Shown here in pieces: positions 1-64,000 of a stretch of 64,000 nucleotides of DNA; position 1 is the stretch's first letter; each line of letters begins with the position of its first letter. The stretch is from Methanocella arvoryzae MRE50 (lineage in GTDB: Archaea > Halobacteriota > Methanocellia > Methanocellales > Methanocellaceae), in NCBI RefSeq assembly GCF_000063445.1, contig NC_009464.1, positions 2,480,001 to 2,544,000 on the forward strand, in the 5' to 3' direction. A program made the translations under genes and the position numbers. Under the pieces are notes generated by a model. It was not told the origin of the DNA. It ran no database searches and worked only from the letters and a program-made list of their open reading frames with translations.

Positions 1-703
1 GCACGTAGCAGACGTCATCCGAGGTGGAGCCGTGCATCACGACTGTTACGCCCGCAATGTCCGATACCGCTACCGCGGCAGCACAGATGGCGTTCATCGC
101 GTTGTCGCTCGAGGGCCTGTCTGAGGACCTCTGGGACCCCACCAGCACGATGGGCACAGGCGACTGCACCATGAAGGAGAGCGCGGCGGCCGTGTACATC
201 AGCGTGTCGGTGCCGTGGGTGATGATGACTCCATGGGCACCTTCCTTGATGTGGCGGTGCACCGCCCGGGCGAGGTTCTGCCAGATCGAGGCGTCCATGT
301 CCTCGCTGAAGATCATGCTCAGGACCTCGCCTTTGTAGTTGGCGATCTCCGTCAGCTCCGGGATCGAGTCCATGATGTCGTCCGGGGTAAACTGGGAGGA
401 GACCGCACCGGTCCTGTAGTCCACTCTGCTGGCGATTGTGCCGCCGGTGGACAGGATCGAGACTGTAGGCAACTGCTTGTTCTCTATGTGAACGTGGGGC
501 GCCAACCGGAAAGCCGGCGGGGCTGACTTTTCGATGAATTCGACAGTCGAGCCCTCCGGTGCCAGGCCTACGTTGTAGCCGTTGCTCATCTTGAGGACGA
601 TGTTTCCGCTGCGGGAGGGCATCAGGATACCCTCGTAGCTTCTGCCGCCCTTCTGCACTTTTACCCGGTCGCCCTCGGCGAACTCCTGGCCGTTGATGAT
701 CAC
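1..703 (-). CDS. gatD: Glu-tRNA(Gln) amidotransferase subunit D, partial
   Basis: With GatE, this subunit forms the archaeal enzyme that converts Glu-tRNA(Gln) to Gln-tRNA(Gln); GatD is the asparaginase-like part that releases ammonia from an amide donor. Translating the minus strand from a GTG at 703 gives an N-terminal beta-barrel-like segment ([15 protein letters not shown]), then the L-asparaginase signatures STGGTIAS and HGTDT. About 234 codons are visible of the roughly 420 usual for the family, and the rest lies beyond the left edge. The start overlaps the argH stop (GAGTGATC), so the two genes are translationally coupled. Family assignment is secure; no gatE is visible. Confidence 0.95.
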
Positions 704-2193
704 TCTTGTCCCTCCGTCATGCTCCTGACCTCCCGGTCGAGGCTGCGGTAAGCCTCTTCCAGGCTGTCGTTCATCTTCGAGAGCAACGCTGCGTCCAGCA
801 GCATCTTCTTGCGCTCTGTGCTGATCTTCTTTTCAACCGTTTTTAGTGCAGGGCCTCCCACGATGCTCCTGCGCTCCACGTTGCTCCATGGATCCTTGGC
901 TTCTTCGACCATTTTCTCGGTCAGGCCCATCTCGCTGACTTTTTTGCCGATCATCTCGACAGAGGCTCTGTCGACGTCGGCCAGCGACGGATTGCCGCCT
1001 TCTCTGGCCAGCCTGCCCACGATGCCGTGGGCGGTGCGGAATGGCAGGCCAGTCGACCTGACGATGGTATCGGCGATCTCCGTGGCCGTGGTGAAGCCCA
1101 TCGTGCTCTTCCGCCTCATCTCTTCCTTCTTAACCGTAATGGTCTGGATGGCCCCGGCCATGATCCTGACCGAGGACCTGGTGATCTCGAAAGCCCGCAA
1201 CAGCTGCGGCGTCACTTCCTGTAAATCCGAGTTATAGCTATATGGCAGGCCTTTCACAATGGTGAACGCAGCCATCATGTGGCCGATCACTGTGCCGCTG
1301 CGGCCTCTTACAAGTTCTAACACGTCAGGGTTCTTCTTCTGGGGCATGATCGAGCTCGTGGAAGCGTACGTGTCGCTCAGCTCGATGAAGCCGAACTCCG
1401 AGGTGCTCCACAGTACCAGTTCATCCGCCAGCCTGCTCAGGTTCACCTCTATGATGGCCATCCTCGAAGTGAGGTCGAGGATGAAGTCCCGGGCAGAGAC
1501 GCCGTCCATGGAGTTATCCATGGGGCGATCGAAACCCAGCAGCTTTGCGGTCAGATCCCTGTCGAGGTTGTAGCCTGTGGAAGCGAACGCGGCGCTGCCG
1601 AGGGGGCTGATGTTGACGAACTTCAGCGCGTCGGCCAGCCGCTCGAAATCCCTGCCGAACGAGGACGCGTGGGCCAGCATGTGGTGGGCCAGCGTGGTGG
1701 GCTGGGCGTGCTGCAGGTGAGTGAAGCCGGGCATGAGCGTTTCTTTATGCTCTTCTGCCAGGGCCAGTAAGGCGCTGCGGAGATCCTGGAGGTCAGCCAT
1801 CAGCCCGAGCAGCTCTTTCCTCGCGGAAATGCGGATACATGTGGCCACCTCGTCGTTGCGGGACCGGCCCGAGTGCATCCTGCCCCCGGCGTTCTCCCCG
1901 ACGGCCTTGATCAGCTTCGACTCGATCGCCATGTGGACGTCCTCGAACGCCGGAATGTTCACAGCGTCAACGCCCTCATGCTCGATCGCTGCCAGCGCTT
2001 TCAGGATGGCCGCCGCGTCTTCTTTTGCGATTATCCCCTGCCGGGCCAGCATGACTGTATGCGCCTTGTCCACGAGCAGGTCCGACGGGAAAAGCCACCG
2101 GTCGGCCGGTATAGAAGCGGTGAACTCGCCCACTTCCTTCTTCTTCTCGGCCGCCAGCCGCCCGCGGCGAAGAATATCCTCTTTGTTTTCCAT
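700..2193 (-). CDS. argH: Argininosuccinate lyase
   Basis: It cleaves argininosuccinate to arginine and fumarate, the last step of arginine synthesis, in the cytoplasm. The 497 residues carry the superfamily signatures in order: HSGRSRND near residues 107-114, a THLQHAQPT block with the conserved His near 159, and the [11 protein letters not shown] loop near 280-290 with the catalytic Ser. Length is near the usual 460-500. The ATG at 2193 is used; a possible TATA-like stretch lies upstream around 2244-2253 on the minus strand. It is the promoter-proximal gene of a two-gene operon with gatD, an uncommon pairing of amino-acid synthesis and tRNA amidation that may simply reflect linkage. Confidence 0.96.
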
Positions 2194-2366
2194 ATCCGCA
2201 CACTCTGATAAAATGAATTGACGTCGGGTATATTTCTCCTGTCATAATATATCATTCTTTCATTGTATACCGCACCCGGCGAGGCAGGCGAGGCTGAATG
2301 GTTAAATACAGGGAAGCCGAGAGATAGCGGGTGCATTGAAAGGCAGACCGGCTGCAGGTGTGTGTT

Positions 2367-4361
2367 GTGAATAAGGTAGTCCCGATTGCCAGTGCTCTCG
2401 CTGGCATAGTCATCGCGTGGATAGCAATGGCTATCGTATTTGCAGGCTCGGGGCTGCTCGTCCATCTCGCGGGCATCGCAGGTATAGTGATGGTGCCGAT
2501 CGCGCTGGCAGTGCCGGGGTACGGCTGGAGCGGCCTGAAAGACTTTCTCGGTCGCATGGCCCGGTGGAAAGTCCGCCCCGTATGGTACGTGCTGGCAGTT
2601 CTGCTTCCTCTTGGAGTAGAGGTCGCCGCCCTGGCTATTTATGGCCTGTACCACGGCCTATCGCTCCCGCTCAGCCTGAACTTCTGGGACCTGGCAAACG
2701 TTGCGGGCATGTTTATCAAAATTCTCTATGTCATGGCCATCACGACGGCATTCTCGGGGTTCCTGCTAACCCGGGCCTCGGAGAAGCACGCTGTCGTAAT
2801 CAAGGGGCTGATCTTCACGGGCTCGCTGTACCTGAGCATGGCCCTCTTCATCGTCGCGGCCTTGGTGTCCGACGGCAACAACGTGTGGCTTTTCGCCGGC
2901 CTGATCCCTGCGGGTTTCATCGCGCTGTGGATCTACGAGAAGGCGGAGAAAAGTCTGCTCATTCCCGGGCTATTCCTCACCTGCTTCATGGCGTTTCAAC
3001 TCCTGTCACCCGTAAACTGGTACCTGACCGGGGGCTTTCCCGGGCCCAGAATTGTCGGGGTCGCACTCTACCTTGCGTCCGCAGCCATCATGGCAGCCGG
3101 GGCTATGTCGGACAAATACAAGGATAGAATGCCCGCGCTTCTGGCAGCTCTGGTCGTTCTGGCCACCCTTGCATCGGCGGTGTGTATTGCAACTGTAAAT
3201 ACAGGCATCAGCTATCCGGAACCTTCGGGGCCGTACAAAGTAGGAAAAGTAGCCTATGACTGGGTAGACGAGAACCGGACCGAGATCGCCACAGGCAACT
3301 CTACTTACCGGGAACTGATGGTATACGTCTGGTATCCCGCCGACGTGCCCGGAAACCTGACTGAAGCCCCTGCCATGGACGCAACCACGGCCAGGGGCGT
3401 GAGGGCGGGGAACGTCTTTTCGACCGCTTTCCTCGAGGGCCTCAGCGACCACGCGTATCCCGCTCCGCCGGTAGCTGCCGGCCGGTCTCGATATCCGGTC
3501 TTGCTCATGTCCCACGGGGACGGCTCTTCCCCCCTGCTGATGGCTGTCACAGCCACCGATCTGGCCAGCCACGGCTACGTCGTCGCAGGTATCTCCCATA
3601 CGTATAACTCCCGGGGCACTATGTTTCCGGACGGGCGTATCCTGGAGAGTGACTTCAATTATACTCTGATCCAGAACGATCCTTACGACTTCAACCTGTC
3701 CTACTACGAGAACGCTAAGCTTTGGGCCCGTCACAACGCAGAGGTAGAGCTCCGGGAAGCGGACGACGTATCCTTCGTCCTCGATCGCATGGAAGCGCTA
3801 AACCAGTCTGATGACCTGTTCAGGGGCAGGATCGACACTGCCCGGGCCGGCACCCTCGGCTTCTCCCTTGGCGGCGCCGCAGCCATCAGCAGCGCGGAGA
3901 GGGATGATCGGATCAAGGCAGCGTCAGACCTCGATGGGGCGCTGTACCATAACGTGAGCATAGACAAGCCGACGCTGCTATTCCTCCGCGGGTCCCGGCT
4001 GAGCTACGACCGGCCATACGATGCCGTCAACCAGGGTCTGCTCACCCGGGAGCAGTTCGAGGAGCTGAAGACGATCTGGGACGGCTACCAGATGCAGGTT
4101 TACACCGCCCCCTCGACAGCATACTACGTGGGAATCAAGGGCACGGAGCACGGCAATTTCAACGACCTGGGCGCGCTGGGCCTGCCCATAGATGCCGGAC
4201 CCGTCGACGGCAGGCACGCGAGCAGGATCATCAACGCCTATCTCGTGGCCTTCTTCGACCGGCACCTGACTGGTTTGGACTCCCCCCTTCTGAACGGGAC
4301 GCAGGCGTACCCGGAGGACGTCTTCAGAAGCCGGGTTAACGGGACAGAAGTCGCAGGCTGA
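2367..4361 (+). CDS. Membrane protein: CPBP-like domain fused to a PAF-acetylhydrolase-type hydrolase
   Basis: Residues about 1-285 are hydrophobic with about eight predicted membrane spans. They resemble the CPBP (Abi) intramembrane protease fold in the order of blocks: a W-R/K-V-rich segment before WYVLAVLLPL, a GFLLTRASEKH block, and a WIYEKAEKSLLIPGLF block. The glutamates and histidines expected of an active CPBP protease are not seen there. After a short linker comes an alpha/beta hydrolase with SHGDGSS (oxyanion side), the nucleophile elbow GFSLGG (Ser near 503 counted from GTG 2358), DLDG near 525 and a late GTEHGNF histidine, like secreted PAF-acetylhydrolase or dienelactone hydrolases. 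GTG 2367 (MNKVVPI) has an AGGTG at good spacing; GTG 2358 is the alternative. Substrate unknown. The hydrolase part would face outside if the topology prediction holds. Confidence 0.75.
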   Translation: MNKVVPIASALAGIVIAWIAMAIVFAGSGLLVHLAGIAGIVMVPIALAVPGYGWSGLKDFLGRMARWKVRPVWYVLAVLLPLGVEVAALAIYGLYHGLSLPLSLNFWDLANVAGMFIKILYVMAITTAFSGFLLTRASEKHAVVIKGLIFTGSLYLSMALFIVAALVSDGNNVWLFAGLIPAGFIALWIYEKAEKSLLIPGLFLTCFMAFQLLSPVNWYLTGGFPGPRIVGVALYLASAAIMAAGAMSDKYKDRMPALLAALVVLATLASAVCIATVNTGISYPEPSGPYKVGKVAYDWVDENRTEIATGNSTYRELMVYVWYPADVPGNLTEAPAMDATTARGVRAGNVFSTAFLEGLSDHAYPAPPVAAGRSRYPVLLMSHGDGSSPLLMAVTATDLASHGYVVAGISHTYNSRGTMFPDGRILESDFNYTLIQNDPYDFNLSYYENAKLWARHNAEVELREADDVSFVLDRMEALNQSDDLFRGRIDTARAGTLGFSLGGAAAISSAERDDRIKAASDLDGALYHNVSIDKPTLLFLRGSRLSYDRPYDAVNQGLLTREQFEELKTIWDGYQMQVYTAPSTAYYVGIKGTEHGNFNDLGALGLPIDAGPVDGRHASRIINAYLVAFFDRHLTGLDSPLLNGTQAYPEDVFRSRVNGTEVAG

Positions 4362-4383
4362 GGCGGCGCATGGCCAGATACAA

Positions 4384-4397
4384 AAATTATATATTTT
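4384..4397 (+). promoter_or_regulatory. TATA box for the radical SAM gene
   Basis: The stretch AAATTATATATTTT ends 24 bases before the ATG at 4422. That predicts a very short leader or leaderless transcript. An AGAGG at 4414-4418 also sits close to the ATG. Confidence 0.55.
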
Positions 4398-4421
4398 ACA
4401 ACGGGACGAGTTAAGAGGAAC

Positions 4422-5576
4422 ATGATTTTTTCAGAAGTCTACGACGAGGGCAACGACAGGGTGTTCGTGCTGAGGGACACCATCGAGGTGAGGGTACCCC
4501 ACCAGTTTTACACAAAGCTTAGCAAGAAGTACTCCGACGAGGAGATCGTGTCCATGCACGAGCCCAAGGTCCTGAAGCACCACTGCACTCACCGGCCGCT
4601 CGTCTACGTCACGAAGGAGTCCGAAATACCGCTCATAGGGCACACCGCCTTCGGGCTCATCGACAGGGGCACGAACCTCATCCAGGTTCGCCCAATATCC
4701 GGGTGCAATCTCAATTGCATCTTCTGCAGCGTGGACGAAGGCCATACTCAGACGAGGCAGACTGACTTCATCGTCGATACTGACTATTTAGTGGAAGAGT
4801 TCGCTAAGCTGGCTGCCCTCAAGGGTGATGACATAGAAGCGCACATCGACGGCCAGGGCGAGCCGTTCCTATACCCTTACATGGTAGAACTTCTGGAAAA
4901 GCTTCGGAAAGTCCCCGGTGTAAAGGTCATTTCGGCACAGAGCAACGGCATGGTTCTGGACGAGGAAAAGATCAAGGCCATGTCAGGCCTGTTAGACCGG
5001 ATCAACCTTTCGCTCTCTTCGATGGATGAGCGCACCGGCCAGATCCTGGCGGGCACAAAGAAGTTCAGCGTAGAGCACGTGAAGAACGTGGCCCGCTGGT
5101 GCCTGGAGAACGACATCGACGTGCTGCTCGCCCCTGTCTGGGTCCCCGGCTTCAACGACGGCGAAATCGAGAAGATCATCGAATTCGGCCTGGAAATCGG
5201 CGTCGGCCGCAAGTACCCCGGCTTCGGCATCCAGAACTACGTCCGGTACCAGTTCGGGAAAAAAGTCAGAGGTAAACCGCTGCGCTTCGATCAGTTCTTC
5301 GAGAAGCTGGAGGAGTTCGAACGGAAATATGATCTGCATCTCAGGCTCACTCCGCAGGACTTCGGCATCCACAAGGCGAAGTCCCTGCCCAGAGCGTTCC
5401 GGAAGGGCGACCTCGTCAAGGTACAGATCGTCGCCCCCGGCCGGGTTTTCGGAGAGATGCTGGCCGTAGCCAGCGGGAGAGTCATCGGAGTGCTCACCGA
5501 TAAGCCTGTAGGCTCTCATATTACGGCTGAGATCACGAGGACGACGGACAACGTCTACAATGCAGTGCTGCGCTGA
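4422..5576 (+). CDS. Radical SAM protein with C-terminal TRAM domain
   Basis: A 384-residue archaeal radical SAM enzyme of the COG2100 type. The cluster motif is CNLNCIFC (Cys 95, 99, 102), followed by IDGQGEPFLYPY, which matches the SAM-binding GGEP-type block. The last 60 residues (GDLVKVQIVAPGRVFGEM and following) look like a TRAM domain, an RNA-binding beta barrel also found in tRNA methylthiotransferases. This suggests an RNA or tRNA substrate, but the reaction of this subfamily is not something I can state. The ATG at 4422 follows a TATA box and AGAGG. It is monocistronic, with non-coding repeats downstream. Confidence 0.85.
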   Translation: MIFSEVYDEGNDRVFVLRDTIEVRVPHQFYTKLSKKYSDEEIVSMHEPKVLKHHCTHRPLVYVTKESEIPLIGHTAFGLIDRGTNLIQVRPISGCNLNCIFCSVDEGHTQTRQTDFIVDTDYLVEEFAKLAALKGDDIEAHIDGQGEPFLYPYMVELLEKLRKVPGVKVISAQSNGMVLDEEKIKAMSGLLDRINLSLSSMDERTGQILAGTKKFSVEHVKNVARWCLENDIDVLLAPVWVPGFNDGEIEKIIEFGLEIGVGRKYPGFGIQNYVRYQFGKKVRGKPLRFDQFFEKLEEFERKYDLHLRLTPQDFGIHKAKSLPRAFRKGDLVKVQIVAPGRVFGEMLAVASGRVIGVLTDKPVGSHITAEITRTTDNVYNAVLR

Positions 5577-5662
5577 TTCTTATTATAGCCTTAAATGGCC
5601 TATCTGCTTATAGTCCTGTGAAAAGTCTGGATATCGCCGGCGCCGGGCCGCCTTGTACTTAG

Positions 5663-5975
5663 TTCACAAAGGTGCAGAGGCGCAAGGACGCAAAGTCTAA
5701 TCAGAAAACCTTCGCGTCCTATGAAACTTGTTGTTTCGGCGAGGGCTGCAAGGCCGCCAAGCACTCGCATTATGAAAAATGGAACATTCAGGTAGAGGCT
5801 ATGAAAAATCGAAAGTTGGCCATGTGTGAGTCGAAAATACCGCCAGGCACGCCAAGGAGCCAAGCTCGCCAAGGACTTTGTGATCAGGATCAGAAGATAT
5901 CGCTAAAATAAATCTTGGCGTTCTATGAAAATGTGTATCTTGGCGGGCTTGGCACCTTGGCGAGCTTGGCGGCTT
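5663..5975. repeat. Dyad-symmetric word repeat, CGCCAAGG type
   Basis: This is part of the 1 kb gene-free stretch 5577-6605. The left half is rich in the word CGCCAAG (5841-5874) and the right half in its complement CTTGGCG (5939-5972). AAGCTCGCCAAGG at 5862-5874 is exactly complementary to 5955-5967, so a long imperfect hairpin can form around an AT-rich centre. A preceding segment (5663-5765) has a similar layout built on words such as GGACGCAAAG. Short open frames here are made of the repeat and are not credible genes. Confidence 0.7.
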
Positions 5976-6084
5976 TACAAGCTCAGAAACTGAAAACTGC
6001 CAGTTTTTCATCACTTATGCCTGATCAAGGCTCCGATCATCATCTGACTCTTTGCCCCCGCGCCTTTTAATTCAAGTCCTCCCT

Positions 6085-6320
6085 GGCCTCCGGTTCCTCA
6101 CTGTTCTCCTCTCTGATCTCCTGACCTCTCTGACCTCTCCCTGAGATCGTTCTCTCTGATCTCCGGGGCCTCCGAAACCTCTCGGTTGTCATGCTTGCGT
6201 AGACGTACCATGGAAAATGTGAGGTTGGGGAGTGCCCGGAGATCAGGGAGACTTTTTTCAAACTGGGAGGTCAGAGAGGTCTGGAGGTCTGAGAGGAGGA
6301 AGGTGAGTGCCCGGAGGATT
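6085..6320. repeat. Dyad-symmetric word repeat, GACCTCTCTGACCTC type
   Basis: The left arm repeats CTGACCTCT/CTGATCTC words, and the right arm repeats their complements (GAGGTCAGAGAGG, GGTCTGGAGG). GACCTCTCTGACCTC at 6123-6137 pairs perfectly with 6267-6281. Arms of about 90 bases surround an unrelated core. The architecture matches the other long inverted elements here, with a different repeated word. Confidence 0.7.
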
Positions 6321-6347
6321 GGAGAGGGAAAACCGGCTGTCGGGAAT

Positions 6348-6388
6348 CGCCTTGAGAACGCCTGCATTCGCAGGCGTTCAAAAGGCGA
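6348..6388. repeat. Nested hairpin CGCCTT-GAACGCCTGC
   Basis: GAACGCCTGC (6356-6365) and GCAGGCGTTC (6370-6379) form a perfect 10-base stem with loop ATTC. The flanks CGCCTT (from 6348) and AAGGCGA extend the symmetry. The same nested hairpin recurs near 25976-26017. Between here and 6550 the only other pattern is GTACTTCGTGTACTTCGGGTACTTCGTG-like direct repeats near 6490-6520. Confidence 0.7.
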
Positions 6389-6559
6389 ACGTCATAGCAC
6401 AGGAACTGTCAGAAATGTTTCAGGAAGATCATACACGAAGTTTTTACTTTATGATTATTTTTCAGCATGCCGTTATTATCTAACTTTGAGTACTTCGTGT
6501 ACTTCGGGTACTTCGTGTAAATGGTACTGGCACTCGTACGAAACGTTTCAGTAACGACA

Positions 6560-6591
6560 ATAAAAAAGATAAACCGCCACGAGGTGGCGGT
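6560..6591 (-). terminator. Terminator of the subtilase gene
   Basis: On the minus strand a perfect ACCGCCAC/GTGGCGGT stem (6573-6591, loop CTC) is followed by a T-rich run (TTTATCTTTTTTATT). It lies 15 bases beyond the protease stop. Confidence 0.75.
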
Positions 6592-6605
6592 CTGGTATTA
6601 ACCTT

Positions 6606-9050
6606 CTAATAACGGCCCGCAAACTGCTCTAACCCGTACGGGTAGGCGCCGACGGGTATCGTTTTAAGCACTGTGCCAGCATCATCGCTTACGTCGACAA
6701 CCGTCACGCTGTGGCTATTCATGTTAGTCACATAGACCCTGGAGCCGTCAGGGGTGCAGGCTATGCCTCTGACTCCGGCGCCGCACTTTACTGTTTTGAT
6801 GGTCGAGTAGTCCTGGGCGTCGGCGATTATGAGGTTGCTGTTGCTGTCGGTCACGTAGTACAGGCGGTTGCCGTCCGGGCTGACTATGGGGCTTAGTGGG
6901 CCTGCGGCGGTATTGATTGTGCTGAGCAGGGCGAGAGAGCTCGCGTCATAGACCTGAATATTATTAGCTCCGTAGTTGGCCACGAACAGTTTCTCGCCAG
7001 CCGGGTCAAGCGATATAAAGTAGGGCTTGTTACCTGCGATGGTTGCCTCGATGATGCCGCTGTCGCCTGCTACGTTGACTACGTAGACGTTGTTGGCCTG
7101 GTATGCGCCTGCGTAGAGGCGGTTGCCGTCAGGGTGCAGCCATAGCTGGTGAGGCTTGGTGATTCCATTTATAGTTTTTATGATTCTGGGCTGGCTGGTG
7201 TCTGACGTATCGATGATGGTGATCGAATTACTGCCGTAGTTGCCTACATAGAGGCGGGTACCATCCGGCGATATGGCCAGACCGTGAGGTTCGCTGCCCA
7301 CGTTGATAATACGTAATACCGTGTTGTTCGCCGGCGATATGATCGCCACGCGGTTCAGTCCTTCTACTGCCACGTAGACGAGAGAGCCATCCGGGCTGTG
7401 GACGATACCATATGGCCTGGAGCCTGTGATGATCGTGCCCGTCACAGTATTAGTAGACTGGTCGATTACACTCACAGTGTTCGAACCGTAGTTAGATACG
7501 AATGTCTTCGATACAGGGGGTGTTGGTGTTGGTGTCGGCGTAGGCGTTGCCGTGGGTGTTGCCGTGGGTGTTGCCGTCGGCGTAGGTGTTGGTGTTACTG
7601 TCGGTGTAACCGTGGGTGTTGGTGTTGGTGTTGGTGTAGGCGTCGGGGTTGCAGTAGGTGTAGGTGTTACTGTCGGTGTAACAGTAGGTGTTGGCGTAGG
7701 TGTAGGTGTTGCTGTAGGTGTTGCTGTAGGTGTTGCTGTCGGGGTCGGAGTTGGTGTTGGTGTTGCTGTCGGCGTAGGTGTTGGTGTAGGTGTTGGCGTC
7801 ACCTGCAGTACTTCGTTTAACGCGGGGGCTATGTTGAGCCGTCCCCAGCCCTGGCCGTTCTCCGGGTATGTATCGCTGAGGTGGTAGGTATTTCTTATCA
7901 GCACGTCCTTGATCTCTTCCGGGGTCAGGCTGCCGTTCGCCTGCAGCAGGATGGCGCTGGCCGCGCTTACCTGGGGGCAGGCGGCGCTTGTGCCCGAGGC
8001 ATAACAGTAGTACTGGCCGAGCGGGTTCCCCATCGTACTTCCGCTGGACCTGTAAGAGATGACGTATTCCCCGACAGCGACGATGTCCGGCTTGATCCGG
8101 CCGTCCTGGGTCGGGCCCCGGGAGCTGAAGCTAGATAGCCTGTCACTCATGCTCACCGAGCCGACAGCGATCACGTCCGGGGAGTCTCCAGGGCATCTGA
8201 TGGAGCCTTTATAGGGGCCTGTGTTGCCCGCAGAGCAGACTACGACCACGCCATTTTCTGCGGCGTTGTGGACGGCGTCGTCGAGCGCCTGGATGTGGGT
8301 GGGGTTAGACAGGGACATCGAGATTACGTCTGCATGGTTCTGGACCGACCAGTCTATGGCAGCGATGATGTCGCTGACGTAGGCGGTGCCTGAAGGGTTC
8401 AGGACTTTGACGCCGAACAGGCTGGCGTCGTAAGCCAGCCCTTTGACTTCGCCGCCAGACATGGCTCCGGATCCTGCGATGATGCCCGCGACAAAGGTGC
8501 CGTGCCCGAAGTCGTCGTACGGTGTTGCCCTGTCGTTCAGGAAGTCCTTCCACAGGATCACTTTGCCTGCGAGGTCAGGATGGGTGGCGTCGATGCCCGA
8601 ATCGATCACGCTTACGTTGACCCCTTTACCCGTGTAGCCCGGGACTGTGGACCAGGCGACTGAAGCGTTTACGTGGTAGGGTACCTCGTCCAGGTCTGCG
8701 TAAGCGATCGAGTCCCTTACTACGCTTTCCACGTCCGGCCTCGCCTTGAGCGCTGCTACCTCGCTGTCCGGCAGGTCGACTGCAACAGCGTCGATGATAT
8801 TATAGTTGTACTTGACTTTTCCGCCTGCTTTGACGAGGTCCCGGGTTTTCGCCTCCTTCGAGGCGGCGCCCTGGGATAGAAGCGAGGCTCCCTGCTTCTG
8901 GTTATCTATCGTCTTCTTGTAGGTTACTATATACCTGTGCGAAGTGTCGCTTTTACCCTGCTTTGCGGCAGTGGCTGTTGCCGGCACTATCAACGCTACA
9001 ATTAGTCCAATTATAATCAGTATTGTACAGAGTTGTCTTAGTCTTTTAAT
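6606..9050 (-). CDS. Secreted subtilisin-like protease with Thr-Pro linker and YVTN beta-propeller
   Basis: A serine protease of family S8, exported by a Sec signal peptide. Counting from the TTG at 8993: inhibitor-I9-like propeptide about 15-95, peptidase domain about 110-390 with Asp131 (VIDSGID), His164 (GHGTFVAG), oxyanion Asn257 and Ser336 (SGTSAACP), then about 100 residues of TPTPTATPT linker, then about 290 residues of YVTN-type repeats (SPDGxxLYVxNYGSN) forming a propeller. The linker is likely extended and glycosylated. The signal peptide ([20 protein letters not shown]) reads upstream of TTG 8993, and no ATG or GTG is in frame. The best-placed start is ATT at 9050, six bases after GGGGGT. 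The propeller suggests surface binding. It may process or remodel envelope proteins. Confidence 0.9.
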
Positions 9051-9062
9051 ATGTATACCCCC
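9048..9062 (-). promoter_or_regulatory. Ribosome binding site and apparent ATT start of the subtilase
   Basis: GGGGGT (9057-9062) is followed by ATACAT and then ATT AAA AGA CTA. This gives a K/R-rich N terminus directly before a hydrophobic signal core. The nearest conventional in-frame start, TTG 8993, would remove the charged region and most of the hydrophobic core. Confidence 0.55.
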
Positions 9063-9339
9063 GTCGATTTAGCTCTCTTTGAATAACTGAAAGCTGCTAT
9101 GGGTGTTTCTGGATATGCCTTTTATATTTAAGTTTAGTATTATGCTATTATTATATAAATATTTAGGGCGTAGGGGGCTATACAGACTGCTTCTGGCAAA
9201 AGAAGGCATGGATAGCGAGGAGTCCCTGACCATGTTTCTTTGCTGTTCCAGCCGGGACAAAATTATATGGTTAAATTTATATAATAAGTTGATAAAATAT
9301 TGCCTATATATCTATAGCTTAGAGCTCGCTTACAGCTCA

Positions 9340-9350
9340 AACTTTAAAAT
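9340..9350 (+). promoter_or_regulatory. TATA box for the FemAB-like operon
   Basis: ACTTTAAAATA is centred about 25 bases before the ATG at 9369, predicting a leaderless first gene. The rest of the AT-rich gap 9051-9368 holds further TATA-like stretches on both strands (for example TTATATTTAAG near 9120 for the divergent protease) and no credible gene. Confidence 0.5.
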
Positions 9351-9368
9351 ACCTGATGGTGGCCGAAA

Positions 9369-10364
9369 ATGGTCGTTAAGCTGATCGATAACAAGGATCT
9401 ATGGGATAAGCATATGGATGAAAGTGCCTACGGCACCCTTTTTCACAAGTGGGACTTCCTGAGGATCATCGAGAAGTGCTCTGGCTACCGTCTTTATCCC
9501 TACGGTATCTACAGGGGAGACGAGCTGGTCTGTCTGTTCCCGGTGTTCGCCAGGAGCGCCATGGGCTGGGTTACAATAGCTTCGCCTCCTCCAAACATGG
9601 CCATCCCGTATCTCGGATTAGTGATGAGCCCTATCTACGATAAGCTCCGGCAGCGCAAGAAGGAGTCTTATCTCAACCACGTCGTGGAGGAGATGGAAGC
9701 CGAGATCAAAAAGCTGCATGCTGGCTCCATAAGCATTACCACGGTCAATGGCTTCGTAGACATGAGGCCTTTCAAGTGGAGCGGCTACCACGTCCAGATG
9801 CAATATTCCTACGCGGTGAGCCTGAAACAGCCTGCGGATGAAATCCTGAACCGGTTCGACGGAAAGCTGAAAGGGTTGATAGCGGAAGCTGAAAAGCTCC
9901 CCCTGTCGATTGTCCCTGCGGACGATGATATGGGCGGGTTCTGCAAGGCTTTGGCCAGCCACTATCGCAGGAGCGGGACCCCAAAGGCTGCGCCCTCTCC
10001 AGAGTTCCTCAAAGAAGTCATCTCCGCTTTCCCCGATAACGTTAAGATCTGCTACCTGCGGAACGGGGATCAGATCGCTGCACCGATCGTTTATTACCAG
10101 TATAAGGGCCGGTTCTCCTTCTGGCTCGGATGGGGGATCAGCGATTCAGGGCTTCGAAACGACGCGTATGTTGCCTGGAGCTTCATCAGGAGCAAGCAGG
10201 CGGAAGGGCTGGCGACACTGGAGCTGCCGGGATCGGGGCAGCGGGAGCTCTGCTACTTCAAGTCGATGTTCAACGCTCCTCTCGAATACCATTTCTCGAT
10301 AAGAAAAAGCGATCTGCTGGGCTCGATCGCCGGAAGCCTCCGCCATGGTGCCGCGGTTTCGTGA
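9369..10364 (+). CDS. FemAB/GNAT-like transferase, paralogue 1
   Basis: This is the first of five tandem paralogues of the FemAB-like, Acetyltransf_6 (GNAT fold) group. Bacterial relatives transfer an aminoacyl or acyl group to a cell-wall or polysaccharide acceptor. Shared features are LFHKWDFLRIIEK near residue 25, PYGIYRGDEL, VDMRPFKWSGY near 135, and a C-terminal block ending KSMFNAPLEYHF. It is the most divergent of the five: the CR-I-A segment reads LKGLIAEAEK and the late asymmetric block is DAYVAWSFI. Start is the ATG at 9369. The next gene begins within 50 bases downstream. No signal peptide, so it is probably cytoplasmic. Acceptor and donor unknown. Confidence 0.75.
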   Translation: MVVKLIDNKDLWDKHMDESAYGTLFHKWDFLRIIEKCSGYRLYPYGIYRGDELVCLFPVFARSAMGWVTIASPPPNMAIPYLGLVMSPIYDKLRQRKKESYLNHVVEEMEAEIKKLHAGSISITTVNGFVDMRPFKWSGYHVQMQYSYAVSLKQPADEILNRFDGKLKGLIAEAEKLPLSIVPADDDMGGFCKALASHYRRSGTPKAAPSPEFLKEVISAFPDNVKICYLRNGDQIAAPIVYYQYKGRFSFWLGWGISDSGLRNDAYVAWSFIRSKQAEGLATLELPGSGQRELCYFKSMFNAPLEYHFSIRKSDLLGSIAGSLRHGAAVS

Positions 10365-10412
10365 GGCCTCATGAATTCTGGAAAGCGAAGCGAGAGGCAG
10401 GCAGGGATTGAC

Positions 10413-11426
10413 ATGTCCGTAGAACTCGTCGAAGATAAAGCCCTGTGGGACCGGTTCGTCGACGACAGCCCTAATAGCATGCTTTTCCATAAATGGGCTT
10501 TCCTGGAACTGCAGGAAAAGTACACGGGCGACAAGCTTCTGCCTTACGGTGTCTTCGATGGCAATGACCTGACCTGCATCCTGCCGGTCTTCAGCTCCCG
10601 GCAGAACGGGCTCAGGCTGCTCTACTCCCCGCCACGCAGTTCCCTCGTCTACATCCCTTACCTCGGCCCTGCAACCAGCGCCGGTATCGCCCGGCTACAG
10701 CCTCACGACCGGGAGAGCGCATGGAGATCCATCATCGGGGAGATCTGCGCTGAATTCGGCCGGCTGTCGCCCAATTACGTGGCGCTGGGGCTTTCCCCCG
10801 GTTTCCTCGACGTGAGGCCCTTCGAGAGGACTGGCTACGAGGCCGACCTCATGTATACTTACATCATCGATCTGGACCGGCCTGTCCAGGCTATATGGGA
10901 CTCTCTCGAGCGCGATACTCGAAAATGCATCAAGGAAGCTTCAAAACATTCCCTGTCCATCGTCCAGAGCACCGATACGGCCACGTTCGCCCGTGAAATG
11001 GCACAGGGGCTGAAAAATCAGGGCACGACCTTCTTCCACCGCCAGAGGCCGGAATACCTGACGGAGATCCTCGATACCTTTCCGGACAACGTCAGGATGT
11101 ACTTCCTGTACGACGGAGAAGACCTCATCGGGGCAAATGTCCTCTGCTGCTTCCACGGGCACTGCATCGGCTGGATGGGAAACACGGCCGTCAGGGGAAG
11201 CTTCAGCGCGAACGAGTATCTGCTCTGGGAGCAGATGCAGAGGGTCAAGCGAGAAGGCTGCAGGACCTTCGAGAACACCGGCGCGGACGAAAAGCGCCTC
11301 AACCTTTCCAAGACCAAGTTCAACCCTGCGCTGGTTCCCTGGTTTTATATCTACAGGCGGGACCCGCTGTACAGGACGGCTAAATATGGCCTGACCACGC
11401 TGGAAAAGATCAAGAGGCATGCCTGA
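10413..11426 (+). CDS. FemAB/GNAT-like transferase, paralogue 2
   Basis: 337 residues from ATG 10413 (MSVELVEDKALWDRF), preferred over an open extension to 10371 because it aligns with the paralogues' N termini and has AGGG at good spacing. Shared blocks: MLFHKWAFLELQEKYTG, LVYIPYLGPAT, LDVRPFERTGYEADLMYTY, RDTRKCIKEASKH, TTFFHRQRPEYL, NEYLLWEQM and a final FNPALVPWFYIYRR. The overlap of its stop with the next coding frame implies coupled translation. Likely part of the same acceptor-modification pathway as its neighbours; specificity unknown. Confidence 0.77.
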   Translation: MSVELVEDKALWDRFVDDSPNSMLFHKWAFLELQEKYTGDKLLPYGVFDGNDLTCILPVFSSRQNGLRLLYSPPRSSLVYIPYLGPATSAGIARLQPHDRESAWRSIIGEICAEFGRLSPNYVALGLSPGFLDVRPFERTGYEADLMYTYIIDLDRPVQAIWDSLERDTRKCIKEASKHSLSIVQSTDTATFAREMAQGLKNQGTTFFHRQRPEYLTEILDTFPDNVRMYFLYDGEDLIGANVLCCFHGHCIGWMGNTAVRGSFSANEYLLWEQMQRVKREGCRTFENTGADEKRLNLSKTKFNPALVPWFYIYRRDPLYRTAKYGLTTLEKIKRHA

Positions 11427-11436
11427 AGGTGAGCGG

Positions 11437-12450
11437 ATGGAACTGATACTCGACCAGGACAAATGGGACAGCTTCGTGGAAGAAAGCCCTAACGGGACGC
11501 TCTTTCACCGGTGGGACTTCCTGCAGATCGTGCAGAAGTACACTGGCTACAGGCTTTATCCATACGGGATCTACAGGGAAGGCGAACTGATCAGCATTAT
11601 CCCGTTTTTCCTGCGGATCCAGAAAGGGCTTAAAATGATGATCTCCCCGCCGCCTTTGCCCATGGCTAACGTGCCTTACCTTGGCTTCGCCATGAGTCCG
11701 GCCTTCCATGAGCTGCCGCCCCACGAGAAGCTCGTCGCATGGGACTGGATCGTGAGGGACATGCACAGGGGCCTGAAGCCCACGCCAAACTATGTCTGCA
11801 TAGGCCAGACCTCCGACGTCAGCGACATCCGGCCTTTCGAGTGGCAGCAGTACGAGGTCGACCAGCAGTACACCTATGTGCTGGACTTGCGCAGGCCTCT
11901 CAAGGAGATCTGGGACGGCTTCGACCGGGACTGCAGAAAGAACATCAACGAGGCCAAAAAGCATCCCCTGTCTTTCCGGGAGGTAAGCGACGTCGACCGG
12001 TTCAACGAGACCATGAAGGAGCACCTTACCAAAGACGGGCCGACCTTCTACCACCGCCGGGATCCCGCATACCTGGGAGAGCTTCTCCGCGCCTTCCCCG
12101 AGAATATCAAGCTGTACTTCTTCTACAACGGAGACGAGGTCGTCGGGGTGAAGATCAACCTGGGCTATAAGAAATGGTACATGTCCTGGATGGGCAACGT
12201 AGCGGTCCAAAAAGAGCTGAGCACTAACGAGTACTTCTACTGGGAGCTGATCAAGAAGGCCAGGGCTGACGGGTACACCAGGCACGAGAACTATGGCACC
12301 TACAACCAGCGCCTGAACCTGTTCAAGTCTAAGTTCAACCCCGCCCTCGAGCCCTGCTTCTACGCCCAGAAGAAAGACGTTCTGTTCGAAACCATGTGGC
12401 GAAGCTACAATGCGGTCGAGAGCTTCGCCAAAGCCATCAGGGTGAAATGA
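11437..12450 (+). CDS. FemAB/GNAT-like transferase, paralogue 3
   Basis: 337 residues from ATG 11437 (MELILDQDKWDSF); AAGGTGAG lies just upstream and the open frame extends to 11419. The starting region overlaps the end of paralogue 2. Conserved blocks: LFHRWDFLQIVQKYTGY, SDIRPFEWQQYEVD, RDCRKNINEAKKHP, PTFYHRRDPAYL, TNEYFYWELIKKA and KSKFNPALEPCFY. The CRKNI-EAKKHP segment is the element most constant across paralogues 2-5 and may line the acceptor or donor site, which is an inference. Codon use and GC match the neighbours, so the array probably arose by local duplication. Confidence 0.77.
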   Translation: MELILDQDKWDSFVEESPNGTLFHRWDFLQIVQKYTGYRLYPYGIYREGELISIIPFFLRIQKGLKMMISPPPLPMANVPYLGFAMSPAFHELPPHEKLVAWDWIVRDMHRGLKPTPNYVCIGQTSDVSDIRPFEWQQYEVDQQYTYVLDLRRPLKEIWDGFDRDCRKNINEAKKHPLSFREVSDVDRFNETMKEHLTKDGPTFYHRRDPAYLGELLRAFPENIKLYFFYNGDEVVGVKINLGYKKWYMSWMGNVAVQKELSTNEYFYWELIKKARADGYTRHENYGTYNQRLNLFKSKFNPALEPCFYAQKKDVLFETMWRSYNAVESFAKAIRVK

Positions 12451-12451
12451 C

Positions 12452-13501
12452 ATGAAGAATAATACCTTCAGCAAGGGCGGAAATGCCAGGATCTTCGTAG
12501 AGCCGATCGTTGCCAGAGACACATGGGATCGGTTCATAGATACCAGCCCTAACTCCCAGCTCTTCCACAAATGGGACTTCCTGCAGATCCTGGAGAAGTA
12601 TACCGGCTACCGGGCGCATCCCTGCGGGCTATACCGGAATGATGAGCTGATCAGTGTCATCCCCCTGTTCCACAAGAAAAAGAAAGGCTTTAACTTTGTC
12701 TACTCTCCCCCGCAGGCCAAGCTCTCGTACGTGCCGTACATGGGCTTCGCGCTAAGCCCCGCCTACTACGATCTGCCTCAGGTGGAAAAAGAAAGCCTTA
12801 TGTCCCGGATCATCGGCGAGACTGACCTTTTCCTCAGGCGCTTTTCCCCGGGCTACACCTCGTTCGCGGTAGCCCCGGGAGACGTAGATGTCAGGCCGTA
12901 CCTCTGGAACGGCTACGAAATGGAGCTCCAGTACACCTATACTTTCGACCTTACGAAGCCTGTAGAGGAACTCTGGAGAGGCCTGGACAAGCGATGCCGG
13001 ACGAACATTACCAGTGCCAGAAAGGAAAACCTGTCTCTCGTCCGTTCCACAGACGCGCAGAAGCTATTCGATGTCATGCAGGGCAGCCTTGCCGACGAAG
13101 GCTCGACCTTCTTCCACCGCCAGACCTACCGGTACCTGGAGGACATGCTGGCTACGTTCCCCGATAATATCAAGCTGTACTTCTTATACAGGGACGACGA
13201 GCTTGTCGGGGCCGACGTCAACTACGAATACCGGGGCCGGTGCACCACCTGGATGGGCACGGCAGTGCTGACAGACGGCATGAGCGCGAACGAGTACCTG
13301 CTCTGGGAGCTGATCAACAGGGCAAAAGCTGCAGGGATCCGGACGTACGAAAATCTCGGGGCCGATGAAGCCCGTCTGAACCTGTTCAAGTCCAAGTTCA
13401 ACCCGGACCTCGTGCCGTATTTCTACATCACTAAAAAGAATCCCCTGTTCAAAGTAGCCACCTATGGCTCGGAGAAGGTAGCAAGGATACTGGGGCGGTG
13501 A
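12452..13501 (+). CDS. FemAB/GNAT-like transferase, paralogue 4
   Basis: 349 residues, starting one base after the previous stop (AATGACATGAAG), with AGGGTGA in front. It carries about 10 extra N-terminal residues relative to the paralogues. The family homology begins at IFVEPIVARDTWDRF, so an internal start at an ATC codon is an alternative. Blocks: LFHKWDFLQILEKYTGY, VDVRPYLWNGYEMELQYTY, KRCRTNITSARKE, STFFHRQTYRYLEDML, NEYLLWELINRA, KSKFNPDLVPYFY. It is closest in appearance to paralogue 2. Confidence 0.77.
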   Translation: MKNNTFSKGGNARIFVEPIVARDTWDRFIDTSPNSQLFHKWDFLQILEKYTGYRAHPCGLYRNDELISVIPLFHKKKKGFNFVYSPPQAKLSYVPYMGFALSPAYYDLPQVEKESLMSRIIGETDLFLRRFSPGYTSFAVAPGDVDVRPYLWNGYEMELQYTYTFDLTKPVEELWRGLDKRCRTNITSARKENLSLVRSTDAQKLFDVMQGSLADEGSTFFHRQTYRYLEDMLATFPDNIKLYFLYRDDELVGADVNYEYRGRCTTWMGTAVLTDGMSANEYLLWELINRAKAAGIRTYENLGADEARLNLFKSKFNPDLVPYFYITKKNPLFKVATYGSEKVARILGR

Positions 13502-13555
13502 GACGGTGATGGGTGAACCTCACTTTCACGTCGATCGGACAAAGGAGTCGAACAA

Positions 13556-14590
13556 ATGACCATCGAGTTAGTTACAGACAAAGAACTGTGGGATAAGTTC
13601 GTAGATCAGAGCCCTTACGGCACCCTCTTTCACAAGTGGGACCTGCTGAAGATCATCGAAAAGCACTCCGGCTACGAAATGCGGCCGTACGGACTTTTTA
13701 AAAACGATACCCTGTACGCCGTCGCCCCTCTCTTTTTCAAAAACATAAAAGGGGTGAAGATGGTCTATTCGCCGCCTCAGGGGACGCTTGCCTACATACC
13801 CTACATGGGGCTGGCCATGAGGCATGACTACAAGACCCTGAAGCAGCGGAAACGAGAGCAGTACCTGGATAATGCCTGGGCCGATCTGTCGGGGGAACTG
13901 AAACGAATAGGGGCTAACATAGTCTCGATCACCATGGTCCCCGACATGTATGACGTCAGGCCTTTCATGTGGGACGGCTACGAGATCAAGCTACTTTACA
14001 CCTACTTCCTCGATCTCACCCAGACCGAGGAAGAGATCTGGAACAGCTTCGACAACGACTGCCGCCAGAAAGTCCGGGCCAGCGCCAAACATAACCTCAC
14101 CATTAAGCAGTCTATGGACGTGGATACTTTCTTCAACATCATGGTCGGCCGCCTCAAGGGCTACGGCAACAACTTCTTCACCCGGCAGAGCCCCGAATAC
14201 CTGCGTGACCTGCTCACCGCCTTCCCGGAGAACATCAAGCTGTACTTCATGTACAAAGATCAGGATATCGTGGGCGCAGCCATCAACTGCTGCTATAAAG
14301 ACCAGTATACCGGGTGGTTCGGAGATGCCACCATCAACCGCGAGATCGCCTCCAATGAGTACATGAACTGGGAATTCATCAAAATGGCCAAAGCCCAGGG
14401 CTACAAGCGGCTCGAAAACTGGGGGGCAGACATGAAGCGGGTGAACCAGTTCAAGTCCAAGTTCAACCCGACCCTGGTGCCCTATTTCCACGTCCGGAAG
14501 AAAGACCGGCTGGGAGCGATCTCAGAGTGGGGGTACGACAATATCCTCGCCAGCCCTTACCTCGGGTTCGTCAGGAAGACGATTTTCTAA
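13556..14590 (+). CDS. FemAB/GNAT-like transferase, paralogue 5
   Basis: 344 residues from ATG 13556 with AAAGGAG upstream. It is the last of the tandem array. Blocks: LFHKWDLLKIIEKHSGY, YDVRPFMWDGYEIKLLYTY, NDCRQKVRASAKHN, NFFTRQSPEYLRDLL, NEYMNWEFIKMA, KSKFNPTLVPYFHV. A gap of about 50 bases separates it from paralogue 4, the widest within the array. The protein has no membrane segment or signal. A long inverted-repeat element follows immediately. Confidence 0.77.
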   Translation: MTIELVTDKELWDKFVDQSPYGTLFHKWDLLKIIEKHSGYEMRPYGLFKNDTLYAVAPLFFKNIKGVKMVYSPPQGTLAYIPYMGLAMRHDYKTLKQRKREQYLDNAWADLSGELKRIGANIVSITMVPDMYDVRPFMWDGYEIKLLYTYFLDLTQTEEEIWNSFDNDCRQKVRASAKHNLTIKQSMDVDTFFNIMVGRLKGYGNNFFTRQSPEYLRDLLTAFPENIKLYFMYKDQDIVGAAINCCYKDQYTGWFGDATINREIASNEYMNWEFIKMAKAQGYKRLENWGADMKRVNQFKSKFNPTLVPYFHVRKKDRLGAISEWGYDNILASPYLGFVRKTIF

Positions 14591-14624
14591 TATTTTCTTT
14601 CCGTACTATAAAGAATAGATGGAC

Positions 14625-15050
14625 TCTGCGCTGTGCCTCACTTGATTGCACAGGCTACTCGAGACCGCATGTCGAACGCTGCGCTGTGCCAATCCTCACA
14701 GATGCCACAGATTCTTATTGATTCCACAGATTTCTCTGCTGAATCCACAGATTACTACACGATAACACAGAAGGAATACGCTAATACTATTCGATCACGG
14801 ATTACAATTATAAGACAGTCGATCAGAATATTTTTTATTTATCTGTGGAATCCATCGTCATCTGTGCTATCCAGTCGTAATCTGTGGAATCAGTTTCAAT
14901 CCGTGAAATCTGTGAGGTTTTGCACAGCGCAGCGTTCGTATTGCTGTCTCACCACACAAGAGCAACTAGAAAACGCACAGCCCCGCGTTCGTCTTGCAGG
15001 CTCACCACCAATGAGCATAGTAGAACGCGCTGCACTCGCCGGATTTGTTC
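14625..15050. repeat. Long inverted-repeat element A (CGCTGCGCTGTGC ends)
   Basis: The gene-free stretch 14591-15050 is filled by this element. CGAACGCTGCGCTGTGC at 14673-14689 is the exact reverse complement of 14922-14938. Inside, the left half repeats CCACAGATT-like words and the right half repeats AATCTGTGG, around an AT-rich centre near 14800-14850. The interior is clearly homologous to element B at 21983-22235. Short open frames through it are repeat artefacts. Confidence 0.85.
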
Positions 15051-16061
15051 TCAGAGAGCTTTCACCATGATCTGGCACCCTGTGCCATCCGGGTAATAGT
15101 GCGGCACTATCGTTTTCTCCCGGTAGTCGTGCTTCCGGTACAGCGAGATCGCCCCGGCGTTGTCGGTTCTCACCTCGATATAGCAGCTTTTGCACCCGGC
15201 CTTTGCCACTGTGTCGGCGAAGGTTTGCATCAGGCTGTCTCCGATGCCTTTTCTCCGGTAGTTTCCATCTACGACGATCTTGAGGATGTGCCCTGTATTG
15301 CCAGAGCGCCCCATGATGATTTCTCCAATCAGAAACCCTGCCGGCTTGCCATCGTATCGGGCGGCGAGGAATAACGGGGAACCTGACCTGGCAAGCCTGC
15401 TCAGGTCGTTCAGGTACACCACGCTGTACATGCCATGCCTGACCAGCAACTTCAGGGCAGCAGGGACATCAGAAGGGCTTGCTTTCCCTACTGTGACAGG
15501 CCCGTTCCGCAAGACCTCTGCATATACCACAATTCCCGGAGCAAAAACGCCGGTCAGCCGCTTTCCTGCCGCCTGCAGCATCGAGATCCCGAGCATAACC
15601 GCGTTATACGGCAGCAGGCCCATTTCTTCGACGTGTGATAGCTCATGCCCTAACACCACTTCGAGTTCTTCGTCGTCTAGCCTCTCCTGCAGCCCCCTGG
15701 TAATGAAGAGGACTGTCCGGCCCTTTGTCATGCCGAGAACGAATGCCTGAAAAGCCGGGCCCCGGAGCATCGCGATCCGGGGCGCAGGAATGCCTGCTTT
15801 GCTGCATATCTTCCTTGTGATTCTGTACAGCCGGGGCTCATCTGCCTCCCCGGCAGGCTTTGCCCTCAGCAGCAGAATAGCAGCACGATCAAACAGTACA
15901 TACGTGGCCAGCCCTGCTGCGACGACCATTAGCAATATAATCCCTACGTGCATCCAGTCGATGCCTGCATATGCCGGGGAGAGGACCAGCGCTGCCAGCG
16001 CAGCCGATATTGTACCGTAGACTATTAGCTTTCTCTCCAGATGCCTGATCCCTATGCGCAC
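15051..16061 (-). CDS. M48-like metalloprotease domain fused to a GNAT acetyltransferase
   Basis: Two N-terminal membrane spans (about residues 13-30 and 38-58) are followed by an M48/HtpX-like segment with GHELSHVEE (HELSH at 139-143), the zinc-binding motif. From about residue 188 the protein becomes a RimI-type GNAT domain, with ILKIVVDGNYRRKGIGDSL (acetyl-CoA loop R-R-K-G-I-G) and LYRKHDYREKTIV. Only about 45 residues lie between HEXXH and the GNAT domain, so the third zinc ligand that M48 enzymes supply further on may be missing or atypical. Start is GTG 16061 after GGGAG. Convergent with nothing; the heparinase-like gene lies upstream on the same strand, 12 bases away. Confidence 0.8.
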   Translation of the reverse strand: MRIGIRHLERKLIVYGTISAALAALVLSPAYAGIDWMHVGIILLMVVAAGLATYVLFDRAAILLLRAKPAGEADEPRLYRITRKICSKAGIPAPRIAMLRGPAFQAFVLGMTKGRTVLFITRGLQERLDDEELEVVLGHELSHVEEMGLLPYNAVMLGISMLQAAGKRLTGVFAPGIVVYAEVLRNGPVTVGKASPSDVPAALKLLVRHGMYSVVYLNDLSRLARSGSPLFLAARYDGKPAGFLIGEIIMGRSGNTGHILKIVVDGNYRRKGIGDSLMQTFADTVAKAGCKSCYIEVRTDNAGAISLYRKHDYREKTIVPHYYPDGTGCQIMVKAL

Positions 16062-16073
16062 TATTGCTCCCTT

Positions 16074-18641
16074 CTATGCCGGTAATATCTGATATGTGTG
16101 CTCGCCGTGGCTGGCCTTGATCCTGATCGTGTCACTGTTGACTGCTTCCCAGTTGTCCCTTTGCACGCCGTCTGTGAGTACCCGGTATTTTGCAGGCAAA
16201 GTTAGCTGGCTGAGCGTAATGGTCACATAAGTATCGCTCTTGACCCGCAGGGAGACGTCTTCAGCGGAACTGTCTACTGTAAGGTAGTCCATCGGCCCGG
16301 TAGCTTTGACGAGAGGCCTTTCTCCTGCGTCGAGGTACGTGCCGTTCAGGATCGTGTACCGGGTATACCCGTCGCCAGATGCCCGGATGTAGGCTGTATC
16401 TGCGTTCGTGGCAAATTTGCCGAACCGGCTGTCGCCAGCGCCGGTATATACGGTGTCTACGTAGCCGGGGGCAGAAATGCTCAGGGCATTGCCGGTGCCC
16501 GTAACTTTCACCTGCGCGGCAGATGCTTCCGGATCCGACTGGTACCGGGACATCAGGGCGGTGACCCTGTACATGTTTTTCTCCGGCTCCTGAGACCTGA
16601 AATAAACGATGGGGGAGTATACGTCCGAAGCCATGTCGTTGCCGCCTATCACGCTCAGGGACTTTGTAAGGTAAACCTTTGATGCCGGCACCGAGTAGAC
16701 CTTCAGCTCTACGGGATTGCCATAGGGGTTTGTGGTGCTCCACTCGAAGTGCTCAGTCACGATACCGGTGTCTACGTCGACTGCGTAGTCTGCAGCCTGC
16801 CAGTCGTACCTGTACCCTCCGAGGCTGAGATCGCCGATCACCCGGCCGATGTTCCCCGGGCTGAGGGTCTTCACAATCTCGAAGCTTGCGGGCCTCCATA
16901 TGTTGCGGTAGATCCACGGCTCGCTTCCTTCGGCACGATCGATCACGAGGAAGTACCCGTCTTCAGGCAGCAGCACCGTGCGCTCCAGGTCTATGGGCGA
17001 GCTCAACGGTATCTCCTTCTCGCCTGTCCAGTTAGGAGAACCGGTTATGTGCTCCTCCGCCGTGAGGATGTCCATCCATGGGGTTGTGACAGTCCTTGAG
17101 ACCCTGGCCGGAGTGGTGACCCCCGAGGCGTCTCCCTTGGAGCCTCCGACAAACCTTCCGCCGCTCGCCGCATCGACCGGGAAGGGCTGCCGGGGGTTTT
17201 CGAAGACTACTACGTTGTGGTACACAGGGGCCATGCCGTAGTCGGGGTTCCTCACCCACTTGTTCTCCCCGCCGTCGGCGAGCAGGATATTGCCTTTGCC
17301 GTAGTACTGTATTCCCAGCTGGTCAGCCCTGATCTCCAGCCTCGTGGTGCCTGTGGAGACGGGCTGGGTGGTCACCATGCTGAGGAAGTCGCTGTCTACA
17401 GACCACCCGTTTCTCATGGTCTGAAACATGGCGTCCGGGTTCAGGTGGCTGGTGTAAGGCGGAGGGTTTCTGGGCAGGTCGTTATAGTTGTGCTCGCACA
17501 GGTAGGCTGTGGTGTAGCCACCGTTCCACTCCGTGCTCGGATCGGGCATGTACCGGATGTTGGCGTTGACGTTGTCGTAGTGCCTCAGGACGGCGCTTCT
17601 GTTCACCTCGTCCAGCAGGTTGGCGATGCAGGCGTGATAGTTGAACCGCAGGTTTAGCAGCGTCTCATAAGTGGCCTCCACCCCGTTCGGGTAGGAATCC
17701 CATACCTCTGCGGTGAAGTGGCCTTTCATGATCGGGTACTTCTCGACGTAGTTCTCCCCGGTGACGTGGGTGTATGCCTGGGCGAACAGCACCATGTTCT
17801 CCAGCGTGTAGGTATTGTAGCCGATGAGATCCTTGCCTGTGGCAGCATCGAACCCATAGTAGACGATGGGCTTATGCCTGTCGTGGAGCGGGTCGGAAAC
17901 GAAGAAGTAGTCGGTGCCGCACTTCAGCCAGTCGGAGGGACCGCTCTTCAGGCTCAGCCGGCCGGGATTGTCATAGTCAGCGAGCGCAAGGCCTGCGAAG
18001 GCAACGTTGATATATGCCTGGCCATGGTAGTCCCAGAAGGTGACGTAGTCTGTATCGGTCCCGTCCGAGTTCAGCTCCCGGTAGACCTGATCTGCCAGCT
18101 TCGCCAGCTTATCCCTCACCTTCGCGTCCGTCTGCTCGCTCATGTACGGCTGCACCAGGTCATAAGCAATGCTATAATCCCTGACAGCGACAGATCTGCG
18201 GTGAGGGCTGTAAGGGTCACCGACCCCGATGTTCGTCAGCGCCTCCACGGCCTTCTTCGCGTACTTCTCGTCTCCGGTGATATGCCACGCCATCGCGAAG
18301 GTCTTCGCATAGCCTGCCCGGCTCATGATGTCCTCCCGGGGGTCCCCCGGCCATGGTACGCTGAAATCACGATCGTAGACTATGTTGGCTCCCCTGATGA
18401 TCTCGTATTCATAGCCAGACCACGGGGTCAGGTTGCGGTTCTGGTACCCCGGAGTTTCTCTGATGTCGTTGAAAAACAGGTATGGATGGGTGACCGGTCC
18501 GGGCAATGTGCCGGGCACGACTGTCCTGTTAGTGACCGGTTCCGGGCCAGCGTCAGTCGTCACGAGGGGTTTCATCACCAGGATGATTAATGCCAGCAAA
18601 ATTAGGGCTAACCCTGAGATTATGAGCTTATTCTTTATCAG
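16074..18641 (-). CDS. Heparinase II/III-like polysaccharide lyase family protein, secreted or membrane-anchored
   Basis: About 855 residues. The N terminus is a signal peptide or anchor (KNKLIISGLALILLALIILV). It is followed by an alpha-helical toroid-type segment (KTFAMAWHITGDEKYAKKAVEAL, repeated helices) and a C-terminal beta-sandwich region (DGGENKWVRNPDYGMAPVYHNVVVFE), typical of heparinase II/III and alginate-lyase relatives. Those enzymes cleave uronic-acid-containing polysaccharides, but the substrate here is not identifiable. The shortest conventional start is TTG 18599, which truncates the signal. CTG 18641, six bases after GGAGG, gives a complete one. It begins 27 bases after the stop of the upstream membrane-protein gene, so the two are co-transcribed. 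Confidence 0.75.
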   Translation of the reverse strand: MIKNKLIISGLALILLALIILVMKPLVTTDAGPEPVTNRTVVPGTLPGPVTHPYLFFNDIRETPGYQNRNLTPWSGYEYEIIRGANIVYDRDFSVPWPGDPREDIMSRAGYAKTFAMAWHITGDEKYAKKAVEALTNIGVGDPYSPHRRSVAVRDYSIAYDLVQPYMSEQTDAKVRDKLAKLADQVYRELNSDGTDTDYVTFWDYHGQAYINVAFAGLALADYDNPGRLSLKSGPSDWLKCGTDYFFVSDPLHDRHKPIVYYGFDAATGKDLIGYNTYTLENMVLFAQAYTHVTGENYVEKYPIMKGHFTAEVWDSYPNGVEATYETLLNLRFNYHACIANLLDEVNRSAVLRHYDNVNANIRYMPDPSTEWNGGYTTAYLCEHNYNDLPRNPPPYTSHLNPDAMFQTMRNGWSVDSDFLSMVTTQPVSTGTTRLEIRADQLGIQYYGKGNILLADGGENKWVRNPDYGMAPVYHNVVVFENPRQPFPVDAASGGRFVGGSKGDASGVTTPARVSRTVTTPWMDILTAEEHITGSPNWTGEKEIPLSSPIDLERTVLLPEDGYFLVIDRAEGSEPWIYRNIWRPASFEIVKTLSPGNIGRVIGDLSLGGYRYDWQAADYAVDVDTGIVTEHFEWSTTNPYGNPVELKVYSVPASKVYLTKSLSVIGGNDMASDVYSPIVYFRSQEPEKNMYRVTALMSRYQSDPEASAAQVKVTGTGNALSISAPGYVDTVYTGAGDSRFGKFATNADTAYIRASGDGYTRYTILNGTYLDAGERPLVKATGPMDYLTVDSSAEDVSLRVKSDTYVTITLSQLTLPAKYRVLTDGVQRDNWEAVNSDTIRIKASHGEHTYQILPA

Positions 18642-18667
18642 AAAACCCCTCCGCGCCCGGTAAAAAA

Positions 18668-20509
18668 TTATCTGCCCGGCCCTGTCTTACTGGGGCCCAT
18701 CAGCATACTGGTGTTCCTGTAGGTGGCATTGCCACTCTGATTCGATACGGTTTCATTGACCTCTGGCTCGGGCGGCACATATCTATCGAGGCCAGTGTAG
18801 GCGCTGATCGTTTTTGAGCTGAAGATCTTGTCCTGGCTGGCGAGGCTGGAGAAGACGGGGTTATCTCTATAGTAGTAGTTGGATAGGGTATACAGGCTCT
18901 CGTTTCTGGACGAGAACTCCCCGTCGGGTGAGTAGTACAGCTGCATCGGCCTCTTCTTCAGCTCCCCGTCCCTGATAAGGATCACGTCCTCGCTACGGTT
19001 GGTCAGGAACCGCTCGTTATTGTATACCTGCAGCATCCTCGTGTAATTGGCATCGAACGTGGGCAGCGACTCCAGATATCTGACGGTGATGTAGTCTGAG
19101 AGCATGTAGGTGGAGTCCATCTTCATATTGTTGAGCAACTGTATGCTGGTCGTTTCCTCTTCAGTGACGTAGAAGGTGTAGAATGGCCTTTTCACGATCG
19201 GGTTATCCAGCGCTACCCTGTCGTTGGATACCGACAGGACCACCCATATGGCGAAGAGTAAGATCAGGAAGGGCCTGACGTTCGTCTTTACTTTCGTGTA
19301 CAGGTAGTACAGGCCGATAGCGGCCACAATGCCGACGAACAGGAACGTGTATTCCTCGAACCGCTGGAAGTTGAAATTGCCGGAGAGCTTGTTGACCATC
19401 ATCAGAGGCCCCGGGAAAGCCACAGGCACCAGCAGCAGCGCTTCGAGGCACAGGATCTTGACGTTGGTGCCGATCTTCTTGTGGCCGATGACGATCAGGG
19501 TCGCCAGGATCACAAACAGGACCGTCGGCGAGTACTGGAGATAGTTGAACAGCTCGTTGAGCGGGGCCGTGTAGATCGACTTGGTAAAAGCGCCTATAGG
19601 GGCCTGCATCATGATGTTGACCAGCAGCGTCCTCACCAGCTCCTGGGCATTGATCACCCAGTAGAGCAGCGTCATTGCGGAGGCTATGATCAGATACGAA
19701 TACGTGATCGGCGATTTCTCTTCCTTAGCGAAGATCTGGTACAGCAGGTACATCAACAGCAGCATGACCAGCACGTATGGTATCGAGACTGTGTGGTAGA
19801 TGATGATGGCCAGCGTGGCCAGCAAGGCCAGCAGGTAGTACTTGATATGCTTTGGGCTTTCCAGCAGGAGCCAGAACAGGACGATGAAGAGGAATGAACA
19901 AACCGACCTGGGTATGGAATACATGCCATATGTGATGAGGATCGGATAGAACACCACGACCAGCGCAGAGAGGAGGGCGATCTTTCTGTGCTTCAACAGG
20001 CGTTCGGATACGAGGTATATGGCCGGGGGCACGAAGGCGAAGATCAGGCCGCAGGTTATGTAAGCGATCTTATTGACCGGCAGGCCGAGCCCCGTCAGCA
20101 GCAGGAGGTAGTCGCAGAGGATGTGCCACAGTGCAAACGGCATGTATATGCCGAACGCCTCCGTCACGTAGCCCGACGTCAGCAGATCGTTCATCAGGCG
20201 GGTGTGATCGAGAATATCTGTATATCCGATGTAGTAATAGTACTTGAGCGTGGCTCCCCACAGCACGTTCAGCATCAGGAACATGATCTGCAGCAGCAGT
20301 ATGACCACAGTCGTATCCGTATGCTCTTTCGTCATAATTTGCAGCATGACTACGGTGGCCAGAGCCGCTATGACTATGTAGTAGAGGACGGTTCTTTCCG
20401 GACTGGCGGCCAAAAGCATGAGGGACAGGCCAAAAAGAACTGCATAGAGCAGGGTAAGCGTTTTCATCGGCCTCTCTTTCAGCGCAGAGATCACGTTCGC
20501 GTATGCCAT
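18668..20509 (-). CDS. Multi-span membrane protein, GT-C or polymerase-like
   Basis: 613 residues with about 12 hydrophobic spans in the first 420 and a C-terminal soluble tail rich in Asn and Tyr. Features resembling GT-C glycosyltransferases or oligosaccharide polymerases are an acidic loop after the third or fourth span (YIGYTDILDHTRLMNDLL) and an early long periplasmic-type segment, but no diagnostic motif settles the family. Downstream partner: the heparinase-like protein. Upstream partner: a 114-residue membrane protein whose stop lies 3 bases before the start, so the three genes form an operon. Likely role in surface glycan assembly, by context. Confidence 0.6.
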   Translation of the reverse strand: MAYANVISALKERPMKTLTLLYAVLFGLSLMLLAASPERTVLYYIVIAALATVVMLQIMTKEHTDTTVVILLLQIMFLMLNVLWGATLKYYYYIGYTDILDHTRLMNDLLTSGYVTEAFGIYMPFALWHILCDYLLLLTGLGLPVNKIAYITCGLIFAFVPPAIYLVSERLLKHRKIALLSALVVVFYPILITYGMYSIPRSVCSFLFIVLFWLLLESPKHIKYYLLALLATLAIIIYHTVSIPYVLVMLLLMYLLYQIFAKEEKSPITYSYLIIASAMTLLYWVINAQELVRTLLVNIMMQAPIGAFTKSIYTAPLNELFNYLQYSPTVLFVILATLIVIGHKKIGTNVKILCLEALLLVPVAFPGPLMMVNKLSGNFNFQRFEEYTFLFVGIVAAIGLYYLYTKVKTNVRPFLILLFAIWVVLSVSNDRVALDNPIVKRPFYTFYVTEEETTSIQLLNNMKMDSTYMLSDYITVRYLESLPTFDANYTRMLQVYNNERFLTNRSEDVILIRDGELKKRPMQLYYSPDGEFSSRNESLYTLSNYYYRDNPVFSSLASQDKIFSSKTISAYTGLDRYVPPEPEVNETVSNQSGNATYRNTSMLMGPSKTGPGR

Positions 20510-20512
20510 GGC

Positions 20513-20857
20513 TTATACACCTATAACGTCGATGTTCTCGGAGTCTGCCCTTTTAACGAAAACGAAGTGGTAGATTAGAGGGGCCGATATCATGGGTATA
20601 GCCAGGTAGATGCCGAGCATCGTGAGGTTGAGCAGCCCGAACAGGGTCGGGATGGTGACCCCCAGCAGCCCGGCGACCGGTAATGAGTATATCAGCGCTT
20701 TTCGGACGAACTCGTAGTTCGAGGTCTTCTTCCATAACTGCCGGGAGATCCGGATAACAGCCTTGACTTTGATAGATAGTATCGCTAATATTATAATGAG
20801 TATAACGTTATAAATGTCAAACGATACCTGCCCAATCATTTGCATAATAATATACAT
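20513..20857 (-). CDS. Small membrane protein
   Basis: 114 residues with about three hydrophobic segments (IYNVILIIILAILSI, ALIYSLPVAGLLGVTI, MLGIYLAIPMISAPLIYHFVF). Not recognised. The next gene starts 3 bases after its stop. AT-rich sequence at 20840-20890 is the likely promoter of the three-gene operon. Confidence 0.6.
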   Translation of the reverse strand: MYIIMQMIGQVSFDIYNVILIIILAILSIKVKAVIRISRQLWKKTSNYEFVRKALIYSLPVAGLLGVTIPTLFGLLNLTMLGIYLAIPMISAPLIYHFVFVKRADSENIDVIGV

Positions 20858-20922
20858 AGCATTATTATATATAATAATTTTCCCTTAGTCCCAGACAGGG
20901 ATAATGTACGCTGTTCGAAAGC

Positions 20923-21726
20923 TCAGGCCTTCGGGCAGCCCTGCTTCTCCAGCATACTCTTGACGTAAGGCATAATTTTCCCCGTCACATGGATCTCGTC
21001 TGCGGCAAACTCGTCCTTGATTAGTCCCCTGTCGTCTGCCACGACGGGGTATATGTCAAGATACCTGTAGCCGTGCGCTTCGCAAAACGTCTTCAGCTTC
21101 TGATTGAACCGGCGGTTGATGGGGCTGCGCACCTCCGGGGATGCGAGGAAGGGGTAGCTATTCCGGAATTCGCTAAACAGGTCTTCTTTGATCTTTTCCG
21201 TAGCGTACGGGGGAAACCGGAAGACGTGCTTCGAAGCGGGAAGCACTCCATATACCACGAAGTTGACCCCCATGCCTTTCAGCTGTGCAAGGACTTCCCC
21301 GTAGTTGGCGATCGTCCTGTCCATCAGCTCTTCTATCGAGACCTTACCCCCGCTCTTCATGTGCTGATTATAGAAGTGCACGCGGCAGTCGATCTCTCCG
21401 AATACCATGATGACGACGTCTTTTTTAATGTCGATCCGGCGAATGACCTCGAAAAGTTTCCTGTTGGACTGGACTGAGCTGTTCTTGTTGACTAAGTTAT
21501 ACGCCGTCGCCGGCCCGATATTGTGGACTATAAACGACCTTTGCCGCTTGAAAGCCCAGGTATGGCTGTCCCCGATCACGTGAAACAGGGGCCTGTTGAA
21601 GACTTTCGCGTAGACGTACGAATAAAAGTGATTCAGCTTCCTCAGGAAAATCTCCGTGTCAGTAGTCACCTTGTAGGTCAAAAGATATACTATGCCCCGA
21701 CCACGGGCAACTTCCGCAGCGGTCAT
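20923..21726 (-). CDS. SGNH/GDSL-like hydrolase
   Basis: 267 residues with SGNH-type blocks in order: GDSHTWAF (nucleophile Ser, block I), an FGEIDCR segment in the block III position, and DEIHVTG near the C terminus (Asp-x-x-His, block V). No signal peptide. Such enzymes often remove or add acyl groups on polysaccharides, or are esterases; the substrate is unknown. It sits between the membrane-protein operon and the repeat element, and has its own AT-rich upstream region (21760-21800). ATG 21726 is used, though an internal start near YLLTYKV is possible. Confidence 0.65.
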   Translation of the reverse strand: MTAAEVARGRGIVYLLTYKVTTDTEIFLRKLNHFYSYVYAKVFNRPLFHVIGDSHTWAFKRQRSFIVHNIGPATAYNLVNKNSSVQSNRKLFEVIRRIDIKKDVVIMVFGEIDCRVHFYNQHMKSGGKVSIEELMDRTIANYGEVLAQLKGMGVNFVVYGVLPASKHVFRFPPYATEKIKEDLFSEFRNSYPFLASPEVRSPINRRFNQKLKTFCEAHGYRYLDIYPVVADDRGLIKDEFAADEIHVTGKIMPYVKSMLEKQGCPKA

Positions 21727-21874
21727 GATGTAATCTTTGAGGTCTATGGGAATCCCGCCGAGATATTAATATTGACGTTATTATATTAATATCTAACTGT
21801 GTAACGACATGCGCTGGAATCGTTGTCTATTCTATTGTGAATGGCTCTTGCATCTTCTCTACCGAACGTACACC

Positions 21875-21997
21875 AACGCTGCGCTGTGCCTCACCTGATT
21901 GTACAGGCTCTCACGAGACGGCAAGAAGAACGCTGCGCTGTGCCTCACCTGATTGTACAGGCTCTCACGAGACAGCAAGAAGAACGCTGCGCTGTGC
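21875..21997. repeat. 54-base tandem repeat at the end of element B
   Basis: Units start at 21875, 21929 and 21983. Each begins AACGCTGCGCTGTGCC and two continue through CTCACCTGATTGTACAGG to GGCAAGAAG or AGCAAGAAG. The third enters the inverted-repeat element. The period is exactly 54. Confidence 0.9.
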
Positions 21998-22235
21998 CAA
22001 TCCTCACAGATGCCACAGATTCTGATTGATTCCACAGATTCCCCTGCAGAATCCACAGACTACTCGATAGCACAGAAGGAATACGCCAATATTATTTGAT
22101 CACCATAGCAATCATAAGATAATCGATCGGATTATTTTTATCTGTGAAATCCGTCGTCATCTCTGCTATCCAGTCGTAATCTGTGGAATCAGTTTCAATC
22201 TGTGGCATCTGTGAGGAATAGCACAGCGCAGCGTT
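21983..22235. repeat. Long inverted-repeat element B (same family as A)
   Basis: AACGCTGCGCTGTGC (21983-21997) is complementary to GCACAGCGCAGCGTT (22221-22235). The interior matches element A closely (CAATCCTCACAGATGCCACAG on the left; CCAGTCGTAATCTGTGGAAT on the right). It occupies most of the gene-free stretch 21727-22363. Confidence 0.87.
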
Positions 22236-22363
22236 CGTATTGCAGTCACACCACGCCCAGGCAACCGGGTGGTAGCATCGTATCCTGGGATAAGCTATAG
22301 CTGGCATACCCTATGAATTACAATTATATAGTAAGTAATATAATATAATGTTTGATATATCTC

Positions 22364-23644
22364 ATGTCTCTGGCCGTCGGGAACTGCTACGGCAGGCTGA
22401 AGAGCAGCCTGTACGATCCGTTTTACAAGAACGCCTTTTTCATGGTCATGAACAAAGGGCTGGGCGTAGTTTCCGGCTTCGTGTTCTGGGCGCTGGCGGC
22501 GAGGTTCTACACGGTGAATGAGGTCGGCAATGCCGTTGTCCTGATCTCTGCGGCCTCGCTGATCATTGCCTTTTCAATGATGGGGTTCGACATCTCCCTC
22601 GTCCGGTTTTTCCACCACTACGACAAGAACAAGGTCTTCAATACTTCGCTGGTGGTCATGGTATCCACGGCGTTCCTTGTCGGTGTCCTGTACGTGGTGG
22701 CCGTAAAATACGTGGCCCCGGATCAGGCATGGCTTCAGTCTCCTGTGTACGCGCTGATCTTTCTGCTCTACATCGTCCTCAGCGCTATCGGCCTTGTCAA
22801 TTCCCAGACCTTCATAGCCATGAGGGATGCCCGGTACACCTTTTTCCAGAACGTCCTCTACTGCTCTAAAATCCCGCTTCTTTTCTTCCTGACCTTCATG
22901 GGGTTCTTCGGCATCTTCAGCGCCAACGTGTTCTCTTATGTTATCGCCTTCCTCTTCGTGCTACTGATCCTGAACAAGTTCGTCAAAGTCGACCTTCATG
23001 TAGATATGGAGTACATCAAGAAGGCCTTCCGGACATCTTCCCGTAACTACGTGGCCAGCATCCTCTACAACGCCGCCTTTCTCACCGTGCCTATCATCAT
23101 CTCCATGCAGCTCGGAGAAGCCGACGCAGCCATTTACTATATGGCCTTCACCGTGGGCAACTTTCTGTTGCAGATCCCCATCTCGCTGAGCACCTCGTTC
23201 TTCGTCGAAGGCGTTTACGGGGAGAGCTTAAGGAAGAACTTCATCAAGGCAGCCCTGACGGTCTACTCGATCCTGGTCCCGGCAGCCGTATTCTTCTTCC
23301 TGTTCGGGGGCTTCATTCTCAGCCTGTTCGGGCCTGGCTATGTGGCCGGGGCAGACCTGCTGAACCTGGTGGTGATCTCAAGCTTCCTGTATACTCTGTA
23401 CTCCATGTTCATCCCGGTCCTGAACATCCGGATGAATGTCAACACCATCATAGTGCTCAACGCTATCCTGTTTTCAGTTCTGCTCGGGCTTACCTGGCCG
23501 CTTACGGGGATGTTCGGCATCAACGGGTTCGGCTATGCACTAATTCTTACCTTCCTCGCAGTAGACGCGGCCATACTTTTCTTCGCCTGGCGGTGGAAGT
23601 GGATATGGCCTGCACCGGCAACCCATTATCTTTCAGATGCATGA
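22364..23644 (+). CDS. Polysaccharide flippase (MATE/Wzx-type)
   Basis: About 426 residues with 12 predicted membrane spans and no large soluble domain. The N terminus (NAFFMVMNKGLGVVSGFVFW) and the GLVNSQTFIAMRD segment match the oligosaccharide flippase group that moves lipid-linked glycans across the membrane. ATG 22364 is chosen over TTG 22352. No clear Shine-Dalgarno; an AT-rich promoter region (22320-22350) lies immediately upstream. It is the first gene of a run with the sixth FemAB-like protein and a DUF354 protein, so a lipid-linked glycan is a plausible FemAB acceptor (inference). Confidence 0.85.
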   Translation: MSLAVGNCYGRLKSSLYDPFYKNAFFMVMNKGLGVVSGFVFWALAARFYTVNEVGNAVVLISAASLIIAFSMMGFDISLVRFFHHYDKNKVFNTSLVVMVSTAFLVGVLYVVAVKYVAPDQAWLQSPVYALIFLLYIVLSAIGLVNSQTFIAMRDARYTFFQNVLYCSKIPLLFFLTFMGFFGIFSANVFSYVIAFLFVLLILNKFVKVDLHVDMEYIKKAFRTSSRNYVASILYNAAFLTVPIIISMQLGEADAAIYYMAFTVGNFLLQIPISLSTSFFVEGVYGESLRKNFIKAALTVYSILVPAAVFFFLFGGFILSLFGPGYVAGADLLNLVVISSFLYTLYSMFIPVLNIRMNVNTIIVLNAILFSVLLGLTWPLTGMFGINGFGYALILTFLAVDAAILFFAWRWKWIWPAPATHYLSDA

Positions 23645-23655
23645 ATAATAATAAA

Positions 23656-23669
23656 TTTTATATATATAA
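23656..23669 (+). promoter_or_regulatory. TATA box deciding the start of FemAB-like paralogue 6
   Basis: TTTATATATATAAA ends one base before an ATG at 23670. A transcript starting about 25 bases downstream could not include that ATG, so the next candidate, TTG 23700, is favoured. Confidence 0.6.
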
Positions 23670-23699
23670 ATGGACTTATTTTACTATCAGGGTATTTGC

Positions 23700-24716
23700 T
23701 TGACAATCGAACTTATAGACGATAAGCAGCTGTGGGACGACTTCGTCGAAGCCAGCCCCTATGGTTTGCTCTTTCACCGCTGGGAATTTTTAAAGCTGAT
23801 AGAGAAACATTCCGGCTATAAGCTGCTGCCTTACGGGGTTTACCTTGGGAACGAGCTCATCTGCGTGTTCCCGCTTTTCCTGCGCAAGTACCCCGGACTG
23901 AAGATGGTCTTTTCCCCGCCGCCCCAGACAGCGGTCCCATACCTGGGGCCCGTGATGACGCCCGCCTACGACACGATCAGGCAGCGCAGCAAGGAGCACT
24001 ACATGTCGATGGTGGCCGGCGATATCCATGAGCAGATCGACAGGATCTCTCCGGGCTACACCCACTTTGTCTGGGTCCCCGGGCTGCTTGACGTCAGGCC
24101 GTTCAAATGGAATGGCTATAGCGCAGAATCGCTGTTTACCTACACCATCGATCTGACCCGGCCGCTGGACGAGATCTGGAAAGGCTTCGGGAAAGACTGC
24201 CGGGAGCGCATCAGGGACTTCTCCAGAGTCAGTTTCACCCAGGAAGAATCCGACGACCTGACTACCTTCTACCGCCTCTCGGAGGAACTTTACGGCCAGC
24301 AGGGCCTTAGCCTTCCTCTACTCGGCCAGCAGTACCTCGAGGAAGTCATGCGCCTCTTCCCCGACAACCTGAAAATGTACTTCCTGAGGCGGGACGGGGA
24401 GATCGTCGACATCGAAGGCACCTATGCCTACAAGAACCACTTCAAGCTCCTCTGGGGCATCTCCAACGAGAAGTACCGGGGCCACCAGGAATACCACACC
24501 TGGGACCTGATCAAGAAAGCTAAAGAGCGGGGCTTCAAGGAGTTCGAGATCGTCGGGGCGAATACCCGGCGCATCAGCCATTACCAGTCGAAGTTTAACC
24601 CGTCCATGAGCATGTACTTCTCGGTCCAGAAGATGAACGCCATAGGCAGCGTGGCAAGGTGGTCCTACCAGAACCTGATCAGGAGACAGCCGCTGAAAGC
24701 CCGTGCCGGGGAGTGA
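23700..24716 (+). CDS. FemAB/GNAT-like transferase, paralogue 6
   Basis: 339 residues from TTG 23700 (MTIELIDDKQLWDDF), aligning with paralogue 5's N terminus; AGGG lies seven bases ahead. Blocks: LFHRWEFLKLIEKHSGY, LDVRPFKWNGYSAESLFTY, KDCRERIRDFSRV, HTWDLIKKAKERGFKEFEI, QSKFNPSMSMYF. It is separated from the tandem array by 9 kb and lies beside the flippase and a DUF354 protein. The central FHRxxPEYL block of the others is replaced by LPLLGQQYLEEV, so acceptor specificity may differ. Confidence 0.75.
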   Translation: MTIELIDDKQLWDDFVEASPYGLLFHRWEFLKLIEKHSGYKLLPYGVYLGNELICVFPLFLRKYPGLKMVFSPPPQTAVPYLGPVMTPAYDTIRQRSKEHYMSMVAGDIHEQIDRISPGYTHFVWVPGLLDVRPFKWNGYSAESLFTYTIDLTRPLDEIWKGFGKDCRERIRDFSRVSFTQEESDDLTTFYRLSEELYGQQGLSLPLLGQQYLEEVMRLFPDNLKMYFLRRDGEIVDIEGTYAYKNHFKLLWGISNEKYRGHQEYHTWDLIKKAKERGFKEFEIVGANTRRISHYQSKFNPSMSMYFSVQKMNAIGSVARWSYQNLIRRQPLKARAGE

Positions 24717-24766
24717 ACCGGCCTCAGGCACTATATTTCTGGCTATTTGACAATAAGGAGTTGATT

Positions 24767-25882
24767 ATCATCAAAGTTCTCATCCTCGTAGATCACCCGG
24801 CCCAGATCCACCTGTACAGGAACATGATCAAGCAGATGGAGGGGCGGGGGCACAAGGTGAAGATCGCCGCCTGTGTCAAAGAAGTGATGCTCGACCTGCT
24901 GGACTCATATGGCCTGGACTACGGCGTGCTGTTCAACAACGAAGGCGGCCCGCTCTACAAAAAGGCCGTGGTAGCAGCGCTGGGGGAAGTCCAGATGCTC
25001 AGGCTGACCGCGGGCTTCCGCCCCGACATCTTCTTCAGCGCCACATCGGAGATCGTGGCACCAGCGAAGCTGGTATTCAGGAAGCCCCATATAGGAATAA
25101 CCGATACGGAGCATGCCAGCCTCTCGAATGCATTTGCCTATCCTGCCACAGACGTGATCCTGACCCCCTCCAGCTTCAAGAACGACCTCGGAGCCAAGCA
25201 GGTCAGGTTCGAGGGCTGTAAGGAGCTAGCTTATCTGCACCCGAACCATTTCAAGCCGGACCCCACAGTACTGGACGAGCTGGGGCTGTCTAAAAATGAC
25301 AACATTTTCATGCTGAGGTTCGCCGCTTTCAACGCAGGCCACGACGTCCGGAGCCAGAAGTTCGGGGCAAAATACGTTCCGGAGCTCATCAGGCGGCTAG
25401 AAAAGCACGGGGAGATCATCATCTCCTCTGAAGTACCTCTCAGCCACAGCCTTCAGAAGTACCAGCGCAACCTCAGCCCCGCCAGGTACCTGGACCTGAT
25501 GGCCTACTCAAGTCTCTACGTAGGCGAAGGCTCATCCAGCGCTAACGAGGCGGGCATCCTCGGGGTCCCGTCCCTGCACTTCGAGAGGCTCAGTGATGGC
25601 AGCAAAACCTACGGGGCCACCGCGATCTGCGGAATTATGGCAGAGCTCCAGGCCCGGTACGGGCTGATATACAGCTTCCATGAAGAAGAAAAGCTGCTGG
25701 CTAAGCTGGACGAGATCATGGCTGACCTCGGAAAGGCGAAGAGAGACTGGATGGCAAAACGGGAGCGGTTTTTAAAGGACAAGATCGACGTGACCTCGTT
25801 CATGGCATGGTTCCTGGAAAACTATCCGGCCAGCCTGGCAGAGGTACGGCAGAATCCGGCCAGGCAGCATAGCTTCAAGTGA
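24767..25882 (+). CDS. DUF354 (COG1817) glycosyltransferase-like protein
   Basis: About 372 residues. The sequence KVLILVDHPAQIHLYRNMIK matches the family's N terminus, and the C-terminal GEGSSSANEAGILGVPSLHF block is typical of the nucleotide-sugar-binding half of GT-B-fold enzymes such as UDP-GlcNAc 2-epimerase relatives. The open frame runs upstream to 24659, overlapping paralogue 6, but no ATG or GTG fits. AAGGAG (24755-24760) is followed by TTG directly, then ATT, ATC (24767) and ATC (24770). The two ATC codons are the well-spaced candidates. A role in glycan assembly is inferred from context. Confidence 0.75.
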   Translation: MIKVLILVDHPAQIHLYRNMIKQMEGRGHKVKIAACVKEVMLDLLDSYGLDYGVLFNNEGGPLYKKAVVAALGEVQMLRLTAGFRPDIFFSATSEIVAPAKLVFRKPHIGITDTEHASLSNAFAYPATDVILTPSSFKNDLGAKQVRFEGCKELAYLHPNHFKPDPTVLDELGLSKNDNIFMLRFAAFNAGHDVRSQKFGAKYVPELIRRLEKHGEIIISSEVPLSHSLQKYQRNLSPARYLDLMAYSSLYVGEGSSSANEAGILGVPSLHFERLSDGSKTYGATAICGIMAELQARYGLIYSFHEEEKLLAKLDEIMADLGKAKRDWMAKRERFLKDKIDVTSFMAWFLENYPASLAEVRQNPARQHSFK

Positions 25883-25975
25883 GATATGCTGAAGCATATT
25901 CCATATACTTCAAGCATAGTACCAGGAGTATAGTTATTCCTGAAACTATTTGGACAGTTTCTGTGCCTGGGTGTT

Positions 25976-26017
25976 CGCCTTTTGAACGCCTGCCCTGGCA
26001 GGCGTTCTGGAAGGCGA
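25976..26017. repeat. Nested hairpin, second copy
   Basis: GAACGCCTGCC (25984-25994) and GGCAGGCGTTC (25997-26007) form an 11-base stem, with CGCCTT and AAGGCGA flanks as at 6348-6388. Confidence 0.75.
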
Positions 26018-26029
26018 TTCGTAGACGAT

Positions 26030-26192
26030 CGCTGCGCTGTGCCGGGACACAGATTGCGCAGATGACACAGATTGGCACAGATAACTACCGGAATAAAAAA
26101 TAGGAGCACGGGAAGCCATTTCCGATTATTATCGATTAGAATCTGTGTAAATCTGTGTCATCTGCGCAATCTGTGTTCTGCACAGCGCAGCG
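26030..26192. repeat. Long inverted-repeat element C
   Basis: Outer ends CGCTGCGCTGTGC (26030-26042) and GCACAGCGCAGCG (26180-26192) are complementary. Inner arms of 26 bases at 26048-26073 and 26150-26175 pair perfectly; both are built of CACAGATTGCGCAGATG-type words. The central AT-rich loop is about 75 bases. It fills the middle of the gene-free stretch 25883-26333, shares ends with elements A and B, and has a different interior. Confidence 0.87.
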
Positions 26193-26333
26193 TTCGTGTT
26201 GCTGTCTCACCGAATCCAGGCAATCAGAGAACGCACAGCGTAACGTTCGCGTACGTTCACACGAGAATTTATAAGGGCATGCGTCCCATGACCTGATCGG
26301 ACTCGTATCCAAAAAGTTCCAGTAAAGACTATA

Positions 26334-27302
26334 CTATGCTGATAATACATTATCAGCTTCGCTCGGGACCCCGGTGATGGCTCTCTTGCATCCTGCGATA
26401 TCGCAGTTTACCAGCGCTTCGCTCAGGGTCATCTTGGTGACCTTCTTGAGCGAGCTTAAGATGCGGGTGATCCGCTTTTCTACGATGCTTCCCTTGATCA
26501 TCCAGTACCCTGGCCTGTTCTTTCCCACCCGGGGGAACTCTTCGTCAGAGATGTCGATGGGGTGGAAGTAGAACACGGTATGGCCTCGCTTCAGACTTTG
26601 CTTGAGCCCCTAGAGGATGATGCTGGAGCCGAGGAACCTCAATATGGGCCCTCCATACGCCGGTATTTTCACCCCCGCCTCGAACCGGGCCCAGGGGAAC
26701 TCCACGATGCCGCGCTTCTCCCCGACGCTCAGGCTGGACCTGCGCGGGTAGTATGGAATTGTGGTAACGTCGTCGACCGGGCTGCCGGTCTTATGGAAAA
26801 AGGAGTTCACGTTGACGGAAGAGTCGTATTCGAAGTCAATTTCTTCCAGGGCATCGATCATCCAGCCCGAGATCAGAGCATTCGGCGCCCGGTACCCGAT
26901 GACCTTCTTCCCGGAAGCCTTCTCGAGCATTCGTTTCGCCAGCAGAGTGGCCGCCTTAAACACCTCGGGGTCCATGGCCGGCTCTTTAGTCCTGGGGTTG
27001 ATGATGCAGGGATGACGCAGACTATGGCAGGCGATCTCGTGGCCTCTTGCCGAGATCGCCTCCACCAGCCCCGGATAGTGCTCGACCACTTCTCCCACGA
27101 CGAAAAAAGTGGCCCTGACATCGAAGCGGTCCAGGATGTCGAGAGTCCTCATCGTAGGCCCGGTCAGGTAATCGTACCTGTCCTTCCACTTGCTGAAAAA
27201 GTCCACCGTATCCCTGAATTCTGAATATGGCGAGCCGCAAACCGACGGTACGTGATACCAGTCCTCGATGTCGACAGTAATGGAAATGCTCTGGTCTTCG
27301 AT
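26334..27302 (-). pseudogene. Polysaccharide deacetylase interrupted by an in-frame TAG
   Basis: A carbohydrate esterase 4 / NodB-type deacetylase with ITVDIEDWYHV (metal-binding Asp), RATFFVVGEV, GHEIACHSLRHP (metal His) and YRAPNALI motifs, and the C-terminal FYFHPIDIS block seen in the exopolysaccharide-associated deacetylase branch with a DUF3473-type end. At 26610-26612 a TAG separates FLGSSIIL from GLKQSLKRGHTVFYFHP; the frame is otherwise continuous to 26334. Either a nonsense mutation or read-through. The N-terminal start is unclear: ATG 27320 has no Shine-Dalgarno, whereas ATC 27302 lies six bases after AGAGAGGT and gives MEDQSISITVDIEDW. Expressed alone, the first part would lose about 80 C-terminal residues. 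Confidence 0.8.
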
Positions 27303-27368
27303 GGTATTACCTCTCTGCATCGACCAAAACGGGGCATTGCTATCGCGTACCCATGGGTCGGATAATAA

Positions 27369-27381
27369 AGGTTTATATATT
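27369..27381 (-). promoter_or_regulatory. TATA box of the interrupted deacetylase
   Basis: Reading the minus strand, AATATATAAACC lies about 55-70 bases before the candidate starts 27320 and 27302, predicting a leader of 30-50 bases consistent with Shine-Dalgarno use. The gap to the divergent gene is AT-rich. Confidence 0.45.
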
Positions 27382-27588
27382 ATTGATAGTATAAATATAT
27401 TGTTATTTTTATTCATACAAAATCATAAAGATTTGTCTTCCAGTAGAACTGTCGCAGCTCTCCCTTGTTTATGGTACCTGGATCGCACGCGCCTCTGTTA
27501 TCGATCACATGCCTTCCTACCGGAGGATTTATTAATGTAATAATATAATAATGATATATCGATCGATATCCGGGAAAGGGCTTAAGCT

Positions 27589-28218
27589 ATGGTAGGCAGG
27601 ATTCTGGTCTTATCACCTCACACCGACGACGGGGAGATTTCCGCCGGGGGCTCCATCGTACGGTTCATCGAAGAGGGCAAAGAGCTCTTTTACGTAGCCT
27701 TTTCGAGCTGTGAAAGGTCTGTACCCGACGATCTGCCCAGAGATACCTTGATCAAAGAATGCATGGAGGCCACGGCCGAGCTGGGCATACCCCGGAGCCA
27801 CAACATCCTGCTCGACTTCGACGTGAGGGAGTTCCACCGCTACCGGCAGGAAATCCTCGACGAGATGATCCGGATAAAAAAGGACATCGAGCCCGACCTG
27901 GTCATCACCCCCTCCTCCTTCGATACTCACCAGGATCACCAGGTCATATACAACGAGTCCCTCAGGGCGTTTAAAAAATCCTCTTCTCTCTGGGGCATGG
28001 AGCACCCGTGGAACAACCTCAACTTCCGGACAGACATCTTCATCCAGCTGGAGGACCGCCACGTCCGGAAAAAAGTTGCAGCCCTGAAAAAGTACGGCTC
28101 CCAGAGCCAGCGGGACTACTTCAGCCACGAGTACATCAACGCCCACCTGCTCACCCGGGGTATGAATATAGGGGCGCAGTACTCGGAAGTGTTTGAGTGC
28201 GTCAGGCTGAGAGTATAA
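27589..28218 (+). CDS. PIG-L/LmbE-family N-acetylglucosaminyl deacetylase
   Basis: 209 residues. The zinc motif LSPHTDDGEISAGG is at the N terminus (His, Asp, Asp) and the second motif is DTHQDHQVIY, both diagnostic for PIG-L/LmbE enzymes, which remove acetyl from GlcNAc-type sugars. No signal peptide, so it acts on a cytoplasmic sugar or lipid-linked intermediate. ATG 27589 has AAAGGG eight bases ahead. It is next to a NodB-type deacetylase and a WbqC protein, consistent with making amino sugars that are later substituted. Confidence 0.88.
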   Translation: MVGRILVLSPHTDDGEISAGGSIVRFIEEGKELFYVAFSSCERSVPDDLPRDTLIKECMEATAELGIPRSHNILLDFDVREFHRYRQEILDEMIRIKKDIEPDLVITPSSFDTHQDHQVIYNESLRAFKKSSSLWGMEHPWNNLNFRTDIFIQLEDRHVRKKVAALKKYGSQSQRDYFSHEYINAHLLTRGMNIGAQYSEVFECVRLRV

Positions 28219-28369
28219 ATTGTTACAAATATTTTTGTACCTCGCGTTAAAGCACAGCGGATAAACTTATGGTTGTTTCTATGGGCTCGCCGCCCGATCG
28301 GTAACTATATCATATATAATATTATATTTATTTGATATATAGAAACTACTCATAGGAGATCTCATCAAT

Positions 28370-29107
28370 ATGGTCCGAGTTTTAACCGCTCATCAGCCAC
28401 TGTATCTCCCATGGCTCGGGTTTTTCCAGAAAGTATGTATGAGCGATACCTTTTGCCTGTGGGACGACGTGCAGTTCACCAGCGATTCCTTCATCCACCG
28501 GAACAGCATCAAGACCGCAAACGGCCCGACACTGCTGACCGTACCCATCCACATGGAAGGCTTCCAGAACAAGACGATCAAAGACATGACCATCGATAAT
28601 ACTCAGGCCTGGCAGAGCAAGCACTGGAATACTATAAGGACCGCCTATGAGTCCAGCGCTCCATATTTTGAATGCTACCGGGACTTCTTCGAGGATGTCT
28701 ACAGGCGGAAGTGGGAGAAAATCATGGATCTGGATGAGCATCTCCTGAAGTACCTGTTCAAGGAGCTCAAGATTAGCGTGGACTATGTGAAAGCCTCCGA
28801 TCTGGGCTTCGAGGGCCGGAAAAACGACCGCATCCTTGACATGTGTATGAAGATGAACGCAGACCTGCTGATCTTCGGCCAGAGCGGGGAAACCTACGCT
28901 GATCTGGCCAAATACCGGGAGGCGGGAAAGCTGCTGCACTTCCAGAAGTATAAGCATCCGAAATACCCTCAGCTTCACGGGCCCTTCGCGCCCAACATGT
29001 CCATCATAGACTTACTCTTCTGCTTCGGGGAAAAGTCCCGGGACATCCTGGAACGGGGCAACCCGACAAGGCAGGAACTGATTAACAAGTACCTGTCGAA
29101 AAACTAG
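28370..29107 (+). CDS. WbqC-like family protein
   Basis: 245 residues with the family N terminus (VLTAHQPLYLPWLGFFQK) and the internal GPTLLTVPI, RKNDRILDMC and KYKHPKYPQLHG blocks. WbqC-type proteins occur in O-antigen and surface polysaccharide clusters; some are suspected of adding amino-acid or acyl groups to sugars, but the reaction is not established. ATG 28370 has GGAG 11 bases upstream, rather far; ATC two codons earlier would be at five bases. A strong AT-rich promoter region lies at 28300-28345. Confidence 0.85.
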   Translation: MVRVLTAHQPLYLPWLGFFQKVCMSDTFCLWDDVQFTSDSFIHRNSIKTANGPTLLTVPIHMEGFQNKTIKDMTIDNTQAWQSKHWNTIRTAYESSAPYFECYRDFFEDVYRRKWEKIMDLDEHLLKYLFKELKISVDYVKASDLGFEGRKNDRILDMCMKMNADLLIFGQSGETYADLAKYREAGKLLHFQKYKHPKYPQLHGPFAPNMSIIDLLFCFGEKSRDILERGNPTRQELINKYLSKN

Positions 29108-29112
29108 ATTAT

Positions 29113-30156
29113 TTATATTTTATCTTCCACCCAGCCCGAAATTTCCCTGCCAGAGGCCATCCATGCATTTCTGCTCTGGCAGTACTTCAGGATCTTTTCG
29201 TAAAACTTCACCCAGCCGCTCAGGTGGCTGTTGTTGAACGCGTCGCTGTGCCACAGCACGGTGAGCACGCCCCCGCACTTCTCGGCACTATCGATGAGGC
29301 TCTTCGCTATCTCCCACTTCCTGCTGAACGGGACTCTCGTATTCATCAGCGTGAAGTCCGACAGAGTCAGGGGTAGCTCCACGATATCGATCTCTCTGTT
29401 TTTAATGGCATCATATGGCCTGTAGGGGTGACAGAGCCCGTTCTTAAAGCCTGCGATCCGGTTGTTGCCTATAGTGGTGTCATACCTAAAGCCAGCCTGC
29501 CGCAGGTATTCCCATGTCTCTGGCAGCCTGAACCGCAGGTAGTGGTTCCGGTAGCCGGTAACCTTGCCGTTGAACACTTTTTCCAGCCTGCGCTTCTCCT
29601 CACTGATCTTTTCCGGGCTGTCGAACGCGTAGTAGCCTCCATGTAATCCCACCTCGCAGCCGCCATCCGCCACGATTCCCAGCTCTCCTTCCAGATCCTC
29701 TATATCGTACCGGAACCGCAGCACGTCTTTGTCAGTGGCCAGGAAGTAGAAGGACGACGTCGCACCGTAGCGCCGCTCGATCTCCATGATCTCCCTGAAG
29801 TTGATGTAGGGGCTGTACTTTTTCCCCTTCAGCCTCCACAAGAGGTGCTTTTTCATGCCCTCCAGGTCTCCCCGGGTCAGGCTGCTGGCAGAGGAAAGGG
29901 CTGTGTGGCGAAGCGGGGGATAAATCTCGTCCACGTCGTGGGTGAGACAGACGGCAAATCCCTTGCCGTCCGGGTATTCGAGAGAGAAGCCTTCCCTCCT
30001 GAGGTACTCCGACATGTACGGCCGGGTGAGAAAGCGGTCTCCGATAACGTTGCGGACGTGCCCGTATTCCTGGTTCAGTGTGGAGATGCCCTTAAAAGAA
30101 AACTGGTCCCACAGCTCCCGGTTATGCCGGAGCACTTCGCTGACGTGACAGGCCAT
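29113..30156 (-). CDS. Polysaccharide deacetylase-like protein
   Basis: 348 residues. NodB/CE4-like features are CLTHDVDEIYPPL (metal Asp), ATSSFYFLATDKD, CEVGLHGGYYAFD (metal His region) and KVTGYRNHYLRF. This longer branch lacks a signal peptide and has an N-terminal extension of about 90 residues that seems to be its own domain. ATG 30156 is three bases past the stop of the upstream gene on the same strand, so it is co-transcribed with the DUF1616 protein; the open frame extends to 30252 inside that gene. It may deacetylate an intracellular or lipid-linked sugar. Confidence 0.78.
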   Translation of the reverse strand: MACHVSEVLRHNRELWDQFSFKGISTLNQEYGHVRNVIGDRFLTRPYMSEYLRREGFSLEYPDGKGFAVCLTHDVDEIYPPLRHTALSSASSLTRGDLEGMKKHLLWRLKGKKYSPYINFREIMEIERRYGATSSFYFLATDKDVLRFRYDIEDLEGELGIVADGGCEVGLHGGYYAFDSPEKISEEKRRLEKVFNGKVTGYRNHYLRFRLPETWEYLRQAGFRYDTTIGNNRIAGFKNGLCHPYRPYDAIKNREIDIVELPLTLSDFTLMNTRVPFSRKWEIAKSLIDSAEKCGGVLTVLWHSDAFNNSHLSGWVKFYEKILKYCQSRNAWMASGREISGWVEDKI

Positions 30157-30158
30157 CG

Positions 30159-31139
30159 CTACCGGGCCCCTGGAGAGGGTTTCATTGACGTATTTCCGGC
30201 ACTGGCAGTGGTGTTCTTCCGCTGGTCGGTCACGTTGATCCAGAGCCTGCACTGGTGATATGGTATTGCCGTATTACCGTCCGCGTACAGCAGGAAGTCC
30301 AGCTTCATCCTGGTCCCCAACCGGTCCGGCTTGATCTGGGCAGTCTTTTCCCACGTCTGGTTATCGCCCAGCACCACGCGCTCCGTGCTCAGCACGGTCG
30401 TCGTATTGTTGTCGACCAGCTGAATCTGTAAGTCGTACGTCATCTCACGTTTCTCATGGTTGACGATACCTACGATCACAGGCAACTGCTCGCCCAGCAC
30501 GAAGTCGGAGGGATACCCGCCGATATTGTGCTCAGGCCCCGTGAGGTAGAACTCGGTAAACTGCTCCACCTGCCCCGGCATGAACACCATATATGAGACA
30601 GTGCCCGCGGAGACGAGAAGGGCTGCCACGATCGCTATGCCTAAAACTTTATCGATCTGGCTCCTGTCTCCCCAAAATAAGGATTTTACAGCTGCAGGTA
30701 TGTCGGGGTAAAACATCTCGTCGGCAGGCACCTTAAACCGGCTCACAATCGCCAGTGCCGAGCAGGCGAGGGTGAAGATTGTGACACAGATGAGGATAGG
30801 GTCGAGGTGCACTCCAAGGAACGTGTAGTTCAGCGCCATCCCGATCAGGGGGACGATAATGATGCTCAGGGTCACCGACATCGTCATCCGGGCGATGTTG
30901 CCCATGTCGCTCCTCCTGGGAAACATGGCTGTGACCATCGCATATCCCGGGGCGAACAGGGTTGCCGGAAAAGCCAGGATTGCCCGGAAGATGCTGTCGC
31001 TGAAGAAGGGCGTATAGGTGAGCACAATCATCAGCACGGATATCAGTATGATTAGATACAGGTCGAGGATGAATTTCCCCCGAAATTTTGTCCGGATGTC
31101 CCTGACAAACCCAAAATTCTCTATGCTCCACATTGCCAT
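30159..31139 (-). CDS. DUF1616 membrane protein
   Basis: 326 residues: four to five N-terminal membrane spans (DLYLIILISVLMIVLTYTPF, ATLFAPGYAMVTAMF), then a C-terminal extracellular-type domain (LTGPEHNIGGYPSDFVLGEQ, then a beta-rich fold with VGIVNHEKREMTYDLQI) typical of the archaeal DUF1616 group found in surface-glycan and S-layer regions. It probably works as a membrane partner for envelope assembly. Function unknown. It heads a two-gene unit with the deacetylase. Confidence 0.85.
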   Translation of the reverse strand: MAMWSIENFGFVRDIRTKFRGKFILDLYLIILISVLMIVLTYTPFFSDSIFRAILAFPATLFAPGYAMVTAMFPRRSDMGNIARMTMSVTLSIIIVPLIGMALNYTFLGVHLDPILICVTIFTLACSALAIVSRFKVPADEMFYPDIPAAVKSLFWGDRSQIDKVLGIAIVAALLVSAGTVSYMVFMPGQVEQFTEFYLTGPEHNIGGYPSDFVLGEQLPVIVGIVNHEKREMTYDLQIQLVDNNTTTVLSTERVVLGDNQTWEKTAQIKPDRLGTRMKLDFLLYADGNTAIPYHQCRLWINVTDQRKNTTASAGNTSMKPSPGAR

Positions 31140-31302
31140 GTTCCGGCCTCATTCTTAGCCTGCCCGCAGACGCTGTCCGGCCGGCGGTTGAGCTGCAGAT
31201 ATAGAGTAAAGTATCGCCTGATATATTATAAAGTTTTTTATATTGAAAATTTTATGCTATCCTGCAAGCGGGCACTTACCATGTAAAAACGTGCCAGCAG
31301 CC

Positions 31303-32298
31303 TTACCTGGCCGGGACGGGCTGCCTGATCTTCAGCCTGGCCCTGATCTCCTCTATAGTTTCTACCGGTAGATCCAGGTCCACTTTGTTCACGGCCACCC
31401 CGAGGAGGCTCCCGGCCCTCTGCAGCTCTTCCTCCGGGTGATATTTTAGCGCCTGCTCAAAAACCCGGCTGACAGGCACCTGCTGGGATAGCGCACAGAT
31501 GGCGCAGATGAGGTCGAAGTCGTTCGCCCTCCACAGCTCCCTGCGATCTATTTTGAGGCAGTCGACGACGTACAGGCGGCCGTCGGAGTACAAAAAGTTA
31601 TCCAGCTTGATGTCCCCGTGGAATACGCCGGTATCCTCCATCGCCTTCAGTGTCGAGAATACCTGGCCGATCACCTCGTCGGTCAGCTCCACTTTGGACA
31701 GCGGCCTGCCTTCGATGAACTGCATGACCAGCACATAGTCGTCGTGGTTGAGCTTGTGAGTGCCGAAGACCTCGGGCACGTTCACCCGGCGGTTCTTCAG
31801 CAGCATCAGGGAGTTGCGCTCGAACTCGATCATGTCTTGCGCTCCCTCATGGCCGTCGAAGGCCAGGGTCGCTCTCTCTGCCAGCACGCCCAGGTTCCGG
31901 AGGATCGTCATGTACCTGTGCATCAGGGCACTGCGGTCATTAATGATCTTCGCCAGGAACTTTTTGGGCTGCTTCGTCCGCCTGTCCACGCCTTCCACCA
32001 CGCAGGGAATGGACATCCAGTAGGAGCCTCCGGCCAGCCCGATCTTTATCTTCTTCAGCCCGTACTTCTTGCGGAACACGTACCTGATCTGGGCTTTGCG
32101 GAACACGTTCAGGTCGTCCCGGGAGATGCCGTGGATCCAGTCGATCAGCCGGCGCCTGATGTGAGTGTGCAAAACCCGGTCAGCAGCCTTGACCACTATG
32201 TAGACTATCGCGATAAAGGCGACCATCAGGGCTTCGACTACGGCGTTGTTCAGCACCCTGTAAGCAACTTTCAGCAGGGCATCTCTCCAGGAGATCAT
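31303..32298 (-). CDS. Membrane-anchored protein-kinase-like phosphotransferase 1
   Basis: 331 residues: one to two hydrophobic segments (VVEALMVAFIAIVYIVV) then a kinase-like domain. The catalytic loop FHGDIKLDNFLYSDG and VVDCLKID (in place of DFG) are clear. A lysine in KKFLAKIIND and a Glu in MIEFERNSL could be the ATP-binding pair. The glycine-rich loop reads LAGGSYWMSIP. Similar to the LPS-kinase/RIO/aminoglycoside group. The substrate may be a sugar or lipid-linked glycan; protein phosphorylation cannot be excluded. Paralogous to the next gene. Confidence 0.75.
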   Translation of the reverse strand: MISWRDALLKVAYRVLNNAVVEALMVAFIAIVYIVVKAADRVLHTHIRRRLIDWIHGISRDDLNVFRKAQIRYVFRKKYGLKKIKIGLAGGSYWMSIPCVVEGVDRRTKQPKKFLAKIINDRSALMHRYMTILRNLGVLAERATLAFDGHEGAQDMIEFERNSLMLLKNRRVNVPEVFGTHKLNHDDYVLVMQFIEGRPLSKVELTDEVIGQVFSTLKAMEDTGVFHGDIKLDNFLYSDGRLYVVDCLKIDRRELWRANDFDLICAICALSQQVPVSRVFEQALKYHPEEELQRAGSLLGVAVNKVDLDLPVETIEEIRARLKIRQPVPAR

Positions 32299-32372
32299 AA
32301 CATTCGCTACAAGGCGTCGCCATCCTAAATAAATAGTGGCAGCTTAGCGTTTATCTTTCTACCAGGCGGTAT

Positions 32373-33398
32373 CTACACAGGGTTCCCCAGCTCTCGCCTT
32401 AGCTCCCGGCTTTTCTCCGGGGACAGGTCGATGTCGGCCTTGGCGACCGCAATGTCCAGCAGGGTGCCGGCATAGAGTAGCTCGTTCTCGGTAAAATGGC
32501 TCCGGGCCAGGCTGATCACTGTATCGACGGGCGCTTTTTCGCAGAGCGAGCACAATGCGCAGATCAGGTCGAAGGCCTGTGCCACCGGGAGTGCTGTATG
32601 GCCGATTTTCAGGCAGTCTACAAGGTAGATCTTCCCGTCAGAGTAGAGAAAGTTATCGAGCTTGATGTCCCCGTGGATGACCTTGCTGTCGTGCATCTTC
32701 TTCAGGATCGCAAGCACTTCCGAGATCTCCTCGACGCCCATGGCTACATCTGAAAGAGTCCTGCCTTCGATGAACTCGGTCACGAGCATATAGTCGTCTT
32801 CATTCAGCTGGTGCATTCCCAGGACTGCCGGAGCATTTACTCCCTCTTCTCTCAGCCGGGAGAGGCAGTGGCGCTCGAAGCTCGCCATGTCTCTGGCGTC
32901 TTCATAGGTTTCGAACCACATCTCCGCGCCGCCGGCGATGATCCCCAGGTTGCGCAGCATGGTCATATACCTGTGCTTGACAGCGCTCTGGTCATTGATG
33001 ATCTTGGCGAGGTACTTCACCGGCCTGCCCTCTCTCCTGCCCTTCACCACGCACGGGATCGACAGCCAGTAAGAGCCTCCGGCAAGCTTTATCCCTATCC
33101 GGGAGAGGCCGTAATGGCACCGGAAAATGTACCTGATCTGCGCCCGCCGCAATGGGCTCAGCCTGTCCTTCGACACGCTGCGAAGGCTGGCGATGAACTG
33201 CCTCTCCACCCTTGTCCCGATGATGCCGTCAATGATCGAAGTGAGCAGGAAACCGATGGCTATCAACGATACCAGGACTGCTTCTACGGCTCTGTTCATC
33301 AGCACGACGTAGATAATCCTTCTCAGCAGCCGGTCCGGTGCCGGGATGAAAACTTTCTTCGGTTCACACTGTTCAGCGCTCATCCGGGTCATTATCAT
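32373..33398 (-). CDS. Membrane-anchored protein-kinase-like phosphotransferase 2
   Basis: About 341 residues from ATG 33398 (further ATGs at 33392 and 33383; an open extension to 33494 is unlikely to be translated). Same layout as its neighbour: hydrophobic N-terminal segment (AVEAVLVSLIAIGFLLTSII), LAGGSYWLSIPCVVKG, IHGDIKLDNFLYSDG and LVDCLKIG. The conserved blocks IRYIFRCHYGLSRI / IRYVFRKKYGLKKI make the duplication obvious. It ends about 75 bases from gene 1, so the two may be one transcript. Confidence 0.75.
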   Translation of the reverse strand: MIMTRMSAEQCEPKKVFIPAPDRLLRRIIYVVLMNRAVEAVLVSLIAIGFLLTSIIDGIIGTRVERQFIASLRSVSKDRLSPLRRAQIRYIFRCHYGLSRIGIKLAGGSYWLSIPCVVKGRREGRPVKYLAKIINDQSAVKHRYMTMLRNLGIIAGGAEMWFETYEDARDMASFERHCLSRLREEGVNAPAVLGMHQLNEDDYMLVTEFIEGRTLSDVAMGVEEISEVLAILKKMHDSKVIHGDIKLDNFLYSDGKIYLVDCLKIGHTALPVAQAFDLICALCSLCEKAPVDTVISLARSHFTENELLYAGTLLDIAVAKADIDLSPEKSRELRRELGNPV

Positions 33399-33606
33399 TT
33401 CGTCTCTCGTACGGTTAAAGCGCGCCGAAATAAAATCAGGAAAGTATATGTGCGTATTATTTAAAAGCCGGCCGCGCAACGGGGGCGGGGCCATATCGCC
33501 GGCTCGTGAATCTATGTAATTATATAATTCAGATATAATAATAAGAGATAAGTGTTATCTATCCAGACGTACATAAAAGCTATTCTGCCGCGGGGCATGA
33601 TCGATC

Positions 33607-33846
33607 ATGTATACCTCATTTATCGGACTCTGCATCGACCTCGACCGGGAAGACCGGCTGACAGAAGCTCTGATCGGCATGGATGGCGTGGCAGAAGTTT
33701 ACACTATGATGCAGCCGTTCGATCTCTTCGTCAAAGTCCGGGCGGAAAATTTAAAAAAGCTGGAATCCACCGTCCAGGAAATCCTGAACCTCGATGGGGT
33801 CCAGAGATCCTACAATTTCCTGACCGTGCAGCAGAAAAAAGGTTAA
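33607..33846 (+). CDS. Stand-alone Lrp/AsnC ligand-binding (RAM) domain protein
   Basis: 79 residues forming only the alpha/beta ligand-binding domain of Lrp-type regulators (SFIGLCIDLDREDRLTEAL; VYTMMQPFDLFVKV; LDGVQRSYNF), without a DNA-binding helix-turn-helix. Such proteins bind amino acids and can join regulator oligomers. It lies convergently against the IlvD-family gene, 5 bases away. Direct regulation of branched-chain synthesis is possible but unproven. Confidence 0.8.
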   Translation: MYTSFIGLCIDLDREDRLTEALIGMDGVAEVYTMMQPFDLFVKVRAENLKKLESTVQEILNLDGVQRSYNFLTVQQKKG

Positions 33847-33851
33847 AGCCG

Positions 33852-35582
33852 CTACTTTTCGCACCTGTCCGTTACCATGTAGCCCCCCTCCATCGCCGAG
33901 GAGGCCAGAGTGGTGTACATGCTGAGAACACCGGTAAACCTGGGCTCGGGGCGTTTCCACTTTTTCAGCCTTTCCTCTATGATCCGGGCAGCCTCGTCCA
34001 GGCTGACTTCTTTTCCCCTGACGCCTGTAAGGTCCAGGCGTCGGCCGGGAATGTCGATCCTGATCAGGTCATCGTTCTCCACAATTGCGAGAGGCCCGCC
34101 GCTCATTGCCTCCGGGGAGATATAGCCGATACAGGGTCCTCTTGAAGCCCCCGAAAACCGGCCGTCGGTGATAAGCCCTGTAGTGGTGCACAGCTCTTTG
34201 CTGGAGGCGAGGGCTTCCGTCGGGTAGTACATCTCCGGCATTCCGCAGCCTTTGGGGCCGGCATAGCGTATGACGATGACCGACCCTTTTTTCACAGTTC
34301 CGTCCAGGATGGCGTCCCTGGCATGGAGCTCATCCTCGAACACAATCGCAGGGCCGACGTGGCGGAACATTTCTTTGGGAACTGCGGCATACTTCGTCAC
34401 GGCGTAGCCGGGGGCCAGGTTCCCCTGCAGGATGGCGAGAGAGCCTTCGCCTCTGGGCTTCGAGGCGGGATAAATGACCTCCTCCGCCCTTATCTTATAG
34501 CTCTCCAGATGCCTGCGCGCGTGCTCGAAGAAGTGCTGGCGCTCCATCTCTTTGAGGTTCTCCCCGAGAGTCCTGCCAGTAACCGTCATGGCGTCGAGGT
34601 GCAGGTGATCTTTGATCTCCCTGATGATGCCCTGGACGCCGCCGGAGTACCAGAACAGGATTGCCGGGTGGTGCCCGCTGGGCCGCACGTTGAGAAGCAT
34701 AGGTATCTGCCGGTTCAATTCGTCCCAGAGCGTCGGCTTGATCGTCACTCCCACCTCCCGGGACATCGCCGGTATGTGGAGCAGGGCGTTGGTAGAGCCG
34801 CCGATGGCCGCGTGTACCATGATGGCGTTCTCGAAAGAGTCTCTCGTGAGAATATCCTTAGTCTTCAGGCCTTCGTCCAGCATCTCCACGATCCTTATTC
34901 CGGCCTCCTCCGCCTTGTGCCGGATGCCTGCAGTAAACGCCGGCATCGAGGCCGCGCCGGGGAGGGTAAGCCCCATCGCTTCGGAGAGCGACTGCATGGT
35001 GTTGGCGGTGCCCATAAATGAGCAGCAGCCTTCGGTGGGGCACGCGCTCCGCTGGAGGAACCGGTACTCGTCAGGGGGGATCTCTCCCCGCTTTAGATCG
35101 GAGTAGATCGTGCCGACCTGCTCGAGGGTGAACATGCCGGGCCCTTCCATCATGGTGCCGCCGGGCACGTGTATGGCCGGCGCATCGTCCAGGCGCGCTG
35201 CAGCCATCAGCTGTCCGGGCACACCTTTGTCGCAGCTCGATAGCAGCACGAGGCCATCTACCGGTTGCGCCTTCCAGTGTACTTCGATCATGCCACAGAT
35301 GAGCTCGCGTGACAGCAAGGAGTAGTTCATCCCTTCGGTCCCCTGTGCAATACCGTCGCACATGTCCGTGACGTGGTGGTGCGCAGGCTTGCCTCCGCTG
35401 GCGTAGACTCCCCTGGCCACCATATCCGATAAATCCTTTAAGTGATAGCTGCCCGGCAGCGCATCTCCCCAGACGTCCTCGACCAGGATCTGGGGCTTTT
35501 CAAGATCTACCACTCCCCAGTCCATCGAAAGCTTGAGCGGATCAATCTCCGGGCCGAGTTTTCTCAAATCCTGGCTTCTCAT
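33852..35582 (-). CDS. ilvD: IlvD/Edd-family dehydratase, probable dihydroxy-acid dehydratase
   Basis: 576 residues with the family's iron-sulfur and substrate motifs: TDMCDGIAQGTEGMNYSLLS, LSSCDKGVPGQLMAA, PTEGCCSFMGTANTM, and the C-terminal TEALASSKELCTTTGLITDG and GPCIGYISPEA. Known members dehydrate dihydroxy acids for valine and isoleucine synthesis, or sugar acids. The N terminus (MRSQDLRKLGPEIDPLKLS and the HHHVTDMC context) differs from typical IlvD, so a sugar-acid substrate is not excluded. ATG 35582 is followed upstream by an AT-rich promoter region. No other ilv gene lies in the window. Confidence 0.85.
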   Translation of the reverse strand: MRSQDLRKLGPEIDPLKLSMDWGVVDLEKPQILVEDVWGDALPGSYHLKDLSDMVARGVYASGGKPAHHHVTDMCDGIAQGTEGMNYSLLSRELICGMIEVHWKAQPVDGLVLLSSCDKGVPGQLMAAARLDDAPAIHVPGGTMMEGPGMFTLEQVGTIYSDLKRGEIPPDEYRFLQRSACPTEGCCSFMGTANTMQSLSEAMGLTLPGAASMPAFTAGIRHKAEEAGIRIVEMLDEGLKTKDILTRDSFENAIMVHAAIGGSTNALLHIPAMSREVGVTIKPTLWDELNRQIPMLLNVRPSGHHPAILFWYSGGVQGIIREIKDHLHLDAMTVTGRTLGENLKEMERQHFFEHARRHLESYKIRAEEVIYPASKPRGEGSLAILQGNLAPGYAVTKYAAVPKEMFRHVGPAIVFEDELHARDAILDGTVKKGSVIVIRYAGPKGCGMPEMYYPTEALASSKELCTTTGLITDGRFSGASRGPCIGYISPEAMSGGPLAIVENDDLIRIDIPGRRLDLTGVRGKEVSLDEAARIIEERLKKWKRPEPRFTGVLSMYTTLASSAMEGGYMVTDRCEK

Positions 35583-35789
35583 AATAAATAAATTAACTTA
35601 TATATTTATGTATGTGGCGCACGTGAAGGTGATAAAATAAATTCACTTGTATATCGGTATATGGCAATTTTTTTGAAAAATTAGGAAAAGATTTAAGTAC
35701 CATATCCAAGATATTGCTATTGCTGTTTGATGTATCGCTTCACATTACAACGATACATGACATAGCCCATCAACTGTCGAGGCTTGAGC

Positions 35790-35942
35790 ATGTTAACAAC
35801 CGAAGAGATCCAGAGACTTGTCAAGCTCAAGGAAAAGGACAAAGAGGCCTTCTACCGGCTTCTCGAGGACATCCGGCAGTCACACCCGCTGGATCTCCTG
35901 CTATCGTACAAGAAATTCAAAGAGTATGCGCCCAACGTATAG
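35790..35942 (+). CDS. Small 50-residue protein
   Basis: A short open frame (MLTTEEIQRLVKLKEKDKE to YAPNV), highly charged and probably helical. GAGG is seven bases before the ATG and the stop is TAG at 35940-35942. It sits just before the purE promoter. Not recognised. Coding is suggested by the ribosome site and codon pattern. Confidence 0.5.
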   Translation: MLTTEEIQRLVKLKEKDKEAFYRLLEDIRQSHPLDLLLSYKKFKEYAPNV

Positions 35943-35970
35943 CCGGGCGCCCACTCCTTTTTAAGCTCAA

Positions 35971-35980
35971 AAATATTTTA
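35971..35980 (+). promoter_or_regulatory. TATA box of purE
   Basis: AAATATTTTA lies about 36 bases before ATG 36012, placing the transcript start near 36000 and excluding the upstream TTG 35988. Confidence 0.5.
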
Positions 35981-36011
35981 TAGCCGTTTGCCCATTCATT
36001 CAGTGATACCT

Positions 36012-36395
36012 ATGGTGGACGTCGCAGTCATTCTCGGTTCGGCCTCGGACCGCGCGATCGCAGACAAGGCGATCGAAGTTCTCGCCAAAAACAACGTTTC
36101 GTATGACCTGCAGGTGCTCTCAGCTCACCGCAACCCCGACGAGCTCGATGCATACGTCAGGGGAAGCGATGCAAAGGTCTTCATCACCATCGCCGGCCTG
36201 GCCGCAGCCCTGCCCGGCGTCGTCGCCGCCCGGACCAAAAAGCCGGTCATCGGCGTCCCGGTCTCCGCCAAGCTCGGCGGCCTCGACGCCCTCCTGTCCA
36301 TCGTCCAGATGCCCAAAGGCGTCCCGGTAGCCTGCGTCGGCATCGACAACGGAGACAACGCCGCCCACCTGGCCATCCGCATCTTACAGAGGTAA
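36012..36395 (+). CDS. purE: N5-carboxyaminoimidazole ribonucleotide mutase / AIR carboxylase
   Basis: About 127 residues. It catalyses the carboxylation or mutase step of purine synthesis (CAIR formation). Signatures: [16 protein letters not shown] with the phosphate-binding Ser, and [17 protein letters not shown] 36012 (MVDVAVILG) is used. It is followed within 5 bases by a small membrane protein gene, so the two share a transcript. No purK is visible. Confidence 0.93.
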
Positions 36396-36399
36396 TTCT

Positions 36400-36615
36400 A
36401 TGGATCTCACCAAGCTCAACATCTGGTATGTCAAGGCCGTCTACGTAGCAATAGCCGCACTACTCATGATCGGCGCCATAATCTCCGCGCTCAACGACCA
36501 GCAGTATCTGGTTCTCGTATTCATCGTTGCAGCTTCGCTGGTCATCGTGACAGGATCGCTGTTCTTCGCGTATCTGTTCAAACAGCAGAAAATAAGAGAA
36601 GTTAAGAAGTTATAG
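36400..36615 (+). CDS. Small two-span membrane protein
   Basis: 71 residues with two hydrophobic segments (VYVAIAALLMIGAIISAL and YLVLVFIVAASLVIVTG) and a basic tail (KQQKIREVKKL). AGAGG precedes the ATG inside the end of purE. Function unknown. Confidence 0.65.
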   Translation: MDLTKLNIWYVKAVYVAIAALLMIGAIISALNDQQYLVLVFIVAASLVIVTGSLFFAYLFKQQKIREVKKL

Positions 36616-36636
36616 GCCTTCGGCCTTTGTTTTTTT
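36614..36636 (+). terminator. Terminator after the purE operon
   Basis: AGGCC-TTC-GGCCT stem (36614-36626) followed by a T run (TTGTTTTTTT), just after the stop of the small membrane gene. Confidence 0.7.
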
Positions 36637-36934
36637 ATCGAAAGCCTTCGGCTCGGGCTTCTCATCGTTAAGTAAAAAGCGTGTACCTGATGGTACAAAG
36701 CGATTGGGCTGCGAGTGTGGCGTCGGTCAGTTTGCGAAGCATGCTTTATGACGCCAGAGTATTCATCAAAATGCGGTTGCGCCAGTATACTCCTATGCCA
36801 GCACAACCGTGGCTTAAATTTCAGCTCTTTGTAAGGTCTTACCGCGTGCTTTATTCTTACGATGACAACACCTGAGCCGAAGGCTCAAAATGTATGGACG
36901 GCCAAGGCCGAAGGCCCTCAAGTGAGCCTTCGGC
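36637..36934. other. Gene-free stretch with GCCTTCGGC words
   Basis: Several short palindromic words (AGCCTTCGGCT, GCCGAAGGC) occur, including GTGAGCCTTCGGCTCAC at 36922-36938, which overlaps the end of the next minus-strand gene. A weak 64-codon open frame in between has no support. Confidence 0.5.
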
Positions 36935-37234
36935 TCACAGCTCGTCGTCCTCGTCTATGGCCGCGACTTCGATTCCCTCATCAAAGTACTCTCTGCCCTC
37001 TTCCTCCATGTCTTCGTCGCTCCTGGCGACTGCCACTTCACATGCCAGAGGGGTCATCTTTTGTTTCTTGGCCAGGCAGAAGTAGTGGGAAAACGCTTCC
37101 ATGCTGTCGATGACAACCAGTTCGTTCTTGTGGACTGCGAGCGGAATATACAAGTGAGAATCACCGTCCGTGGTGCTGTAAAGGTTGTTATTTAAAGCCT
37201 TTTTGGCTACCGGCCTTTTCACGCCTGATGCCAT
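36935..37234 (-). CDS. Small acidic-tailed protein of unknown function
   Basis: 99 residues from ATG 37234 (MASGVKRPVAKKALNNNLYS). A basic N terminus is followed by a SHLYIPLAVHKNELVVIDSMEAFSHY region and an acidic C terminus (DEDMEEEGREYFDEG, AIDEDDEL). Not recognised. A TATA box 25 bases upstream of the ATG implies a leaderless transcript, which argues for real expression. The longer open frame to 37333 would start before the transcript. Confidence 0.6.
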   Translation of the reverse strand: MASGVKRPVAKKALNNNLYSTTDGDSHLYIPLAVHKNELVVIDSMEAFSHYFCLAKKQKMTPLACEVAVARSDEDMEEEGREYFDEGIEVAAIDEDDEL

Positions 37235-37252
37235 ACTAAAAATAATAGGCCC

Positions 37253-37267
37253 AATATATAATTTTAT
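37253..37267 (-). promoter_or_regulatory. TATA box of the small acidic protein
   Basis: Minus-strand ATAAAATTATATATT is centred 25 bases before ATG 37234. Confidence 0.6.
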
Positions 37268-37365
37268 CGGCCGGAAACCGCCCGGGGTATAGTTTCCCTG
37301 TGCTGCAGGGTAACCGGCTGATACACTTGCCAAGATTTAATTAGAGATACGACAAGAGTATATCC

Positions 37366-38382
37366 ATGAAAACAATCCTGGAAGACTTCTCTCACGAGAA
37401 GGGCCTGCACTGCGATACCTCGTCCCTGCGGGACGTCTTCGCTTACGCGGGCCATGGTTTCCCCGAGCCGTTCTTCTTCGGGATCGGGGAAGGGCTCGGC
37501 TTTTTCTTTCGCGACGGCAGATCTGGCAAGCCTCCGGTAGCCTCCGGCAGAACCGGTGTCCTGGAGATCGAACGGCGGGCTTGCAGGCTGCTGGGCTGCG
37601 ACCTGAAGATCTCTACCTCCTCAAGCCCCCGCCGTGCCCGGGAGACGCTGGCCTCTATGCTGGCAAACGGCCAGCCCGTAATGCTGCACGCAGACCAGTA
37701 CTACCTCAAGTACCTCCGCAGCCCGTCCCACTTCGGCGCGTACTCTCTCGTAGTCGCCGGCATCGACGAAGAAGCCGGCATCGCGCACGTGGCCGACCAC
37801 ATGCGGGAAAACCTTATTGAGGTCCCGCTGGCCGAGCTGGCCGAAGCCCGGGCTTCGATCCATCGCCCGTTCCCGGCCAGGCACCGCTGGTTCAGGTTCG
37901 GCATACCCTCTGATATAAAGGCAGACAGCAAGCAGATCATGGCCGCCATCGGGCGCAACACTATGGAAATGCTCAACGCCCCCGTCCGCAACTGCGGCGT
38001 AGGCGGAATCTACTATCTCGCCAACTGCATGTACCGGTGGGAGGAAAAATACAGCAAAAAGGAACTGGATGACGCCTGCCGCATCGTCCACGACGCAATC
38101 GCCGGCCCCGGCACGGGTGGCAGCTGCTTCCGCTGCCTCTACGCTGACTTCCTCCAGTACGCGGCCGAAAACTTCGACCTCCCCGGCATAGCTGAAACTG
38201 CAGACGGCTACCGAAGAGTAGGTAACATGTGGGCACAGGCTGGCAAAGTGCTGGCCGAAGTCCGGTGCGGGTGCTCCGCACTCACCGAGGCCGCCGACAT
38301 CATCCAGATCATCGCCGCCCGGGAACATGAGCTGCAAGTTTCTTTGATGGCTGCGGCCAACCTCTGCTGCCGCCGTAGATGA
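37366..38382 (+). CDS. BtrH-like N-terminal plus DUF4872-type protein
   Basis: 338 residues. The N terminus LHCDTSSLRDVFAYAGHGFP with FGIGEGLGFFF matches the BtrH N-terminal domain, a papain-like fold with Cys16 and a late His in HFGAYSLVVAGID. The C-terminal half matches DUF4872. In butirosin synthesis BtrH transfers an acyl group from a carrier protein to an aminoglycoside. Here the role is open: an acyl transferase or amide-forming enzyme of small-molecule metabolism. Monocistronic, with an inverted repeat after it. Confidence 0.8.
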   Translation: MKTILEDFSHEKGLHCDTSSLRDVFAYAGHGFPEPFFFGIGEGLGFFFRDGRSGKPPVASGRTGVLEIERRACRLLGCDLKISTSSSPRRARETLASMLANGQPVMLHADQYYLKYLRSPSHFGAYSLVVAGIDEEAGIAHVADHMRENLIEVPLAELAEARASIHRPFPARHRWFRFGIPSDIKADSKQIMAAIGRNTMEMLNAPVRNCGVGGIYYLANCMYRWEEKYSKKELDDACRIVHDAIAGPGTGGSCFRCLYADFLQYAAENFDLPGIAETADGYRRVGNMWAQAGKVLAEVRCGCSALTEAADIIQIIAAREHELQVSLMAAANLCCRRR

Positions 38383-38383
38383 A

Positions 38384-38616
38384 CCACTGAGGTTCAGAGA
38401 GCGACTGGTTACCACAGAGGCACAGAGGTTCAGAGAGCGACTTGTTACCACAGAGGCACAGAGGTTCACAGAGATTTTACCACAGAGGCACAGAGATTCA
38501 CAGAGATGCACAGAGGCTTACTTATTAATGGGTTACTATCCCCTTATTTATCCAAAAATCTCTGTGCCCTCTGTGTCTCTGTGGTAAGCCTTTCTCTGTG
38601 CGTCTCTGTGGTTACA
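38384..38616. repeat. Long inverted-repeat element D (CACAGAGGCACAGAG words)
   Basis: The left arm repeats TTACCACAGAGGCACAGAGG three times from about 38409. The right arm (38560-38616) carries the complement, CTCTGTGTCTCTGTGGTAA. The centre is AT-rich. It begins within two bases of the BtrH-like gene's stop and takes up most of the 38383-38753 gap; nothing else was found there. Confidence 0.85.
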
Positions 38617-38753
38617 ATCACATATTTCTTGTAATGGGTTTACCGAAGCGCCGCCGATATGCTGGCATATAAGGGGTAATCGGCATACTGGGCCGTGTTT
38701 CTCTTGTAACCAGAAAGGCTAAATGGTATGCGTCCTTCTTTAATTTCGCAAAG

Positions 38754-41567
38754 ATGGGTAATGTTTTTGAGCTGTTAGATCCCCGTATACGGGAGGCGCT
38801 CTCCGAACTCGGGATGACCGAGCCGACGGGGACGCAACAGAAGGCTATTCCTGCCATTCTGAGCGGGGGCCACGTTCTTTTGATTGCGCCGACGGGCACG
38901 GGCAAGACGGAGTCCGCCCTGCTGCCGGCGTTTGATCTGCTGATGCGGATGAGCTCTGAGGAGCGGGAAGGCATCAAGGTCCTGTACATTACTCCGCTGC
39001 GGGCGCTGAACAGGGACATGATGAAGCGTATGAGGTGGTGGGCGGGGCGCCTCGATCTGAACATAGACGTGAGGCACGGCGATACCACCACTCACGAGCG
39101 GCGGAGGCAGGCGCTGAAGCCGCCCGACATCCTGATCACCACTCCGGAGACTGTGCAGGCTATGCTGATGGGCAGCCGGATGCGGGAGAACCTCAAAAGC
39201 CTCGCCATGGTGATTGTCGACGAAGTGCACGAGCTGGCCTCCTCCAAAAGGGGCACCCAGATGGCCATCGCACTGGAGCGGCTGGGCCGATACACTGAGT
39301 TCCGGAGGATCGGCCTGTCTGCCACTGTGGGCACGCCCGGGGAAGTGGCCAAATTTCTGGCAGGCACCGGCCGGGAAGCGCAGATCGTCGAGGTCAAACT
39401 GGCTAAATCTCTCGATTTTCACGTGACCTACCCGGAGACCATCGACAGCGACAAGCCTCTGTCTAAGAAGCTCCTCACCGACCCGGATATCGCCGCCCAG
39501 ATCCGGACCATGATAGACCTGATCAAGAGGAACCGCTCCACCCTGATGTTCGTCAACACCCGGCAGTCCGCCGAGGCTATCGGCGCCCGTTTCAGGAAGC
39601 TCGACCAGGCCATAGCGGTCCACCACGGCTCCTTATCCAAAGAGGCCCGTATCGAGGCAGAGGACTCGTTCAAGGACGGCAAAGTCAACGCTCTGGTTTG
39701 CACCTCGTCCATGGAGCTGGGCATCGACATCGGCGACATCGACCACGTCATCCAGTACATGTCGCCCCGTGAAGTTTCCCGGCTGCTGCAGCGTGTCGGC
39801 CGTGCCGGCCACAGCATTGGGGAGACATCCAGCGGCACAATCATCACCATCAACGAAGACGACTCGGCTGAGGCATGGGCCATCTGCCGCAGGGCTTCAG
39901 CAGGCCAGATCGAGAACATCAACCTGTATAAAAAATCGTACGACGCGCTGGCCAACCAGATCTGTGCCATGGCTCTGGAGTACGGCGATATCAGCGCTAC
40001 CTACGTCTACGAGACCGTATGCAAGGCTTACCCCTATGCGCAGCTATCCCGGAAAGAGTTCGACCGGGTACTACAGCAGCTTGTCGAAGAACGCCTGATC
40101 TTTTTAAGCCCCGAAGGGCTCATCGGCAGAAAGGCGAAGACCCGCACATACATGTACGAGAACCTCTCCATGATCCCGGACGAGAAGCGCTTCGACGTGT
40201 ACGACGTGATCACCGGGCGGATGATCGGCACGCTGGACGAAGCCTTCGTCGTCAACTTCGCCGACGTGGGCGCCATCTTCATCACCAAGGGCGAGATGTG
40301 GCGGATCGTGGAAGTCACCGAAGACCGGGTCCGGGTCGAGCCTATCGAGAACCCGCAGGGAGAGGTTCCCTCCTGGACTGGGGAAGAAATCCCTGTTCCC
40401 TTCTCGGTAGCCATGGAAGTGGGCGCCATCCGGAGAACTGTGGCAGAGATGGCAGGTTCGCCGGAAGCCGACATTGTCAGGTACTTGACTTCAGCATATC
40501 CTACGGACGAGGCTACCGCGAGGTCTTACGTACGGTACGTGAAAAAGCAGGTGGCCGGCAATTACCCTGTTCCTTCCGATCAGCTGGTTACAGTAGAGGA
40601 AGAAGAGCGGACGATCATGATCAACGCGTGCTTCGGCCACAAGGTAAACGAGACCCTGGGCAGAGTCGTCACCGCCCTGCTTGCCTCCCGGTTCGGAGGC
40701 GGTGTGGCCATGGAGATCGATCCGTACCGGATCAAGCTGGAGCTGCCGAAGCGCATTCGGGCCGCTGACGTGGCGAAGATGATCGCCGACCTCGAGCCGA
40801 TCTTCGTGGAGCCGATCATCGAGAAGACGCTCAAGAACACGCTGCTGCTCAAGTGGAAGATGGTCCACGTGGCCCGGAAGTTCGGCGCCCTGTCGAGAGA
40901 CGTGGACTACGAGCGCATCAGCATGGAGAAGCTGCTGAACGTCTTTGAAGGCACGCCCATGTACGAGGAAGCGGTTAACGAGATCCTGCACGACAAGCTG
41001 GACATCGATAATGCCATCAAAGTGCTGGAGAAGATCCGCTCCGGGGAGATCAAGGTGCTCACCGGCAGGCTCAGCCCAATCGGAGACGCCGGCTTCACCG
41101 GGGGCAGAGAGCTGATGGCGCCCGAATCGGCCGACCGGTCTATAGTGCTGGCGCTGAAGGAGCGGATCATGAACGACCACGTGATCCTCTTCTGCCTGAA
41201 CTGCAAGCAGTTTTCATCCAAACGAAAAGTAAAGGATGTCGAGGAGCGGCCTGTCTGTCCTCTATGTAATTCGAGGCTTATAGCGGCGCTCAAGCCGTGG
41301 GAGAAGGAAGAGGCCGACCTGGTGAAGAAGGCGGCAAAGAATAAGCTTGCCGAGCCCGAAATGGTCAAGGTAAAACGAGTCTACCGTAATGGCAACCTGG
41401 TGCTCTCTCACGGCCGCGTCGCCGTCATCGCACTGGCATCCAGAGGCCTCGGCCCCGAGTCCGCCTCACGGGTGATCGGCAGACAGCGCGAGGATGAAGA
41501 GGACTTCTACCGGGATATCCTGAAGGCCGAGAGAGACTACGTCCGGACCCGCAGGTTCTGGGCTTAA
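38754..41567 (+). CDS. Lhr-family DEAD/DEAH helicase
   Basis: 937 residues: DNA/RNA helicase of the Lhr group, present in archaea and some bacteria and linked to repair or RNA work. Motifs: PTGTQQKAIP (Q motif), APTGTGKTES (Walker A), IVDEVHEL (motif II), GLSATVG (III), QRVGRAGH (VI). Residues about 440-790 contain the winged-helix and Lhr-core regions. A C-terminal CX2C/CX2C zinc site is seen near residues 808-836 (FCLNCKQFS, CPLCNSRL), as in archaeal relatives. ATG 38754 follows TTCGCAAAG-type sequence. Not linked to neighbours by operon spacing. Confidence 0.85.
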   Translation: MGNVFELLDPRIREALSELGMTEPTGTQQKAIPAILSGGHVLLIAPTGTGKTESALLPAFDLLMRMSSEEREGIKVLYITPLRALNRDMMKRMRWWAGRLDLNIDVRHGDTTTHERRRQALKPPDILITTPETVQAMLMGSRMRENLKSLAMVIVDEVHELASSKRGTQMAIALERLGRYTEFRRIGLSATVGTPGEVAKFLAGTGREAQIVEVKLAKSLDFHVTYPETIDSDKPLSKKLLTDPDIAAQIRTMIDLIKRNRSTLMFVNTRQSAEAIGARFRKLDQAIAVHHGSLSKEARIEAEDSFKDGKVNALVCTSSMELGIDIGDIDHVIQYMSPREVSRLLQRVGRAGHSIGETSSGTIITINEDDSAEAWAICRRASAGQIENINLYKKSYDALANQICAMALEYGDISATYVYETVCKAYPYAQLSRKEFDRVLQQLVEERLIFLSPEGLIGRKAKTRTYMYENLSMIPDEKRFDVYDVITGRMIGTLDEAFVVNFADVGAIFITKGEMWRIVEVTEDRVRVEPIENPQGEVPSWTGEEIPVPFSVAMEVGAIRRTVAEMAGSPEADIVRYLTSAYPTDEATARSYVRYVKKQVAGNYPVPSDQLVTVEEEERTIMINACFGHKVNETLGRVVTALLASRFGGGVAMEIDPYRIKLELPKRIRAADVAKMIADLEPIFVEPIIEKTLKNTLLLKWKMVHVARKFGALSRDVDYERISMEKLLNVFEGTPMYEEAVNEILHDKLDIDNAIKVLEKIRSGEIKVLTGRLSPIGDAGFTGGRELMAPESADRSIVLALKERIMNDHVILFCLNCKQFSSKRKVKDVEERPVCPLCNSRLIAALKPWEKEEADLVKKAAKNKLAEPEMVKVKRVYRNGNLVLSHGRVAVIALASRGLGPESASRVIGRQREDEEDFYRDILKAERDYVRTRRFWA

Positions 41568-41601
41568 GCTTAATAATTTCTGAACCGGACTGATAAAAAA
41601 G

Positions 41602-41619
41602 ATCGCCCGTAAGGGCGAT
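41602..41619. terminator. Convergent terminator
   Basis: ATCGCCC-GTAA-GGGCGAT stem between the helicase (plus) and the lipoprotein (minus). The minus-strand side has a T run (CTTTTTTATC) and the plus side a weak one (CTTTTATAT). Confidence 0.6.
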
Positions 41620-41657
41620 ATTCTGCTTTTATATGAGTTTCAGATTATCGGGCCTGC

Positions 41658-42035
41658 TTACGGCATTGCTGTAGGCGATACGACTGGCGATGCGGCTATG
41701 TCATCGCCCATAGTGGTGTCGTTGGCGACATCGGCTACGCCGGCAACTCCTGCCAGCATTTCGTTAGGTATTTCTCTCATGCCCTCGGAAGTGTTGATGA
41801 TGCTGGTGTTGTTGCCGCTAAGAACATCCGGCCAGGGGGTAACGGTGCCAGCCATGCTGACATTCTGTGCATCTACGCTGGTCATGGGCCCGTCCACTTC
41901 GGCGGTCGGCGCCACAGTCGCCATGACTGTCGGTGTAACTGTAGCGTTCATCGCAGGCCCGCTAGTGCACCCGCTGAGCAGCGTGACCGCTGTGATCATC
42001 GCCACCACGGCGATTGCAATGTATCCACTCTTCAT
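41658..42035 (-). CDS. Small lipoprotein with Thr-Pro-rich region
   Basis: 125 residues. N-terminal signal with a lipobox (AVTLLSGCTSG), so lipid attachment at Cys is predicted. The rest is low-complexity (TVTPTVMATVAPTAEV, ASPVVSPTAMP) with many Thr/Ser/Pro and no recognised domain. Probably a small surface-exposed lipoprotein. Confidence 0.75.
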   Translation of the reverse strand: MKSGYIAIAVVAMITAVTLLSGCTSGPAMNATVTPTVMATVAPTAEVDGPMTSVDAQNVSMAGTVTPWPDVLSGNNTSIINTSEGMREIPNEMLAGVAGVADVANDTTMGDDIAASPVVSPTAMP

Positions 42036-42225
42036 TTATTCTCCTCCTTAGAAAGCAATTAAATTACGACTAAATTTTTATTAAGAGATTTTTATATAAG
42101 TATATAAATTGTGCTCACGATAATAGCAAAATGGGTCTCTTAATAGAAGATATGGATGTTATCGCCATATCTGGCAGCGTCGGAGGCTAAATAATGTACT
42201 AATTGATCGGCACAGGTATAGTGGC

Positions 42226-43038
42226 TCAAGTGCCGATCTTCAGCGGCTCGCAAACCTGCCGCAGGGTGGCTATTGCCGAAAGGGCGGCCAGGAAGCTCGT
42301 TTTCGGGTTGGACCGGGCAGGCACGTTCTCAACGACCGTGTGCAATTCTCCAAATTCGCCGCGGACGGAGATCTCGTGGATGTTGCGCTTGATCGTGGGG
42401 TCTACCACGACCCGGACCAGCGTTCTCTCGAAGCCGATGCCTACGAGGCTCAGCGAGGCTGCCACATTGACGTTGGCCGGAAATTCCTTGATTGCGACGG
42501 CGGCAGGCCCGCTGAAGATCTCCGTGGGCTCGTCCATGCTGTCGACGTCGATGTTGTTCCTGACGATAAACGGGGCGCCCCGCAGCCCATCCCTGGGCTT
42601 CCGGGTGGTGATGGTGACACTGTCTATCTTGCAGATGGATGCCGCCTTGACGGCGTCCAGCCCTCCGATCGCCCCGGAAGGCAGGTAAATGCTACAGCAG
42701 TGCTCCTTTGCCATAGTCCGGATCGTTTCCAGCAGCTCTTTGTCTGCCAGTGCTCCCACGCTCATGATCATGACGCTTCTGGACCTGGAGAGCGCCGCGA
42801 TCGCCACTTCCCTGACGGCCGACTGCGCTGCTGCTTCCACGACGAAGTTGGAAGCCTCGACCAGCTCTTCGAGCGGCAGGACTCTGGGCTTCGACTTCAG
42901 GGACGCGGCAAAGCTGGTTGCCTCCGCAGTATCCCTGTCGTAGATCGCCTCGAGCTTAGCGGGGACCGTGCCATTGTCGATAGCCCGGGCGATTTCCTTG
43001 CCAATCGCCCCCGCGCCAACTATACCGATCCTGAACAT
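42226..43038 (-). CDS. nadX: L-aspartate dehydrogenase
   Basis: About 270 residues from ATG 43038 (MFRIGIVGAGAIGKEIARAI), a Rossmann GxGxxG. The block YLPSGAIGGLDAVKAASI is specific to aspartate dehydrogenase, which makes iminoaspartate for NAD synthesis in place of NadB. GAGG lies just upstream of the ATG; a longer open frame starts at 43056. Divergent from nadC with 53 bases between starts, so a shared control region is likely. nadA is not in the window. Confidence 0.9.
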   Translation of the reverse strand: MFRIGIVGAGAIGKEIARAIDNGTVPAKLEAIYDRDTAEATSFAASLKSKPRVLPLEELVEASNFVVEAAAQSAVREVAIAALSRSRSVMIMSVGALADKELLETIRTMAKEHCCSIYLPSGAIGGLDAVKAASICKIDSVTITTRKPRDGLRGAPFIVRNNIDVDSMDEPTEIFSGPAAVAIKEFPANVNVAASLSLVGIGFERTLVRVVVDPTIKRNIHEISVRGEFGELHTVVENVPARSNPKTSFLAALSAIATLRQVCEPLKIGT

Positions 43039-43091
43039 GTTCCTCGCAGGTCTCATATACTTTTATTGCTAAAATGATTTACGGTGCATGT

Positions 43092-43907
43092 ATGCTCACT
43101 GTTGAACTCGAGCGCTTCATACTGGAAGACCTCGGCGAAGACGACGACTCCACCGGGATCGTCCCGCCCGTGGCGGCCAGTGCTAACATCGTATGCAAGG
43201 AAGATGGCGTGCTTGCAGGGCTCGACGAAGCCCTCCAGGTCTTCGAGTACTTCGGGCTGAGCCTCGAATCCCATTATGCTGACGGCAACCCCATTAAGGC
43301 AGGCGACGTCATCATGACCATCACTGGCGACGCCGCCGACATCCTTCGGGGCGAGCGCCTCGCGCTGAACTTCCTCGGCCGGATGAGCGGCATCGCCACC
43401 CTTACCCGGCGTTGTGTATCGAGAGCAGGCAACGCCAGGATCGCCGCAACCCGGAAGACTACGCCCGGGTTCAGGTCATTCGAGAAAAAGGCAGTCAAGC
43501 TCGGCGGAGGAGACACCCACCGCTATGACCTTTCCGCCGCCGTCATGATCAAGGACAACCACATCGCGATCATGGGCATAGAAGGAGCGATAGCGGCAGC
43601 CAAAAAGGCGGCCAGCTTCACCAAGAAGATCGAGATCGAGGTCGAGTCCGTGGAAGACGGCGAAAAGGCCGCCTCCCTCGGCGCCGACATCATCATGTTC
43701 GACAACATGGCCCCCGACAGGATCGCCGAAGGCGTGGCCAGAGTCAAGAAGATCAACCCCCGCGTCATCGTCGAAGCTTCCGGCGGCATAACGATGAATA
43801 ATATCGGTGACTATGCCCGGGCAGGCGTCGACGTTATCTCCCTCGGGGCGCTGACCCGAGATGCGAAGTGGCTCGACTTTAGCCTTGACATGGAGACCAG
43901 CAAGTAA
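43092..43907 (+). CDS. nadC: Nicotinate-nucleotide diphosphorylase (carboxylating)
   Basis: About 271 residues from ATG 43092 (MLTVELERFILEDLGEDD). It converts quinolinate and PRPP to nicotinate mononucleotide. Signatures: ATRKTTPGFRSFEKKAVK, GGGDTHRYDLSAAVMIKDNH, EASGGITMNNIGDYA. ATG 43074 is an in-frame alternative. Together with nadX it covers two steps of de novo NAD synthesis. Confidence 0.94.
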   Translation: MLTVELERFILEDLGEDDDSTGIVPPVAASANIVCKEDGVLAGLDEALQVFEYFGLSLESHYADGNPIKAGDVIMTITGDAADILRGERLALNFLGRMSGIATLTRRCVSRAGNARIAATRKTTPGFRSFEKKAVKLGGGDTHRYDLSAAVMIKDNHIAIMGIEGAIAAAKKAASFTKKIEIEVESVEDGEKAASLGADIIMFDNMAPDRIAEGVARVKKINPRVIVEASGGITMNNIGDYARAGVDVISLGALTRDAKWLDFSLDMETSK

Positions 43908-43920
43908 GACCTGAGTTTTC

Positions 43921-44170
43921 ACCACAGGGTGCACGGAGAACGATTAACCACAGAGGCACAGAGGGCACAGGGACGCACAGATATTTTACCACAGAGGCAC
44001 AGAGGGCACAGAGACGCACAGAGATTTTTCTAAAAATAATAAAATAGCAATCCCTTAGCGAGTAAGCCTCTGTGAGTCTCTGTGCCTCTGTGGTAACCAG
44101 TACTCTGTGAACCTCTGTGAGTCTCTGTGCCTCTGTGGTAAAATAGTATCTCTGTGTGTCTCTGTAGTGA
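43921..44170. repeat. Long inverted-repeat element E (same words as D)
   Basis: TTACCACAGAGGCACAGAG (43986-44004) is the exact complement of CTCTGTGCCTCTGTGGTAA (44078-44096). Further copies lie on each side (43950s; 44130s). The loop centre (44030-44065) is AT-rich. It fills the 43908-44237 gap together with the terminator. Confidence 0.87.
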
Positions 44171-44185
44171 AAAGGGCGAAAGTGA

Positions 44186-44222
44186 AAAAATAGTTAAAAG
44201 GCGTCCGGTGTTTAAGGACGCC
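44186..44222 (-). terminator. Terminator of the DRTGG gene
   Basis: Minus strand: GGCGTCC (44222-44216), loop TTAAACACC, GGACGCC (44206-44200), then TTTTAACTATTTTTTC. It lies 15 bases past the stop. Confidence 0.75.
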
Positions 44223-44237
44223 CTGTACGCTGGTTTC

Positions 44238-45305
44238 TTATTCGCTTAAAGATTTGAGGATGCGGTCAGTGTCGACGTTCTCGTCGAACATGTTTTTCAT
44301 GAGGTCTATCTTCTGGACGTTCTTGACCCTGACCGTGCGGAGGAGCTGTTCCATCCTGTCTACGAGGGTGGTGGTGTCGTCACTGGTCAGGATGACTGGC
44401 ACGCCGAGCTCTTCTGCCCTGCCGAGCACCTGGCTGGGCGGGTACAGGTTGCCGGAGAGGATCATGATTCTCATCCGGGCTTCCAGCGCTGCGATCTGCA
44501 GGTCGGCACGGTCGCCGCCCGTGATTACGGCGCGGTTGTGCTTCCTCCTGAAGACCTTGATGGCGCTGTCTGCTGCCAGGGCGCCTACTACGATGCCGTC
44601 GACGGTGACGTCCATGTTGTTCTTGCCGGCGAGCACTTCGCCATTGAGGCCTTCTGCGATCTCTCTGGCCGAGATGGTCTGGAGAGCCCTGTTCCTTGGC
44701 AGGACGCCCAGGACTTTGATGCCCTTGCGGTCGAAGTAGGGGACGACCTTCTCCTTAACAAAGTTCATCCGCTCCATGCTGGTGTTGTTGAATATAATGC
44801 CCAGCACTTCCACATCTTTGGAGAGCAGCTTCATGTAAGTGGTGATCCGGTCTACCGTGAACTCGTCGCAGTACTTGGAGACCAGCAGGATCTTGCTCCC
44901 TGTGATCCGGGCAACTTCCGAGTCCGAGAGGCCCAGGACGGAACTGCCGCTCACGTCGCCTGCTCCCTCGAGGATGACTACATCCTTATTCCTGCTCACG
45001 TGCTTGAACGTCTTCTCGAGCTTCGGAACTAACTGCTTATCCTTGCCCTCAAGCACGTCTTCAAGGAGCTGGTGGGTGAACAGGATGGGCGAGATCTCGT
45101 CGAGGCTCTCGTCAAGGCCCAGCATCTTCTTCATGTTCAGCGCGTCGTCATCCACGAGCTCGCCGTTCACGTCCACTATGATGTTACCTACCGGCTTCAT
45201 GTAGCCTACCTTGAGCTCGTTTTCCTTTAGCTTCATTGCGAGCGCCATACAGAGGGCGCTTTTGCCTGAATAGAGTTCTGTTGAACTTACCAGAATCGAT
45301 CTCAT
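44238..45305 (-). CDS. BioD-like P-loop plus DRTGG domain protein
   Basis: About 355 residues from ATG 45305. The N-terminal half is a dethiobiotin-synthetase-like P-loop domain (VSSTELYSGKSALCMALA; VVILEGAGDVSG). The C-terminal half is the DRTGG domain (VITGGDRADLQIAALEA). The same pair forms the N-terminal regulatory part of some phosphotransacetylases, but no PTA domain follows here. It probably binds a nucleotide or acyl-phosphate-type signal; the role is unknown. Confidence 0.8.
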   Translation of the reverse strand: MRSILVSSTELYSGKSALCMALAMKLKENELKVGYMKPVGNIIVDVNGELVDDDALNMKKMLGLDESLDEISPILFTHQLLEDVLEGKDKQLVPKLEKTFKHVSRNKDVVILEGAGDVSGSSVLGLSDSEVARITGSKILLVSKYCDEFTVDRITTYMKLLSKDVEVLGIIFNNTSMERMNFVKEKVVPYFDRKGIKVLGVLPRNRALQTISAREIAEGLNGEVLAGKNNMDVTVDGIVVGALAADSAIKVFRRKHNRAVITGGDRADLQIAALEARMRIMILSGNLYPPSQVLGRAEELGVPVILTSDDTTTLVDRMEQLLRTVRVKNVQKIDLMKNMFDENVDTDRILKSLSE

Positions 45306-45624
45306 GTCTATCCCATCCATGTGTGGGCTGATGCCCTCATCATTCTCATTTTTATCCTGATATGTATTACACGTTTAATCGTTATAAATTCTTCCGTCAA
45401 ATGTTCATCTAACATGTCAGATTATTCCATCCGGTAATACTATCACTGCCAGATAATTATACTGTCAACTGTCCTGCTACCCCAGCCCATGACATATCCT
45501 GCATGCTACGCAGTAAAGCCGCCTGCCATTTTCCGCGGAAAAGCAGACTTCCCCTGACCGGGCGAGCGGTAGGAGCGGGGCAAATGGTTTCGGATATTTG
45601 ATTGGCTATACATGGCGACAAGGA
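45306..45624. other. Gene-free stretch before RuBisCO
   Basis: AT-rich, divergent upstream region between the DRTGG gene and RuBisCO. No open frame worth reporting, and no repeat element of the kinds seen elsewhere. Confidence 0.6.
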
Positions 45625-45634
45625 TTTAATAATT
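45625..45634 (+). promoter_or_regulatory. TATA box of RuBisCO
   Basis: TTTAATAATT, centred about 32 bases before ATG 45662, predicts a transcript start a few bases before the start codon. Confidence 0.5.
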
Positions 45635-45661
45635 CAAGTCCCTCTAACCTTGATCAATATC

Positions 45662-46840
45662 ATGACTATGGTACGCACGACTTACTATGTGGAGGCTGAC
45701 GCTCCCATAGCGAAGGTGGCGAAGGAGATCGCCGCCGAACAGTCTACAGGCACATGGACGGAAGTGGCCGCGGAGAAAGAAGTCCACGAGAAACTCGGCG
45801 CCCACGTGGTGAGCGCAGAGGGCAACACCGTGGTGATCGACTTTCCTGTTGAGATCTTCGAGCCAGACAACGTGCCCCAGATACTCTCCGTAGTCGCAGG
45901 CAACCTCTTCGGCCTCGGAGGCCTGAAGGCCTGCCGTCTGATGGACGTCGACTTCGGCCCGCTGACAAAATATTATAACGGCCCGGAGTTCGGCATCGAG
46001 GAAGTGCGGAAGATCCTCGGCGTCTACGACCGGCCGCTGGTCGGCACCATTATCAAGCCCAAAGTCGGACTCAGCCCGAAGCGCACCGCCGAGGTCGCTG
46101 AACAGGCGGCGCTGGGCGGACTGGACCTTATAAAAGATGACGAGACGCTGACCGACCAGAAATTCTGCCCGCTGGAGGAGCGGCTGACCATGGTCATGGA
46201 CAGGCTCCACAAAGTCGAGGACAGGATCGGCAAACCGTGTTTTTATGCGGTGAACGTCACCTGCGGCGCAGACATGATCGTGGAGCGGGCGGAGAGAGCG
46301 GTCGAGCTCGGCGCCAACATGGTGATGGTAGACATCCTGACCGCGGGCTTTTCTGCAGTGCAGGCGCTGACCGACGAGAAAATCGGGGTGCCCATTCACA
46401 TTCATAGAACCATGCACGGGGCCCTGACGAGAGGCAAATACGGCATCGCCATGCCTGTCATCTCAAAGCTGACGAGGATGTGCGGCGGCACTAACCTGCA
46501 TACCGGTACTTATGCGGGCAAGATGGAGCGCAACGTCTGCGAGATCGACGCGTCGAGGGATATCTTAAGGAAGCCCTGGGCCGGGTATAAGCGCGTATGG
46601 CCCGTATCGTCCGGCGGTCTGTACCCGCAGAAGGTCAGGGAGAACCTGGACTGCTACGGCATCGATGTTATATTGCAGGCGGGCGGCGGGATTCACGGTC
46701 ATCCGGAAGGGACGACCGTGGGTGTTAAGGCTATGTTCCAGGCCGTGGAGGCGTGGCAGCAGCAGAAGACGCTCGAGGAGTATGCAAAGACGCATAAGGA
46801 GCTGGCGGGCGCGTTAAAGCAGTGGGGGCCGTCGCAGTAA
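45662..46840 (+). CDS. rbcL: Ribulose-1,5-bisphosphate carboxylase, form III
   Basis: 392 residues from ATG 45662 (a second ATG at 45668). Active-site blocks: GTIIKPKVGLSP (first catalytic Lys), GGLDLIKDDE with the carbamylated Lys and the Asp/Glu metal ligands, VPIHIHRTMHGA, loop 6 GTYAGKMER with its Lys, and VSSGGLYP. The sequence has archaeal form III character rather than RuBisCO-like form IV, since these residues are present. In archaea form III acts in AMP recycling. AMP phosphorylase and R15P isomerase genes are not visible. No partner gene on the same transcript. Confidence 0.92.
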   Translation: MTMVRTTYYVEADAPIAKVAKEIAAEQSTGTWTEVAAEKEVHEKLGAHVVSAEGNTVVIDFPVEIFEPDNVPQILSVVAGNLFGLGGLKACRLMDVDFGPLTKYYNGPEFGIEEVRKILGVYDRPLVGTIIKPKVGLSPKRTAEVAEQAALGGLDLIKDDETLTDQKFCPLEERLTMVMDRLHKVEDRIGKPCFYAVNVTCGADMIVERAERAVELGANMVMVDILTAGFSAVQALTDEKIGVPIHIHRTMHGALTRGKYGIAMPVISKLTRMCGGTNLHTGTYAGKMERNVCEIDASRDILRKPWAGYKRVWPVSSGGLYPQKVRENLDCYGIDVILQAGGGIHGHPEGTTVGVKAMFQAVEAWQQQKTLEEYAKTHKELAGALKQWGPSQ

Positions 46841-46938
46841 GCCGACAGCGCAGGGCTAATCCTGCGCTTACTCTTCTTTTAACTCAACAATAAGTGTTTA
46901 TATCATCAGGCATTATCATCGATAAAGGTGCCAGTGCC

Positions 46939-48021
46939 ATGAAGATCGCCATATTTCACGACCATTTCTCCTTCATAGGCGGAGGGGAGAAGCTCGTGCT
47001 CACTATGGCCAGGCATCTTGGCGCAGACGTCATCTCTACGGACGTCGACCGCCGGCTGATCGAGCTAATGGGGTTCGGGGACGTGAAGGTGATCAGCCTC
47101 GGGCGGTTGTGTCGCACTCCGCCGCTGCGGCAGATCCAGTCGACGATCAAGTTTGCATCGTGCGACTTTCGGAAGCAGTATGACTTCTTCATCTTCAGCG
47201 GCAACTGGGCGCACCACGCCTCTAACAAGCATAAGCCAAACCTGTTCTACTGTCATACTCCTGTGAGGGCTTTCTATGATCAGCGGGATACGATGGCGAA
47301 GTCTATGAATCCTGTCGCCAGAATAGCGTTTCTGGGGTGGACGGCAGCCCATAGCTGGCTGGACAGGAGATCTGTCCGCAGGGTCGACCGGATTGCCTGC
47401 AACAGCCAGAATACGGCAGGGCGGATTAAAAAGTATCTCAGCAGGGATGCCACGGTGATTTATCCTCCGGTGGATACTTCGAGGTACAGGTATATCTGCG
47501 ACGATGGCTTCTGGCTCTCGGTAAACCGGCTCTATCCCGAGAAGCGGATCGAGGTGCAGATAGAGGCTTTCAGAAGGATGCCGGAGGAAAAGCTGGTCAT
47601 CATCGGCAATTGCGGGGTGGGGGATCACTCTGTGGAATATGCGGCAGGATTGAAGAAGGATCTGCCACCGAATGTCACGGTGATCAGCGATGTGGCGGAG
47701 GAGCAGTTGATCGACTACTACGGGCGGTGCCGGGGGCTGATTATCACAGCAGCTGATGAGGATTTCGGTATGACTGTAATAGAAGCGATGGCAGCGGGAA
47801 AGCCAGTAATCGCTGTAGCTGAAGGCGGTTATCTTGAGACTATCGCAGATGGTGTAACCGGAAAGTTTATTGAATGCATCCCCGAGGATATCGTGCGCTC
47901 GGTCAAAGATGCAGGCAGGGGCTGGACGTGGTCGCAGGACGAATGCAAGAAACGCAGCGAAGCGTATGACACGTCAAAATTTATATGTGCATGCCGAGAG
48001 GCTATTAACAGGCTTGAGTGA
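46939..48021 (+). CDS. GT4-type glycosyltransferase 1
   Basis: 360 residues from ATG 46939. GT-B fold: MKIAIFHDHFSFIGGGEKL at the N terminus and the C-terminal EDFGMTVIEAMAAGKPVIAV (E-x7-E) typical of retaining GT4. TATA-like GTTTATATCAT at 46894 and AAAGGTG precede it. It overlaps the next gene by four bases (GAGTGAAAC), so it starts the O-antigen-like operon. The sugar is unknown. Confidence 0.88.
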   Translation: MKIAIFHDHFSFIGGGEKLVLTMARHLGADVISTDVDRRLIELMGFGDVKVISLGRLCRTPPLRQIQSTIKFASCDFRKQYDFFIFSGNWAHHASNKHKPNLFYCHTPVRAFYDQRDTMAKSMNPVARIAFLGWTAAHSWLDRRSVRRVDRIACNSQNTAGRIKKYLSRDATVIYPPVDTSRYRYICDDGFWLSVNRLYPEKRIEVQIEAFRRMPEEKLVIIGNCGVGDHSVEYAAGLKKDLPPNVTVISDVAEEQLIDYYGRCRGLIITAADEDFGMTVIEAMAAGKPVIAVAEGGYLETIADGVTGKFIECIPEDIVRSVKDAGRGWTWSQDECKKRSEAYDTSKFICACREAINRLE

Positions 48022-49079
48022 AACTTATGGAAACGATGAACATCTGTGTGGCTACGTACAAGCTGTTTGAGGGTAATGGCATCGACGTATCTGTCATACA
48101 GTTCGCCAAAGAACTCGCACGCAAGCACAATGTTAAAGTGCTGGCCGTCGATGCCAGCGATAGCATCAAAGACCTTAATGTTCAGCGTTTACCTGCTAAC
48201 CGGCCTGGTAAAATGAGGCAAATCGCGGCAGACATCGATCAGCAGAAGTTCGATCTGATCTCGACGCATTATACTCCGTTCGACATGGTGGCATCGCTTT
48301 GCCGGACGCCTCATTTCCTGCATGACCCCGGGGTGCCTCCGGTAACGACGACGAGGAAACCCTCCGATGTATACTTGTGGTCGCTGGTTAACACTGCAAG
48401 GATCATCTCTGCCAGAAAAGCCCGGGTCGTACTGCCCATATCGCAGTACCTTGCAGCCGAGTTCAGGAAAAAATATCTGTACCGGGGCAGAACAGAGATT
48501 CTGCCGTACTGCATTGATTTTCCTGAGCATGTTCCGCAGCCGGTTGACCTTCCGTTCGAGAAGTACGTGCTGTACGTGGGAAGGCATACGCATTACAAAA
48601 GCGTTCACGATTTGATCGACATCTTTGCCGAAGCCAGAAAAGAGATCGGCGACGATGTACACCTGGTGACGATCGGGCTCGGGGAGCCTCGTTATATGGA
48701 GATTCTAAAGCAGAAGGCGGCCAGGGCGGGCAATGTTCATATTATGGGGTTCGTGCCGGATATCTGGCCTTATTATGCGGGGGCGAGTGTTTATGCGACT
48801 TGCTCCCGGTGGGAAGGTCAGGACCGGCCCGTGATCGAGGCGCAGTATGCGGGTAAACCGGTGGTGTCTTTCAATAATTGCTCTCATCCTGAAGTGGTGG
48901 CATATGGTACGCTCGCATGGAACAGGTCTGAGTTTAAAGATGCGCTTGTGAAGTATCTGACGACGGAACCCGCCGGCTCCGGGGCGAGCGCTGAGATGGT
49001 ACAACGGTATGCGCCGGCGAGGATGGCGGACAACTTCACGAGTATCGTGAAGCAGGCGGTGGGCGAAAATGGCACGTAA
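48018..49079 (+). CDS. GT4-type glycosyltransferase 2
   Basis: About 350 residues; start GTG 48018 or ATG 48027/48036. Motifs: VLYVGRHTHYKSVHDLID, a donor-site block SRWEGQDRPVIEAQYAGKPV (E-x7-E), and a C-terminal helix. It overlaps the next gene by 11 bases. Probably adds a further sugar to the same chain. Confidence 0.87.
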   Translation: MKLMETMNICVATYKLFEGNGIDVSVIQFAKELARKHNVKVLAVDASDSIKDLNVQRLPANRPGKMRQIAADIDQQKFDLISTHYTPFDMVASLCRTPHFLHDPGVPPVTTTRKPSDVYLWSLVNTARIISARKARVVLPISQYLAAEFRKKYLYRGRTEILPYCIDFPEHVPQPVDLPFEKYVLYVGRHTHYKSVHDLIDIFAEARKEIGDDVHLVTIGLGEPRYMEILKQKAARAGNVHIMGFVPDIWPYYAGASVYATCSRWEGQDRPVIEAQYAGKPVVSFNNCSHPEVVAYGTLAWNRSEFKDALVKYLTTEPAGSGASAEMVQRYAPARMADNFTSIVKQAVGENGT

Positions 49080-50247
49080 GAGGATCGCTATCGTTGTTCA
49101 GCGGTATGGGCCTGAAGTCCTTGGGGGCTCGGAGAGCCTGGCCAGATCACTGGCTCATCTGCTGTCCGACGTATATGATATCGATGTGCTCACGACGTGT
49201 GCGAAGGACTATGTTACCTGGAAAAATGAGTTTCCCGCCGGAGAGTCTATGGATGGGCCGGTCAGGGTTTTGCGGTTTAAAGTGGACCGGCAGCGGAGTA
49301 AGTGGTTTAATATCTATAATGCGCTGATGCTAAAGGTGCCTCACACCAGGTGGATGGAAGAGCTGTGGATGAGGATGCAGGGGCCTTATTCCTCAGATTT
49401 TTTAAACTATCTTGATGCAGCTGCTGATAACTATCAAGCTTTCATCTTCATGACCTACATGTACGGGACAACCTACTACGGTTCGAAAAAAGTTAAAGGC
49501 CGTTATTTACTCGTACCGACCGCCCACGATGAGCCGTTTATCAGGTTCAGGTTCTTCCAGGAGACTTTCGGAAGCAGCCGGCATGTAGTGTGCTTGACCG
49601 ATGAAGAATTGGTGCTTGTCAAGAAAAATTTCAGGCTCCGAGACGACCGATTATCAGTCATCGGAGTGCCGATAGGCGAATGCCTCGGAGACTCCCGGAG
49701 CGCTGTAGAAAAATATGGTATAACAGGAAACTTCATCGCATATATTGGCAGAATCGATGTCATGAAGGGCGTGGATACGCTGGTGAAATACTTTAACCGC
49801 TATGCGTCCGAAAGCGACTCAGAGCTAAGTCTTGTTCTCTGTGGCAGCGGTCCGCTCAAAATTCCCTCTTCTGAAAAGATATATCAACTGGGTTTCATAC
49901 CTGAAGCTGATAAATTTGGTATTATGCATGCGGCTCTCGCCACCGTACAGCCCTCTCGCTATGAGAGCTATTCAATATCTGTTATTGAATCTATGGCTTG
50001 CAGTACACCAGTACTTGTGAATGGTGAATGTGCTGTGCTGAAAGGGCACTGTGAGAAAAGCGGTGGCGGAATGACGTTTTTTTCATACGAGGATTTTAAA
50101 AGCTCTATGGATCGGCTGATAAATGATGCTGACTTAAGGCAGAGAATGTCATTGCTGGGTATTGCATATGTTAATGAGAATTATTCGTGCGATGTAGTGG
50201 GGAAAAAATATATATCGCTGCTTGACGGTCTTACAACTAAGCCATAG
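49069..50247 (+). CDS. GT4-type glycosyltransferase 3
   Basis: 392 residues. N terminus IAIVVQRYGPEVLGGSES; C-terminal donor block SRYESYSISVIESMACSTPV. It ends about 50 bases before the ABC transporter permease. From roughly its middle onwards the base composition falls in GC compared with the first part of the cluster. Confidence 0.87.
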   Translation: MARKRIAIVVQRYGPEVLGGSESLARSLAHLLSDVYDIDVLTTCAKDYVTWKNEFPAGESMDGPVRVLRFKVDRQRSKWFNIYNALMLKVPHTRWMEELWMRMQGPYSSDFLNYLDAAADNYQAFIFMTYMYGTTYYGSKKVKGRYLLVPTAHDEPFIRFRFFQETFGSSRHVVCLTDEELVLVKKNFRLRDDRLSVIGVPIGECLGDSRSAVEKYGITGNFIAYIGRIDVMKGVDTLVKYFNRYASESDSELSLVLCGSGPLKIPSSEKIYQLGFIPEADKFGIMHAALATVQPSRYESYSISVIESMACSTPVLVNGECAVLKGHCEKSGGGMTFFSYEDFKSSMDRLINDADLRQRMSLLGIAYVNENYSCDVVGKKYISLLDGLTTKP

Positions 50248-50296
50248 TTATTGAAATCGTCATCCCGATAAATGCTTTTGCAATAAAGGTATAAAC

Positions 50297-51091
50297 ATGT
50301 TTGATATTTGGGAATACAGGGGCCTGATCTGTAAGATTGCCGTTACAGATCTAAAGCTCAGATATAAAAACTCGGTATTTGGCCTGTTCTGGTCTTTGCT
50401 CCAGCCATTACTGATGTTCCTCATATTATTCTTTGTCTTTTCAACTATCTTCAAGGATAACCAGATCCAATATTACCCTCTATACTTACTTTTAGGTATA
50501 GTGTCCTGGGGATTTCTGGATAAAGGCACTGGATTTAGCCTGAACAGTATTGTCAGTAAGGGTAACCTCATAAAAAAGATATATTTCCCTAGAGAGGTCC
50601 TGGTAATCAGCGCATGTTTAACAGCGCTGATGATGTCTGCAATCGAGTTTGTCGTGTTTGGCGGCTTTATGGTTGCATATATGTGTATCCGGCAGACGAT
50701 TATTTCGCCTGGTATTAGTATACTCTTGTTCCCTGTGCTCTTGCTGATCGAGTTTTTTATAGTGCTAGGAATTTCTCTAGGGATAGCTTCGCTAAACGTG
50801 AAGTATCGTGATGTCCAGTGGATCTGGGGCGTCATCATGCAGGCAGGCTTCTTTGCCACGCCTATTATGTACTCTATCGACATCTTTAAAGATAGCCAGT
50901 ATGCCTGGATTCTGGCATCGAATCCGATCGGCGTACTAATGGAATTGATGAGAGACTCGCTGATCTATGGGATAAACAACACGGTTAGCCTCAATCTGAT
51001 ATGGTTTGTTGTTCTTGTATGTTTGATCGTGCTTGGAGCAGGGTGGCTGATCTTTAACAAGATCGAGCCAGAATTTGCTGAAGAGGTTTAA
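50297..51091 (+). CDS. ABC-2 type polysaccharide exporter, permease (Wzm-like)
   Basis: 264 residues with six predicted spans. The N-terminal segment (WEYRGLICKIAVTDLKLRYK) and the VLGISLGIASLNVKYRDVQW block match the ABC-2 permeases that export O-antigen or teichoic-acid chains. AAAGGT precedes the ATG. Three bases separate it from the ATPase. Confidence 0.9.
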   Translation: MFDIWEYRGLICKIAVTDLKLRYKNSVFGLFWSLLQPLLMFLILFFVFSTIFKDNQIQYYPLYLLLGIVSWGFLDKGTGFSLNSIVSKGNLIKKIYFPREVLVISACLTALMMSAIEFVVFGGFMVAYMCIRQTIISPGISILLFPVLLLIEFFIVLGISLGIASLNVKYRDVQWIWGVIMQAGFFATPIMYSIDIFKDSQYAWILASNPIGVLMELMRDSLIYGINNTVSLNLIWFVVLVCLIVLGAGWLIFNKIEPEFAEEV

Positions 51092-51093
51092 CA

Positions 51094-52386
51094 ATGCTTA
51101 CTGGTAAAATAAATCGGACCGATGAGACACCTGCTATTGTCGTAAGAAACGTCAGTAAGGAATTTGTGATACCTCATGAAAAAAGGACGACCTTATTCGA
51201 GAATATCAAGGGTATATTTAGCCCTCCTTCCTATGAGAAGTTCACTGCGCTGAAAAATGTGGACTTTGTCGTTGAGCGTGGGGAATCTGTTGGTATCATC
51301 GGTGATAATGGTAGCGGTAAAAGCACGCTTCTTAAAATCATCGCAAAAATTCTCAGGCCTACAACCGGTAGCGTTGAAGTCAACGGTAAAATAACTCCCT
51401 TCTTAGAGCTTGGTGTGGGGTTTCAGCCAGACCTCACCGCCAAAGAAAATATAGAAGTTTACAGTACGATAATGGGCATCTCCCGGAAAGACATCGCAAA
51501 AAACATAGATAATGTACTTGACTTTGCTGGCATGTCAAAATTCAGGGATACGAAACTAAAAAATTTTTCATCAGGTATGCAAGTAAGACTGGCATTTGCA
51601 ACCGCCATCCAGTCAACTCCTGACATCTTGCTGGTAGATGAAGTCCTGGCGGTCGGAGATATCGATTTCCAGCAAAAATGCCTTGACATATTTACCAACT
51701 ATAAAAAGCAAGGCATTACGATGGTGTTCGTATCTCACGATCTAAGTGCAGTCCGGCGTTTCTGTGACAAAACCCTCTTGTTAAAGAACGGTAAGGTGGT
51801 AGCGTTCGGTAAAACGAGCGAGATCATCGATAAATACGTGTACGGGGCTAAAACTGAAGAGATCGCACCTGAAAACATCACTCATAAGGAAAGCGACGCC
51901 CCGGGTAATTCCATAGCCTCTGGTCTGCAGCAGGAAACTGATAAAAAACAAATGGAGGTAGATGGCCGATGGGGTAACCACAAAATTGTCATTAGTGATG
52001 TACAACTCTTCGATAAATACGGCCATCAGAATAATAAAATTAGCACTGGTGACTCCCTTACGATTAAGATTCACTATACTGCACATGAACCAATTCAGGA
52101 ACCTGTATTCGGCATAATTATCTCATCAGACAATGATATTCTTTGCTATGGGACTAATACTGATATCGAAGGCTTAGATCTGGGTACAGTATCAGGTAAT
52201 GGATCGATCGATATAGTCATACCCTTCATGCCATTGCTGAATGGTAAATTCTACATCACAGTTGCAGCCCACTCGAAAAATAATGTGACTTACGACTGGC
52301 TTGATAAAAAGTACTATTTCACGGTGATCAATACCGGGCGTAAGATTGGAATGACCAATATTAAAAGCGAGTGGATTATTGTCTAA
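51094..52386 (+). CDS. ABC-2 type polysaccharide exporter, ATPase with Wzt-type C-terminal domain
   Basis: 430 residues. Walker A GDNGSGKSTLLK (about 70-81), signature NFSSGMQVRLAFA (about 158-169), Walker B LLVDEVLAVGD. Residues about 290-425 form a beta-rich domain resembling Wzt-C, which in O-antigen exporters recognises the chain end. That suggests chains with a terminal modification; the methyltransferase downstream could make it. Confidence 0.9.
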   Translation: MLTGKINRTDETPAIVVRNVSKEFVIPHEKRTTLFENIKGIFSPPSYEKFTALKNVDFVVERGESVGIIGDNGSGKSTLLKIIAKILRPTTGSVEVNGKITPFLELGVGFQPDLTAKENIEVYSTIMGISRKDIAKNIDNVLDFAGMSKFRDTKLKNFSSGMQVRLAFATAIQSTPDILLVDEVLAVGDIDFQQKCLDIFTNYKKQGITMVFVSHDLSAVRRFCDKTLLLKNGKVVAFGKTSEIIDKYVYGAKTEEIAPENITHKESDAPGNSIASGLQQETDKKQMEVDGRWGNHKIVISDVQLFDKYGHQNNKISTGDSLTIKIHYTAHEPIQEPVFGIIISSDNDILCYGTNTDIEGLDLGTVSGNGSIDIVIPFMPLLNGKFYITVAAHSKNNVTYDWLDKKYYFTVINTGRKIGMTNIKSEWIIV

Positions 52387-52593
52387 ATACTCTTTTCGTA
52401 GGCATGGGCATCAATAGGGTAGCAGTGTCATCGAAAAAGCCTCGGGGCAAAAGTTTAGATATCAAAAAATATTTATAACCAATCATCTAGTACTTAACAA
52501 TATATCGATACGGGTATTGGTAATATTCTACTAGTTATAAATTACTAAATCAATACATTATCCGTTTAAAAATAAAAATGAATAGGTGTTAGG

Positions 52594-53976
52594 ATGGATG
52601 ACGCTTCTAAAATCAACGTTGACGAGATAATGTCTCAGATCAGGTCTGACATTAAAAAATATAAAAAAGAAGGTAGATACTCAAAGCGTATTTTTCAAAG
52701 TTCTTGCACACTTGCCTCAGTTAAGTATCCTGACACCGATAACCTCCGAATCAGCAGCGATATAAAAAATGACTCCTACCGGATTACCTCCCACCGAAAG
52801 ATTGTTGGAATTTTTCTTAAAAAGGCCCGGCAGATCGTGAACGGGGAAGTAGCCCGCTACGTCGATCCAATCGTCCAGAAACAGACGGTATTTAATAACC
52901 TCGTAGTTGGCTATTTAAATAGCCTCGTCAGAGCAATCGAAGCGAACCAGTCGACGGCAAGGGATGAGCTTCGCCACGAGCTGTATAATGATCTCGAGGA
53001 AAAATTCTCTATCTTAGAACGCAGAATCATCAGTACAGATGAAAAGTTGACTGCCTTGGCACAAACGCTTAACCAGGAAAAGACAGAGCGTTTAAAATAT
53101 ATAAAAACAGAAGCTAATCGCGAGGTTGCTAAGAGTATTCATGATTCACTCGCAATAATAGATAAAGAGATTAACAATAAACAGTGGTTATTGAATTTAC
53201 TGGATGGCCACGGTACCCGGGGAGCCGCTCAACAAAACCCCTACAACATCGACGAAGGTTTTTCTTCGCTTGACTATCCTTCCTTCAGCGACGAGATTGG
53301 CAAAGCCTGGCTACAAATCGGCGGCTATCCTCCAGTTAGCTCTAACATATTCGATGATTCGGTTAAGCTGTTTAAGAAATCGAATAATGTTCTGGATATC
53401 GGATCAGGCACAGGCCAATTCCTGGAAAAACTACGACAAAATGGCATCGATGGGTATGGTATCGATGTCTGTGAAAGTTATGTATCATATTGTAATTCTC
53501 TGGGCTTGAGGGTTATCTGTGTAGATGCGATAAGCCATTTAAAATCTCTCAAAGACAATTCTCTAGGCGGGATATTTATCTCGCAGGTCGTCGAACATTT
53601 ACCCATTAAAAGCCTTGACGAGCTTATCAAGCTGAGCTATATGAAACTACAGCCCGGAGGACATCTGGTAATTGCCATGCCGAATATCACCAGCATGCTT
53701 GTGTCTACTAATCTCTTTTACTTGGACCCGACACACAAGACTCATCTACATCCGGAAGTACTAAAGTTCCTGCTACAAAGCAACGACTTCAAAAACCTCG
53801 AGGACCGGTATTATCAGCCTGTGTCCGAAAGTGTCCAGTTGAAAAAGATCGATCTGAGTAATATCACGGTTAGCGATGAACAAAGATCTGTGATCGAACA
53901 CTTCAACTACAATGTCGACATCTTGAATAAACTTCTGTTCGGATACCGTGATTATGCTGTTATCAGTATAAAGTGA
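52594..53976 (+). CDS. SAM methyltransferase with N-terminal coiled coil
   Basis: 460 residues. Residues 1-90 are basic; about 120-200 are predicted coiled coil; the class I methyltransferase motif I is VLDIGSGTGQFL (266-277), with FISQVVEHL further on. The layout resembles O-antigen chain-terminating methyltransferases such as WbdD, where a coiled coil measures chain length. A WbdD-type kinase domain was not seen, so the analogy is partial. AT-rich upstream sequence at 52440-52560 indicates its own promoter. Confidence 0.8.
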   Translation: MDDASKINVDEIMSQIRSDIKKYKKEGRYSKRIFQSSCTLASVKYPDTDNLRISSDIKNDSYRITSHRKIVGIFLKKARQIVNGEVARYVDPIVQKQTVFNNLVVGYLNSLVRAIEANQSTARDELRHELYNDLEEKFSILERRIISTDEKLTALAQTLNQEKTERLKYIKTEANREVAKSIHDSLAIIDKEINNKQWLLNLLDGHGTRGAAQQNPYNIDEGFSSLDYPSFSDEIGKAWLQIGGYPPVSSNIFDDSVKLFKKSNNVLDIGSGTGQFLEKLRQNGIDGYGIDVCESYVSYCNSLGLRVICVDAISHLKSLKDNSLGGIFISQVVEHLPIKSLDELIKLSYMKLQPGGHLVIAMPNITSMLVSTNLFYLDPTHKTHLHPEVLKFLLQSNDFKNLEDRYYQPVSESVQLKKIDLSNITVSDEQRSVIEHFNYNVDILNKLLFGYRDYAVISIK

Positions 53977-54055
53977 TTAGAATGATCGATCGCATTGTTG
54001 AAGCTCAAAGGTTCGGATGTAAATGGGATAGGATGATACCAGGGGTACTTTTAGT

Positions 54056-57000
54056 ATGAAAATTCTAATCTGCAATGAACGGTTTCTCTTCCGATACGGA
54101 GTTGATAGGGTACTACTGATCCTTGGTAAAGGGCTGAATGAACTTGGCTACACTGTATCGGTCATGGGAAACCACTTCGATCGGGAGATTGTCGAGACGT
54201 TTGCATCAAAAATCATTACTGTACCGACAGATAAAGAATATCGAAATGGAAACGATTTCACGCTCGAGTGGCTGAAGGCTAACTGGGATAAGTATTTCAA
54301 GGACGATACGCCTGACATAGTGCTGTTTGGTGGCTGGCCATTCTTTTCCTCCATCCCGTTCTTCCGCGAGAAGGGGTGTATCGTTGTATTCTCCGATCAC
54401 GGTATGTGCCCCATGGACGGCTACTCGGGGTATCACCTTTCTGTGCTACAGGAACTTAAGCGCCTTAGAAAAGCCTACACCAGCCAATGCTCGGCCATCA
54501 TCGGCGTAAGTGATTTTATTGTCCGGTCGCAAAGCCTTCCGGATGCTGGCAGCGAGGTGGATATTTCATACATCCTGAACGGTGCAGACCATATGGATAT
54601 GAAAATCTGGCCAAAACTGCAGCTACGCATCGATAATGCCTCCCGGTATTCCGAGGACACTGTCCGTAACCTGCAGAAGAATGGCACAAAACTAATTCTT
54701 TTCCTGGGACGGTGGGAGCCTGGCTGCTATAAAAACTCGGAAGCTATTCTTGAGCTATTGCCATTGATCAGGAGCCGTGTAAATAATATTGCAGTACTGG
54801 TCCTTGGTGATCGGGAAAGCGTAAATGTGCCGGCTGAACTCGAAGGCTACCTTATACCGATTGGTTACCCAGATGACACAGAACTGCAAAATCTGATGGA
54901 GCAGGTCGATTTAGGGATATCTGTTTCGCTCTGGGAAGGGTTTAACCTGCCAATAGCGGAAATGCAATGGATAGGAAAACCTGTACTCGCTTTCAACATA
55001 GGCGCACATCCCGAAGTTATCCTCCATCCCTGGTATCTTTGTGAAAACACTACGGATATGGCTGGCAAAGCATGTGATATTCTTATTGGTAATGATCTGG
55101 ACTCTGTCACTAAAGCCCAATCCCTGTTAAAGTTCCATGAATCTTTCAAGTGGTGCACGACCGTCGGAAAATATCACGAAAAGTTTATCGAACTTGCCAG
55201 GACGCATTATAGCATAAAGCAGCAGCCGCTGTCTATTATCATCGATGTAACCAACGCCAGCCGGGATCCCGCAAACTCGGGCGTAATCCGGGTTACGCGA
55301 CGGCTAAGCCGAACCTTACAGGCGTACCTGAACCCGATTTTCGTTACATGGGACAATGAACAAGACAGCTATGTTTTATTAAACCGGCAAGAATATGAAA
55401 CATTGGGTAAATTCAACGGACCGGTACTGGCGAATCCGGATGCTGTTTCTCAGCCAGGAAAGAGAACGCTGCTAAGCGACTATCTCATGGGTGGCCTGAA
55501 TTCTTCGCGCTGGCTATTGCTGCCTGAAACGGTAATGGAATCTTCCGGCCGAATGATCCGGAAGTGGGCCAGAGATAATGGTATTAAGCTTGCCGCAATT
55601 TTCTACGACTCGATTCCGATACAACACCCTGAACTTTGTAAGGATACTCTTGTACGTGAAAATCACAGTGATTACATGCTGGGCCTTGCACAATGCGATG
55701 TTGTAATTCCAATATCTGGTTTTTCTGCCACCTGCCTGAAAACCTTCTGGGAAGATCACCATGTCAAAGGATGTCCCATAATCTCTGATCTGTTGCCCGG
55801 TGAGTTTGGCGGCTCTAAAAGGCCGGCGGAGCCAAAAGCATGTCAGGGAACAGTAAAAATGCTGTGTGTATCGACCCTTGAGCCGAGAAAGAATCATCGT
55901 ATGCTAATCGAGGCATGTCTGCTTATGGAGAAAAATCATCCAGAGCTAAACTGGCAGCTTACCCTCGTTGGCAACAGGTATGCAGGAGCTTATGATATTG
56001 CTGAATATGTACAACGGGTTGCAGCGACAAATCCCCGGATCAAGTGGCTCGGAATTGTCGACGATGCGACGCTTGACCGACTGTATGCTGAAGCGACGTT
56101 TACCGTATACCCCTCAATCGTCGAAGGCTTTGGTATGCCCATTATCGAGAGCATCTGGTATGGGCGGCCGTGTATTTGCTCGAACGGCGGAGTGATGGCA
56201 GAGCTTGCGAGCGAAGGGGGATGCCTTACGACGGATGTTACTAACCCGGAAGTCCTCTCCCGTGATCTATACCGGCTTGCAACCGACTCCAGCCTGCGTG
56301 CAAGGCTGTCGCAGGAAGCTTTACAGCGTAAAGTAAAAACATGGGATCAGTATGTACAACAATTCCTCTCGATTCTCGACTCACGGACGGTTATGTTGAA
56401 TGTCAATGGTAAAAAAATGAGAGATGTTATGGTAAGTAAAAGCTGGGAAAACATTCTCTACGAGAATTGTTTGTGCGACAACTGGCAGATGAACCACTCC
56501 GAACGATTAGCTATCCTCGGAGTTCTATCGCGCATTAAACCGACCTGCTGTATTGAAGTCGGAACGTATAAAGGAGGTAGCTTATCGCTCATCTCGCAAT
56601 ACTCTGACATTGTCTTCTCTATAGACATCGATCCGGGTATCCCTGAAAAATTTGGGTACTTTGACAATGTGCGATTCCTGACGGGGCCATCATCGGTACT
56701 TCTGCCCGCACTGTTAAAGTGCCTGGACGAGGAAAACTTACCTGTAGACTTTATCCTGATTGATGGTGATCACTCTGCTGAAGGCATTAAAAGGGATATC
56801 GAATCTGTGCTGGCATACGTTCCCAAGAAACCCTTGTTTGTCATGATGCACGACAGCTTCAACCCAGAGTGCCGCAGGGGTATGATAGAAGCTCCATGGG
56901 ATAAATCACCGTACGTGGAGTGGGTTGACATCGACTTTATCCCTGGTCGAGTTATCGAGGCTGACCCTGCTTCAAGAGGGGAAATGTGGGGAGGGCTGGC

Positions 57001-57103
57001 ACTGGCCTATCTGAAACCTGCCATTCGACAACAGCCGCTATGTATCAACCAGTCTTCGAGCGGTGTTTTTGAACACCTGAAAACCCAGAGTCTGTTCAAG
57101 TAG
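54056..57103 (+). CDS. Glycosyltransferase-glycosyltransferase-methyltransferase fusion
   Basis: 1015 residues. First GT-B unit about 1-385 (ILFLGRWEPGCYKNSEA; SLWEGFNLPIAEMQWIGKPV). Second about 395-778 with LCVSTLEPRKNHRMLIEA and SIVEGFGMPIIESIWYGRPC. C-terminal class I methyltransferase about 785-1000 (CCIEVGTYKGGSLSLISQY; DFILIDGDHSAEGIKRD), resembling the CmcI/Methyltransf_24 group. The protein could add two sugars and a methyl group in one polypeptide. It begins about 80 bases after the coiled-coil methyltransferase. Confidence 0.87.
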   Translation: MKILICNERFLFRYGVDRVLLILGKGLNELGYTVSVMGNHFDREIVETFASKIITVPTDKEYRNGNDFTLEWLKANWDKYFKDDTPDIVLFGGWPFFSSIPFFREKGCIVVFSDHGMCPMDGYSGYHLSVLQELKRLRKAYTSQCSAIIGVSDFIVRSQSLPDAGSEVDISYILNGADHMDMKIWPKLQLRIDNASRYSEDTVRNLQKNGTKLILFLGRWEPGCYKNSEAILELLPLIRSRVNNIAVLVLGDRESVNVPAELEGYLIPIGYPDDTELQNLMEQVDLGISVSLWEGFNLPIAEMQWIGKPVLAFNIGAHPEVILHPWYLCENTTDMAGKACDILIGNDLDSVTKAQSLLKFHESFKWCTTVGKYHEKFIELARTHYSIKQQPLSIIIDVTNASRDPANSGVIRVTRRLSRTLQAYLNPIFVTWDNEQDSYVLLNRQEYETLGKFNGPVLANPDAVSQPGKRTLLSDYLMGGLNSSRWLLLPETVMESSGRMIRKWARDNGIKLAAIFYDSIPIQHPELCKDTLVRENHSDYMLGLAQCDVVIPISGFSATCLKTFWEDHHVKGCPIISDLLPGEFGGSKRPAEPKACQGTVKMLCVSTLEPRKNHRMLIEACLLMEKNHPELNWQLTLVGNRYAGAYDIAEYVQRVAATNPRIKWLGIVDDATLDRLYAEATFTVYPSIVEGFGMPIIESIWYGRPCICSNGGVMAELASEGGCLTTDVTNPEVLSRDLYRLATDSSLRARLSQEALQRKVKTWDQYVQQFLSILDSRTVMLNVNGKKMRDVMVSKSWENILYENCLCDNWQMNHSERLAILGVLSRIKPTCCIEVGTYKGGSLSLISQYSDIVFSIDIDPGIPEKFGYFDNVRFLTGPSSVLLPALLKCLDEENLPVDFILIDGDHSAEGIKRDIESVLAYVPKKPLFVMMHDSFNPECRRGMIEAPWDKSPYVEWVDIDFIPGRVIEADPASRGEMWGGLALAYLKPAIRQQPLCINQSSSGVFEHLKTQSLFK

Positions 57104-57127
57104 TCCCAATAATGGGAGATAGTCTTC

Positions 57128-58777
57128 ATGGGAAAAAAAATTATAATATGCTGTAATGCGTATCCCCCAAATTTTATTGGCGGGGCTGAGCTTGTTGCAC
57201 ATCAACAGGCAAAAGCGCTGGTAAAAATGGGAAACGATGTAATCGTTTTTACCGGTGACACAAAAACCTGCGGCGAGAGGCAGTCTCTACGGAAAGAGGT
57301 GTACGACGGTCTCACAGTCTACCGTATACACCTGACTCCTCAGGACTACAATAACGAATTCGTCAACTTTTCTCATCCAAAAGTCGATGAATATTTTAAA
57401 ACCCTGATGGATGACTTCAGGCCGGATATAGTACACTTCCATAACCTTATCGGGCTCTCTGTAGGTATCATTCACATCGCCAAGCAAAAGGGTGCTAAAA
57501 CTGTTTTAACCCTTCACGATCACTGGGGCTTCTGCTTTAAAAATACGATTATTAAACGCAATTCAACGATATGTACAGATTATTCACGCTGTGAAGAATG
57601 TATGCCTATAATACCTGGTGAAAACCATGAAAATATTCCGATCAGGATGAGAAAAGACTTCATCAGGCTGCAGATGCACGATATCGATGCGTTCATATCT
57701 CCCAGCAACTATCTTGCCAGCCGGTACATTGAGGCGGGTTTACCCCGAGAAAAATTTAATGTTATCTGGAATGGAATCGATGTCGAGCGTTTCTACCGGC
57801 TACAAAAAATACCGTGTAAAGGCCGCATCAGGTTTACTTTTATTGGTTACTTTGGACACCATAAAGGCATCAACACCTTGATCGAGGCGCTTGGATACCT
57901 CAAAGATACTAACAAATTTTTTGTTAACCTAGTAGGAAGTGGCGATCAAATGGACCTTCTAAAGCGGCAGGTGGCTACGATGGGCTTGGTTAACACAGTC
58001 AAATTTTGGGGCCGGGTTGATAATATCGATGATGCATACCGGGAAACCGATGTTTTCATCCTGCCCTCTATATGGCCGGAGAATCAACCGGTCACTATAA
58101 CCGAAGCGATGGCTGGCAGGATCCCTGTCATTGCCTCAAACAACGGGGGTGTTTCTGAATTAATAGATGATGGGGTGACCGGATATCTATTTAAGACTGG
58201 CGATGCAGCGGATCTATCCCAGAAAATGGCGGAGTTTATCAAGGACCCCGGGAAAATATGCAACTTTGGTGAAAATGCATACGCTAAGATTGTCAGCAAC
58301 ACAACCGAGCGTCAGGTCTCTAAAATTGTAGAGTTATATGATCGCATATCTCATCATTCTGCTTCCGTCGATAACCGTTTCTCGATATTCGCCTGCTGCG
58401 GAAAACGTCTGAACTCTCACTCTCTGAATGCAATTCAAATGCTCTCCACAGATGATAATGATCAAACATTTTTCATCGTAATGAGCAGCTGGCTTCAGGC
58501 TGATCAGATCGAAAATTCAAAATTCTTCTGGGTAGTCGGAGATATCCAGGATATGAGTACATTGGATTACGCTCTATCTAAAAGTATTCCGCTCCTTGTT
58601 CCTGCGGATGACAGTACGCTGAAAGGTTTGTGCCGTTCAGGTAACTGCGGCCTTTATTATGAAGATGCTTTTGAGGCGGTTGCCTGTATAGAATTATTTA
58701 CTACAAATGAGCCTGTCCGGGCAGCCTTAGGGTATAATGGTAAACGGTATGTGAACATCTCAAAAAATTGCATTTAA
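57128..58777 (+). CDS. GT4-type glycosyltransferase with an extra GT-like C-terminal half
   Basis: 549 residues. First 395 residues: complete GT4 (IIICCNAYPPNFIGGAE, FIGYFGHHKGINTLIEAL, LPSIWPENQPVTITEAMAGR). The last 150 (SHHSASVDNRFSIFACCGKR to the end) resemble the donor-binding half of a second GT without its first half, so a fused or decayed unit. GGGAGAT precedes the ATG. Confidence 0.83.
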   Translation: MGKKIIICCNAYPPNFIGGAELVAHQQAKALVKMGNDVIVFTGDTKTCGERQSLRKEVYDGLTVYRIHLTPQDYNNEFVNFSHPKVDEYFKTLMDDFRPDIVHFHNLIGLSVGIIHIAKQKGAKTVLTLHDHWGFCFKNTIIKRNSTICTDYSRCEECMPIIPGENHENIPIRMRKDFIRLQMHDIDAFISPSNYLASRYIEAGLPREKFNVIWNGIDVERFYRLQKIPCKGRIRFTFIGYFGHHKGINTLIEALGYLKDTNKFFVNLVGSGDQMDLLKRQVATMGLVNTVKFWGRVDNIDDAYRETDVFILPSIWPENQPVTITEAMAGRIPVIASNNGGVSELIDDGVTGYLFKTGDAADLSQKMAEFIKDPGKICNFGENAYAKIVSNTTERQVSKIVELYDRISHHSASVDNRFSIFACCGKRLNSHSLNAIQMLSTDDNDQTFFIVMSSWLQADQIENSKFFWVVGDIQDMSTLDYALSKSIPLLVPADDSTLKGLCRSGNCGLYYEDAFEAVACIELFTTNEPVRAALGYNGKRYVNISKNCI

Positions 58778-58836
58778 ACTTTTTACTCATCACAGCAGCT
58801 TTTTAAAAAGGTATCCTTTGATACAGTAATTCCTAT

Positions 58837-61041
58837 CTACTTAAGTTCTACCCAATCCCAGGCAATGGCAATGGGTCTCGGGTCATCGCTAACTCCTGCT
58901 TCTCTGGGGGACGTGGTATCACCATATTTAAAAGTGATTGTGTTATACCCATTTTCCACAATGTATTCACGAGATATTTCTACCGTATACTGATTCCATC
59001 CTTCTGTTATACTTATCTGACCGACGTAATTGTTATTCACATATATCTCAATCATCCTGTTCGAAGAGTCATACAGGAATGGTAAACATTTCATAGTTAG
59101 CGTTATAGTCTGGGATGAATTGTCCAAAAACTGTGTCGATACAATAAATAACTCTGATTGATTGCCCGATGACCAAACAATATCAAGTTCGTCGGACCAC
59201 TTCTCCGGAGACGAAAATCCAGTACGCAGACATGGACTATACTTGTATTTTCCAATATCTATATATAATGTTTTATTAGCTTCAATAAAAGAAGTACCTC
59301 TAATCGCAAATGCTAACTGACGGTCATCGTTACTAACTGTTCCCTCAACATCGCAGGGTCGTATATTGTCTTCATTTGAAAACATCTTGATGGTATTATC
59401 ACCCGGGACCAGGTTTACTGGTATGGTAATAACAGAATACTCTGGGCTTACTATCGATTCATATACTGTGGCATTATTTAATTCTACGAACAAATGCCGA
59501 GGTTTGTTTATCGATCGTATCTCAAAGCAAAATACGCCCTGACATTCGGTAGGTGAATAAATCCAAATTTCCGAATCATTGGTCATCCACCGGAAAAAAT
59601 TACCATCATATTCTGGGTAATAAAAACCTGTACTCGCAAATGGCTCAAGATATAAATTTGTCTGATAAAGGCTGACATTATCATGTTTTTGGTAAATATC
59701 ATATGAACGATGATATTTCTGGACTACTACTGGATCTGCGATCGATAGGGGGATGTCACTAACAATAGTAGAAGTATTCTTATTTAAAATATTGGCATAC
59801 TTCGGTAAATTATAATGTGCGTTAAAATTTGGCAGGTAGTATTGGAAATGTCTGTATGAATCTGTGGCAACTAACATTGTATCATGTGGCGAATAATTGT
59901 ATTTTATATAATCACAAGCTTGAATTGGCGCGGGTGTAATATTTGAAAGCAAATATGCATGGCTGAGCGCTTGGTATGCCATGATAATAACTGCGATCGA
60001 AGCGCACACATATATAATTTTCTTTATGTTACTATATCTTATGTTGTCAGTTAACCATACTATTGATGCACCAAATATAATTGAAAGTGGTGCGAATATC
60101 GGGAGGAGATATCTGGAAATATAAAGCTGATATATGGAAATATATACTAATGATGCTATTACTATCCATAGTATTAATAACGTACTATTCTTTTCTATAT
60201 GTTTAATAGTTATTACATTCTTTCTTATGGCGATTACTCCAGCCATAATCACAATAGCTGCGAATATCAGTATACTGATAGTCCATCCATCCAGTAATAT
60301 AGTAAAATAATTTTCTATCGTTTTTACTGTATATACGAATCTTTCTATAGCATCGATTTGTGTCCTTGCCAGACGTAGGTAATTTATAACTCCCCCACTT
60401 AGCAGTGAAGCCGGTACAAACCAAATCAAGCCCCCTATTGCAGCAAAAATTATTGATTTTATTATTGGTACTATCTCTTTTTTCCAGTACAGAAATGCTA
60501 TTAGTAGTATGGCTACCAGAATAAAATTTTGTGGCCTAATTCCAACTGCATATGTTGCTAGAAACGCCCCTATATATAATAATTTGTTAGATCTCAAGCC
60601 GATATACAAACAATATACTGATGCAGTTAAAAACATTAAAAATACAATATCAGTCATTGCTATGATACTGAATACAAGATGGGCCGGAGTAAGAGAAATA
60701 ATGATAGCTGATATGATCCCAACTTTTTCATTATACATCTCTTTTCCTAGGAGATATGTAAAAACAACTGATAAAGCTCCAGAAAACACGCTAAGCATAT
60801 TTAATGTTAGCGTATCGTTTTGAAGTATCCAATTTATTACTGTGGCAAGGAATACATAACTCGGGTATCCTGGAGGATGTGGTTGATGAATCTCTAAGTT
60901 AAATTCGTGTAAACTCAGAGCATATTGAACGCTGTCCCATTCGTCTAAATACTTGGATACTAGAAATAACCGAATCAGAAGTGCAATGGAAAATAGCACC
61001 GTTACTATTATTAAATTTTTTCTATTAATTTGACTATGCAT
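58837..61041 (-). CDS. GT-C glycosyltransferase, PMT/ArnT-type
   Basis: 734 residues. The N-terminal half has about 12 spans, with DEWDSVQYALSLHEF in the first external loop (catalytic acidic pair typical of GT-C mannosyl/arabinosyl transferases) and RPQNFILVAILLI. From about residue 430 a large external domain rich in beta strands follows. Such enzymes use lipid-phosphate sugars outside the membrane. The base composition is strongly AT-rich, unlike the first 45 kb. Confidence 0.82.
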   Translation of the reverse strand: MHSQINRKNLIIVTVLFSIALLIRLFLVSKYLDEWDSVQYALSLHEFNLEIHQPHPPGYPSYVFLATVINWILQNDTLTLNMLSVFSGALSVVFTYLLGKEMYNEKVGIISAIIISLTPAHLVFSIIAMTDIVFLMFLTASVYCLYIGLRSNKLLYIGAFLATYAVGIRPQNFILVAILLIAFLYWKKEIVPIIKSIIFAAIGGLIWFVPASLLSGGVINYLRLARTQIDAIERFVYTVKTIENYFTILLDGWTISILIFAAIVIMAGVIAIRKNVITIKHIEKNSTLLILWIVIASLVYISIYQLYISRYLLPIFAPLSIIFGASIVWLTDNIRYSNIKKIIYVCASIAVIIMAYQALSHAYLLSNITPAPIQACDYIKYNYSPHDTMLVATDSYRHFQYYLPNFNAHYNLPKYANILNKNTSTIVSDIPLSIADPVVVQKYHRSYDIYQKHDNVSLYQTNLYLEPFASTGFYYPEYDGNFFRWMTNDSEIWIYSPTECQGVFCFEIRSINKPRHLFVELNNATVYESIVSPEYSVITIPVNLVPGDNTIKMFSNEDNIRPCDVEGTVSNDDRQLAFAIRGTSFIEANKTLYIDIGKYKYSPCLRTGFSSPEKWSDELDIVWSSGNQSELFIVSTQFLDNSSQTITLTMKCLPFLYDSSNRMIEIYVNNNYVGQISITEGWNQYTVEISREYIVENGYNTITFKYGDTTSPREAGVSDDPRPIAIAWDWVELK

Positions 61042-61068
61042 TTTTATAGTACCTGTGTGTTCTTTTAG

Positions 61069-61371
61069 CTATTGATATTTAAACATATCCATTCTAAAAA
61101 CTCGTATTCGATATGATGAATAGGAGATTTTTCCAAATGATGATCGTGCTTCACTCGGCAGATGGTCGAAGCCGAGAATCCACATTTTATATGTGTCACT
61201 GCGGAGCATTCTTACCAGTTCGCGAACGCTCGGTAAATTTGCCAGCTCCATATGGGGAATTGCTCGTAGCAAGGCGATCCGACTATACTGGGGAGGTCTG
61301 CCCATCTTATTATTTTTCTCAAGGTACTGGAAACGCTGATAGTCAACTGCCTCCAGCATTACGAGACACAC
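61069..61371 (-). pseudogene. Transposase N-terminal remnant
   Basis: 100 residues with MGRPPQYSRIALLRAIPHM, SVRELVRMLRS and ILGFDHLPSEARSSF blocks typical of the N-terminal domain of DDE transposases of the IS1182/IS5/IS4-like groups. The frame ends after about 70 relevant residues and no catalytic DDE part follows, so it is a decayed fragment. Adjacent sequence (61372-61510) continues with stops in all frames. No insertion-sequence ends found. Confidence 0.65.
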
Positions 61372-61642
61372 GTCAGAAAGAATTTTCTATGTCAATCGAA
61401 GCAATAAACGAGCATATACCAGCCTGTAACAACGTTTTTACTATTCATAAAAATGCCAATGGCTGCAATACCCTTATACTTGCTCTCGACTTACGCGAAA
61501 GTCACTGCTAATTAGTCTATGACTGGGTAATTAAGTTGAATATTATAAAGGAATCTATATTATTTATATTTACCAATAAAAAATAGAAATATACATTAAT
61601 CTTTATATTTTCTTATCGTTACGAAAGAAGTTTACGAAATGG

Positions 61643-61650
61643 TATAAATA
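61643..61650 (+). promoter_or_regulatory. TATA box of the PIG-V-like gene
   Basis: GGTATAAATAC is centred about 28 bases before GTG 61674, so the transcript would start at or next to the start codon. Confidence 0.55.
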
Positions 61651-61673
61651 CTTGAGGCTATTTTAATAGATAT

Positions 61674-62828
61674 GTGTATAGCCTTTTTGGTAATAATCTA
61701 AAAAGTGCATATAATAATTTGAGTAAGATGGTTCCTGAAGAGATTAGATATATCTTATTACTCTTCATTCTTTCAAGGTTCATACTTATAATCATCGGTT
61801 GTTACTCTCGACTCAGATATTGTGGTAGTGATTTTTTTCACTTTACCGATTTTATATGGCTTAACGTCTGGGGTGTATATGATTCGGGTTGGTATGTGAG
61901 TATAGCTAATAATTGGTACTCTAGCCATCTATCTACTTATCCAACAACGTTGAATCAGGGTAATTATGCTTTCTTTCCTCTATACCCTTTACTGATGAAG
62001 CTTATAGGAAGTATTATTGGCAGCACATTTATTGCTGGACTTATCATTTCGAATATAACATTATTAATCGCATGCTTTTTCCTCTATAAACTTATCCTCA
62101 TCGAGAACGACCCGACAATAGCAAAAAAAGCTATAAAATACACTTTTCTTTTCCCTGTAGCATTCATTTATTCTGGGGTATTTACTGAATCACTTTATCT
62201 GGCTTTACTTATTATGTGTTTTTACTATGCGAGAAAAGAACAGTGGCATATCGTAGGACTACTCGGCTTATTTCTTTCGCTTACCCGATCACTCGGTGTT
62301 TTTGTCATTTTTCCCATGTTGTTAGAGTATCTTGCCATAAGAGATTATAAAGTAACTAAGGTAAAGTCTAATGTATTGTATTTACTACTTATTCCAGTGG
62401 GCCTCGCAATTTTCTCGGTATATAACTTTTACTTTACTGGGGATTTTTTTGCTTTTATTCATATACAATCCGCATGGGGCAGGCATCTTGATAATCCGCT
62501 AAATTATTTATTACATGGGTTATTTAGTAATCATGCGGAAGAGTTCTTCTGGGCATTCTTTACTGTGGTTTTTACGGTTCTACTGATAGCAGGAAGTAGT
62601 TTAATCAGGCCTTCGTATCTTCTTGTAGGTGTATATTCCATTATTATCCCTCTCTCCTCTGGCATAGCATCCATGCCTCGATACTTTTTGGCAGTATTTC
62701 CACTCTATATTATCATGGCTAAACTTACAAAAAATAAATACACTGATATGATACTCACCGCATTACTGATTATTGTCCAGTGCTATTTGATGGCATTATG
62801 GGCTATAGGCAGCCCATTTGTAATGTAG
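61674..62828 (+). CDS. PIG-V-like mannosyltransferase (GT-C)
   Basis: 384 residues, eight to ten spans. VYDSGWYVSIANNW in the first loop and YAFFPLYPLLMKL match the PIG-V (GPI mannosyltransferase 2) family. The GTG start has a TATA box at leaderless distance; ATG 61672 is out of frame. Downstream, 62829-63047 contains a short open extension ahead of the next gene but no start. Confidence 0.82.
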   Translation: MYSLFGNNLKSAYNNLSKMVPEEIRYILLLFILSRFILIIIGCYSRLRYCGSDFFHFTDFIWLNVWGVYDSGWYVSIANNWYSSHLSTYPTTLNQGNYAFFPLYPLLMKLIGSIIGSTFIAGLIISNITLLIACFFLYKLILIENDPTIAKKAIKYTFLFPVAFIYSGVFTESLYLALLIMCFYYARKEQWHIVGLLGLFLSLTRSLGVFVIFPMLLEYLAIRDYKVTKVKSNVLYLLLIPVGLAIFSVYNFYFTGDFFAFIHIQSAWGRHLDNPLNYLLHGLFSNHAEEFFWAFFTVVFTVLLIAGSSLIRPSYLLVGVYSIIIPLSSGIASMPRYFLAVFPLYIIMAKLTKNKYTDMILTALLIIVQCYLMALWAIGSPFVM

Positions 62829-63047
62829 TATATCGACGGGTTAATAATGATCATGTCATCGAGAAAAACTGTTTAAGATATTTTATCGTCACTCAAAATT
62901 GACCTTTCTCTATATACTTACCTTAACGTACTGTATAAGCAAAATATCACAACTATCACCCTCATTACCACAATCTATATTGCAGTTACCAAACTTACAA
63001 ACTTAGAGCCCGATGTGCTGATACGTCTGTCTTTGAGGTTTATCTTT

Positions 63048-63629
63048 ATGCCAGAAGAAAGTGGTAATTTGCGTAAGTATCGGAATAAAAATCCGCTGCT
63101 TCAGATTTTAATAAAAAAGTTTATTAAAAGTATACATGCGTACATATATTCTTTAGATGTAGATTATATCCTTGATGCTGGGTGTGGAGAAGGGATTATA
63201 ATGAAAAGCCTCCATGGCCGAAATCTCTGTGGCATAGATATCTCCACAAAGGCAATTGCGTTAGCCAAAGAGATGAACCCTGGCTCAAACGTATTTTGTG
63301 GAACATTATATTCGCTGCCTTTTAAAGACGAAAGTTTTGATCTTATTTTATCAATCGAAACTCTCGAACATCTGTATGCACCTGAAAATGCACTCCGGGA
63401 ACTAAAAAGGGTGACTAAAAAGTATTGCATAGTTAGTGTACCTAACGAGCCATTTTTTTGTATGATGAACCTTCTACGGGGGAAAAATATCTCCCGGCTT
63501 GGTAATGATGTTGAACATCTTCAGAAATGGGGTCGTACCGATTTGTGTCGTCTTATCGAGCCTTATTTTGAGATCGTCGATGTAAAAACGCCGTTCCCTT
63601 GGATCGTTGTGTTATGCAAGAAAAAATAA
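63048..63629 (+). CDS. SAM-dependent methyltransferase
   Basis: About 193 residues from ATG 63048 (MPEESGNLRKYRNKN). Motif I ILDAGCGEGIIM, then GIDISTKAIALAKEM and LILSIETLEHLYAPE. Class I methyltransferase of the small type found in glycan clusters. An open extension (start 63015, and open without start to about 62870) is of doubtful meaning. The substrate is probably a sugar or lipid-linked chain. Confidence 0.82.
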   Translation: MPEESGNLRKYRNKNPLLQILIKKFIKSIHAYIYSLDVDYILDAGCGEGIIMKSLHGRNLCGIDISTKAIALAKEMNPGSNVFCGTLYSLPFKDESFDLILSIETLEHLYAPENALRELKRVTKKYCIVSVPNEPFFCMMNLLRGKNISRLGNDVEHLQKWGRTDLCRLIEPYFEIVDVKTPFPWIVVLCKKK

Positions 63630-63666
63630 ATGTGTTCTTGGCTTATCTATACTTATTCATGGTTTC

Positions 63667-64000
63667 TTATTCATGTTTTATTATCCAGTATTTTCTAGGC
63701 ATCAAATTTACAATCAGTTCACCAATTAATCCTATCGCAACAAACTGCATCCCGATAATGATCATCAGAATCCCTAGATTAAGCAGAGGTCTGTCGCCTA
63801 TCCTTATTCCATTTAACCACTGGTATACAAGGAACGTTAAAACTGCGCATCCCGTTATACCAAATATTGAGCCGATACCGCCAAAAAAATGTAGGGGCTT
63901 CTGACTATATGACATTAGAAATTTAACTGTGATCAGATCTATAAATCCTCTGACGATCCTTTTTGCGCCATATTTTGACTTACCATGAACCCGCTGCCTA
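63667..64000 (-). CDS. GT2 glycosyltransferase with membrane C terminus, partial
   Basis: Minus-strand frame open to the window edge. VHGKSKYGAKRIVRGFIDL is the typical end of a dolichol-phosphate-sugar synthase-like GT2 (GtrB/DPM group), followed by two to three membrane spans (LGILMIIIGMQFVAIGLI). Stop at 63667. The catalytic part lies beyond the right edge. Confidence 0.85.
   Translation of the reverse strand, partial: RQRVHGKSKYGAKRIVRGFIDLITVKFLMSYSQKPLHFFGGIGSIFGITGCAVLTFLVYQWLNGIRIGDRPLLNLGILMIIIGMQFVAIGLIGELIVNLMPRKYWIIKHE

What the first reader, a model, noticed from the sequence alone, without database searches (positions are those of the whole stretch)
9369..24716. Six FemAB-like paralogues, five in tandem: a possible stepwise archaeal acceptor-decorating system
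In bacteria, FemX/A/B paralogues add amino acids one after another to a lipid-linked precursor, each with its own position. Here six paralogues of about 340 residues (9369-14590 in tandem, plus 23700-24716) share CR-I-A and KSKFNP blocks but differ in central segments. They sit with a flippase, deacetylases, PIG-L and WbqC-type genes, and no pseudomurein genes are seen. I propose sequential acyl- or aminoacyl-transfer to amino sugars on an archaeal surface glycan made by the nearby deacetylases.
Basis: inference. Interest (0 to 1): 0.8.

Follow-up and report, generated by a model that had tools for sequence, protein, structure and literature searches.

The report
Archaeal Fem-like sugar-decorating enzyme array
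A methane-producing archaeon carries a row of five related enzymes, plus a sixth nearby, that look like the bacterial enzymes which hang amino acids on cell-wall and anchor sugars; relatives of these genes in many archaea sit directly behind a sugar-deacetylase gene, which suggests that they cap freshly exposed amino sugars, although what they attach is still open.

Summary
Six intact 331-351 aa paralogues (32-36% identical to the first) lie where stated, five in a tight same-strand row. The genome holds about a dozen; the three held relatives of the class have 2-3. A confident model (pLDDT 88) is a double-GNAT fold whose 23 best PDB matches are all FemX/FemA, streptothricin-type aminoacyl-tRNA-dependent synthases or MprF/PGS. 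The acyl-CoA P-loop is absent in all 88 relatives, and the FemX catalytic Lys is kept by 81 of 88, but not by the sixth window copy (Gln). The best clue lies outside the coordinates: the window's 'deacetylase' at 29113-30252 is VimE-like, and in 29 archaeal genomes of 12 families a FemAB-like gene lies directly downstream of a VimE-like gene (31 of 31 same strand; about 0.2 expected). In Porphyromonas, VimE bares a sugar amine and VimA, which matches the same TIGR03019 model, adds Ser or Gly. I therefore favour N-(amino)acylation of deacetylated sugar precursors. The aminoacyl-tRNA donor is unproven: PaaK-like acid-activating ligases are just as tightly linked in relatives, though absent from the window. 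'Stepwise' action is untested; conserved three-gene arrays in Methanoculleus support specialisation, but without obvious glycan genes beside them.

The parts
9369..10364 (+). W1, FemAB-like double-GNAT protein, 331 aa; keeps F-K site (CYFKSMF)
10371..11426 (+). W2, FemAB-like, up to 351 aa; site reads S-K (LSKTKF)
11419..12450 (+). W3, FemAB-like, up to 343 aa; above the Pfam FemAB (PF02388) cut-off; overlaps the W2 stop
12452..13501 (+). W4, FemAB-like, up to 349 aa; starts directly after the W3 stop
13556..14590 (+). W5, FemAB-like, 344 aa; above the PF02388 cut-off; structure modelled (pLDDT 88.1, pTM 0.87); best PDB matches FemX
23670..24716 (+). W6, FemAB-like, up to 348 aa; catalytic Lys replaced by Gln (YQSKF); separate lineage
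22352..23644 (+). Wzx-type flippase (PF01943), directly upstream of W6
24659..25882 (+). DUF354 protein (weakly UDP-GlcNAc 2-epimerase-like), directly downstream of W6; recurs in relatives' cassettes
26610..27416 (-). XrtA-type polysaccharide deacetylase (PF01522; TIGR03006 partial), cut by an in-frame TAG
27589..28218 (+). PIG-L family de-N-acetylase; recurs in relatives' cassettes
28370..29107 (+). WbqC-like protein (PF08889)
29113..30252 (-). VimE-like sugar deacetylase (NF053580, 100.7 bits, E 6.7e-29, below cut-off 440); HDVD and LHGGY motifs
30159..31139 (-). DUF1616 membrane protein, recurs near the cassettes
18668..20509 (-). large 613-aa protein, no Pfam match; relatives recur beside the flippase in sister loci

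Best explanation
The six proteins are FemX/VimA-like double-GNAT acyltransferases that act in the cytoplasm on amino groups of sugar precursors bared by a neighbouring CE4-type (VimE-like) or PIG-L deacetylase, before the glycan is flipped to the surface. Each paralogue has diverged to serve a different acceptor position or a different (amino)acyl group. Shown here: family, fold, lack of the CoA P-loop, the FemX-like catalytic Lys in W1-W5 (W2 has Ser in place of the preceding Phe), and strong genomic pairing of relatives with VimE-like deacetylases. Inferred: that the acceptor is a sugar amine, that the added group is an amino acid rather than another acid, and that the paralogues divide the work. 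Not shown: a defined order of addition.
For: Fold: the W5 model's top 23 PDB matches are all FemX/FemA, Sba18/Sbb17 (aminoacyl-tRNA-dependent, streptothrisamine acceptor) or MprF/PGS enzymes. Sequence: best PDB profile match is FemX 6snr; TIGR03019 is the only NCBIfam hit, the model that VimA also matches (Veith 2020, PMC7468200). Active site: the FKxxF block corresponds to FemX F304-K305 (both essential, PMC4964394). P-loop [QR]xxGx[GA] in 0 of 88. Pairing: 31 of 96 VimE-like loci, in 29 genomes of 12 families, lie within 500 bp of a FemAB-like gene, 31/31 same strand with FemAB downstream. All three VimE-like genes of this genome lie 62 bp, 68 bp or 4.5 kb from a FemAB-like gene. AsnB-like amidotransferase, flippase, DUF354 and PIG-L recur in the cassettes. 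Precedents: VimA sets Ser or Gly on the linking sugar (PMC7468200); HfsK with deacetylase HfsH (PMC5362036); threonine on Methanococcus N-glycans (PMC2952790).
Against: In the window the VimE-like gene is 4.5 kb from W6 and on the opposite strand, and about 14.5 kb from the array. W6 has lost the Lys. The pair at 962.8-965.1 kb and the Methanoculleus triplets show no clear glycan genes among the scanned neighbours. VimE-like scores are far below NCBIfam's cut-off. Linked PaaK-like ligases in relatives point to another donor.
Confidence: 0.58

Rival explanations
1. Same acceptor chemistry, but the donor is a carboxylic acid activated by a PaaK-like AMP ligase (acyl-AMP or acyl-CoA), so these are N-acyltransferases of aryl or other acids and not amino-acid transferases.
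For: PaaK-like ligases sit in the same cassettes: of 59 close relatives, 36 lie within 5 kb of a FemAB-like gene in 19 genomes, and 12 lie within 1 kb of a VimE-like gene on the same strand. Methanoculleus triplets are flanked by three PaaK-like genes, with pyruvate:ferredoxin-oxidoreductase-type genes further out. The own genome has DUF354 - epimerase - PaaK-like - VimE-like - FemAB-like.
Against: No CoA P-loop in any member. No PaaK-like gene in this window. The nearest structures all use aminoacyl-tRNA.
Confidence: 0.27
2. A true FemX/A/B-like relay: the five tandem enzymes add residues one after another to the same growing peptide or acyl chain.
For: Tight five-gene row with diverged members. 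In Methanoculleus a three-gene array keeps three separately orthologous members, mostly in the same order, as a division of labour predicts.
Against: The same pattern fits parallel action on different acceptors. Some genomes lack an intact middle member (L075, L076), which a strict relay would not tolerate easily. No product is known.
Confidence: 0.15
3. Ordinary lineage-specific expansion of acetyl-CoA GNATs with small-molecule acceptors.
For: Pfam labels them Acetyltransf_6; one species has an excess of copies.
Against: No P-loop, unlike the neighbouring ORF at 15051-16061, which has RRKGIG. FemX-type fold on top. Strong deacetylase linkage.
Confidence: 0.07

Closest known systems
VimA/VimE step of the bacterial Wbp/Vim linking-sugar pathway (Veith 2020, PMC7468200)
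   Same: FemAB-type (TIGR03019-matching) transferase paired with a CE4-type deacetylase; AsnB-like amidotransferase and sortase-type genes in some related clusters
   Different: Archaeal; many tandem transferases per genome; VimE-like partner far below the curated cut-off; WbpA/B/D/E not demonstrated; PaaK-like ligase in several cassettes; in the window the two genes are not adjacent
FemX/FemA/FemB aminoacyl-tRNA peptidyl transferases
   Same: Double-GNAT fold of about 340 aa like Weissella FemX, no CoA P-loop, Phe-Lys site, paralogues with separate roles
   Different: About 14-15% identity in the structural match; peptidoglycan acceptor not expected in an archaeon; only two of six members pass the PF02388 cut-off; W6 lacks the Lys
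XrtA/PEP-CTERM FemAB (TIGR03019) and its exopolysaccharide loci
   Same: Only NCBIfam match for all six; TIGR03006-type deacetylase in the window; AsnB-like TIGR03108 relative in a sister locus (L079)
   Different: Scores of 36-78 bits against a cut-off of 260; the genome's single archaeosortase lies elsewhere (559 kb)
HfsK of Caulobacter (PMC5362036)
   Same: Two-GNAT FemX-like protein thought to work with a polysaccharide deacetylase (HfsH) on surface glycan precursors
   Different: Bacterial; c-di-GMP-binding, with a C-terminal tail needed for membrane association

Membership tests
FemABX (PF02388) family | two GNAT domains in FemX arrangement | tested here: met
   W5 model pLDDT 88.1; FemX TM about 0.70 over the full length
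FemABX (PF02388) family | passes curated Pfam cut-off (24 bits) | tested here: inconclusive
   W3 26.1 and W5 27.6 pass; W4 22.4 fails; W1, W2, W6 no hit
FemABX (PF02388) family | catalytic Phe-Lys (FemX F304-K305) | tested here: inconclusive
   Lys in W1-W5 and in 81 of 88 relatives; W2 has Ser for Phe, W6 Gln for Lys
FemABX (PF02388) family | aminoacyl-tRNA donor and peptidoglycan precursor acceptor | not testable with these tools
   needs biochemistry; PaaK-like ligases in relatives suggest another donor is possible
Acetyl-CoA GNAT | P-loop Gln/Arg-x-x-Gly-x-Gly/Ala | tested here: not met
   0 of 88 in either expected loop; consensus from PMC4964394
VimA (Wbp/Vim pathway) | partner VimE deacetylase in the same gene cluster | tested here: inconclusive
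   Adjacent in 29 genomes including two other loci of this genome; in the window 4.5 kb away on the opposite strand
VimA (Wbp/Vim pathway) | VimE partner passes NCBIfam NF053580 cut-off (440 bits) | tested here: not met
   100.7 bits in the window protein; none of 295 genomes passes
VimA (Wbp/Vim pathway) | WbpA/B/E/D supplying a 2,3-diamino uronic acid | not tested
   only an Epimerase_2 gene and an AsnB-like gene were seen in sister loci of this genome
XrtA FemAB equivalog TIGR03019 | passes equivalog cut-off (260 bits) | tested here: not met
   36-78 bits

The most novel reading that the evidence does not exclude
Archaea run their own Wbp/Vim-like pathway in which a VimE-like deacetylase strips an acetyl group from a sugar precursor and a bank of FemAB paralogues, each with its own (amino)acyl donor, caps the amine. 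This would give a combinatorial N-acyl code on surface glycans and, where an archaeosortase is clustered (G100, G140), an amino-acid-bearing linking sugar for protein anchoring.
Probability: 0.2. Interest if true: 0.8.

Novelty: new variant of a known kind. Interest (0 to 1): 0.52.

Why it matters
Amino-acid-bearing glycans are known in archaea (threonine on Methanococcus N-glycans, whose transferase a 2010 review called unidentified, PMC2952790), and the papers read here do not establish the donor used by VimA-type enzymes. A conserved archaeal deacetylase-transferase pair gives named genes to test for both. Tandem arrays with fixed orthologous members would be a case, outside peptidoglycan, of Fem-type enzymes splitting a decoration job between paralogues.

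Tried and rejected
Single origin of all six by local duplication: rejected for W6 (AU p 0.010), undecided for W1. The 'unk529' conserved protein (L071) was an antisense reading of PaaK-like genes and was dropped. Archaeosortase co-location as a general rule: nearly every genome has one (288 of 295) and the best hits lie elsewhere, so only the two clustered cases are mentioned. Literature search for FemAB in methanogens gave nothing relevant. The weak matches of the profile to designed proteins such as Top7 are set aside as chance.

Full report
OBSERVATION. The six ORFs are present, intact and full-length at the stated places. The five of 9369-14590 are co-directional with overlaps or gaps of at most 54 bp, as in an operon. 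All pass the PF13480 cut-off; W3 and W5 also pass the FemAB PF02388 cut-off. They share 43 invariant columns at 32-36% identity to W1. GC3 is 0.71-0.81, close to the housekeeping genes of the window. The genome (3,179,916 bases; this size matches Methanocella arvoryzae MRE50 from memory) holds 14 matching stretches, including one split gene and one distant member. The three other held genomes of its class have 2-3; the family occurs in 104 of 295 phylum genomes.

PHYLOGENY. W2-W5 group together (88/69; W2-W4 97/92). W6 stands apart, and a clade of all six is rejected (p 0.010); W1 with W2-W5 is undecided (p 0.06). So the row grew at least partly by local duplication, but the copies are old and long-branched. 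In Methanoculleus-type genomes a separate array holds three members that form three orthologous clades across species. The order A-B-C is kept in L071, L072, L073 and L063; L056 has A-C-B, and L075 and L076 lack an intact B. Each member therefore kept its own identity through speciation.

FOLD AND SITE. A 24-sequence alignment gave a confident W5 model (pLDDT 88.1, pTM 0.87). Its 23 best PDB matches are FemX, FemA, the streptothrisamine aminoacyl-tRNA synthases Sba18/Sbb17, and MprF/PGS domains; ordinary GNATs follow at lower TM. The first-stage 'KSKFNP' block is the FKxxF segment that corresponds to FemX F304-K305 (FemX numbering checked; residues essential according to PMC4964394). Lys is kept in 81 of 88 relatives and in W1-W5; W6 has Gln. 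The GNAT P-loop is absent in all 88, while the GNAT fused to an HtpX-like domain next door (15051-16061) has RRKGIG. This argues against a plain acetyl-CoA enzyme but does not prove a tRNA donor.

CONTEXT. The window's second deacetylase (29113-30252) is VimE-like. Over 295 genomes, 31 VimE-like genes lie within 500 bp of a FemAB-like gene; all 31 share the strand and have the FemAB-like gene downstream, in 29 genomes of 12 families; about 0.17 expected. The listing was cut, so these are lower bounds, and related genomes are not independent. In Porphyromonas, VimE is proposed to remove the C-2 acetyl group and VimA to transfer Ser or Gly; swapping vimA between species swaps the amino acid, and VimA matches TIGR03019 (PMC7468200), the only NCBIfam match of our six. 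Flippase, DUF354, PIG-L, DUF1616 and AsnB-like genes recur around the relatives.

COUNTER-EVIDENCE. PaaK-like AMP ligases are linked just as strongly: 36 of 59 close relatives lie within 5 kb of a FemAB-like gene in 19 genomes, including a DUF354-epimerase-PaaK-VimE-FemAB row in this genome. The Methanoculleus triplets lie between three PaaK-like genes, a PGA_cap gene and oxidoreductase genes, and the scanned neighbours of the own pair at 962.8-965.1 kb contain no glycan gene. The window itself has no PaaK-like gene. So the donor may be an activated acid, and the glycan link is not universal.

CONCLUSION. Best reading: FemX/VimA-like N-(amino)acyltransferases acting on deacetylated amino sugars, with specialised paralogues (0.58). 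The donor and any stepwise order remain open. Membership in FemABX proper or in the VimA equivalog is not claimed, because curated cut-offs are failed or mixed. It works like them; it is a new archaeal variant of a known kind.

Noticed in passing
L001:6525-8202 (G000:C1 about 335524-337201): A FemAB-like gene elsewhere in the genome is split by a ~1.68 kb insertion with 25-nt terminal inverted repeats (92%) and a long transposase-like reading frame on the minus strand.
   Followed up: partly
window 26610-27416 (-): XrtA-type polysaccharide deacetylase ends at an in-frame TAG while the family-like sequence (HTVFYFHP...) goes on in the same frame; probably a broken or shortened gene.
   Followed up: partly
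window 15051-16061 (-): Single ORF fusing an HtpX/M48-like N-terminal part (HELSH) to a RimI-like acetyl-CoA GNAT with a normal P-loop, directly beside the array.
   Followed up: partly
window 37366-38382 (+): BtrH_N plus DUF4872 protein; from memory, BtrH moves an aminoacyl group onto an aminoglycoside amine, so this may be another aminoacyl-type transferase in the window.
   Followed up: no
window about 51000-63000: Wzt-type ABC exporter and membrane glycosyltransferase genes with GC3 0.31-0.45 against 0.71-0.81 elsewhere: a likely acquired glycan island.
   Followed up: no
L081:4081-5130, L082:16463-17506 and relatives: In several G100/G222-type clusters the FemAB-like copy next to VimE-like lacks the catalytic Lys (F, Y or H instead), as W6 does (Q), while other copies keep it.
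   Followed up: partly
window 6606-8993 (-): Subtilisin-like protease with a long Thr-Pro repeat linker and a YncE-like propeller.
   Followed up: no
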